Part shown: in pieces, positions 1-39,757 of the stretch
Numbering within the stretch: position 1 is the first letter of the stretch
How the letters are laid out: each line of letters begins with the position of its first letter
IMG/VR virus record: IMGVR_UViG_3300017951_000034
Span: 1-39,757 of that record
Length of the DNA: 39,757 nt
Source: a virus
Strand: one strand, 5' to 3'
Position numbers and translations under genes: made by a program
The notes under the pieces: generated by a model
Seen by the model: only the letters and a program-made list of their open reading frames with translations
Told to the model about the DNA's origin: nothing
Database searches by the model: none

Positions 1-839
1 ATTCTTTCAGTTCTTCTGGTTTTTGGTAAGTCATTAAATGCCTTCATCCACCTTGACTTAAAGTATTCATCTTTATTATTACTAAATTCACTTATTCTAA
101 TTTTCTGTGTTCCATAGGATGGTGCACTAACAAGTGTTGCATCTTCATTAGAGTTTTGTTCACCAGATTCACTTGCTAAAAGATATGCAGGTAATTCAAC
201 ATAACCTGAACATTTTACATTTATATTCCAAGTATCACCATTTAAAGTAATACCACCACCTGTCATAAATCCTAAATAGTTATCATACTCTCCTTCAGAA
301 CTTTCTCTTATTGCATTTGTATTTGAGAATGTTTGATATTTTGCAATATTCTCTGCAGTTAACTGCTGTAATCCACTTACTCCAGCATCGGTATTCCAAC
401 CCCATTCTATAAACATAGAATAACCTGGTTCTAAAAAGTATTTACTCAAAGTTTCCATTTGTTCTTTTGAGTATGCAGTAATTGTAAAAGATGCCTTTCT
501 TGATAAATTACCAGTACCTTCATCAATTTCTAATGATGAAACAATTGGAGATGGCCTATATCCTTGCCCCTCATTTGCATTTATAGATGCACCACCCCAT
601 GTAGTTCCAACTGTACCTGATAGTTTGTCATTACCATATATTCCATTAGTTGCACTTCCTGCTGCTTTAAATAAATCATAATTAGGATTTGATAATAGAA
701 CAAGACCACCAGGACCGGTGCCAGATGTAATCCTAACCCATGGATTTAATTTAGATATATTATATACGCTACCTCTTCTATTTTTGAGTTTTGTACGAAT
801 ATAATCAGATATATTTGAAAATTTAGGAAATGTTGACAT
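1..839 (-). CDS. Baseplate hub-like virion structural protein (partial, C-terminus beyond left edge)
   Basis: The ATG at 837-839 opens a frame that stays open to base 1, giving about 279 residues; the C-terminus is missing. The start lies 6 nt after the LysM gene's stop, so the two are probably translationally coupled; only a weak AGG precedes it. The protein begins MSTFPKFSNISDYIR. It has a stretch near residues 125-160 reading SFTITAYSKEQMETLSKYF followed by EPGYSMFIEWGWNTDAG, a pattern I associate with large baseplate or hub structural proteins of marine T4-like phages. In many contractile systems the hub gene (T4 gp27 or P2 gpD type) lies next to a small LysM protein, which fits this position. 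No catalytic motif, signal peptide or membrane segment is visible. That it is a virion structural protein is likely; the hub assignment is inferred from context and could be wrong. Confidence 0.55.
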   Translation of the reverse strand, partial: MSTFPKFSNISDYIRTKLKNRRGSVYNISKLNPWVRITSGTGPGGLVLLSNPNYDLFKAAGSATNGIYGNDKLSGTVGTTWGGASINANEGQGYRPSPIVSSLEIDEGTGNLSRKASFTITAYSKEQMETLSKYFLEPGYSMFIEWGWNTDAGVSGLQQLTAENIAKYQTFSNTNAIRESSEGEYDNYLGFMTGGGITLNGDTWNINVKCSGYVELPAYLLASESGEQNSNEDATLVSAPSYGTQKIRISEFSNNKDEYFKSRWMKAFNDLPKTRRTER

Positions 840-845
840 AACCTA

Positions 846-1133
846 TTATTTAAAATTATTATTTATCTCAATATAGTTTTGTGGAATTCTTAATATTGTT
901 CCATCTTTTAATCCAAATGGTGCATTATGAATATTGTTTGCTGCAGCAATTATCCACCACAAAGATGCATCTCTGTAATATTGATATGCAAGTGTATCTA
1001 ATCTATCACCAGTTTCGCTAGCAACATAAATATCATCATCTCTTAATGGAATTTCTGGATATATTTTAGAAGTATATACAGTTCTCCCATCATTTAATTT
1101 TTTTGTTTTATTATTTTGATATCTACTTGCCAT
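846..1133 (-). CDS. Small LysM-domain baseplate protein (gp53 / P2 gpX-like)
   Basis: This 95-residue protein has a LysM-like core at about residues 38-88. It runs DRLDTLAYQYYRDASLWW, then an Ala-Asn turn (IIAAANNIHNAP), then DGTILRIPQ, which is the usual beta-alpha-alpha-beta layout ending in a hydrophobic-Pro strand. In contractile tails, short LysM proteins (T4 gp53, P2 gpX) sit in the central baseplate and help join hub, tube and wedges rather than degrade peptidoglycan. It starts 2 nt after the stop of the upstream 589-aa gene and ends 6 nt before the hub-like gene. No Shine-Dalgarno is visible, so coupling is likely. There is no signal peptide and no lytic domain, which argues against an endolysin. 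The domain call is firm; the exact T4 equivalent is not. Confidence 0.8.
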   Translation of the reverse strand: MASRYQNNKTKKLNDGRTVYTSKIYPEIPLRDDDIYVASETGDRLDTLAYQYYRDASLWWIIAAANNIHNAPFGLKDGTILRIPQNYIEINNNFK

Positions 1134-1135
1134 TA

Positions 1136-2905
1136 TTAACTTGTTTGTGGTGTAAATGAATATAATCTTCTACCTTGAGTTGTACTTCTACTTTCCAAAA
1201 ATTTAATTGTAATGGAAACATCAGTAATCATAGGTAATCTATAGCCTTCCATATCTACACCTTCATTTGATATAGAATCTACTTTTTTATTTATTTCCCA
1301 AGGTGTAGATTCTGACCATGTATGTGATAATGATTCTATAAATGCAAACTTACCTTTATATAAATCACCCATCGTAAATTTAATAAATGGTGGAACTATT
1401 GCAGATGATTCCGAATAAAATCCTTGTGGGAAAACTAATGTATTTAAAAAATTTATTTTATCCCACCCTGCCTTGTGCTCTTCTGCATTTAAAGAAAATA
1501 CTTTAAAGTTAAATGAAACACTTCTTTCAATTCCACTATATGTGTAGTAACTAAATGGTGAACCAATAAATTTACCACTATCCCATGATGGTGAAAGTGT
1601 TTCGGTTAAACCAGTTATTGTTGATAAAAAATTAACTGACCTACCTCTATGTATAGAAGTAAATTTAAGAGGTACTGTATCAAGTTCATCTATTGGTGTA
1701 TTATCTATATTTAAACCATCTGATTCTTTATAAACACCACTCGTATTTACAGCAATACCATAAGATGATTCATTATTTTTATTTTTAGAAAAATTATCTA
1801 AATTTTGTTTTCTTTTTTCAATTTGACCTTTTGATAATTTTCCTGCTCTGTTTATTTGTTTATTTAATTCAATATCTGGAAATGGAGAATTTTTTAATAA
1901 TCCAAATTCTCTATTTTCTTCGGCATCATCAGATTTTTGTACAAATTTACTTGGTAATGCAAATGTACTTGTTTCCTTACCTAAAATTCCAAAATTTTTA
2001 GTTTCAACAGTTGTTATACTTGGTTTAAAGAAAGATGAATATGATGAACCTCCTGCATCAAAAAATTTACCAGAATCACTAACAAAGTTTGGAAGTGAAC
2101 TATTAAATGTAGTTAAAGATGTTCCTGCACTTGTAGCACTTAATAAATTATTTTGTGTGTTTGACCCATAATTTCTTACTATTTTAACTCCGTTTGCAAA
2201 ACCTGGAAAATTGTCAAAATCATAATTATTTTGTGATGGGGCATTTCCACCTCCTACTAATTTATCTCTCAATAAACCTTTCCCAAATTTCATTGCTTCA
2301 CCAATTACTTTAGAACCTAATTGATTTGGGTCAGTTAGTGAACCAATTCCACCTTTTAACAATCTACCTAAAAGACTTCCTTGTGAACTATCTTTAATAT
2401 TTTGTAATACACCTTGGTAATCTTTTTGAATACTATTTGTTGTTTCCAAACTACCCTTTGTAGGGTCTGAAAAGTTTTTTGTGAATGTAGGTGTTGCAAG
2501 AGATGGTATGCCTAATGTTTTGGTAGCAAAAGTTCTAACTGACTTAAATACCTTACCAATAGGACCTGATGGAAGTACACCAGATGTTTCTGCTTTCATC
2601 TCTGATAATGGTAAGGTTTCTCTTAATACCATTCTACCTAATTCAGGCCCATACAATAGGGGTTGTGAAAGTGTACCTAATATTCTAATACCTGTTGTCT
2701 CTTGTTCAAATACTCGTTCTCTTAATGTACTACCATTATTACGCCTTAATAAATTAACAGCTTTCATTGTAGTAGCATTAATTACAGGAGAATTGGATGA
2801 TAATGGTATATTATTACCATTTCTAATCGCATAGACCTCTTGGGCAGTTTTACCACCTTGACTTTCTAATTGTTTACTTTTAAATAATTCTTCTAATGTA
2901 GGCAT
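1136..2905 (-). CDS. Baseplate / tail-tube cap structural protein (gp48-like by position)
   Basis: This 589-residue protein follows the tape measure gene with a 2-nt gap, the position held by gene 48 after gene 29 in T4. Its C-terminal ~200 residues (about 395-589) form a compact beta-rich domain with GRSVNFLSTITGLTETLSPSW, FSYYTYSGIERSVSFNFKV, FLNTLVFPQGF and GYRLPMITDVSITIKFLES. This reads like the tube-fold domains of proteins that cap the baseplate and nucleate the tube. Residues ~85-390 are low in complexity, rich in Gly, Ser, Asn and Thr, and probably extended. The gene runs from an ATG without a Shine-Dalgarno, just after the upstream TAA, which suggests reinitiation. It is longer than T4 gp48 (about 360 residues) because of the linker. 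A baseplate role is likely; the gp48 assignment is inferred from order and fold impression only. Confidence 0.6.
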   Translation of the reverse strand: MPTLEELFKSKQLESQGGKTAQEVYAIRNGNNIPLSSNSPVINATTMKAVNLLRRNNGSTLRERVFEQETTGIRILGTLSQPLLYGPELGRMVLRETLPLSEMKAETSGVLPSGPIGKVFKSVRTFATKTLGIPSLATPTFTKNFSDPTKGSLETTNSIQKDYQGVLQNIKDSSQGSLLGRLLKGGIGSLTDPNQLGSKVIGEAMKFGKGLLRDKLVGGGNAPSQNNYDFDNFPGFANGVKIVRNYGSNTQNNLLSATSAGTSLTTFNSSLPNFVSDSGKFFDAGGSSYSSFFKPSITTVETKNFGILGKETSTFALPSKFVQKSDDAEENREFGLLKNSPFPDIELNKQINRAGKLSKGQIEKRKQNLDNFSKNKNNESSYGIAVNTSGVYKESDGLNIDNTPIDELDTVPLKFTSIHRGRSVNFLSTITGLTETLSPSWDSGKFIGSPFSYYTYSGIERSVSFNFKVFSLNAEEHKAGWDKINFLNTLVFPQGFYSESSAIVPPFIKFTMGDLYKGKFAFIESLSHTWSESTPWEINKKVDSISNEGVDMEGYRLPMITDVSITIKFLESRSTTQGRRLYSFTPQTS

Positions 2906-2907
2906 AG

Positions 2908-5298
2908 TTATACTGCGTATGAATTACTTCCTATTTTATCATAGACCTTTGATAAGGTTGATGCAACTTTTTGTCCATCCATATAAACTGCAACTTTACC
3001 ATTGGTTAAATCGTTTCGTAACCCTTGAATTTCAGTTAATAGTTCGCGGTCTTCACCACCACCACCATCACCACCTAATAATGAATTTAACCCAGTTGCA
3101 ACAGTACCAACTACTGACAAAGCCATTAATCCTGGTGCGGCAAGAACTCCAGCTACACCCAATGCTATTAACGAAGCTGATAACCCCATTAATGAATATG
3201 ATAATAATGCTATTGCTGGGATTAATAGTACTAATCCACTAATTGTTGTAGCTACAGACATTAATTGTGGCATTAAAGTTCCGATACCACTAGCCATCAT
3301 TTCAAATCCAGTTCCTATCGCTTGAAGTGCATGTCCTAATACCAATACTGATGCCGCTATTACTAACATTGCTGCTGCTCCAGCTAAAATTGCTACTGCA
3401 CCAACTCCACTCATCATAATAGCACCCAATAGGGCAACAGCACCAACTAAAGATAACATCGATACCACCGCCATTCCAACTGCTTCCCAACTAACCTTCA
3501 TAAATTCTTGTACTGCTTTTCCAAATACAAATACAGCACCAGCTACAATTACCATTGCTGCAGCACCTTTAAGAACTGCATTCATATTGATTTTAGACAT
3601 AGAATCCATCATTCCACCTTTAGAAGCTGGATTTGCTTTATCTGATAAGGATTTCATTGGGGCAGTTTTATTACTCTTAAATCTCATATCAGGTGTACCA
3701 TCAGCTTTAAGTGGACCTTTCGGTCCTTTACCAAAGTATGATTTAAATTTTTGTAATATACCACCACTACTTTTAAGATTAATACCCATTTGACCTGCTG
3801 CAATAGCCATACTGCCCATTGCTTGCATTCCACTAAATAGTTGTGAACCTACTGATTTTGCAGTGTTTGCAAATTTTTCATAATTAGTTACTGTTATTTC
3901 TCCATTTTTACCTAATTTATCTGCATTGTCAGCCATTTTTTGGAATTCTGCAACAGATACACCTAATAATGCTGCGGTTTGTTTCTTTTGGAAGTAATCC
4001 ATTTTATTGAATTCTTCTATACCACCTAACGATGAAAGTGTTTCTCTAACTGCACCACCTATATCTCCTTCATATGCTAATGCTCTGGCTCTATCTAAAT
4101 TGATATTTCTACCTAACATTGCACCAAGTTCTAATTCTGCATTAATTGAATTTTCAAAATCTAAAAGGTTATCAGCAATACCAGAAACTTGTTGCATTGA
4201 AACCCCCAACTTACTAGCAGCAATGGCAGCCTCAGCAATATTCTTACCACCATTTTTTCCAAATAATGCAAATTGTTCAGCAGAATTTGCTACATCAGCC
4301 ATTACATCAGCAGGAACTAATCCATTTTGTTCTGCAAGGTTTTTAGTAGACTGAATTAAGTTTTGTGCTGTTTTTGCAGACCCATCATTTAATCTAGCAA
4401 AAGAACCAGTTAATCCAGCAGCCTCACTTGCACTTATTCCTAAATTTGTAGCAAGTGCATTAGTTCTAAATTGTGTTAGTGCTGATACATCACTTAATCC
4501 ACCAAATTCTTTTGAAAGAGATTTTGTAGTTTCAACTGCATTTGGAAATATTGTTGAAAATAAAGTTGTTGATATATTTGAAGTATCTAATAAAGAACTA
4601 CCTAATTGTCTTGAAGTTTCTAATAATTTCTTTCCAGCAGCTCCACCTGCTATAAATACAGCACCTAATTTACCAAGGCCTGTTGATAATAGTAGGTCTG
4701 CTGTATCAAAAATACCACCAACGGTGTCTTTTATACTCTCATATACTTTAAGTTGTTTATTTAAATAACCTTGTTGTTTTTCGGTTAGTGAAGACATTCT
4801 TTCTGCAATATCTCTTTGCTGTTCAAGAGTATTTATTATATCTTGATTAACCTCCTCATTTTCTCTTAATAGTTCAATTTGGTCATTTATATCTGCTAAT
4901 TTTTTTGCTCTACTTATTTCATCTTCAGCTGACATTGATAACAATTCTTGTGTTGCTGATGCAACTGAATTAATACTATCTTGTGTTACCGAACCTAATG
5001 TTTGTTGAGAATTTAGCCTCTTTCTATCTAATTCAACTAATGAAGCCTGTATACCAGTTAGTCCTTTTAATTTACCTTCTTGTTGAATTAAAGTATCTAC
5101 TATTATTTTAGTCTTTGCTTGTATTTCCTTTAATTGCTCGTTGTTTTCTTTTAATATTGTTACCTGGTTTTTATACTCTTTTGTGCCCTTTACCCTAGCC
5201 CTTCCAAGCTCGTTTTCAGTGCCTAATAGTCTATCCATTTCAGCTTTGGCAGCTGCAACGTTTTCCTTTAATTTTTTTATTTCATCACTTGAGGCCAT
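2908..5298 (-). CDS. Tail tape measure protein
   Basis: This 796-residue protein has the classic tape measure layout. Residues 1 to ~190 are strongly charged heptad-like coiled coil (KKLKENVAAAKAEMDRLLG and onward). A central alpha-helical domain spans ~200-500, with Ala- and Gly-rich runs such as FGGLSDVSALTQFRTNALA. Several long hydrophobic helices lie at ~575-725 (for example AAAMVIVAGAVFVFGKAV), followed by a Gly-rich hinge and a short C-terminal tail. Tape measure proteins set tail length, fill the tube lumen and leave with the DNA; the hydrophobic segments are thought to insert in the inner membrane. It lies downstream of the sheath, tube and chaperone-like genes, as in most tailed phages. 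Using the common rule of about 0.15 nm per residue, the tail would be roughly 120 nm (inference). No peptidase or muramidase domain is visible. Confidence 0.9.
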   Translation of the reverse strand: MASSDEIKKLKENVAAAKAEMDRLLGTENELGRARVKGTKEYKNQVTILKENNEQLKEIQAKTKIIVDTLIQQEGKLKGLTGIQASLVELDRKRLNSQQTLGSVTQDSINSVASATQELLSMSAEDEISRAKKLADINDQIELLRENEEVNQDIINTLEQQRDIAERMSSLTEKQQGYLNKQLKVYESIKDTVGGIFDTADLLLSTGLGKLGAVFIAGGAAGKKLLETSRQLGSSLLDTSNISTTLFSTIFPNAVETTKSLSKEFGGLSDVSALTQFRTNALATNLGISASEAAGLTGSFARLNDGSAKTAQNLIQSTKNLAEQNGLVPADVMADVANSAEQFALFGKNGGKNIAEAAIAASKLGVSMQQVSGIADNLLDFENSINAELELGAMLGRNINLDRARALAYEGDIGGAVRETLSSLGGIEEFNKMDYFQKKQTAALLGVSVAEFQKMADNADKLGKNGEITVTNYEKFANTAKSVGSQLFSGMQAMGSMAIAAGQMGINLKSSGGILQKFKSYFGKGPKGPLKADGTPDMRFKSNKTAPMKSLSDKANPASKGGMMDSMSKINMNAVLKGAAAMVIVAGAVFVFGKAVQEFMKVSWEAVGMAVVSMLSLVGAVALLGAIMMSGVGAVAILAGAAAMLVIAASVLVLGHALQAIGTGFEMMASGIGTLMPQLMSVATTISGLVLLIPAIALLSYSLMGLSASLIALGVAGVLAAPGLMALSVVGTVATGLNSLLGGDGGGGEDRELLTEIQGLRNDLTNGKVAVYMDGQKVASTLSKVYDKIGSNSYAV

Positions 5299-5308
5299 CT
5301 AATGTATA

Positions 5309-5518
5309 CTATTGGTAATATTTTAAATCATCTTCTAGCTCTTTGGCTAACTTATCGATTTCTTTCATTTTTTTAATGATTGGAGGTGGAACTTTTTTAT
5401 TTTTTTCCGCCTGTTTTAATGCTCGATTTGTAGCATTGGATTTTAGTCCATCAAAAAATGAATCAGAAAACTTTTTGGCTGCACCAAATAAACCTTCGTT
5501 TGTTTTTTGTTTTGACAT
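5309..5518 (-). CDS. Small highly charged protein before the tape measure gene
   Basis: This is a 69-residue protein beginning MSKQKTNEGLFGAAKKF and ending in a Lys/Glu/Asp-rich helix (IKKMKEIDKLAKELEDDLKYYQ, given here in part). A longer reading would start at a TTG at 5545. I prefer the ATG at 5518 because it has AAGAGA about 8 nt upstream and leaves room for a leader after the terminator at 5561-5594. It ends 10 nt before the tape measure ATG, so the two are probably co-transcribed. I do not recognise a family. Its size, charge and place between the chaperone-like genes and the tape measure would fit a tape-measure partner or scaffold, but nothing in the sequence shows this directly. Confidence 0.6.
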   Translation of the reverse strand: MSKQKTNEGLFGAAKKFSDSFFDGLKSNATNRALKQAEKNKKVPPPIIKKMKEIDKLAKELEDDLKYYQ

Positions 5519-5560
5519 GGGTAATCTCTTTATAGTTTTATACAACTATAAATATTGGAT

Positions 5561-5594
5561 AAAAAAAAAGTGAGGATTATTTCCTAACCCTCAC
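5561..5594 (-). terminator. Strong intrinsic terminator between the chaperone cassette and the tape measure unit
   Basis: Read on the minus strand, arms 5594-5585 (GTGAGGGTTA) and 5579-5570 (TAATCCTCAC) form a 10-bp stem with one G-U pair. The loop is GGAAA and a run of nine T residues follows (5569-5561). The plus strand has no T-run, so the element acts on minus-strand transcripts. The stop codon of the 83-codon ORF (TAA at 5579-5577) forms the first three bases of the 3' arm, and the ORF's last codons form the 5' arm. Confidence 0.88.
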
Positions 5595-5828
5595 CTTTGA
5601 CTTTCTTTCTATTTTCTTATGTTCTTCTGCTTCTTTCTTTTTTAACTCTAATAACTTATTGAAATAGAACTTTCTCCATTGTATAGGCATGAAGTAAACA
5701 TCTCTCCAAGTAAATCCGTTACCAAAGTTAACCAACTCCCAAATTTGGTTGTGAAGTTGGATACTATAATCATTCGGAAGGGTAAAAAAACGATACCCCA
5801 AACGGGATATCGAGTGCCTCCTCTTCAC
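5577..5828 (-). CDS. Overlapping small ORF, candidate frameshift extension of the gp26-like protein (tail assembly chaperone-like)
   Basis: This 83-codon frame opens at a GTG (5828) inside the 3' end of the gp26-like gene and overlaps it by 59 nt, one base ahead of its frame. The product is basic and aromatic, with FGNGFTWRDVYFMPIQWRKF near the middle and a Lys/Glu-rich C-terminal helix. No Shine-Dalgarno precedes the GTG, and an in-frame TGA lies just upstream of it. It may therefore be reached by ribosomal frameshifting at the U7 run (5790-5784) or by coupling. The position between tube and tape measure is where lambda G/GT-type chaperones sit, and where T4 has small baseplate hub assembly proteins. 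That it is coding is likely, because the frame stays open well past the overlap and ends exactly at the terminator. Its mode of expression and function are inferred. Confidence 0.7.
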   Translation of the reverse strand: MKRRHSISRLGYRFFTLPNDYSIQLHNQIWELVNFGNGFTWRDVYFMPIQWRKFYFNKLLELKKKEAEEHKKIERKSKVRVRK

Positions 5829-6543
5829 CCGTCAACTCTGAAACAAAGTTGAATGTTAAATCCATATCAGGACTTAACCCTTTCACAAATTTTCTGAATG
5901 CTTTAGTGTCTAATGCTAGGAATGAATTTTGTACCCATTTAGTAATGAATCCTCTATCTTGGTTACCATCTACTGATTGAATCATATACTTTAAACGAGT
6001 TGTTACATCAAATGTAGCATCTCCCTTTCCTTTATATAATCTAGCTAATGCTTGGTTTTCTTTACTAATTTCAATCTCATCACCATGTGTTAGAAGTTTA
6101 AATTCTAATTCAGTTCCACTTTTTGGTAAAGTAAACTTATATAGGTTATCACCATTGAGTAACTCTTCATTAAAATCTCTGGTTTTTACCTTTGATAAAT
6201 CAATAGTTACTTTTTGTAATTCTAATGTAGATGGGTCAGTTACCTCAACAACATAATCAGAACCATAACCCATTACTCTTGTTGCTAAAAGAATTGCATT
6301 TTTATCACCGATAAAGATATCATTTATATCAACACCTGGTTCTACAACAACTGATTCAAATAGTTTATCTAAAACTATACCCTTTTTAATTAAAGATTGA
6401 GATGCAAGAATATCTTCTTCTCTTGCAGTCATGTATTTAATTTCAACATTTCCTTTTCTTAAAGGATGTCCTTCTGGATAAACTAATCCCTTTGATGGTA
6501 AATCCACTACCTCGGTTGGGAAATCGAATTTATTTTCGCTCAT
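5770..6543 (-). CDS. T4 gp26-like baseplate hub assembly / tail chaperone protein
   Basis: This 257-residue protein begins with the signature of the T4 baseplate (gp26) family: FPTEVVDLPSKGLVYPEGHP, then a G-V-I-K type strand and MTAREEDILASQSLIKKG, then LDKLFESVV. It ends in a helical region (RGFITKWVQNSFLALDTKAF). Members are conserved in T4-like phages and act in hub/tail assembly. The position just after the tube gene and before the tape measure also matches a tail assembly chaperone. AAAGG lies 6 nt before the ATG and supports the start. The gene is bounded upstream by an intrinsic terminator (6602-6628). Its last 59 nt overlap the 83-codon ORF and contain a run of seven T residues. The family call is from remembered motif spacing; gp26-like is likely, chaperone function is inferred. 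Confidence 0.75.
   Translation of the reverse strand: MSENKFDFPTEVVDLPSKGLVYPEGHPLRKGNVEIKYMTAREEDILASQSLIKKGIVLDKLFESVVVEPGVDINDIFIGDKNAILLATRVMGYGSDYVVEVTDPSTLELQKVTIDLSKVKTRDFNEELLNGDNLYKFTLPKSGTELEFKLLTHGDEIEISKENQALARLYKGKGDATFDVTTRLKYMIQSVDGNQDRGFITKWVQNSFLALDTKAFRKFVKGLSPDMDLTFNFVSELTGEEEALDIPFGVSFFYPSE
5784..5790 (-). other. Candidate ribosomal slippery run (U7) in the ORF overlap
   Basis: In the gp26-like frame the minus strand reads TCG-TTT-TTT-TAC and in the downstream frame CGT-TTT-TTT-ACC. The T7 run lies inside the 59-nt overlap. A +1 or -2 slip on it would join the two frames; a -1 slip would not. A Shine-Dalgarno-like AGGAGG occurs at 5822-5817, about 26 nt upstream, which is farther than in known stimulated sites. 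I see no obvious pseudoknot close downstream; the next strong hairpin is the terminator about 190 nt later. Confidence 0.4.
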
Positions 6544-6571
6544 AATTAACCTTTATTTGTTTGTATATATA

Positions 6572-6598
6572 AGTATATGGAAATAAAAAAGTTGTAAA
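6572..6598 (-). promoter_or_regulatory. Weak sigma70-like promoter candidate for the gp26-like gene
   Basis: On the minus strand TTTACA (6598-6593) and TATACT (6577-6572) are separated by 15 bases, shorter than the ideal 17. They lie between the terminator at 6602-6628 and the gene start at 6543. TATATATA immediately downstream could equally be a late-promoter-like box. In an AT-rich gap such matches are easy to find; the placement right after a terminator is the main support. Confidence 0.25.
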
Positions 6599-6601
6599 AT
6601 G

Positions 6602-6628
6602 AAAAAAGGTTCTCACAAAGAGAACCTT
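6602..6628 (-). terminator. Intrinsic terminator after the tail tube gene
   Basis: Read on the minus strand, arms 6628-6620 (AAGGTTCTC) and 6614-6606 (GAGAACCTT) form a perfect 9-bp stem around a TTTGT loop. The T-run continues to 6602. It lies 32 nt after the tube stop codon. It would cap the sheath-tube transcript, which must be made in large amounts, and limit read-through into the chaperone and tape measure genes. Confidence 0.88.
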
Positions 6629-6660
6629 CTTCAAATATATAGATAGTAGTGGATAATATC

Positions 6661-7149
6661 TTAAAACTCTAACACAGCGTAATCGTATGCCAATGTTAGT
6701 GAAATTTCAGCAGGGTCATTAGAGTCGAATGCCAAGTCATTGAAATTAGCAGCAGCAATGAAAGCACCTTTCAGTTTCCATTGTTCAATTTTATCACCAA
6801 CTGGACCTAACATATAGAAATCGATATCTTTTTTGTAGAAATCTGCATATCCTTTTCTACCAGTTAAAGATTCATACCCTAATCTTACCCATTCCATCAC
6901 TTGTTGTGCTCCACTTGGAACGATTGGGTCATATAGAGTAATTTCGATATCTTGCCACTCACCTTTACCTTGTAGTTTTCTATAAGTGTTGATGTGGTCT
7001 AACTTTACAGTTTCGAAATTGATAGCTGGTCTACTTGCTGCCTTAATTAAGTACGACTGAATACCATCAATCTCCATGATGTATCTGTTCTTCATCTTCG
7101 GTTCGAAGTTGGTAAAGAACATTTCGTTAAATTCTAATACTTCTGCCAT
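6661..7149 (-). CDS. Tail tube protein (gp19-like)
   Basis: This 162-residue protein matches the T4 gp19 tube family in length and layout. The N-terminus FNEMFFTNFEPKMKNRYIME is followed by IQSYLIKAASRPAINFETVK and a KLQGKGEWQDIEITLYDP strand pair. The C-terminus PAEISLTLAYDYAVLEF is the usual final beta hairpin. Tube subunits stack as hexameric rings around the tape measure and form the DNA channel inside the sheath. The gene lies directly downstream of the sheath gene, as is usual. A GGGA box sits about 10 nt upstream of the ATG. An intrinsic terminator follows the stop codon. I see nothing unusual in the protein. Confidence 0.95.
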   Translation of the reverse strand: MAEVLEFNEMFFTNFEPKMKNRYIMEIDGIQSYLIKAASRPAINFETVKLDHINTYRKLQGKGEWQDIEITLYDPIVPSGAQQVMEWVRLGYESLTGRKGYADFYKKDIDFYMLGPVGDKIEQWKLKGAFIAAANFNDLAFDSNDPAEISLTLAYDYAVLEF

Positions 7150-7201
7150 TTTATTATTTTCCCTTTTATACTAATAAATATTAGTTGTTCATTTTTTTAT
7201 C

Positions 7202-9481
7202 TTATGCCGAGAAAGATGCCCCAGTTGGTAAGATGTTGAAATCAATTACGATGAATTCAGCAGTCTTAGCAGGTTGTAAGAAAATCTGTCCAGCAAGTAT
7301 GTTTCTATCAACTACATCAGGTGTGTTGTTAGTTTCATCCATAACCACTTTGAATGCATACAATCCTTGTCTTTGTTGGATACCCTCTAAATAAGGTTGT
7401 ACTGTATTGATAAATCTACCTCTTGTTTGAGCAGTGTTTTGTTCGAATACCAAGTATCTTGAAGTACTTGCAACAAATTTCTTAACTGCAATCAACAATC
7501 TTCTTACATTGATTCTATCTAATGCAGAAGCCTTATCTTGTAGAGTTTTTTGTCCAAATGCAACAATACCTTGTCCTGGGAATGAAGCAATTGGGTTTAC
7601 TTTGTTTTCATATAAAGTATCTCTTTCAGAGTGAGTTAATCTATTCAATACTGATACTGCACCAATAATACCACCTCTATTCAGACCAGCAGGAGCAAAC
7701 CATTCAGCTGCAATTGCATCGTTAGCAGCAAATACTGCAGGTAACAATACTGAAGGTGGAACTGAAATTAATTTGTTAGTATTTGTATCTACTGTCTTAA
7801 CCCAAGGATAATAAGAACCTACATAGTTCGAATCGATTGAGTTAGCTTGAGTAGTTACTTGTGCAATTGTATCACTCACTCCAGTTAAGTCAGAGATAAA
7901 GAATGCATCTTGTCTTGCCTCTACCATATCAATCACATCAGTAGTTACTGCTGGGTGTAATCTTCTTACAATACCAGGTGTTACTACCATGTTAATATCA
8001 TACTCATCTTGATTTGAGATTGCATCGATTGCCTTCTTGTATGCAACTGAACCACTAGCAGTAGAATCAGTTAAATCAAATCCTTGTGAATTACCAGATG
8101 AGATTGAACTTCCTAATGCAATTTCTCTTGTAGGAGCCATACCATCAAATCCACCTTGGAATGCAAGTGAAAATTGTCTCTTAACCATATCTTCAGTTGC
8201 AGAACCAGTCATTTCTAATGAAAGTTGAGAATCAAATCCAAAATCTACATTTGAACCAGTTCCAGCACCATCAGGAATCGGATTTAGATAATTTAAATTG
8301 TCTTTCTTTACACCAGTTGTTTCAAAGTTAATACCAGCATACTGATAAGGATTACCAGTTGTATTTCCATTTGAAGTTGTTTGGTAAGTTACAGTTGGAA
8401 CAATACTTGAATCAGTTGCCTTGATAGGTAACTCATATGCACCGTGTCCGAATGGAGCAGCAGATACTGGGTAAGAACCTTGAGCACCTACTTCTACTCT
8501 AATGTATGATGAGTTATTTACCCAATCACCATTTTCAGTAATTTTACCATTTGAATCAACTGTATAATATCTATCACCAATTACTCTTGCGATATAGTTT
8601 GCAGAGTCTGGGTCAAGGTTTACATTATTAAAAGTTTCTAATACTACTTTTCTCTTGTCAGTATCAGAGAATGAACGAATTGTTACAGTAAATACTGAAT
8701 AATCTGTTCCACCATCCTCACCTGCTGCCTTAACACCAGAGATAGAAACTTTAAATCTTCTATTTTCACCATTTCCATGCCCTAAAGTATGGAATCTAAA
8801 TAAGTCATATCTTTCACCGGAGATTAATTGTGATTTGACCCATGGTGTATTTGCAGATGATGCATCATATGTGAAGTCTTGAGTTGGTAGTGAGATTGCT
8901 GAAATTACATTTGCGTCTCCACTACCACTAGCTGCATTTTCAAAGTAAGAATATACATATGCATCTTTTGGCCCTCTTGCAGATGTTCCAAATACATCAG
9001 TTACATCATTTCCAGCAGAAGGTAAAATAGATGAAGAAACTTCACCAATACCAGAACCACTAACAACAAATGAACCAGTTTCTGCTAAATCAGAAATAGT
9101 AAATCCACTAAATCCTACTTCAGCATCACCATTATCGGTTGAATGAAGTGTTGAAATTAATTTAAATCCGTTTGAACCAGATGTTGCAATACCAATAGGT
9201 GCAACTTGTTGATAACCACCTACACCTGCAACTCTAACGATTGTTGCAGTTCCAGCTTCTCTTAAATAATTCTGCACTGCATACTCTGTATAGTAAGTAC
9301 CATCAGGTGTACCAAATTTTTCTTCAAACTCCGATTGAGTTCGAACTACTGTGGGTACAAACGCAGGACCTTGTTTAAATGGTCCAATAAACGCTGCACC
9401 GATTTCTCCTACACCTTGTGCTAAAAACGATAAGTCATTTTCTCTCGTAAATACTCCAGGTGATACAATTCTTTCTGCCAT
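7202..9481 (-). CDS. Contractile tail sheath protein (gp18-like)
   Basis: This 759-residue protein starts SPGVFTRENDLSFLAQGVGE, the typical sheath N-terminus that reaches across to neighbouring subunits. The conserved C-terminal domain (about 600-759) contains LDRINVRRLLIAVKKFV, FEQNTAQTRGRFINTVQPYL, QGLYAFKVVMDETNN and a final AEFIVIDFNILPTG strand. The middle (~130-430) is a variable beta-rich insertion that would decorate the outside. T4 gp18 has 659 residues, so this member is about 100 longer, mostly in that middle. Its presence shows a contractile (myovirus) tail. GGAG lies 7 nt upstream of the ATG. The gene is followed after 52 nt by the tube gene. Confidence 0.97.
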   Translation of the reverse strand: MAERIVSPGVFTRENDLSFLAQGVGEIGAAFIGPFKQGPAFVPTVVRTQSEFEEKFGTPDGTYYTEYAVQNYLREAGTATIVRVAGVGGYQQVAPIGIATSGSNGFKLISTLHSTDNGDAEVGFSGFTISDLAETGSFVVSGSGIGEVSSSILPSAGNDVTDVFGTSARGPKDAYVYSYFENAASGSGDANVISAISLPTQDFTYDASSANTPWVKSQLISGERYDLFRFHTLGHGNGENRRFKVSISGVKAAGEDGGTDYSVFTVTIRSFSDTDKRKVVLETFNNVNLDPDSANYIARVIGDRYYTVDSNGKITENGDWVNNSSYIRVEVGAQGSYPVSAAPFGHGAYELPIKATDSSIVPTVTYQTTSNGNTTGNPYQYAGINFETTGVKKDNLNYLNPIPDGAGTGSNVDFGFDSQLSLEMTGSATEDMVKRQFSLAFQGGFDGMAPTREIALGSSISSGNSQGFDLTDSTASGSVAYKKAIDAISNQDEYDINMVVTPGIVRRLHPAVTTDVIDMVEARQDAFFISDLTGVSDTIAQVTTQANSIDSNYVGSYYPWVKTVDTNTNKLISVPPSVLLPAVFAANDAIAAEWFAPAGLNRGGIIGAVSVLNRLTHSERDTLYENKVNPIASFPGQGIVAFGQKTLQDKASALDRINVRRLLIAVKKFVASTSRYLVFEQNTAQTRGRFINTVQPYLEGIQQRQGLYAFKVVMDETNNTPDVVDRNILAGQIFLQPAKTAEFIVIDFNILPTGASFSA

Positions 9482-9557
9482 ATTATCTCCGTTTATTAAA
9501 TAAACAATTTAGTTATTACTACTATAAATATAACTAAAATATTGAAACCATCAATTA

Positions 9558-9941
9558 TTATACTTCAGGTGTTGGGGTTACCGAACCTGTTGACCATGGT
9601 AAGTCTTCTGTACTAACTTCTTCACTTGCATCATCGATTTCATCAATTTTCTTTTGAATCTGTTCAGAGATATGGTTCCAATATGAAGTTGCCGCACTTG
9701 ATGATACTATATTTTGTACCCAGCCAATTACTAAATCTTCGGTTAAGTCACCAAAAGCTACAAATTCATCAGCTGAACCAGAGTCAAAATCGATAGGAGT
9801 AGCTCCAATAAATGTTCCCTCTGTACCCGTTGTTGATTCAGTACCAGTACATTTCCATCTAGCATGTAGTACAACATTCTCATGCGCTCCTATTGTTTTT
9901 TTAGTCATTTGGGTAATTCCCCAAGAATAAGTTACTGCCAT
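9558..9941 (-). CDS. Small phage protein of a widespread tail-linked family (DUF7936-like)
   Basis: This 127-residue acidic protein begins VTYSWGITQMTKKTIGAHEN and has a beta-rich first half, a LTEDLVIGWVQNIV motif at ~68-80, a helical stretch rich in Ile, Gln, Lys and Asp, and an LPW motif near the C-terminus. Small proteins with this WxIT...LTEexVIxWV...LPW layout are common next to tail or tail-fibre genes of many phages; I recall the family as DUF7936, without an established function. AAGGA lies 6 nt before the ATG. Upstream is an unusual 94-nt gap with a duplicated block. I cannot assign a role beyond likely virion or tail association. Confidence 0.75.
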   Translation of the reverse strand: MAVTYSWGITQMTKKTIGAHENVVLHARWKCTGTESTTGTEGTFIGATPIDFDSGSADEFVAFGDLTEDLVIGWVQNIVSSSAATSYWNHISEQIQKKIDEIDDASEEVSTEDLPWSTGSVTPTPEV

Positions 9942-9961
9942 TTTATTTCCTTTTTTTTATA

Positions 9962-10034
9962 TATAAATATATAGACTATTTCTTAAACACAAAATAATCA
10001 CTTATAAATATAACCGAAGTTTCTTAAACACAAA
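9962..10034. repeat. Imperfect tandem duplication in the gap upstream of the 127-aa gene
   Basis: Two copies about 32 nt long start at 9962 and 10003, 41 nt apart. Both begin TATAAATATA and end in TTTCTTAAACACAAA on the plus strand; the middles differ. Such a repeat in a non-coding gap suggests a duplicated promoter or regulator-binding unit, but no function can be shown from sequence. Confidence 0.75.
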
Positions 10035-10035
10035 T

Positions 10036-10278
10036 TTAAGATATACTACCAGAAGTTTCTACGAAACTACTTGATACCTCTGTCCAAATAGTCTGAATAA
10101 ATACAGATTCACTTGCATATAAGTGGTCTTCATTATTGAATTGATAAAGAGTATGGGCATGACTTCGATTGATTTCTTCCCCATCTTCAATAAATGATAC
10201 TCTTTTAACAACTTCCATACTTGGATTTTGTACATTTACATCTAATTTGTTTAAAACTATTTCTTTTTCTATTGCCAT
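10036..10278 (-). CDS. Small conserved-type phage protein next to the fibre gene
   Basis: This 80-residue protein begins MAIEKEIVLNKLDVN and contains VVKRVSFIEDGEEINRSHAH (~24-43) and SVFIQTIWTEVSSSFVE near the end. The pattern of a strand pair, 'EDGxEIxRSxxHxL', and a late 'IW' helix occurs in small proteins that accompany fibre genes in many phages; I know no established function. It starts 6 nt after the stop of the 3171-aa fibre, with only an A-rich stretch upstream, so it is probably coupled to the fibre. The 94-nt gap after it holds the tandem duplication. Confidence 0.65.
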   Translation of the reverse strand: MAIEKEIVLNKLDVNVQNPSMEVVKRVSFIEDGEEINRSHAHTLYQFNNEDHLYASESVFIQTIWTEVSSSFVETSGSIS

Positions 10279-10284
10279 CTTTTA

Positions 10285-10656
10285 TTATTTCTTTAATAAT
10301 TGTTTCAGCATCTCTTTCATTTCAGAGAGTTCTGATTTTAAATATTCGATTTCTTCTTTTTGAGAATCTACTATTTCTTTTTGTTCATTAATTGCATTAA
10401 CTAAAAGAGGTACTACCTTATCATATTGGATTGTCATATAATCATATCCTAATGATTCAGCAAGTGGAGCAGGTTTTACAATTTCAGGAAGAATTGATTT
10501 AACATCCTGAGCAGATAAACCTACTTGTAATTCTCTACCTTCATATCCTATTAAGTTAGCCTCTTTATTGTTTCTATAATAGAAACCATTTAACTTACCA
10601 ACTTTTTCAAGAGCATTTTCGATATCACCTTCTTTATCCTTCAATCTCATATCAGA
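10285..10656 (-). other. Predicted self-released S74 chaperone fragment
   Basis: From Ser3049 to the C-terminus (123 residues) the fibre matches the endosialidase-type intramolecular chaperone. It has SDMRLK with Ser and Lys five residues apart, VGLSAQDVKSILPEIV, YDYMTIQYDKVVPLLVNAI and a final coiled coil. The known mechanism predicts autocleavage between Tyr3048 and Ser3049 after trimer folding. Cleavage here is inferred, not shown. Confidence 0.85.
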
Positions 10657-13600
10657 ATAGTAAGCGATTACGTTTGATGATGCTCTCATATCACCATTAA
10701 CTCGCCAACCCCAAGATTCAGCTCTACCTTTCCAAGAACCATTATAATCAATTTCCATGTATGAGTTATGAATACCATAAATCATCCACTCATTGTTTAC
10801 ATCATTGTAGATACCAGTAGAAGAACTACCATTATGCATAAACACTGCTCTACCAGAAATAGACCACCCTTCCCATCCATTAACACCTCCACCATAAGTA
10901 GAAACATTACCATACTGTCCACCTTGTGCACCTACTGCCCAAAGTCCGTATCCATAAGATTGGAAGTAAACACCAGTAGCACCTTGAGGTCTGAACCAAT
11001 CGTTTGCTAATACATAACGAAGTTGTGATGTACCATTTGGATTACAATAATAACCAGTATCGTTTGCATCATAATAGCTACCAGCATACATTGCTCCACC
11101 ATTTCCATTGTTTTCATCTAAAACAGGAATAGTTCTCCAACCACGGAATCCACCCCAAGTTGAACGGAATCTCAAGTTAGTAATAGGTCCACCAACCATT
11201 TGCCATCCATAACGAGATGAACCGTTTGAATAGTGATATGATTGAATACCTACCCAGTGCGATGTACCCGAAGGTTGGTTACCTGGATTGGACCATGTAT
11301 CAATAAATCCTGAACCCCAATCTGCAACTGCAGTTGTGAAATCTTGTCGACCCCAACCATAGGCACCAGTCCAATAGTTAGTATCACCAGTAATTCTTGG
11401 TCTTGCTCTGTAATATTCACCACTATCTCTCGTATGACCTGGTTGACCTAACCATGCCATTGTTCTAGCATTAGCACCTTCAAATCTTGTAGAGTGTCCA
11501 GATGCACCATCGAAATAATAACCAGTATTATTTGAATCATAGAAAACTGGTGCTCTTAATGAATCTCCAGCTTGTAGGTTGTAGTTAACATATACATTGT
11601 TTGTACCCAATGGGTCAGTTGAGTTGTTAACAGACATTACCTGCGTTGCCATATTGTAATCGTTGTAGAAACGCATACCATTGTAAGATGCGTTTGCTCC
11701 AAACTTAATACCAGTATGGAATGCAATCCTTAAATCAGGATATCTATAAGACCACCCACCACCTTCTCTATAAATAGCATATGCAGTACTTCTACCACTT
11801 GAGAAGTATAATCCGAATTCCGTATTTGATGATACATCATAGTTGTTTGCAAATCTAAATGCTTGTGATACATTACTTCTTGATGTACCATTTCCATCCC
11901 AATAATAGTATGTATCGTTATTATCATAGATAAATGGAGTACGAGTTTCTACATAGTTGTAAACTCTACCACCAGTATCAATTAATAATCTAGCAGTACC
12001 CCAACTACCATTTCTATATCCGTGGTTTTGGTTGATTCTAAAGTTATCATCTGCATATCCATATCCAACAGACCAAGTTGTACCGGTCATTGCAGATGAG
12101 AATAAGATAGAAGGTCTATCTCCACCACCACTTCCTTCAGTTCTAAATTCACCGGTAATACCCCAAGAGTGATTACCATACTGATTCCGAACTAATAGGG
12201 TTACACTATTTCCAGCTGTACCACCTGAACCTGTTTTAGTTATTTGCATTACAGGCCCACTTGTTCTACCAAAATTGATGAATCCCCAAGGGTCCATATA
12301 ATATCCACTATTGTTTCTATCACGGTAGAAATCAGCTCTTTGTTCACCAATGGTGTAAGCACCACCACTATATGTTTCTATTTTTCTTGAACCATTGTAG
12401 TATAAACCAACCCAAGAGTTTCTATACATTAAGACAGCCCATTCGTTGTTTACATCATTATAGAGACCAGCTGCAGAAGAACCATCGTGCATGAATACCC
12501 ATCTTCCTTCGATTGAATATCCAGACCAACCATTTAGTCTTCTATCAACACGCATTGTACCATAAGATGCACCAACGGTATCAATACCAATCCGAGCCTC
12601 TAATGAACCGTTATCTGAATAGAAATAAGTACCATTATCATTTTGGTGTCTAATTGCCCAACTTCCACCAGAATCTAATAAACCAATTTCATTGGAGTTA
12701 GTTGCATATAAATAACCTCTGGTATTATTACCTGCAGTAGCCATGTTGATTTCAACTGTCGATTGAGTACCATATAATCTCCAAGTTCTATTTCCAGTTG
12801 AGTACCAATGCATTCCAGTTGCTTGGTTATATAAACCTTCACCACTATTATCATTTCTAAACCAGTTTCTAGCGTAGATTTCAGTACCTCTAATGTCACC
12901 CATATTTGAGTAACCATCTGGATTTACATAATATCCTGTATTAGTCCAATCATAATAAATTGGAGACCTCATATCAGAATTGTGTCTTGCGTAATCATGA
13001 TTTAGTAGGAAAGATTCACTACCACCACTTAACAATCTTAAACCATAAGTGTGGTTACTTGCCATACGAAGGTCAATTCCGTAATCCAAGTTACCAGTAA
13101 CAATCATACCCCAATCATTATTGTTTGGTTTGTTAATCCATAAGATTGCATCATCACCAGAAGCTTGGTTATCAATACCATCTAACCTTAAACCACTCAT
13201 TATTGATGTATTACGAGGGTCTACTCTATATCCACTATTGTCTAAATCATAGAATATTCTTGATTGTAGATAATCATAGAAAATACCCCAACCATCAACT
13301 CTCAAGTTTAAGTTACCAACATCGGAACTCATTCTGAATTCACCTGCACCACCAATTAAATCAATACCAGATTGATTATCCCAATGGGTATTGGTTCTTA
13401 ATCTCATTGTACCACCATTCTGATATGGCATTCTGATTTCTGAGCCAAAATCTCCAAAATATGAAGTATTTGTATCGTAATATCTACTCGATGCAATTGC
13501 ATTGTCCATCGATGGGTATGCGATGGTATCAGGTGAGAAATCTGAAATATTTGTTGCACCAGGTGATTGGTTAATATACGCCCATGAACGACTTGGTGTA

Positions 13601-16600
13601 CTATCTGTAAATGTTACATCTCTATTAGTTCTAATAATTGCATCTACTTGTGCATAATATCTAACATCAACATAAACTGGTACATATCTGATATCACCAC
13701 TAATAGTTACAGGCGAACCAATTCTTACTCGATAATAATCATATCCCCAAGTTCTATTTTCAACTAATCTTGCTTGATACCCATTATAGTATCCCCAATA
13801 AACCATATAGGTCTTTTTAGAACCTCTACCAAAGTACCTTTCATGTAATTCTACTTCAAAAGTACCAGTAGAGTTCCAATCATTCCAGTCCATTGAAATT
13901 CTAGCAATTTCAAATGTACGAGCTTGAGTTCCACTTGCAGTCATTGTAGATTTAATTGGAACCGTATAGAAGTCATCTAATGCAATGTAATCTTCTGCTA
14001 CAATTGGCCCATTTAAGTCTAAAGTACCATCAACTCTTAAATTATTTAATCGAGAATCACTATTAGGTTCGATTCTATAAGCAGAGTTATCAGTATCAGT
14101 TAATGCTCGTGTTATAACTTGATTATAGAAGTTACCCACCTCAGCAGTAAGTTGAGCATTTCCAGAACCAGTATCACCATAAAAAACAAATTCTGCACCA
14201 GCACCATTTGGATTACCATCGTTAACTCTAATTTCAGCATCATATGATGTATTAATAAATCCAATTCTGTTACCAGTTACTAATAAATTATTTAAACGAG
14301 ATGTTCCAGCTGGGTCAACATAATATGAAGTGTTATGGTCATAATAAATTGAAGCCCTCACTTGACCTCCAAAATATGTGTTACCATTATCTAAATCAAT
14401 AGAAGCACGTAGACTACCATTACCAATGAACACAAATTCATTTGGATTTGAAGAACTCCAATATGAACGATATGGGTTATCATTTCCAGCCCAGAAAATA
14501 CCCCAATCTGTTGCAGTTTGCCAAATCCAATGTGAATAATCTTGTGCTTTAATAACTGCATTGTTATTACCATCACCAGATGTTTGGAAACCTATTCTAT
14601 TAATAATACCATTGGTATTAAGTGCAACACTTGTATTTCCTGCAGCAGGATTTAGATAATATCCCGTGTTATTGTATCTTCTGAATGTTCCAAAGTCTGC
14701 ATTATTAGTTGAGTAAACAATCTTATTATTTCTAACTCTCAACAAACTACCTTCGGTCATGTACCAACCACCACCCCATCCAAAGCCAATTTCTTCATCT
14801 TTGAAGAATGATGATGTACTTCTACCAATTATCAATGCATCTGCATTATTTCTTAATTGAATAGAACCATCAACATGAAGTACACTACTATTTAAACCAG
14901 ATACTAATGGTGTATTATCACCAGATGAGTATCTTACTGTTGTATCACCAACTATTAATTGTCCTTGATTTACGGTTCTTGTAGCAGAATCACCTAATTG
15001 AAGGATATCTGGGTCAGTACCTTCATCCATTTCCATCATTCTTCTGCCACCAGCATACAAATACATTCTATCTGTTTCGAATAAGATATAGGTGTTTGTG
15101 TCACCATTATGTCTGATATAATCATCTACCCGTAGTTCATGCATATATGAAATAGAGGCAGGTTCTGTGAAGTATGCTGCATTATCTCTATCATAATAAC
15201 GATAGAAGTATGCATTTCCACCATAAAGGTCACCTGTATTAGATGTGTTGTTTGTAGTAAGAACTAATGATGCTGTTCTTGTTTGTTCAACACCACTAAT
15301 TGATGTTACAAAATCAACACTCCAACCACTACCCCAGTTTGTAGAATATCCACTATGTCCTGTTTGTACTTCAGTTATGTAAACTTGTGGGTAAGACCAA
15401 GTTGTATTTGTTTCACCAATTGTGATAAATTCTCTACTACCATCATCACCCCATCGTATAGTAAATGCACTTCTACCGGCATCAGTTAATTGAGTAGCAA
15501 ATATGTTATACCAGTTACCTGGTCCATAGTTGTATCCACCAATTTCAAAAGTTGAACTTCTACCAGTTGAGTATTCATAAACTTTTATAGTCATTCTCAA
15601 CATCGTAGAAGAATTTCTTCTATTTTGTGGTAATCTAATTCTTATGGCACCAGTTGTACTTCCAGCATTTGAAGTAGATGTTCCACCTTCTGGATTTACA
15701 AATCTTCTTTCTGAACTTCCGTATAAATTAGAAACTTTAATTCTATTTAATCTTGATGTTGAATTAAAATCACCATAATAACCAGTATCAGTCCAGTTAT
15801 AATAAGTTGGGAAGTATGCATAGTCAGATGTATCATATGCCTGAATCCCTCCATCAAACTGAACTCTCTTATTAAAGTAGAAGTTTCCTCTATCAGTTTG
15901 GAAATGAGCATATGTACCATTCATTGGGCCCATATCAACATATCCACTATTAGTTCTAACCCTTAATGAGTTTCCACTACCTTCTTCTAATTGAGTATTT
16001 GAATCATTAATTTGGTATTCACCATAAACTCTAACACCCGTTGATATAGTTCTTAATTTTTCAGAATTATTTGCATAAAGTTGTACATAATGACCATTTG
16101 CAGTAGATGAAGATGGATTCCAAAATTTAGCAATATCATATGCTCCACCAGAACCACCTCTAATATGTAAACCTTGTAGGGTGTTCCACTTCATTCCATC
16201 TAATGTACCACTACCTGCAGCACCTCTACCACCAGGGCCACCATAGTAATCATTCCAAAGAACATGATTTGCATCAGTTCCACCATTAAACCAAATAGCA
16301 TTGTTAGTATAATTTCTTGCTAGTCTTAAACCATTGGTTCTTAATTCCAAATCTCTTAAAATAGAACTACCATTACCATCGATTCTATATGTAGTATCAG
16401 TCCAATTATAGAATATATCAGACCTAAATGAACCAGGCGTTGTTACATATCCCTCTGAATTGTATATAGAATGTCCATATGTAAATTTCCAATATTTTGT
16501 TGGATATGAATCATTACCACCCAATGCAATATAGAAACCAGTATCATTATCACCCCAAGCAGAAGCCCGTTTATAAAGACCCACATTCATATGAGTTCTA

Positions 16601-19600
16601 TAGCCAGAAGTATATCTACTTCTCATATGGAATGCTGGAAGGAATGTGTCAGTTGTACCAACATTTACTTCATCGTAGTAAATTGGTGCATTAGTAAGAG
16701 ATGTTACTGCAGTTTGGTCATAATCAGCAGGAGTATCTGGTGTTATTCTTCCAGTTACATCTAATGTGGTACTTACTTTTACTGCTGAGTTATTTACTTC
16801 TAATCGTTCTACGTTATTAGTTACAATTCTCCATTGGTCAGTTGCATGGAATTGCATATAAGTTCCCGTATTACCATCGTGATAAATTCGGTCTCTTAAA
16901 TAAATGTCCTCAACATCATTAATTACATTTGAACCAAGAGTTAAAGTACCATTTAAGGTCATTCCAGCAAATGTTGGTGAATCGGTTGTACGAACATTTT
17001 GGTCCATTGCGTACAACTCATTATCACCATGTCCAGTATTCAGTTTAGTTGCATTTACAACACCAGTAAAGGTTGCTTCGCCATTTGCTGCAATTGCTAA
17101 TCTTTCTACGGCAGCAGTTCTAAATGATAAAGTTCCACTACCACCATAATTTCCTATGGTTAAAGTTCCTCCTATTGTTCTTATTATCTGGTCACCATAT
17201 ATGGTCATTGTACCAGTAGGCCCAAAATTGTATCTTTCCCCAACACCTAAAGTTGAAAATTTAATTGAGTCTGCAGTTGGAGTATATATTGTACTTTGAT
17301 TATTACCTGTGAAGTAAATTCCCTCTTTTACATGAAATCCACCATCGGTTTCTAAAGTTGAATCCGCATACCATCTATCATTTGATTCCTTCCAATAAAA
17401 TTGTTTTGTTGCCGAAGAACCTCTTAAAACTTCAATACCAGAATTTTCCGAAGGAGTACCTGATGTGAAGTTTGAATTAAGAGTAATAATATTATCTGCC
17501 AACTGAATAGTTTCGGTATTCACAATTGTTTGAGTACCCGTTACATTCAGATTACCTGTTATATTTAGGGTTGTTCCATCAAAAGTAAGATTTGATTCAA
17601 CCGTTGCATTTGGTGCTGAACCATTTAATGTAATTACACCATTATCAGTATTACCGGTTAGAGAAAGTAATCCACTTGTTCCTCCACTACCAGATGTACC
17701 AGAGCTTCCACTTGAACCAGATGAACCACTACTTCCACTCGAACCAGAAGACCCAGCAGAACCATCAGTACCACTTGAACCAGATGAACCACTTGAGCCA
17801 GATGACCCACTCGAACCACTCGAACCACTACTACCGGAACTTCCGCTTGAACCAGAGGTACCAGATGTACCACTCGAGCCAGATGAACCATTTGTACCAC
17901 TTGAACCGGATGAACCAGATGTTCCACTCGTTCCACTCGAGCCAGATGAACCATTTGTACCACTTGAACCGGATGAACCAGATGACCCACTCGAACCCGA
18001 AGAACCACTTGTACCAGGGTCTCCATCTACACCTTGTGCACCATCAGTACCAGATGAACCACTTGAGCCAGATGAGCCAGAAGAACCATCAGAACCAGAA
18101 GAACCACTTGAACCAGATGAACCACTTGAGCCACTTGAACCTGAGCTACCAGATGAACCAGATTCTCCTGTTAAACCACTTGAGCCCGATGAACCACTTG
18201 AGCCAGATGAACCACTTGAGCCACTACTACCCGATGTACCAGGCGTACCACCTTCACCAGATGCACCATCTCTACCACTCGTTCCACTCGAACCACTTGA
18301 ACCACTACTTCCGCTCGTTCCAGGATTTCCATCTATACCACTTGAACCACTCGAACCACTACTACCACTTGAGCCAGATGAACCACTGCTACCACTTGAA
18401 CCAGATTCACCACCAACACCATCTATACCAGAAGAACCACTACTACCACTCGAACCAGATGAGCCTGATGACCCCGATGAACCACTTGTACCAGGTGCAC
18501 CATCTTCTCCACTTGAACCAGAACTACCCGATGAACCACTTGAGCCAGATGTACCAGGGTTACCCTGTGGGCCTTGTGGACCATCTATACCACTCGAACC
18601 ACCAGAGCCCGATGTACCAGAACTACCACTACTTCCACTTGAACCACTGCTTCCACTTGAACCACCACTACCAGAAGAACCACTTGAACCACTTGAGCCC
18701 GAACTTCCACTACTTCCACTTGAACCTGCAGAACCATCAGTACCGGCACTACCATCAGTACCACTACTTCCACTGCTTCCACTCGAGCCACTTGAACCCG
18801 AACTTCCACTTGAACCACTTGAACCACTTGAGCCCGAAGAACCAGATGAACCAGATGAACCCGAAGTTCCACTTACACCACTTGAGCCACTCGAACCACT
18901 TGAGCCACTTGAGCCAGAAGAACCAGATGAACCAGAAGTTCCACTTGTTCCACTCGTACCACTTGTTCCAGCAGTACCTGCAGCTTCTTCCCAACCAGTT
19001 GATGTATATCTATAAATGTTTGTGTCAGTATCGTTATAATATAATTGTCCGATTTGTCCACCTGCAGGTTCTGAACTAAAGACTGGAATTACAACCGAAT
19101 CTTTAATTAAAACTGAACCTGTGAATTGATGTGTATCTGAAGATTCATCACCAAACACATTCGAACCAGATGCATAAATTACTGATGATGATACAAAAGT
19201 TGTTATTAATTCAGTTGATGTTATAGTTCCACCAACTGTTAAATCATTTGTTATTGTAGCATTATTACCAACACTTAAATCACTATCTAATGTAGTATTA
19301 CCCGTTACATCTAATGTATTATCTATATCAGTTGCTACATTTACTTGTAATCCATTGTTTGGAGAAATTACTGCTTCTGCAGAACCAGATTTTAATCTAT
19401 CAATGTCACCAATTGCATCAGCAGGTACATTATATAAACCACCACCATCACCTCTATAAAGGGATGCAGATACAATACCATCTATATTTGTATTGACATT
19501 TATTTCTAAAGTTGTACCATTAGATACCGATGCAGTTGCATTTCCTTCTGCTATTCTTGAAATATCACCAGTAAGTGCTGTTGTTGGAATACTTTCTAAT

Positions 19601-19800
19601 TGAGAACCATCACCTTTGAATGAACCAGTAAACGAACCACTAAATGAAGATGCAGTAATACCACCCTCTACATTTAAAGATGTATTAATATCAACCGAAG
19701 ATGTTGATATATTAACCTGCTCTATACCTTGTACATCAATCGAAAGTAAACTTTGACTGACCTGATTTATTCCGTTTGGGTTCTTTCCTCCGTATTCCAT
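10285..19800 (-). CDS. Giant tail fibre with collagen-like array and C-terminal S74 intramolecular chaperone
   Basis: This 3171-residue fibre has the following parts in order. (1) Residues 1-270: beta repeats of the FTGS/GDG...NIP type and a SNVFGDESSDTHQFTGSVLI motif. (2) ~273-710: Gly-Ser-Ser/Gly-Thr-Ser array with inserts such as GPQGPQGNPG. (3) ~710-1100: beta modules starting SNLTFDGTTLNITGNLNV. (4) ~1100-2950: thirteen or more repeats of the YYDxNNTGYYxDPxGTSxL kind. (5) ~3049-3171: a Peptidase_S74 domain with SDMRLK, so the presumed catalytic dyad is Ser3049 and Lys3054. It ends in a Lys/Glu-rich coiled coil. In this family the C-terminal domain trimerises the fibre and then cuts itself off just before the Ser. 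The start has AGAGG close upstream. It follows a 110-aa beta protein after 10 nt. Role: host recognition (inferred from family). Confidence 0.93.
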   Translation of the reverse strand: MEYGGKNPNGINQVSQSLLSIDVQGIEQVNISTSSVDINTSLNVEGGITASSFSGSFTGSFKGDGSQLESIPTTALTGDISRIAEGNATASVSNGTTLEINVNTNIDGIVSASLYRGDGGGLYNVPADAIGDIDRLKSGSAEAVISPNNGLQVNVATDIDNTLDVTGNTTLDSDLSVGNNATITNDLTVGGTITSTELITTFVSSSVIYASGSNVFGDESSDTHQFTGSVLIKDSVVIPVFSSEPAGGQIGQLYYNDTDTNIYRYTSTGWEEAAGTAGTSGTSGTSGTSGSSGSSGSSGSSGSSGSSGVSGTSGSSGSSGSSGSSGSSGSSGSSGSSGSSGSSGSSGTDGSAGTDGSAGSSGSSGSSGSSGSSGSSGSGGSSGSSGSSGSSGSSGTSGSGGSSGIDGPQGPQGNPGTSGSSGSSGSSGSSGEDGAPGTSGSSGSSGSSGSSGSSGSSGIDGVGGESGSSGSSGSSGSSGSSGSSGSSGIDGNPGTSGSSGSSGSSGTSGRDGASGEGGTPGTSGSSGSSGSSGSSGSSGSSGLTGESGSSGSSGSSGSSGSSGSSGSSGSDGSSGSSGSSGSSGTDGAQGVDGDPGTSGSSGSSGSSGSSGSSGTNGSSGSSGTSGTSGSSGSSGTNGSSGSSGTSGTSGSSGSSGSSGSSGSSGSSGSSGSSGSSGTDGSAGSSGSSGSSGSSGSSGSSGTSGSGGTSGLLSLTGNTDNGVITLNGSAPNATVESNLTFDGTTLNITGNLNVTGTQTIVNTETIQLADNIITLNSNFTSGTPSENSGIEVLRGSSATKQFYWKESNDRWYADSTLETDGGFHVKEGIYFTGNNQSTIYTPTADSIKFSTLGVGERYNFGPTGTMTIYGDQIIRTIGGTLTIGNYGGSGTLSFRTAAVERLAIAANGEATFTGVVNATKLNTGHGDNELYAMDQNVRTTDSPTFAGMTLNGTLTLGSNVINDVEDIYLRDRIYHDGNTGTYMQFHATDQWRIVTNNVERLEVNNSAVKVSTTLDVTGRITPDTPADYDQTAVTSLTNAPIYYDEVNVGTTDTFLPAFHMRSRYTSGYRTHMNVGLYKRASAWGDNDTGFYIALGGNDSYPTKYWKFTYGHSIYNSEGYVTTPGSFRSDIFYNWTDTTYRIDGNGSSILRDLELRTNGLRLARNYTNNAIWFNGGTDANHVLWNDYYGGPGGRGAAGSGTLDGMKWNTLQGLHIRGGSGGAYDIAKFWNPSSSTANGHYVQLYANNSEKLRTISTGVRVYGEYQINDSNTQLEEGSGNSLRVRTNSGYVDMGPMNGTYAHFQTDRGNFYFNKRVQFDGGIQAYDTSDYAYFPTYYNWTDTGYYGDFNSTSRLNRIKVSNLYGSSERRFVNPEGGTSTSNAGSTTGAIRIRLPQNRRNSSTMLRMTIKVYEYSTGRSSTFEIGGYNYGPGNWYNIFATQLTDAGRSAFTIRWGDDGSREFITIGETNTTWSYPQVYITEVQTGHSGYSTNWGSGWSVDFVTSISGVEQTRTASLVLTTNNTSNTGDLYGGNAYFYRYYDRDNAAYFTEPASISYMHELRVDDYIRHNGDTNTYILFETDRMYLYAGGRRMMEMDEGTDPDILQLGDSATRTVNQGQLIVGDTTVRYSSGDNTPLVSGLNSSVLHVDGSIQLRNNADALIIGRSTSSFFKDEEIGFGWGGGWYMTEGSLLRVRNNKIVYSTNNADFGTFRRYNNTGYYLNPAAGNTSVALNTNGIINRIGFQTSGDGNNNAVIKAQDYSHWIWQTATDWGIFWAGNDNPYRSYWSSSNPNEFVFIGNGSLRASIDLDNGNTYFGGQVRASIYYDHNTSYYVDPAGTSRLNNLLVTGNRIGFINTSYDAEIRVNDGNPNGAGAEFVFYGDTGSGNAQLTAEVGNFYNQVITRALTDTDNSAYRIEPNSDSRLNNLRVDGTLDLNGPIVAEDYIALDDFYTVPIKSTMTASGTQARTFEIARISMDWNDWNSTGTFEVELHERYFGRGSKKTYMVYWGYYNGYQARLVENRTWGYDYYRVRIGSPVTISGDIRYVPVYVDVRYYAQVDAIIRTNRDVTFTDSTPSRSWAYINQSPGATNISDFSPDTIAYPSMDNAIASSRYYDTNTSYFGDFGSEIRMPYQNGGTMRLRTNTHWDNQSGIDLIGGAGEFRMSSDVGNLNLRVDGWGIFYDYLQSRIFYDLDNSGYRVDPRNTSIMSGLRLDGIDNQASGDDAILWINKPNNNDWGMIVTGNLDYGIDLRMASNHTYGLRLLSGGSESFLLNHDYARHNSDMRSPIYYDWTNTGYYVNPDGYSNMGDIRGTEIYARNWFRNDNSGEGLYNQATGMHWYSTGNRTWRLYGTQSTVEINMATAGNNTRGYLYATNSNEIGLLDSGGSWAIRHQNDNGTYFYSDNGSLEARIGIDTVGASYGTMRVDRRLNGWSGYSIEGRWVFMHDGSSAAGLYNDVNNEWAVLMYRNSWVGLYYNGSRKIETYSGGAYTIGEQRADFYRDRNNSGYYMDPWGFINFGRTSGPVMQITKTGSGGTAGNSVTLLVRNQYGNHSWGITGEFRTEGSGGGDRPSILFSSAMTGTTWSVGYGYADDNFRINQNHGYRNGSWGTARLLIDTGGRVYNYVETRTPFIYDNNDTYYYWDGNGTSRSNVSQAFRFANNYDVSSNTEFGLYFSSGRSTAYAIYREGGGWSYRYPDLRIAFHTGIKFGANASYNGMRFYNDYNMATQVMSVNNSTDPLGTNNVYVNYNLQAGDSLRAPVFYDSNNTGYYFDGASGHSTRFEGANARTMAWLGQPGHTRDSGEYYRARPRITGDTNYWTGAYGWGRQDFTTAVADWGSGFIDTWSNPGNQPSGTSHWVGIQSYHYSNGSSRYGWQMVGGPITNLRFRSTWGGFRGWRTIPVLDENNGNGGAMYAGSYYDANDTGYYCNPNGTSQLRYVLANDWFRPQGATGVYFQSYGYGLWAVGAQGGQYGNVSTYGGGVNGWEGWSISGRAVFMHNGSSSTGIYNDVNNEWMIYGIHNSYMEIDYNGSWKGRAESWGWRVNGDMRASSNVIAYYSDMRLKDKEGDIENALEKVGKLNGFYYRNNKEANLIGYEGRELQVGLSAQDVKSILPEIVKPAPLAESLGYDYMTIQYDKVVPLLVNAINEQKEIVDSQKEEIEYLKSELSEMKEMLKQLLKK
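10990..16430 (-). repeat. Array of about thirteen YYD/GYY fibre repeats in the 3171-aa fibre
   Basis: Recurrent units share an aromatic-Tyr-Asp, a short Asn/Asp/Thr turn, Gly-Tyr-Tyr, Asp/Asn-Pro and a Ser/Thr-x-Leu strand (for example IYYDHNTSYYVDPAGTSRL). Spacing varies from roughly 60 to 250 residues because beta-rich segments are inserted between them. The motif is typical of long fibres of marine phages; its structure is unknown to me. Confidence 0.8.
17668..18982 (-). repeat. Gly-Ser-Ser/Gly-Thr-Ser array of the 3171-aa fibre
   Basis: About 435 residues of Gly-X-Y triplets, mostly GSS and GTS, are broken by short segments with Asp, Pro, Gln or Glu such as GIDGPQGPQGNPG and GEDGAPG. The pattern produces long open shadow frames on both strands, which are not genes. 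Codons are scrambled (Ser from both AGY and TCN), so the DNA is not a simple exact repeat. Confidence 0.93.
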
Positions 19801-19810
19801 TAACCTCTAT

Positions 19811-20143
19811 TTATGATATCTCTAATACTGAAACAATTACATCTGCCGAACTATTTACATTAGATGTTACTGTCATTGAATCATTTGCTTCCAAAACTAC
19901 TTTTTGGTCACCACCTACTAAAACAGCAGATGAACCATTTGGGATAACTGCACCTTTTACTAAATATTTAGTAACTCCAGCAGAGTTATCAGTTACTTGT
20001 ACATCTACATAAATATTTTGAGATACAATATTTGCCACATTTACACCAATCACGGTAGTTGATGTAGCAGCCGGAGTTGTATAAACATTTAATCCACCCG
20101 TTCCTGCAGGGCCTTTTATACTATTTTTAAATGTATTTGCCAT
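19811..20143 (-). CDS. Small beta-structured protein upstream of the 3171-aa fibre (adaptor candidate)
   Basis: This 110-residue protein is predicted to be almost all beta. It has an N-terminal strand with VYTTPAATSTTVIGVNVAN, a middle strand IYVDVQVTD, then GAVIPNGSSAVLVGGDQKVV and a C-terminal pair MTVTSNVNSSADVIVSVLE. It has no Cys, no signal peptide and no membrane segment. The 286-aa protein encoded just upstream of the other giant fibre has the same beginning and end with an insert in between, so both belong to one family. AGGA lies 7 nt before the ATG, inside the end of the previous gene. It ends 10 nt before the fibre start. Position suggests a fibre attachment, decoration or chaperone role, which is inference. 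The family is common among marine phage virion proteins to my memory. Confidence 0.75.
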   Translation of the reverse strand: MANTFKNSIKGPAGTGGLNVYTTPAATSTTVIGVNVANIVSQNIYVDVQVTDNSAGVTKYLVKGAVIPNGSSAVLVGGDQKVVLEANDSMTVTSNVNSSADVIVSVLEIS

Positions 20144-20147
20144 ATTT

Positions 20148-20480
20148 TTATCCTAATGCTATTGAGAATGCTAATGCAGAATCTAAAACATCTACACCAT
20201 CAACTGTAAATGAATTACCTTCTGTTATATTAACCGAACCACTAACTTCAACAGAACCACTATTAATTATATTAGTGATTCCTTCTGAATTTGTTGTACC
20301 AACTGTTAAAGTTTCTCTAATTGTTAAATCACCAAATTCTGCCTGTTCAACCGTAATATCACCAACAAACGAACCGCTAAGTGAACCAGTAAATGAACCA
20401 GTAAATGAACCACTTAATTCAGCATATGCCGATGGAGCTTGGGTAATCGAACCAGAAAAACTTGGGCCATCTATTCTCAT
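20148..20480 (-). CDS. Short fibre-like protein with FTGS repeats
   Basis: This 110-residue protein has a SGSFTGSFTGSLSGSFVGD segment (~23-41), then alternating short strands such as FGDLTIRETLTVGTTNSEGI and SGSVEVSGSVNITEGNSF. It resembles the N-terminal repeats of both giant fibres, shrunk to one or two units, with no glycine array and no C-terminal domain. AAGGA lies 7 nt before the ATG, and the start at 20480 follows a 38-nt gap. It ends 4 nt before the start of the 110-aa beta protein. It may be a small tail/fibre protein or a remnant of a larger fibre; its complete start signal and intact frame favour a functional gene. Confidence 0.7.
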   Translation of the reverse strand: MRIDGPSFSGSITQAPSAYAELSGSFTGSFTGSLSGSFVGDITVEQAEFGDLTIRETLTVGTTNSEGITNIINSGSVEVSGSVNITEGNSFTVDGVDVLDSALAFSIALG

Positions 20481-20518
20481 AATAAATCCTTATTTGATAT
20501 AAATATTAAGTTTTTTGT

Positions 20519-20977
20519 TTATGAGGGTTTTGTTGGCCATGTAATATTATATGGGTCTGATTGATTTGTTATATCTCGAAGTGATTGTCTATATGTTTGC
20601 CAATCAGTTAAAGAAGAACCTGTTATCGGTGAATCTTGGAATTGTGTCCAATCTGATTCAGCTAATAAAGTATTTCGTGTACTTCTTACTTCAGACCATT
20701 TAATTTCTTTTCTTTTATTTATAGTTTCTTCGTTTGCATCACTCACTTCGTATGTCTGTACATAAATAGAGCCAGATAAAGTTGGTGTTATCTCAACTAC
20801 ATCTTTAGTGTCATCATTATCATATCCACTATCTTTAAGTTCAACTTTATATACACCAAAAGTTTCTAATAAACTATCCGATATTGTAGATGGAAAGCTT
20901 ATATTCCGATTATCCAACTTTAATTGTTGAATTGAATATGGGTAAGTTATATTTGAGCCTGAAACTTTTAGATACAT
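20519..20977 (-). CDS. Phage tail assembly chaperone-domain protein (fibre-associated)
   Basis: This 152-residue protein carries at its C-terminus (~93-152) the pattern of the phage tail assembly chaperone family (Phage_tail_APC). It reads RSTRNTLLAESDWTQFQD, then SSLTDWQTYRQSLRDITNQ, then ITWPTKPS. The N-terminal ~85 residues form a separate beta-rich part (MYLKVSGSNITYPYSIQQLK). Proteins of this family are usually encoded next to fibre genes and are thought to help fibre or tail assembly. The gene starts 6 nt after the stop of the LRR gene without a visible Shine-Dalgarno, so it is probably coupled to it. A likely partner is the LRR protein or the 3171-aa fibre, but which one cannot be told from sequence. 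Confidence 0.8.
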   Translation of the reverse strand: MYLKVSGSNITYPYSIQQLKLDNRNISFPSTISDSLLETFGVYKVELKDSGYDNDDTKDVVEITPTLSGSIYVQTYEVSDANEETINKRKEIKWSEVRSTRNTLLAESDWTQFQDSPITGSSLTDWQTYRQSLRDITNQSDPYNITWPTKPS

Positions 20978-20983
20978 AATATT

Positions 20984-21907
20984 TTATTTAAATGTTGAAG
21001 GTATTGATGCAAAATTTGTTAATCCATTACAAAATGCAAAACAATCAGTACCAACCGGAGATGAAGTTCTTTCCCAAATCTCATCACCACTCGGTGTATC
21101 GGTTGGAGTTGTTCCACCAAGTTGATTTGCAGTAGTTGCCATATTAAATGCATTAGCAAATGTTGTAACTTGTTGGTTATTTGTAAAGAAATTATCTGGT
21201 ATTGCAGTTAAAGCCCTGCAGTTTCTGAATACTGATGAAAAGTTTGCAACTATTTGATTATTATCAAACAATCCATCAGGAATTGATGTTAGTGCTAAAC
21301 ATGCATTAAATGTACCAGAAAATGAGGTTACCTGTGTATTATTATCGAACAATCCAGTTGGGATTGATGATACACCTGTACAGAATACAAATGTATCTAC
21401 AAATGATTTAACATTTGATGAATAACTAAACAAGCCAGATGGAATTGATGTTATTCCGGTTTGTCTAAATGTTGAATCAAATCTTAAAACTGTATTTAAT
21501 CCCTCATTTAGGGTTGCAACACCACTATTATTTGGGATATATGTTAAGTTATTACATCCATAAAAATCTATTTGTTCAAATTCAACCACACCCCAATCAT
21601 CAATAGTTCGATATAATCCTTTATATGATGAATTATTATTTACATTAAATCCAGGGCAATATCCATTGACTATAATTTGATATGTCCCTGCAGTTGAATA
21701 TGTATGAAATCGATTGGATGATGCTGCCGATGTTATTGTTGTAGTACTACTACTATCACCCCAATCAACTGTTATATTTGGTTGTTTTCCATTTGGTGAA
21801 GTTAATGGTAACTCATATAGAGTATTTGCCCCACCGGTCTGTATTGTAAATTTAAAAGGTCTCACTTGTCCTGCTTCTATTGAAATTAATCTTCTTGCTA
21901 TACTCAT
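20984..21907 (-). CDS. PKD-like plus BspA-type leucine-rich-repeat virion protein
   Basis: In this 307-residue protein residues ~15-95 look like a PKD-type beta sandwich, with the diagnostic VDWGDSSSTTT and FHTYSTAGTYQIIV. Residues ~115-305 are BspA-type leucine-rich repeats of about 25 residues, with the unit C-x-x-L-T-S-I-P-x-G-L-F-D-N-N-x-x-V-T-S-F. At least four clear copies are followed by a longer break (GDEIWERTSSPVGTDCFAF) and a final partial repeat. Bacterial BspA repeats bind host proteins or surfaces; in phages such genes sit among fibre genes and are good receptor-binding candidates. There is no signal peptide, so it is not a secreted lipoprotein. It follows the 3584-aa fibre after 9 nt, without a clear Shine-Dalgarno. 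Confidence 0.85.
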   Translation of the reverse strand: MSIARRLISIEAGQVRPFKFTIQTGGANTLYELPLTSPNGKQPNITVDWGDSSSTTTITSAASSNRFHTYSTAGTYQIIVNGYCPGFNVNNNSSYKGLYRTIDDWGVVEFEQIDFYGCNNLTYIPNNSGVATLNEGLNTVLRFDSTFRQTGITSIPSGLFSYSSNVKSFVDTFVFCTGVSSIPTGLFDNNTQVTSFSGTFNACLALTSIPDGLFDNNQIVANFSSVFRNCRALTAIPDNFFTNNQQVTTFANAFNMATTANQLGGTTPTDTPSGDEIWERTSSPVGTDCFAFCNGLTNFASIPSTFK

Positions 21908-21916
21908 AACTATTCA

Positions 21917-24900
21917 TCAACTTACATTATTCGCACTCAAGAATCCATAATATGTAATTCCACCATCATAAGTATAGAATACTAATATATCTTTTCCACT
22001 CGTTGTTAGTGTAGGTGCTGCACCATTTGCCCACTCTATATTTGCAGGCCATTGAACTGTTGCACCACTACCTCCATCTTCTAATAATAATGTAAATCCA
22101 ATTGCACGAGGACCATTTGGTGGATTTGAAATATTAAGTGTTGTAATATTTCCTGTTCTATTAATTCTGAAATTATTTGCAGTTTCTAAATTAATAGTCA
22201 CTGTTCCACTTGCATTTCCTATGTTGTTATAGTTTTCATGGAATCTTGTAGAGAATGTAGCATCACTTACATCTAAATCACCCGTTATATCTAATAAGTT
22301 ACCATCAAATGTTAAATTAGCCTCTGCAGTTGCAGTTCCATCACCATCTGCAGTAAGAACTCTATCTGCACCATCGGTTGCTATTTCTATTGCACCATCA
22401 ACACCAGATGAACCACTCGAACCACTTGTACCAGATGAACCTGCTGAACCATCCGTACCCGCACCAGAAGTACCACTACTTCCACTTGAGCCACTTGAAC
22501 CAGATGAACCAAATAGAGTACCATCTAAACCAGAAGTACCACTTGAACCACTTGAACCACTTGAACCACCTAAACCAGATGTACCCGATGAACCCGATGT
22601 GCCAGAAGTACCTGAAGAACCAAATAAAGTTCCATCCAATCCACTTGTACCAGAAGTACCCGAAGTACCAGCAGAGCCCGTTGAACCATCAGTACCATTA
22701 GCTCCACTTGTTCCACTACTTCCACTTGTTCCAGAAGTACCACTTGAACCAAATAAAGTTCCATCCAATCCACTTGTACCACTCGTACCACTTGAACCAG
22801 CAGAACCATCAGTACCAGCACCAGAAGTACCACTTGAACCAGATGTACCACTCGTACCACTTGAACCAAAGAATGTACCATCTACACCATCGGTTCCAGA
22901 TATACCACTTGTACCAGATGTACCAGCACTTCCACTTTCTCCACTCGTACCACTCGTGCCTGAAGTTCCACTTGTACCACTACTTCCAAATAAAGTACCA
23001 TCTAAACCAGAAGTTCCAGATGTTCCAGCCGTACCTGTTGTACCACCAGTACCCGATGTACCACTTGTACCAGATGTACCAGATGTACCCGAAGAACCAA
23101 AGAAAGTACCATCAGCACCACTCGTTCCACTTGTACCCGATGTACCACTTGTTCCACTTATACCACTTGTACCAGATGTACCACTTGAACCAATACCACT
23201 CGTACCACTCGTGCCCGAAGTTCCAGATGTTCCAAAGAAAGTACCATCAATACCACTCGTACCCGATGAACCAGATGAACCAGATGTTCCTGCACCAGAA
23301 GTACCCGAAGTTCCACTACTTCCGCTTGTACCACTTGAACCAAAGAATGTACCATCTAACCCAGAAGTACCCGAAGTTCCACTTGTGCCCGAAGTACCCG
23401 ATGTACCAGCACCACTTGTTCCACTCGTACCACTACTTCCACTACTTCCAAAGAAAGTACCATCTACACCACTTGTACCCGAAGTTCCTGCTGTACCAGA
23501 TACACCCGAAGTTCCACTAATTCCACTCGTTCCACTCGTACCACTTGAACCACTACTTCCAGCAAATGTACCATCTACACCGCTCGTACCCGATGTACCA
23601 TCAGAACCAATACCACTTGTACCCGAACTGCCACTCGAGCCCGATGTACCAGAACTTCCACTCGTTCCACTCGTTCCACTTGTACCACTACTTCCGAAGA
23701 AAGTACCATCTTGACCACTCGTACCAGAAGTTCCCGATGAACCACTTGCACCACTCGTACCACTTGAACCTGCAGCTCCATCAACACCAGATGTTCCACT
23801 TGAACCAGATGAACCAAAGAATGTACCATCTAAACCAGATGTTCCACTACTTCCACTCGTACCCGAAGTTCCACTCGAACCACCAGTTCCATCAGTTCCA
23901 CTTGAGCCAGATGTTCCTGATGTTCCTGAGCTACCACTTGTTCCTACTGAACCAGATGTTCCACTTGTTCCACTTGAGCCAGTAATACCACTTGTTCCAC
24001 TACTTCCACTTGAACCAGATGTTCCACTTGTTCCACTCGTACCACTACTTCCTTCTGCAGATGTACCACTTGAACCACTTGTTCCACTTGAGCCACTCGT
24101 ACCACTACTTCCACTTGAACCACTCGTGCCAGATGAACCACTACTTCCACTTGTTCCACTTGTACCACTTGAGCCAGATGAACCAGATGAACCTGCAGAA
24201 CCAGAAGTTCCTTGTGCACCAGATGTACCAGATGTACCACTACTTCCTTCGGCCGAAGTACCACTCGAACCTGCCGAACCACTACTTCCAGATGTACCGG
24301 ATGAACCAGATGTTCCGCTTGTTCCTGAGCTACCACTTATTCCACTCGTACCACTTGTACCACTACTTCCACTTGAGCCAGAAGTTCCACTACTTCCACT
24401 CGTACCACTTGTACCAGATGTACCCGAAGTTCCGGCAGTTCCACTTGTACCAGAAGTACCCGATGTGCCTGAAGTTCCACTTGTACCCGATGTTCCGTTC
24501 GTTCCACTCGTTCCACTTGTACCGCTTGTACCCGAAGTACCTGCTGAACCAGTTGTTCCACTACTTCCACTCGTACCAGATGTTCCACTCGTTCCACTTG
24601 TACCGGCTGAACCACTTGAACCTTGTGCACCCGAAGTACCACTTGTTCCACTCGTTCCTGCAGTACCCGTTGTTCCACTTGTTCCACTACTTCCACTTGA
24701 GCCACTCGTACCACTTGTACCACTCGTACCTGCAGAACCAGATGAACCAGTTTCACCATCTTGACCACTTGTACCACTTGAACCTGCAGAACCTGTTGAA
24801 CCAGAAGAACCACTTGAGCCAGAACTTCCAGAACTACCACTTGTACCACTTGAGCCACTGCTTCCACTCGAACCACTTGAACCAGATGAACCACTACTTC

Positions 24901-27900
24901 CACTTGAGCCAGATGAACCAGATGAACCATCCGAACCACTTGAGCCTGAACTGCCCGATGAACCACTTGAGCCAGATGAACCACTTGAGCCAGATGAACC
25001 AGATGAACCAGAAGTTCCACTTGCACCAGATGAACCAGATGAACCAGAAGTTCCACTTGTACCATGCTTGTCAACAATCTCAATAGTTCCAATCATTGAT
25101 GCATGGTTTACACATTGGTAAACTATACTATCCGGTGCATCTTCAGGTACTCTGTATTCAATTAATACTGATGTACTATGTTTTCCATTTGTTGGGTCAT
25201 TGTTTGTTGTACCAGGAACTGCTGTTGTACTTTCACTTGCCAATCTTAATGCAAATGGATGAGATGAACTCACACCACTAACATCAAAATAATAAAGTTC
25301 TCCCCTTACAACAGTTAGTGTTGGGAAGTTTCCAGCATATCCATCAAATGAATAATTAAATCCATCTTGATTTACTATATATAATCTACCACCTTCTCTA
25401 CCAGCAGTACCTGATGTTCCACTCGTTCCCGAAGTACCACTTGTACCAGAAGTTCCACTTGTACCACTTGTACCGGAAGTTCCGGCAGAACCAGTTGTAC
25501 CACTTGAACCACTACTTCCACTTGAACCACTTGAACCACTACTTCCACTCGAACCACTTGTTCCACTTGAGCCTGATGTACCAGATGTTCCACTTGTTCC
25601 ACTCGTTCCAGAAGTTCCAGCAGTTCCACTTGAGCCTGATGTTCCTGAAGTTCCACTTGTGCCCGAAGTACCACTCGTTCCACTCGTACCCGAAGTGCCC
25701 GATGTTCCTCCACTACCAGATGTTCCACTTGTTCCAGATGTACCGGATGTACCAGATGTACCAGATGTACCAGATGTACCTCCACTACCAGATGTTCCAC
25801 TTGTACCTGCAGAGCCAGTTGAACCACTTGTACCACTTGTACCAGATGAACCACTTGAGCCACGAGTTCCACTTGTACCACTTGTACCACTTACTGCAGT
25901 TACTGGTCTTGTTTCTATTCTATTTGTAGTTTCATTTAATACTAATACTGTATCTGATGTTCCTTCTTCTAATCCAAAGAATTCTACACTACCAGTTACA
26001 CCTAAACTACCAGTTATTTCTAATCTACCTTCAAATGATGCAGTTCCCGTATTTGGTAAGAAATTCTCTCCAACAAAATCACCAGCATTTAATGCAAATG
26101 ACGCGGTTGCTGCATAAGATGATGAAAGTACAGTCATCGATGCAGTTTGGTCATTTTTCACATAATCTTCAGCAGATACAGCATTTATAGCATAAGATGC
26201 AGATAATGCATATGATGCAGATAAAACTGTCATCGAAGCCGTTTGGTCTGTTCTTACAAATAATGAAGTGTCAAAATCACCGGCATTGATTGCAAATGAC
26301 GCAGTTTCGGCAAATGAGGCCGAAAGTACAGTCATCGATGCAGTTTGGTCATTTCTTACATAGTTATCTAAATTTGCAAGTTCTGCTAATGAAGCAGAAT
26401 CAAACCCTAATATGTTTGATGCAGTTGCAGCATTTTTTGCAAATTCTGCATATGATGCAGAAAGTACCGTTCCCACTACATCAGAACCTTGAACAAATCC
26501 AGATAATCTACCACCAGTACCAATTACTGCCTGACCACTTGTCAATCCACTAAATGTTACTCTGACTGATGAACTATTGATTGATTCTATTGCCTGTGGA
26601 ATAATCATTCCATTTGAACCAGTTTCATAAATCTGAACAACAGGATAATCTATTCCGAAATTATGTTGGAAAGTTACTTGAGTTACATCAGAGAATGGGA
26701 ATACTGCAGTATCACCAAATTGTGTTACAGGTCTAAACTTATTTGCATCAGCATCGAATACTAAAATATCTAAATCATCTGGTATATCAATTCCTTGATT
26801 TTCACCTTGATATGGTCCTACAAACGATGAAGTAATTCTTGGTGTAAATACTTCAGTTCTTGCAAATATTTTAGATGCACTAATATCATTTTTGAAATCA
26901 ACATTACCAAAGAATGTTGAACCACTCTCTATTGAAGTTACTACAAATCCATCATCAGGATTTGTTGATGCAGTTACCGAACCACTTAAAATTCTACTTT
27001 GGTCTAAACCTTCAATTGCATCAGCAGGAATATTAAATAATCCTTCACCACTACCACTAAAGAATCCACTACCCGATGGAATTGTTATATTACCTTCAAA
27101 TGTTGAACCACTAAATGGAGAGAATACTTTAAATCCACCAATTGGGTCAACTGATGCACTAATACCACCACTAATGATAAGAGGTAATGATAAATCTTCT
27201 AATGCCTCAGCAGGGATATTGAACAATCCACCACCATCACCAACGAATAATGTACCACTAATTTGATTGTTTACAACTAAACCATCATCAGGTGATACAA
27301 CTGCTTGAGTAGCACCAGAAATAATTCTATCTAATTGTAAATCTTCAAGTGCATCAAGAGGAATGTTATAAAGTCCACTACCATCACCACGATAGACTGA
27401 TGCCGAGATTGATTCTGAAATATAAACCGAACCACTAAATTCCGAAGTTACTGCCCCACCTACATTATCAAATACTCTGAAGAATCCATCTTCAGAAACT
27501 GATGCTGAAACTGAACCTGTGAATATTTTTGATGAATCAATTGCTAAATTTGCAATATCAATATTAGTAATACCACTACCATCACCAGTAATAATACCAC
27601 CGACATTCAGAGATTCGGATACATTAAGTGAACCACTTAAAGATGTAAGTACACTCGCAGTAACACCTTGGTCAAATACTTTAAATTCGTTATCTACTAA
27701 TGATGCGGTTGCAGACCCACTCTCTAATCTATCTAATTTAAGTGCTAAGTTTGCAATTGAAATATTTGTAATACCACTACCATCACCACTAATTACACCA
27801 TCATCAACACTAAATGAACCAGTAACATTAACCGAACCAGTAAATTGTGAACCACTCACTTTGGATGTTACAATAAATGTATCACCACTTTGAACCGATG

Positions 27901-30900
27901 CAGTAGCAGAACCACTCGCAATAAGAGGGGCAGCTGCAGCTTGTACATTTTGTAATTGTGAACCATCCCCAACAAAGAAATCTGCAATTACTGAACCAGT
28001 TACATCAACCGAACCAGTAAATCTTGAACCAATTGCAGAGCCAGTTGCAGCAGTTGTTACAATGAATGAATCTCCACTTTCAACAGATGCAGTTACTGAA
28101 CCACTTGATATTACTGGTGATAATTCTGCTTGAACATTTCTTAATTGAGAACCATCCCCTACAAATGAACCAGAGAATGAACCACTAAATTCATCTGCAA
28201 TTACTTTATTTGCATTTATAGTTTCGGTAACTGATAAACTACCTGTTATATCTACATCACCTTCAAAAATATTTCTTGTTATTTCAGGTATTGAATCAAA
28301 TACCTTTATTAATCCACCAAAGTCTACACTTTCTGATGAATAATAATATAAGTTATTAGGAGTACTTCCTGTTGGAATAAAACTTAAAAATGCATCAGTA
28401 TTTCCAGGAGAAACACTACTACTAACTACAAAATCTGTATATTCTACACCAGAATTGTGAGAACCACCATCAGTTGTAGAAAGTTTAAAAGTATTTGATG
28501 AATTACTACTATCCGATAAGTCAAAGTAATAAGAGTTACCCCTTACAACTAATATTGTTTTTTGATTTACACCATCTATTTGATATAATGTACTACCAGA
28601 TACAACCACAGAATGTGATACTGGAACACTTTCGTAAAATATAGATGCAGATACATTAAGTCCACCATCTATATCAGTATCACCTTGTATAGATGCCGAA
28701 GTGTTTACATTAAATCCAATTGATGGGTCTGTTGATGCTGTTACCGAGCCACTAGCAATAAATGTTCTTCTTTCAACATCTTCCGCAAGTGCTGATAGTG
28801 GGATATCAAATAAGTTTGCACCACTACCACTAAACGAACCACTAAATTCATTTGCAATTACAATAGTTGTGTCAATTCCTTCTGTTACATCTAAATTACC
28901 ACTTACAATTGTTTGTCCACTAATTCTATTTGGCACTTCATCTTCATAAAGTTTGTCAACTAATGAAATTGAGTTACCCATTGCAGTATGAATACTACAA
29001 TTATAGTAAAGTGTTACACTACTACCAGTTGGTGTGAATGTAAATGAACCATTATCAGTACCATTAAATCCAGAGAATTGAGAACCAGTTATTACATTTG
29101 ATAAATCTGTACCTGGTGCTGATTTTATATAGAATGGATGACCACTTGCATTTACATTAAATGTATAAGTTACATCTTTTACAAGAGTTAACTCTGGGTC
29201 ATTTCCTGTTGCACCACCTGTAAAAGTATAATCACTCGAGCCATTATTAGTGATATTAAATACTTTGTTTATAGAACCAGTTGGTACAATATCTTGTGAT
29301 GAAGAAACTATTAAACTACCACTAATAGTTACACTATCTTCAAATCTACCCGTTGAGTTTACTTGGAATCCAAAGTTAGGAGAAACTGATGCAGTTACTG
29401 AACCACTTGCAATTCTAAATGCTTCTTCAGTAATTGCCGAAAGTGGAATGTTAAATAGACCCGCACCACTACCACTAAATACCGATGCAGATAGTTCATT
29501 ATCAACAACTAAATTACCTTGAATAGACCCAGAAGTATTTACAACAAATCCTTCTTGTGGGTCAACCGATGCCGTTACAGAACCACTTGTAATTCTACTT
29601 ATTTCAAATGCAAGAGCAGATTCTGGTATATCGAATAAATCTCTACCACTACCACTAAATACCGAACCACTTTCTAATCGTACATCTCCAATAAAAAGTG
29701 AACCACTTGCTTCAGATGTTACCACAAATCCATCAACTGGACTAACTGATGCAGTTACCGATGCACTCGCAATTCTTGTGGCATCTTCTGACAGTGCAGA
29801 TTGTGGAATATTAAATAATTGAGAACCATCTCCAACAAAACCACTTGATGTAACAAATCCACTTGCAGTTACATTACCTTCAATTGTAGTTTCACCAAAT
29901 AATTTTTGTGTATCCGTATTTGAATCATCACCAAATACATTTGAGCCAGTAGATATTACAACAGATGATGATATAAAGTTTACAAAAATTTCTTCTGCAG
30001 TAATTCTACCACCAACAAATAAATCATTGTCAATATTCAAATCACCTTGAATTGAGCCCGAAGTGTTTACTATAAACCCTAAATTAGGTGAAATAGATGC
30101 TGTAGCAGAACCACTTGCTATTCTTGATGCATCTTCTGATAATGCAGATTGTGGAATGTTATTAAGTTGTGAACCATCTCCAGCAACTGAACCACTAAAT
30201 GAGCCTGTAAATTCATTTGCTGTTATTTTATCTGCAGTTATGTCATTTGTTACATTTACACTACCAGTAAATTCTGATTTTACCGAGCCAGTTGAAAATA
30301 CTTTAAATATACCATCAGTTGAAACCGATGCTGTTACAGAACCAGTTGTTATTAAATTTGAAAGAAGTGCATCTTCAACGAGTGCAGAACGAGGAATATT
30401 AAATAATCCTTCACCACTACCACTAAAGAATCCACTTTGACTTGGTATTTCAATATTTCCACTTACTATTACAGAACCACTAAATTCAGAAGTAACTGAG
30501 CCCGTTCCGAATACTCTAAAGAATCCACCCTCATCAATTGATGCAGTTACTGAACCTGTTGTGATTAAGTTTGATATTAATGCATCCTCAACGAGTGCAC
30601 TTCGTGGTATATTAAATAAGTTTTCACCACTACCACTAAAAGATGAACCACTAATTAGATTTACATTACCACTAACTAAAAGTGACCCACTTAATTCAGT
30701 TGTTACTGAACCTGTACCTTGTACTCTGAAGAAACCATCAGTTGTTACTGATGCAGTTACGGACCCAGTAGAAATTAAGTTTGAAATCAATGCATCATCT
30801 GTAAGAGCAGTTCTTGGTATATTAAATAATTGTTCACCACTACCACTAAATACCGAACCACTTGAAAGTTTTACATCTCCGAAAAATGTTGAACCACTAT

Positions 30901-32671
30901 CTACCGAAGTAACTACAAACCCATCAACAGGTGAAACAGAAGCAGTTACCGAACCACTTGCAATTTCCGTGGATAATAAAGCATCTTCAGTTAGTGCTGA
31001 ACGGGGGATATCGAAAAGGTCTCTACCACTACCACTAAATACCGAGCCAGATACTAATTTTACATCACCATCAAACAATGAACCACTATCAGTAGATATT
31101 ACAGTAAATTGATTATCTTCGGTTGATGCAGTTACCGAACCACTAGCAATAAATATTGCCTCTCTCGATACTAAAGCAGTAATTGATTCTTGAGCATCAG
31201 TTGAAAGTGCTGCAAATGGAATATCAAATAAATCTTTACCACTACCACTATATGCCGAACCACTATTAAGTTGTACAGCACCACTCACGAATACAGAACC
31301 ACTAAATTCAGAAGTTACTGAACCGGTAGACTGTACTCTAAAGAATCCATCTAACGAAACGGATGCTGTTACTGAACCAGTTGTGATTAGATTTGAAAGA
31401 AGTGCATCTTCTGTTAGAGCAGAACGAGGAATATTAAATAATTCTTCACCACTACCACTAAACACCGAACCAGATGATAATTTAACATCACCAAAGAAAG
31501 TAGAACCACTTGCTTCAGAAGTTACTATAAATCCATCCTGTGGGTCAACCGATGCAGTTACTGCACCACTAATAATTAAATTTGTTTCTAATGCGTCTTC
31601 AGTTAGTGCAGAACGAGGAATGTCAAATAAATTAGCACCACTACCACTAAAGGATGAACCACTATTTAATTGAAGATTCCCACTTACAAATACACTGCCG
31701 CTTAATTCAGTTGTTACTGAACCAGTAGAGAATACTCTAAAGAATCCATCTTGGGAAACTGAAGCCGTTACCGAGCCAGTTGTTATTAAATTTGAAAGTA
31801 ATGCATCATCTGTAAGTGCTGATTTTGGTATATTAAATAAATTTTCACCACTACCACTAAATGATGACCCACTATTAAGTTGTAAACCACCACTAACAAA
31901 TACACTTCCACTAAATTCAGAAGTTACCGAACCAGTACTAAATACTTTAAATACACCATCAGTTGAAACTGATGCAGTTACGGAACCAGTTGATATAAGA
32001 TTTGATACTAATGCATCTGGTGCAAGTGCAGAACGAGGAATATTAAATAAATCCTCACCACTACCACTAAAAGTTGAACCAGATGTGATTGATATTGAAC
32101 CAGTTACACCTACATCACCAATTACATCCAATGAACCAGTTACTTGAACCGAACCTGTAAATTCTTGAATATCACTTACATCACTACCGAATCTATTTGA
32201 GCCTGATGAAAATACGATAGATGATGATATAATATCAACAATAAGTTCTCGTGCAACAATACGATTATCAACAATTAAGTCACCCGTTACTCGAATATCC
32301 CCATTGACATCCATATCACCATCAAATGATGATGATACATTTACCAAAAATCCTGTGTTTGGGGCAATCGATGCGGATACTGAACCACTTCTTAATTGTT
32401 CTACATCTGGAAGATTATTTAATTCAGAGCCATCTCCTGCAAAAGAACCGCTGAATGAGCCGGTTACTTGGTCTAATTGAAGTGTTGTAACAAATAAACG
32501 ATTTCCATCCGCATCAGACGCTACAAGCGCGATGGAGCCAGATGAAATTGAACCACTCTCCGGAACTCCGAGGTTTGGTTCAGCTTCATTCAATCGTAGA
32601 TACTCATACCTATCCTCCGAAACATCGGATGGGCGTACTACCTTAACCTTTCCACTTAATAATTGGCTCAT
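21917..32671 (-). CDS. Giant tail fibre with cupredoxin-like domains and collagen-like arrays
   Basis: This 3584-residue protein begins with ~22 copies of a 50-85-residue repeat (FSGSG..LFNIPRSALTEDA, then TGSVTASVS) over ~1-1970. Cupredoxin-like domains interrupt them at ~1130-1243 (ligands His1178, Cys1225, His1228, Met1231) and ~1345-1460 (ligands lost). A beta sandwich (~1990-2060, VTFQHNFGIDYPVVQIYE) and NDQTASMTVLSAS repeats (~2064-2186) follow. Next come a glycine array (~2260-2427), a third cupredoxin-like domain (~2430-2535; His2471, Cys2520, His2523, Met2526) and a second array (~2535-3425) with twelve DGTFF/DGTLF breaks. The end is a ~160-residue beta domain with ANLTFDGNLLDITGDLDV. 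There is no S74 domain. It lies downstream of a 286-aa beta protein. The start has an AU-rich leader without Shine-Dalgarno. A fibre or adhesin role is inferred from architecture. Confidence 0.9.
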   Translation of the reverse strand: MSQLLSGKVKVVRPSDVSEDRYEYLRLNEAEPNLGVPESGSISSGSIALVASDADGNRLFVTTLQLDQVTGSFSGSFAGDGSELNNLPDVEQLRSGSVSASIAPNTGFLVNVSSSFDGDMDVNGDIRVTGDLIVDNRIVARELIVDIISSSIVFSSGSNRFGSDVSDIQEFTGSVQVTGSLDVIGDVGVTGSISITSGSTFSGSGEDLFNIPRSALAPDALVSNLISTGSVTASVSTDGVFKVFSTGSVTSEFSGSVFVSGGLQLNSGSSFSGSGENLFNIPKSALTDDALLSNLITTGSVTASVSQDGFFRVFSTGSVTTELSGSVFVSGNLQLNSGSSFSGSGANLFDIPRSALTEDALETNLIISGAVTASVDPQDGFIVTSEASGSTFFGDVKLSSGSVFSGSGEELFNIPRSALTEDALLSNLITTGSVTASVSLDGFFRVQSTGSVTSEFSGSVFVSGAVQLNSGSAYSGSGKDLFDIPFAALSTDAQESITALVSREAIFIASGSVTASTEDNQFTVISTDSGSLFDGDVKLVSGSVFSGSGRDLFDIPRSALTEDALLSTEIASGSVTASVSPVDGFVVTSVDSGSTFFGDVKLSSGSVFSGSGEQLFNIPRTALTDDALISNLISTGSVTASVTTDGFFRVQGTGSVTTELSGSLLVSGNVNLISGSSFSGSGENLFNIPRSALVEDALISNLITTGSVTASIDEGGFFRVFGTGSVTSEFSGSVIVSGNIEIPSQSGFFSGSGEGLFNIPRSALVEDALLSNLITTGSVTASVSTDGIFKVFSTGSVKSEFTGSVNVTNDITADKITANEFTGSFSGSVAGDGSQLNNIPQSALSEDASRIASGSATASISPNLGFIVNTSGSIQGDLNIDNDLFVGGRITAEEIFVNFISSSVVISTGSNVFGDDSNTDTQKLFGETTIEGNVTASGFVTSSGFVGDGSQLFNIPQSALSEDATRIASASVTASVSPVDGFVVTSEASGSLFIGDVRLESGSVFSGSGRDLFDIPESALAFEISRITSGSVTASVDPQEGFVVNTSGSIQGNLVVDNELSASVFSGSGAGLFNIPLSAITEEAFRIASGSVTASVSPNFGFQVNSTGRFEDSVTISGSLIVSSSQDIVPTGSINKVFNITNNGSSDYTFTGGATGNDPELTLVKDVTYTFNVNASGHPFYIKSAPGTDLSNVITGSQFSGFNGTDNGSFTFTPTGSSVTLYYNCSIHTAMGNSISLVDKLYEDEVPNRISGQTIVSGNLDVTEGIDTTIVIANEFSGSFSGSGANLFDIPLSALAEDVERRTFIASGSVTASTDPSIGFNVNTSASIQGDTDIDGGLNVSASIFYESVPVSHSVVVSGSTLYQIDGVNQKTILVVRGNSYYFDLSDSSNSSNTFKLSTTDGGSHNSGVEYTDFVVSSSVSPGNTDAFLSFIPTGSTPNNLYYYSSESVDFGGLIKVFDSIPEITRNIFEGDVDITGSLSVTETINANKVIADEFSGSFSGSFVGDGSQLRNVQAELSPVISSGSVTASVESGDSFIVTTAATGSAIGSRFTGSVDVTGSVIADFFVGDGSQLQNVQAAAAPLIASGSATASVQSGDTFIVTSKVSGSQFTGSVNVTGSFSVDDGVISGDGSGITNISIANLALKLDRLESGSATASLVDNEFKVFDQGVTASVLTSLSGSLNVSESLNVGGIITGDGSGITNIDIANLAIDSSKIFTGSVSASVSEDGFFRVFDNVGGAVTSEFSGSVYISESISASVYRGDGSGLYNIPLDALEDLQLDRIISGATQAVVSPDDGLVVNNQISGTLFVGDGGGLFNIPAEALEDLSLPLIISGGISASVDPIGGFKVFSPFSGSTFEGNITIPSGSGFFSGSGEGLFNIPADAIEGLDQSRILSGSVTASTNPDDGFVVTSIESGSTFFGNVDFKNDISASKIFARTEVFTPRITSSFVGPYQGENQGIDIPDDLDILVFDADANKFRPVTQFGDTAVFPFSDVTQVTFQHNFGIDYPVVQIYETGSNGMIIPQAIESINSSSVRVTFSGLTSGQAVIGTGGRLSGFVQGSDVVGTVLSASYAEFAKNAATASNILGFDSASLAELANLDNYVRNDQTASMTVLSASFAETASFAINAGDFDTSLFVRTDQTASMTVLSASYALSASYAINAVSAEDYVKNDQTASMTVLSSSYAATASFALNAGDFVGENFLPNTGTASFEGRLEITGSLGVTGSVEFFGLEEGTSDTVLVLNETTNRIETRPVTAVSGTSGTSGTRGSSGSSGTSGTSGSTGSAGTSGTSGSGGTSGTSGTSGTSGTSGTSGTSGSGGTSGTSGTSGTSGTSGTSGTSGTSGSSGTAGTSGTSGTSGTSGTSGSSGTSGSSGSSGSSGSSGSSGSSGTTGSAGTSGTSGTSGTSGTSGTSGTSGTSGTAGREGGRLYIVNQDGFNYSFDGYAGNFPTLTVVRGELYYFDVSGVSSSHPFALRLASESTTAVPGTTNNDPTNGKHSTSVLIEYRVPEDAPDSIVYQCVNHASMIGTIEIVDKHGTSGTSGSSGSSGASGTSGSSGSSGSSGSSGSSGSSGSSGSSGSDGSSGSSGSSGSSGSSGSSGSSGSSGSSGTSGSSGSSGSSGSSGSTGSAGSSGTSGQDGETGSSGSAGTSGTSGTSGSSGSSGTSGTTGTAGTSGTSGTSGAQGSSGSAGTSGTSGTSGTSGSSGTTGSAGTSGTSGTSGTSGTNGTSGTSGTSGTSGTSGTSGTAGTSGTSGTSGTSGSSGTSGSSGSSGTSGTSGISGSSGTSGTSGSSGTSGSSGSAGSSGTSAEGSSGTSGTSGAQGTSGSAGSSGSSGSSGTSGTSGSSGSSGTSGSSGSSGTSGSSGTSGSSGTSAEGSSGTSGTSGTSGSSGSSGTSGITGSSGTSGTSGSVGTSGSSGTSGTSGSSGTDGTGGSSGTSGTSGSSGTSGLDGTFFGSSGSSGTSGVDGAAGSSGTSGASGSSGTSGTSGQDGTFFGSSGTSGTSGTSGSSGTSGSSGSSGTSGIGSDGTSGTSGVDGTFAGSSGSSGTSGTSGISGTSGVSGTAGTSGTSGVDGTFFGSSGSSGTSGTSGAGTSGTSGTSGTSGTSGLDGTFFGSSGTSGSSGTSGTSGAGTSGSSGSSGTSGIDGTFFGTSGTSGTSGTSGIGSSGTSGTSGISGTSGTSGTSGTSGADGTFFGSSGTSGTSGTSGTSGTGGTTGTAGTSGTSGLDGTLFGSSGTSGTSGTSGTSGESGSAGTSGTSGISGTDGVDGTFFGSSGTSGTSGSSGTSGAGTDGSAGSSGTSGTSGLDGTLFGSSGTSGTSGSSGTSGANGTDGSTGSAGTSGTSGTSGLDGTLFGSSGTSGTSGSSGTSGLGGSSGSSGSSGTSGLDGTLFGSSGSSGSSGSSGTSGAGTDGSAGSSGTSGSSGSSGVDGAIEIATDGADRVLTADGDGTATAEANLTFDGNLLDITGDLDVSDATFSTRFHENYNNIGNASGTVTINLETANNFRINRTGNITTLNISNPPNGPRAIGFTLLLEDGGSGATVQWPANIEWANGAAPTLTTSGKDILVFYTYDGGITYYGFLSANNVS
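22395..25065 (-). repeat. Second Gly-X-Y array of the 3584-aa fibre
   Basis: About 890 residues of mainly GTS and GSS triplets. In the C-terminal half (coding 22505-23840) the triplet register is broken twelve times by DGTFF, DGTLF or DGTFA, about every 40 residues. Almost no Pro is present, unlike true collagen. Shadow frames rich in Pro-Val or Val-Gln on either strand follow from the repeat and are not genes. Confidence 0.93.
25068..25386 (-). other. Cupredoxin-like domain 3 within the 3584-aa fibre
   Basis: Residues ~2430-2535 start LYIVNQDGFNYSFDGY and contain LTVVRGELYYFDVS, SHPFALRL (His2471) and IVYQCVNHASMIGTIEIVD (Cys2520, His2523, Met2526). The order His...Cys-x2-His-x2-Met is that of a type 1 copper site with a short loop. 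Copper binding is inferred. Confidence 0.7.
25395..25890 (-). repeat. First Gly-X-Y array of the 3584-aa fibre
   Basis: About 165 residues of GTS/GSS triplets lie between the NDQTASM repeats and cupredoxin-like domain 3. It is separated from the larger array only by that domain, as if the domain had been inserted into one long array. Confidence 0.92.
26112..26480 (-). repeat. NDQTASMTVLSAS repeats in the 3584-aa fibre
   Basis: Three clear copies of a unit with N/T-D-Q-T-A-S-M-T-V-L-S-A/S-S-[FY]-A and an A-x-S-[FY]-A-[IL]-N-A tail lie 34-45 residues apart (~2064-2186). The last Gly/Asp-rich parts differ. The pattern is common in phage fibres just before collagen-like segments. Confidence 0.8.
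28290..28640 (-). other. Degenerate cupredoxin-like domain 2 in the 3584-aa fibre
   Basis: Residues ~1345-1460 keep the fold signature LVVRGNSYYFDLSD and the final LYYYSSESVDFGGLIKVFD. The His-Pro-Phe is replaced by Asn-Thr-Phe, and the Cys/His/Met loop by Ser and Asp residues, so no copper site remains. Confidence 0.55.
28945..29290 (-). other. Cupredoxin-like domain 1 in the 3584-aa fibre
   Basis: Residues ~1130-1243 contain LTLVKDVTYTFNVNASGHPF (His1178) and LYYNCSIHTAMGNSISLVD (Cys1225, His1228, Met1231), the same ligand order as domain 3. It sits between two N-terminal fibre repeats. Copper binding is inferred. Confidence 0.7.
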
Positions 32672-32697
32672 TTATTATGTTGGTTATTAATATATAA

Positions 32698-33558
32698 TTA
32701 TTCGTTTGCACTTTCAAGAATCGATAAAATCACGGTTAAATTCGTAGAACCTGATACAATTAGTGAAAAATCTTGTTCAAGTACCAATTTACCTGCTACA
32801 ATTGGTGATAATGAATCGCCTGCAGGAATTTCAACATTTGTGATTAAATCAACAGGTTCTTGTAAAACTCTTGTTGGATTTGAAAGTGTTTCTGAAATTG
32901 CATTTAATAAACCAATAGACGCACTTATTGAACCACTCTCTGCTACCAATGATGTATCTATTGATTGTGTTACACTATCTTGATACAATCGAGTTATACT
33001 TGCTGAACCTGTAACCGATTCATTTATAAGTATCTGTTGGGTCAATAAATTCGCATAATCTATACCTTCATATGATGCCGTAAAATAGTCATCTCTAATA
33101 GTGATTTCACCATTTTTATTGTAAAATGATAATGCTGCTTTTTTACTTTGCAATGTACCACCTTCAATTAAATCCGCCTCAACTCCATCTACGGCAGTTC
33201 TTACATATCCCTCAAAAAATGATGATGTAAAACTAAATGGTAATTGTTCCAAATTATTTTGAAAGTTGATATATGCAGCAGATTCCTTTTCAATAAAAGT
33301 TTGATTTTTTGCAATCAAAGCAGATGCACTTGTAAAACTACCACTATTAACAATTGAAGAAAGTTGAGGAACTGGAAGTTCCCTATTACTTGTCATCTTA
33401 ATTGTCACAGGTGTATTTGTAGTTCCCGTATTTGTAATCTGTGCTGATAAGACAATTGTAGAAACACCAGTTGGAGTTTTATATACAACATCATCATCAC
33501 CAGTTAAAGTGGTTAGTACCGACTTAAATGAGTTTAATGGAATTAATTCTTCTGCCAT
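32698..33558 (-). CDS. Small beta protein with an inserted copy of the giant protein's repeat (adaptor candidate for the 3584-aa fibre)
   Basis: In this 286-residue protein residues ~1-60 (DDDVVYKTPTGVSTIVLSAQ, then TPVTIKMTS) and ~237-286 (VEIPAGDSLSPIVAGKLVLE, then SGSTNLTVILSILE) match, in order, the first and second halves of the 110-aa beta protein at 19811-20143. The ~175 residues between them resemble the repeat of the upstream giant protein, with LIAKNQTFIEKESAAYINF, a later VDGVEADLIEGG and SYEGIDYANLLTQQIL. The Cys-x-Arg-Asp-x-Gly core of that repeat is missing here. The gene starts 12 nt after the giant protein's stop and ends 26 nt before the fibre start. Its leader is AU-rich without a Shine-Dalgarno. 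It is probably a virion protein; an adaptor or connector role is inferred. Confidence 0.75.
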   Translation of the reverse strand: MAEELIPLNSFKSVLTTLTGDDDVVYKTPTGVSTIVLSAQITNTGTTNTPVTIKMTSNRELPVPQLSSIVNSGSFTSASALIAKNQTFIEKESAAYINFQNNLEQLPFSFTSSFFEGYVRTAVDGVEADLIEGGTLQSKKAALSFYNKNGEITIRDDYFTASYEGIDYANLLTQQILINESVTGSASITRLYQDSVTQSIDTSLVAESGSISASIGLLNAISETLSNPTRVLQEPVDLITNVEIPAGDSLSPIVAGKLVLEQDFSLIVSGSTNLTVILSILESANE

Positions 33559-33570
33559 ATTTTTTTATTT

Positions 33571-36500
33571 TTAATCTTGTAGTGCCAATGAGAATGGAGT
33601 TACTAATGAGAATAGTGAACGAGAGAATGTTCTACCCTCTAAAGTACCTGAAGCCTGTTTAATAATCAGACCTGCACCAATTCTAAAGTCACCAAGTTCG
33701 TTACCAGAAGTAAAGAATACTCTACCTCCTGCTACTTCTACAACCTCTTTACTTGGGTCTGGTATACCATCACCACCTTGGTTAGGAGGTAATGCTTTAT
33801 AAGTTACACCCGAGCCTGCATAAGAGAAATCGTGTCCAGTAGTAATTATCAAAGAACCAAATTCTTCAACAGGTGCCTGTCTTGCAATGAATTGGAATTG
33901 TGTTCTTAAATATCTATTAGTTTCAGCCGTTTCTTTCTTTTGTTCATTTATAACCACAGCTGCACTTCCATATACACCATTGTAATATGATTGAGCTGCT
34001 CTGATACTTCTTTCGTTACCACCATAGATAATATCGGTTGCGATAGCATCTACAATGAAACCAGTATCTCTATAACATTTTTCTTCGTTATATTCAAAGT
34101 TAGGGAATGCCGCATTTGTATACGAAATAGCCTTACCTTGAAGAGTTTTCTTTGCATTTCTCAATGCATTTGCTCCATTTTTATTTAATAAGAATGGGAA
34201 AACTAATTGTTTTTGTGTTATCACCTTTTCTGCAAGTCCTTTAGAGAAATCAATACCATCAGTTGTTTGTGGTTTTTGCTCTGTTGTTGCAATTGAAGGG
34301 ATGTAGTAATAAAAAGTACCAGCCTGTACTGCTCGTTCGTTACCACCATACTTCAAATCAGTTGCAACTGCATCAATGATGTATCCTAAATCTCTACTAC
34401 AACTAACCTCATTATATTCAAACTCACTCCATGATGATGATAAATATGCAATTGTTTCTTTCTGAATAAATGTTGTGTTTCCTCTTAACAAGTCAATACC
34501 ATTTAAAATATCAACCGATGGTTGTGAATATTCTAAATTTTGAACAATATTTTGTGAAGTTCCATTTGCAAATCTAATTCCATCAACAGTTGGGTCTAAT
34601 TGATTTGCTTCAGATGGTGTACCTCCTTGAGTTGCTCTTGATGGATATCGCCAATAATACAACCCAGCAGTTACACTTCTTTCATTTCCACCATAAAGAA
34701 GGTCAGTTACTGCAGCATCAACAATATATCCCGTATCTCTTCTACATTTATCTTCATTATAAGTTACATTACTCCAAGAAGATGAGATAAATTCAATAGT
34801 TTCGTTTTGAATAAAACTTCTATTATTTCTTAATAATTCAACAGCACCACTTACTTCAGCTGAAGCAGTGACAAAAATTGTATTTTCCATTACTTTTTGT
34901 GCCAATGAACTTGCATAATTAATACCATCAATAGTTTGATTTAATTGACCATTCGTATTATTTTGGAAATTAACTGTTGCGTTTGATGGGTATAAGTAAT
35001 AGTATTCACCATTTACTCTACTTCTCTCATTACCACCATATAAGAAGTCAGTTGCTACACCATTTAAGATGTAACCAGTATCTCTCTTACATTTATCTTC
35101 ATTGTAATCAAATGTACTCCACGAAGAAGAAATATATGCAATTACTTCATTTTGAATAAATTCTTTGTTATCTAAAATTACTTTGTTACCAGCTAATCTT
35201 TCAGCAGATGCAGTTACGAATATTTCGTTTTGTACTAATTTACTTGCAACATCACCGGCGTACTTAATACCAGTTGTAGTTGGTTCTAATTGAGTTGATG
35301 TTGCAGATGAAGGATATTTGTAGTAGAACTCACCTGCAATCTTACTTCTTTGGTTACCACCATAAAGAAGGTCAGTTGCAACGGCGTCTACAATATGTCC
35401 TACATCTCTTCTACAAGTTGCTTCTACATATTCAAATCCTTCCCAAGATGAACTTAAATAAGAAATAGATTCTGATTGAATAAACTCTCTGTTGTTTCTA
35501 ATTAATTCAACCGATGCAGAAAGTTGAGTAGATGGGTTAGTAAATGTTACACCTTTTACAATTTGTTCGGTCAATTGGTATGCATAATTAATACCATCAA
35601 TTGTTTGCTGTGATTGTGAAGAAGTTGCTTCAGATGGGAATTCATAATAGTATTTAGCATTTACTACCGATGCAGAAACTACACCATAAAGTAAATCACT
35701 TGCTACACCATTTACAATATACCCAACATCCCTAGCACATTTGACATCATCATAATCAAATCCTACCCAAGAAGATGAGATATATTCTACAACTTCAGTT
35801 TGTATAAATGGAACACTTGCAGTAATCAATGCATGTGCAGTTACGATATCTGAATCTGTTAAGGCAGGGCCATATAGTGAAGCAGTCGGTGTTGAACCTG
35901 TTCCATTTGCGATTGCATCTGATACGATTGCAAATGAAGATGAAATTGTATTAAGAATACTAATATCAGTTACACTACCACCAGTTGCAGGTGATAGATT
36001 TGTTACTTTAATTGCATTATCAGTATTCAAACTTCCAGTTGGAACAAATAAAGTTTCCTTATCTATTATTTTTTCAATTAAATCTTTAGCATATATTAAT
36101 GCATCAGTAGTTTCATCTAATTGATTATTAGTTGCTTCAGATGGGAATCTATAATAGAATTCACCAGCAGTTAATGCTCTTTGGTTTCCACCCCATCTTA
36201 AATCAGTTGCAACAGCATCTACAATAAACCCAGTATCTCTACTACAACTTGCCTCGTTGTATTCAAAATTTGGATATTTAGCATTTACAAATGCAATAGT
36301 TTCATTTTGAATAAATTCTCTATTTTCTCTAATCGAGTTATAAACATACTTAACTTCATTTGATGAAGTTACAAATATTGCACCACTCACTATTTCAGTT
36401 GCAATTCCTTGTACAAAATCAATAGCAGTTACGGTTGGGTCTTTTTGTCTTGTCGCAGAAGGAACACCACCTACAATTGCAGCAGATGGGTAATCATAAT

Positions 36501-39500
36501 AGAATCTACCAGCAACTACACTTCTTTCATTTCCACCATAAAGAAGGTCAGTTGCAACTGCATCTAAAATATATCCAACATCTCTCTTACAAGTTACAGA
36601 GTTGTAATCAAAATTATCCCAAGAAGATGAAATAAATGCAATTGTTTCTTCTTGAATAAATTCTTTATTGTTTCTAATTAATTCAACCGAACCAGAAATA
36701 AGAACAGATGCAGTTTGATAAGTATACCCTCTTACTATATTCTCTGCCATTCTACCAGCATACTTGATACCATCCAATGTTTGCTGTAATTGAGAACCAG
36801 TAGCTTCAGAAGGATATTCATAGTAGAACTTACCATTTACTACTGATGCAGAATTTGCATTATGTAGCATATCTTCTGCTGCACCTGAAATAATATATCC
36901 AATATCTCTTGCACATTTGTCTTGGTTATAGTCAAATGTTGACCAAGAAGAACTTAAATAAGCAATTGATTCACTTTGAATAAATCCTATATTATCTTTT
37001 AATAAGTTATATGCAGCTAATGTCTTTGGAGATTCGGATGGTGTATCATATTCAACAATAGTTGGCAACGAACCAGTCCCATTTTCTAAAATTGTAGTTA
37101 CAACCGAAATTGAAGATGATATTAATCTTTGTTGTAATCTATCACCAAAGCTTTCAGATGTAATTTGTGAAACATCAGTTACTTTTATTAAATTATCAAC
37201 ATCAGAGTTGTTATATGTAATAGTTGGTAATACACTCAATCCGTTTTGAACAACATTTTCAACAATACCAACACTACTATTTACTTTAGAAACCTCAACA
37301 GATGAACCACTAATAGAAGAAACAAATTGTGTTTCATTCGTTACTTTAATATGATTGGATGTATTTGTTTCTAATGTTGGCAATGAACCAGTACCATTTT
37401 CAATGATATTAATAATTTGACCAAATGAAGAACTTACAATACCAAATTCAGTATCAGTTGTATAAGTACCACTAGCTGTTACATAAGAACCAGTAGTTAA
37501 GTTTTGAGGTACATCTAATGTATCATCATACCACTTTGCTAATGCAAATGGAATGTCATCAGTTCCTAATCTGATAATATCATTAATAAATCCTACACTT
37601 CGAGTTACATATGCAGATTCAATATCACTACCACTATTTGCAGATGTGAATTGTGTTGTATCGGTAATCTTAACTAATCCCTCAATATTTTCAGTTAACA
37701 CAGGTAATGTACTTACTGAATCTCTTTGGGTTCTAACAAATGTATGAGCTGATTGAGGTAAATGTTTCAATGCTCCATTTGATGCAGACACAAATGTGTG
37801 TACTGATTGAGGTTCGTGTTTAACTGCATTATTTGATGCAGATACAAATGTATGTAAAGAACCAGAAGCACTACCAGCATTACCTACATTAATTGTAAAT
37901 GTACCATCTTGTCTTTCTAATCCATCAGAAGTTGCAGATACGAATGTATGTGCTCCCACATATGGAGATGAACCGATATTGATATCAAATGTGTTTGTAG
38001 TTACATTTGAAATCTCTAACCATCTTCCACTTGGATAATCATAATTAGGTCTTGGGTAAGATTTGGTAGTTGTATTACCATCTAACACACAAGTATAAGT
38101 TAGAGAGTTATCATCTAATTTGATGTAATCTCCATTTGAGAATCCGTGATTTGAAATTGTGATTGTAACATCACCAGTTGATGCATCATAAGGTGCATCG
38201 GTTACAGTATGTGATGTTGTACCAACTGAAGTGATAACAATTGATTTTCCAGCATATGGGTCTGAACCTGGTCTTGGATAAGAATGAGTTGTTGCATCAC
38301 CATCTTGGTCACAAGTAAATGCGAATGATTCATCTTCCAATACTACACTTCTACAAACTCCTAAACCAAATGATTCAGTAACAGTCAATGTCATATCTCC
38401 ACTTAAAGCATTGTATGAAGCAGATACAGGTGTAAAGTATTTATTAGGACCTGATGCTCCTACATTAAATGTCATTGTAGTATCAGTTACAGCCGTTAGA
38501 GGAATTGAGCGAACTGCTTTAGGGTCGATACCTACTCTTGGATAAGATTTAACCGATTGGTTATCATCCATATCACAAGTAAATGCAAATGATTCAGCTT
38601 CCATAACGATACCCTCACCAACACTTAAACTATGACTTGCAACAGTTACTACAAAATCACCAGTTGCTGGGTCATAAGATGCAGTTGTTGGGTTGAACTC
38701 TACATTTGGACCCGATTTACCAACATTTACAGTTATAGTATTATCAGTTTTAGATTTAATTGTCAATCTATTATCGTAAGCAGGTTGTCCAACTGAAGGT
38801 AAGTTATGCTCCGTTCTATTACCATCCATTTCACAAGTGAAAGTGAATGATTCAGGTTGTAAGTAAATACTATCACCAACACTCAATCCATGTTTAGAAA
38901 TTGTCATTACAAAATCACCATCTGCCGGATTGTAAGTTGCAGTTGTTGGTGTAAATGATTCAATTCCAGTTTTTATAATTCCAGTTACAATATCAACCGA
39001 TTTACTAACTTCAGTTTGATATGAACCACTTAATGCAATTGAAGATAAAGTAGGTTCAAATGAAGTTACTTTAATATTTCCATCAGTATTTGAAACTATT
39101 GATGGGGATTCTATTGAATTATTTATAATAATATTTTTTAAGAAACTTTCAGCATATCTAATACCAGCAATAGTTTCACCTATCTGTACAGTTGTTGCTT
39201 CAGATGGATATAAATAATAGAATTCTCCACTCTTAACACTTCGTTGGTTACCACCCCATAATAAATCAGTGGCAATACCATCTAATATATGACCAACATC
39301 CCTTCTACATTTTTCTCTATTGTATGTAAAGAAAGGATATCTAAAATCAATATATTCAGTTGTTTCATTTTGAATAAGAGTTCTATTATTTCTAATTAAA
39401 TTCCATATCTCTAATTTGTCAGATGAAGGTTGTTGTAGTACCACATTTTGAATAAGTTTTTGAACTACATTTGCAGCATGTACAATACCATCAATAGTTT

Positions 39501-39757
39501 CAATTTTTTGTCCATCGGTTGCATCAGATGGATATCTCCAATAGTATTCACCGGCAATTACACTTCGTTCATTACCACCATATCTCAAGTCAGTTGCAAC
39601 AGCATCTAAAATGTGTCCAACATCTCTATGACATTTGTCTTGATTGTATTCAAATCCAACCCAAGAAGATGAAATGTAAGAAATTACTTCATCTTGTACT
39701 AACTCTCTGTTTCTTTCAATAATTTGATAAACACCTTCTATTTCAGATGATGCAGTA
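33571..39757 (-). CDS. Giant repeat-containing virion structural protein (partial, N-terminus beyond right edge)
   Basis: The frame is open through the right edge, giving at least 2061 residues; the TTG at 39588 is an internal Leu of a repeat, not a start. Eleven copies of a 107-115-residue repeat are visible. Each has NREFIQNETIAFISSSW, then Cys-x-Arg-Asp-x-Gly-[HYF]-I, D-A-V-A-T-D-L-x-Y-G-G-N-x-R-S, an F-Y-Y-x-Y-P-S strand and DGIxYAxxL. Between copies 2 and 3 lies an ~800-residue insert with four FTCDMDGN...SYPRPG beta units and four HTFVSA units. The C-terminal ~130 residues (FGSLIITTGHDFSYAGSG, then GGRVFFTSGNELGDFRIGAG) form a separate beta domain that I associate with large structural proteins of marine T4-like phages. 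A tail or fibre structural role is likely; the exact one is unknown. Confidence 0.85.
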   Translation of the reverse strand, partial: TASSEIEGVYQIIERNRELVQDEVISYISSSWVGFEYNQDKCHRDVGHILDAVATDLRYGGNERSVIAGEYYWRYPSDATDGQKIETIDGIVHAANVVQKLIQNVVLQQPSSDKLEIWNLIRNNRTLIQNETTEYIDFRYPFFTYNREKCRRDVGHILDGIATDLLWGGNQRSVKSGEFYYLYPSEATTVQIGETIAGIRYAESFLKNIIINNSIESPSIVSNTDGNIKVTSFEPTLSSIALSGSYQTEVSKSVDIVTGIIKTGIESFTPTTATYNPADGDFVMTISKHGLSVGDSIYLQPESFTFTCEMDGNRTEHNLPSVGQPAYDNRLTIKSKTDNTITVNVGKSGPNVEFNPTTASYDPATGDFVVTVASHSLSVGEGIVMEAESFAFTCDMDDNQSVKSYPRVGIDPKAVRSIPLTAVTDTTMTFNVGASGPNKYFTPVSASYNALSGDMTLTVTESFGLGVCRSVVLEDESFAFTCDQDGDATTHSYPRPGSDPYAGKSIVITSVGTTSHTVTDAPYDASTGDVTITISNHGFSNGDYIKLDDNSLTYTCVLDGNTTTKSYPRPNYDYPSGRWLEISNVTTNTFDINIGSSPYVGAHTFVSATSDGLERQDGTFTINVGNAGSASGSLHTFVSASNNAVKHEPQSVHTFVSASNGALKHLPQSAHTFVRTQRDSVSTLPVLTENIEGLVKITDTTQFTSANSGSDIESAYVTRSVGFINDIIRLGTDDIPFALAKWYDDTLDVPQNLTTGSYVTASGTYTTDTEFGIVSSSFGQIINIIENGTGSLPTLETNTSNHIKVTNETQFVSSISGSSVEVSKVNSSVGIVENVVQNGLSVLPTITYNNSDVDNLIKVTDVSQITSESFGDRLQQRLISSSISVVTTILENGTGSLPTIVEYDTPSESPKTLAAYNLLKDNIGFIQSESIAYLSSSWSTFDYNQDKCARDIGYIISGAAEDMLHNANSASVVNGKFYYEYPSEATGSQLQQTLDGIKYAGRMAENIVRGYTYQTASVLISGSVELIRNNKEFIQEETIAFISSSWDNFDYNSVTCKRDVGYILDAVATDLLYGGNERSVVAGRFYYDYPSAAIVGGVPSATRQKDPTVTAIDFVQGIATEIVSGAIFVTSSNEVKYVYNSIRENREFIQNETIAFVNAKYPNFEYNEASCSRDTGFIVDAVATDLRWGGNQRALTAGEFYYRFPSEATNNQLDETTDALIYAKDLIEKIIDKETLFVPTGSLNTDNAIKVTNLSPATGGSVTDISILNTISSSFAIVSDAIANGTGSTPTASLYGPALTDSDIVTAHALITASVPFIQTEVVEYISSSWVGFDYDDVKCARDVGYIVNGVASDLLYGVVSASVVNAKYYYEFPSEATSSQSQQTIDGINYAYQLTEQIVKGVTFTNPSTQLSASVELIRNNREFIQSESISYLSSSWEGFEYVEATCRRDVGHIVDAVATDLLYGGNQRSKIAGEFYYKYPSSATSTQLEPTTTGIKYAGDVASKLVQNEIFVTASAERLAGNKVILDNKEFIQNEVIAYISSSWSTFDYNEDKCKRDTGYILNGVATDFLYGGNERSRVNGEYYYLYPSNATVNFQNNTNGQLNQTIDGINYASSLAQKVMENTIFVTASAEVSGAVELLRNNRSFIQNETIEFISSSWSNVTYNEDKCRRDTGYIVDAAVTDLLYGGNERSVTAGLYYWRYPSRATQGGTPSEANQLDPTVDGIRFANGTSQNIVQNLEYSQPSVDILNGIDLLRGNTTFIQKETIAYLSSSWSEFEYNEVSCSRDLGYIIDAVATDLKYGGNERAVQAGTFYYYIPSIATTEQKPQTTDGIDFSKGLAEKVITQKQLVFPFLLNKNGANALRNAKKTLQGKAISYTNAAFPNFEYNEEKCYRDTGFIVDAIATDIIYGGNERSIRAAQSYYNGVYGSAAVVINEQKKETAETNRYLRTQFQFIARQAPVEEFGSLIITTGHDFSYAGSGVTYKALPPNQGGDGIPDPSKEVVEVAGGRVFFTSGNELGDFRIGAGLIIKQASGTLEGRTFSRSLFSLVTPFSLALQD
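33980..36985 (-). repeat. Nine Cys-x-Arg-Asp-x-Gly repeats of the giant protein
   Basis: The repeat cores fall near 36910, 36590, 36245, 35740, 35412, 35090, 34745, 34400 and 34080. Steps are mostly 320-346 nt (107-115 residues), with one step of about 506 nt where extra sequence is present. Each core has exactly one Cys. Two further copies lie at 39240-39757, beyond the beta insert. Confidence 0.88.
37725..37970 (-). repeat. Four HTFVSA units in the giant protein
   Basis: His-Thr-Phe-Val-[SR]-[AT] recurs four times: three copies lie about 18 residues apart, and one lies after a longer spacer. The intervening text is [ST]-x-x-[AG]-[VLA]-[KE]-[HR]. This is a short beta-repeat motif I recall from marine phage structural proteins. 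Confidence 0.8.
37975..38965 (-). repeat. Four FTC.MDGN...SYPRPG beta units in the giant protein
   Basis: Each ~80-95-residue unit has [YF]-[ND]-[PA]-x-[TS]-G-D-[FMV]-x-[VMI]-T-[IV], then F-T-C-[DE]-x-D-[GD]-[ND], then [SN]-[YL]-P-[RS]-[PV]-G-like and T-x-[NT]-V-G-x-S-G-P-N. Every unit keeps one Cys in the F-T-C or Y-T-C position. Confidence 0.85.
39240..39757 (-). repeat. Two upstream Cys-x-Arg-Asp-x-Gly repeats, at the right edge
   Basis: The cores at about 39310 (CRRDVGHILDGIATDLLWGG) and 39635 (CHRDVGHILDAVATDLRYGG) show that the repeat array continues to and probably past the window edge. Confidence 0.85.

Follow-up and report, generated by a model that had tools for sequence, protein, structure and literature searches.

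Ig-like and other promiscuous domains insert into phage virion proteins, and in phage fibres such modular insertions often present modules that touch the host. Domains and subunits of the phycobiliprotein type, which are of relevance to the locus described here, pack against each other in stacks. Cyanobacteria harvest light with phycobiliproteins, which are pigment proteins. Like some related bilin-binding globins (BBAGs), phycobiliproteins attach bilin at the motif C-x-R-D (PMC10151467). Phages of hosts without phycobilisomes carry hemO together with pcyA/X, and why they do so is an acknowledged open question (PMC11480375). The cyanophage S-SCSM1, the virion proteome of which was measured (PMC9602691), encodes an orthologue of the protein discussed below, which is annotated as “virion protein”.

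The DNA analyzed here, referred to as the window, is a 39,757-nucleotide fragment of an uncultivated virus (IMG/VR record IMGVR_UViG_3300017951_000034). Genes for the tail sheath, the tail tube, the baseplate hub and a tail fibre assembly protein are found near the gene of interest, i.e., the virus is a T4-like myovirus. This gene, a real open reading frame encoding 286 aa, is located between the genes of two giant proteins on the same strand (Table 1). The upstream giant harbors 11 C-x-R-D-x-G motifs (10 within the translated 2005 aa) and has the conserved C-terminus ...SRSLFSLVTPFSLALQD. The 286-aa gene directly follows this C-terminus, as do the genes of the family to which it belongs, the products of which are referred to as slot proteins. 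Elsewhere in the window, a Peptidase_S74 (endosialidase chaperone) domain is found at the C-terminus of a 3171-aa giant (10288-10677, minus strand, E 4.5e-11). Numerous antisense open reading frames of up to 467 aa are seen at 22378-31673 (plus strand) and in frames antisense to 10285-19800; these probably result from the repetitiveness of the GTSG/GSSG coding sequence rather than being genes.

Table 1. Features of the window, and loci in which the slot protein is expanded by “YPR” modules.
Feature	Position	Strand	Basis
Slot protein, 286 aa: beta-sandwich with inserted helical (globin-like) module	32698..33558	-	Open reading frame, profile matches, AlphaFold model
Sandwich, N-terminal half, residues 1-58	33385..33558	-	Two-piece profile match; model strands 10-57
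Insert, residues 59-235, absent in uninserted orthologues	32854..33384	-	Cyanophage slot-protein alignment; split at intact-profile position ~56
Repeat-unit portion of insert, residues 74-183, homologous to the giant's C-x-R-D repeats	33010..33339	-	hhalign, unit HMM
Site of lost C-x-R-D-x-G core, residues 115-120 = F-E-G-Y-V-R	33199..33216	-	Unit alignment; 0 Cys in 17/17 distinct inserts
Sandwich, C-terminal half, residues 236-286	32701..32853	-	Profile matches; model strands 236-284
Upstream giant tail protein, runs past window end	33571..39756	-	PHROG tail-fibre families
Beta “YPR” modules of upstream giant; type inserted at other loop in P-SSM2 lineage	37954..38976	-	HMM
Intact 110-aa paralogue of the beta-sandwich, same phage	19811..20143	-	BLASTP, profile
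Downstream giant, 3584 aa, GTSG/GSSG (collagen-like) stretches	21917..32671	-	Conserved neighbour in inserted loci compared
“YPR”-expanded slot-protein loci: L135, L145, L165, L170, L175, L177, L179, L182, L184, L185, L195, L198, L203, L204, L209, L211, L215, L221			

An earlier note, made from the DNA sequence, had suggested that the two ends of the 286-aa protein align with the two halves of an intact 110-aa homologue, a claim that is borne out by profile searches in both directions. A profile of the 286-aa family matches intact proteins of 110-116 aa in two collinear segments, with residues 9-58 aligned to 5-55 and 236-282 to 61-110, and a profile of 70 intact slot proteins matches the 286-aa relatives in two pieces, each with an E-value of about 1e-10 to 1e-15, the match being interrupted at profile position ~56. 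In pairwise comparison with the paralogue of the same phage, residues 9-58 are recognized by BLASTP (E 7e-4), and the C-terminal part, which is too diverged, gives no match. Another 110-aa open reading frame, P0003 (20148-20480), was considered as the intact homologue and rejected, as no relation was found. Both halves of a ~110-aa domain (family phrog_1276-like) are present in the 286-aa protein, in order, which confirms that residues 1-58 and 236-286 are the two halves of one beta-sandwich.

Predicted structures agree with this architecture. An AlphaFold run with an alignment of close relatives only gave a model with a pLDDT of 41 that yet displayed beta ends and a helical middle, the latter at low confidence; with this model, Foldseek identified 110-aa phage proteins over 287 columns (probability 1.00). 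In a second run, 39 units of the giants were added to the alignment over the insert only; two MAFFT alignments that mixed intact and inserted proteins were misaligned and kept out of folding. The resulting model (pLDDT 82.8, pTM 0.72) displays strands at 10-57 and 236-284, a ribbon formed by 60-63 and 229-232, and helices at 76-177 and 210-226. The confidence of the sandwich also increased, with its own alignment nearly unchanged. Among viral models, Foldseek aligned the protein over its whole length, bridging the insert, with intact 110-aa proteins (TM 0.84, and 0.81 for the virion protein of S-SCSM1), and matched the insert to tail giants of cyanophages over ~160 columns. The protein is thus predicted to form one beta-sandwich from both ends, with a helical domain carried on a short two-stranded stalk (60-63, 229-232). 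The earlier note had anticipated such a fold, with a helical module emerging from a loop of a single beta structure; independent end domains unlike the 110-aa protein did not appear.

The same inserted protein was found in 42 loci in IMG/VR (56-100% identical, 285-288 aa), all of which harbor the insert, at constant length. In the loci compared for gene order, it is flanked by a C-x-R-D-repeat giant ending in ...RTFSRSLFSLVTPFSLAL and a MSQLLSGKV giant. A tblastn search with the 286-aa protein gave no match in any named phage. The C-terminus of the giant, on the other hand, is present in 103 cyanophage and marine records, and in eight named cyanophages (S-B05, S-SCSM1, Sf-CH8, SynMITS9220M01, S-SRM01, S-CAM9, S-CAM7 and B23) the next gene encodes an uninserted slot protein of 109-117 aa, which is the empty site. 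In T4-like myoviruses of marine and fresh waters, the slot protein is a small beta-sandwich encoded after a giant tail protein, and its place is presumably in the virion. A 112-aa virion protein encoded after a short tail fibre in S-CREM2 (gp127) was rejected as proteomic support because profiles showed that it is not a slot protein.

The 133 complete slot proteins include 72 uninserted and 61 expanded ones. A tree of the C-terminal domain of the giant (about 101 columns, those of the slot protein being excluded) places the proteins with a helical insert in one clade (99%), on a long branch, and those with a beta insert in another (100%), with the uninserted ones around them, such that the insert states require the minimum number of changes. 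The helical insertion is thereby shown to have a single origin in the lineage of the window. Sequence, synteny with uninserted orthologues and structure prediction together strongly support the domain-into-domain insertion put forward in the earlier note.

The slot protein was invaded a second time, independently, at the other loop by beta modules. In P-SSM2 (PSSM2_022, 330 aa) and 17 other loci (220-753 aa), including the single-cell-derived marine virus AG-345-L05, about 1 to 7 beta modules, a number that shifts quickly between close relatives, expand it at the last hairpin (intact-profile position 86-97). An HMM of the “YPR” modules of the window giant matches these inserts (full E 1e-4 to 3e-99) and leaves the helical inserts unmatched. 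The inserted modules were not found in the stretch covered of the adjacent upstream giant of the P-SSM2 lineage. P-SSM2 retains an uninserted copy of the slot protein elsewhere in its genome. In the 134-aa slot protein of another locus (L217), profile positions 91 and 95 are ~20 residues apart; this small extension of the last hairpin is perhaps an early stage or a remnant of an insertion at that site.

The middle ~175 residues of the 286-aa protein had been likened to the repeat of the neighbouring giant, which holds for ~110 of the ~177 residues of the insert (59-235); about 50 form a faster-evolving tail. The middle matches the upstream giant in BLASTP (E 2e-7), and hhalign relates the inserts to 38 giant units over residues ~74-183 (98.4%, E 4e-15). 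A giant-unit HMM scores the insert at 31.7 bits, compared to a maximum of 10.7 among about 5000 shuffles, and matches all 42 inserted proteins of the lineage (E 1e-5 to 6e-10). A unit profile built without inserts recovered the insert frames when genomes were searched in six frames (E 2e-15 to 8e-13). Judged by sequence similarity, the insert is a member of the repeat family of the neighbouring giant, in which up to 20 copies are found within this lineage. The inserted copy has indeed lost the Cys-x-Arg-Asp-x-Gly core, as the note had stated: Cys is absent from all 17 distinct inserts that were detected as copies of the unit, whereas C-x-R-D is present in 243 of 251 distinct giant units. The insert unit was shown to be under purifying selection, with dN/dS of 0.03-0.17, similar to that of the sandwich halves in all pairs but the deepest. 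The tail (184-235) is less constrained (0.09-0.43) and finds no clear counterpart in the giant; its assignment as a second giant module was rejected as not supported. Near the end of the giant in locus L185, units are found with C-x-D-D in place of C-x-R-D and with a stretch, YYNGN, that resembles FYNKNG of the insert, which makes them a candidate for a closer source type.

The predicted helical module resembles a globin fold closest to that of the phycobiliproteins, which the homologous repeats may share. With the predicted insert model, Foldseek identified phycoerythrins, phycocyanins and allophycocyanins in the PDB (probability mostly 0.97-1.00, TM to target about 0.5-0.65, E about 2e-3 to 0.1); matches to complement C3 were set aside because of low probability. 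With the unit profile, 28 of 31 PDB matches were phycobiliproteins (best E 0.013). A PDB match to Tako8 was regarded as an artefact of the profile and set aside. Among Pfam families, Phycobilisome (PF00502) is matched most often by the units (best E 0.0011), and weak matches to it occur in five phage records, all within giant-length frames. The giant of Synechococcus phage Sf-FP1 exceeds the curated cut-off of PF00502 as a whole (29.9 vs 22.2 bits), with no single stretch passing alone; the giants of the window and its lineage do not reach it. Comparison of giant units with phycocyanin alpha using hhalign gave 84.6% (E 7e-6; region C-x-R-D-x-G...G-G), compared with 0.1-0.5% for controls, and all 20 of the phycocyanin sequences score above all 2739 scored shuffles. 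By sequence, only ~24 columns surrounding the motif match; in both giant units and phycobiliproteins this motif is found in a helix ending at G-G. For the insert itself, sequence comparison with phycocyanin gives no match (hhalign 0.8%), which is what a similarity recognizable in the motif region alone would predict.

From the above discussion a model may be formulated, to which we assign a probability slightly better than even. One complete helical domain of the giant's repeat family entered the loop between the sandwich halves, once and long ago, and lost its bilin-attachment core, with the sandwich predicted to fold still from both ends and the domain to protrude on the stalk. The sandwich, located in the virion, may act in the tail fibre as a small adaptor or cap, and the inserted copy may dock this cap, as a chromophore-less subunit, onto the giant's array of homologous domains, because phycobiliprotein-type domains pack on one another in stacks. 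A chromophore-less docking domain is, by this reasoning, the most likely role of the insert. A counter-point is offered by the P-SSM2 lineage, where the modules are unrelated beta modules at another loop; docking to globin repeats is therefore not a general reason for inserts in this protein.

The alternatives differ widely in probability. That the ends are independent domains unlike the 110-aa protein, separated by an unrelated helical filler, would be compatible with the uncertain middle of the low-depth first model, but it is refuted by the profile matches in both directions, the second model, the Foldseek searches and the alignment of insert to unit, and deserves hardly any credence. The source of the insert is a more evenly balanced matter. 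The note had named the neighbouring gene as the donor, of which the shared repeat family stands and the donation itself is plausible, not proven. We see nearly an even chance that the insert came from another giant with the same repeat family, or from the array before its amplification and homogenisation: in a tree of the units, the inserts group as a single clade (99%) apart from today's array, on the opposite side from the units of the window-lineage giants, features of the YYN.N type are common to the insert and divergent units of other phages, and the inserted modules of the P-SSM2 lineage are likewise absent from the stretch covered of its upstream giant. However, the split from the array has a support of 25% and tandem arrays homogenise, such that an origin in the neighbour remains compatible with the tree, and the adjacent gene holds such units in every locus of the lineage examined (3-20 in the portion covered).

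The similarity between the repeats and phycobiliproteins could also be convergence, i.e., a C-x-R-D-x-G helix motif in a generic helical bundle, as would fit the ~24 matching columns, the modest best E-value in the PDB and the window giant's lack of a Pfam Phycobilisome match. We regard convergence as unlikely because the PDB and Pfam matches of the units point so consistently to phycobiliproteins, the Sf-FP1 giant passes the cut-off as a whole, every phycocyanin outscores every shuffle, and Foldseek independently ranks phycobiliproteins near 1.0, with the motif helix ending at G-G in both. The main competitor of the docking role is an outward-facing, host-binding (adhesin) module, for which docking to the giant is not needed. 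The tail-fibre neighbourhood speaks for such a function, as does the gain of beta modules by the same protein in copy numbers that vary among close relatives, which is typical of surface-exposed modules. The insert of the window's lineage is, however, constant in length and under strong purifying selection, unlike fast-evolving receptor-binding tips, and a host-binding function consequently appears somewhat improbable. Docking onto the giant is the reading that we retain.

The presence of bilin genes in related phages adds a further aspect. A 270-kb contig of the window's lineage (L042; L310, G010:C1:195500-199500) encodes, in overlapping genes on the minus strand, a ferredoxin-dependent bilin reductase (1647-2288, 213 aa, PF05996 E 4.5e-23) and a heme oxygenase (2276-2788, 170 aa, PF01126 E 2e-12); psbA was not found in this contig. 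A search for pmoC as a host clue gave no match, the control being equally silent. In Sf-FP1 (L311, PV340854.1, 2470-17754), genes for a CpeT-like protein, a 2OG-oxygenase and a bilin reductase are found upstream of a 4323-aa virion protein, with the bilin reductase gene ending 37 bp before this giant, which harbors five phycobiliprotein-like units and four C-x-R-D. In Pelagibacter phage Mosig (MT647606.1, 39650-41473), a SAR11 phage, genes for heme oxygenase and bilin reductase are found beside neck and tail genes, and no C-x-R-D unit was detected with the unit profile. There is no simple co-occurrence of C-x-R-D units and bilin reductase across phages: with this profile, P-SSM2, S-PRM1, AG-345-L05 and Mosig display the enzyme and no unit, and in Sf-CH8, S-CAM7, B23, S-SKS1 and ACG-2014f units were found and no enzyme. 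In the literature searched, no publication connecting tail fibres with phycobiliproteins was found. A bolder idea, which we consider a long shot, is that the giant tail proteins are biliproteins, in which tandem phycobiliprotein-type domains would carry bilins made by the phage heme oxygenase and bilin reductase (PcyA/PcyX), possibly attached with the aid of phage CpeT, and the chromophore-less copy in the 286-aa protein would dock to this pigmented array. If true, biliprotein tails would give the phage bilin genes a use, even where hosts lack phycobilisomes, and pigment binding by a tail protein would answer the question about hemO and pcyA/X in a direct way that can be tested.

The architectural reading of the locus is right and the donor is unproven, and the repeat itself raises the more interesting question, i.e., phycobiliprotein-like source repeats with a bilin-attachment motif in giants of phages, some of which encode bilin-making enzymes. 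The locus also offers a polarised case of domain insertion, where the empty site, the filled site and the source repeat family are all known, and one small protein was invaded twice. Two invasions, at different loops and by different modules, make rules of phage structural-protein evolution testable.

The closest counterpart of the 286-aa protein, S-SCSM1_27 (112 aa, family near phrog_1276), has the same beta-sandwich in the same slot after the C-terminus of the giant and lacks the 177-aa insert. PSSM2_022 and its relatives are the same slot protein, likewise split by a module type found in the giant tail proteins of this group, but differ in the loop used, in the beta “YPR” nature of the modules and in forming a separate clade. 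The C-x-R-D repeats of giant tail proteins (phrog_5342, phrog_701 and others) are homologous to the insert; they form tandem arrays with C-x-R-D, whereas the insert is a lone copy from which the core has been lost. With phycobiliproteins and BBAGs the insert shares a predicted globin-like fold, and the giant units carry C-x-R-D at the matching helix; unlike these proteins, the units reside in giant virion proteins and the insert is devoid of Cys. The kind of event is already known, i.e., modular insertion in phage virion proteins, of which this case is a variant: promiscuous modules enter virion proteins here as with Ig-like domains, but at this locus the recipient protein, the empty site and the source family of the module are all identified, and two loops were used independently.
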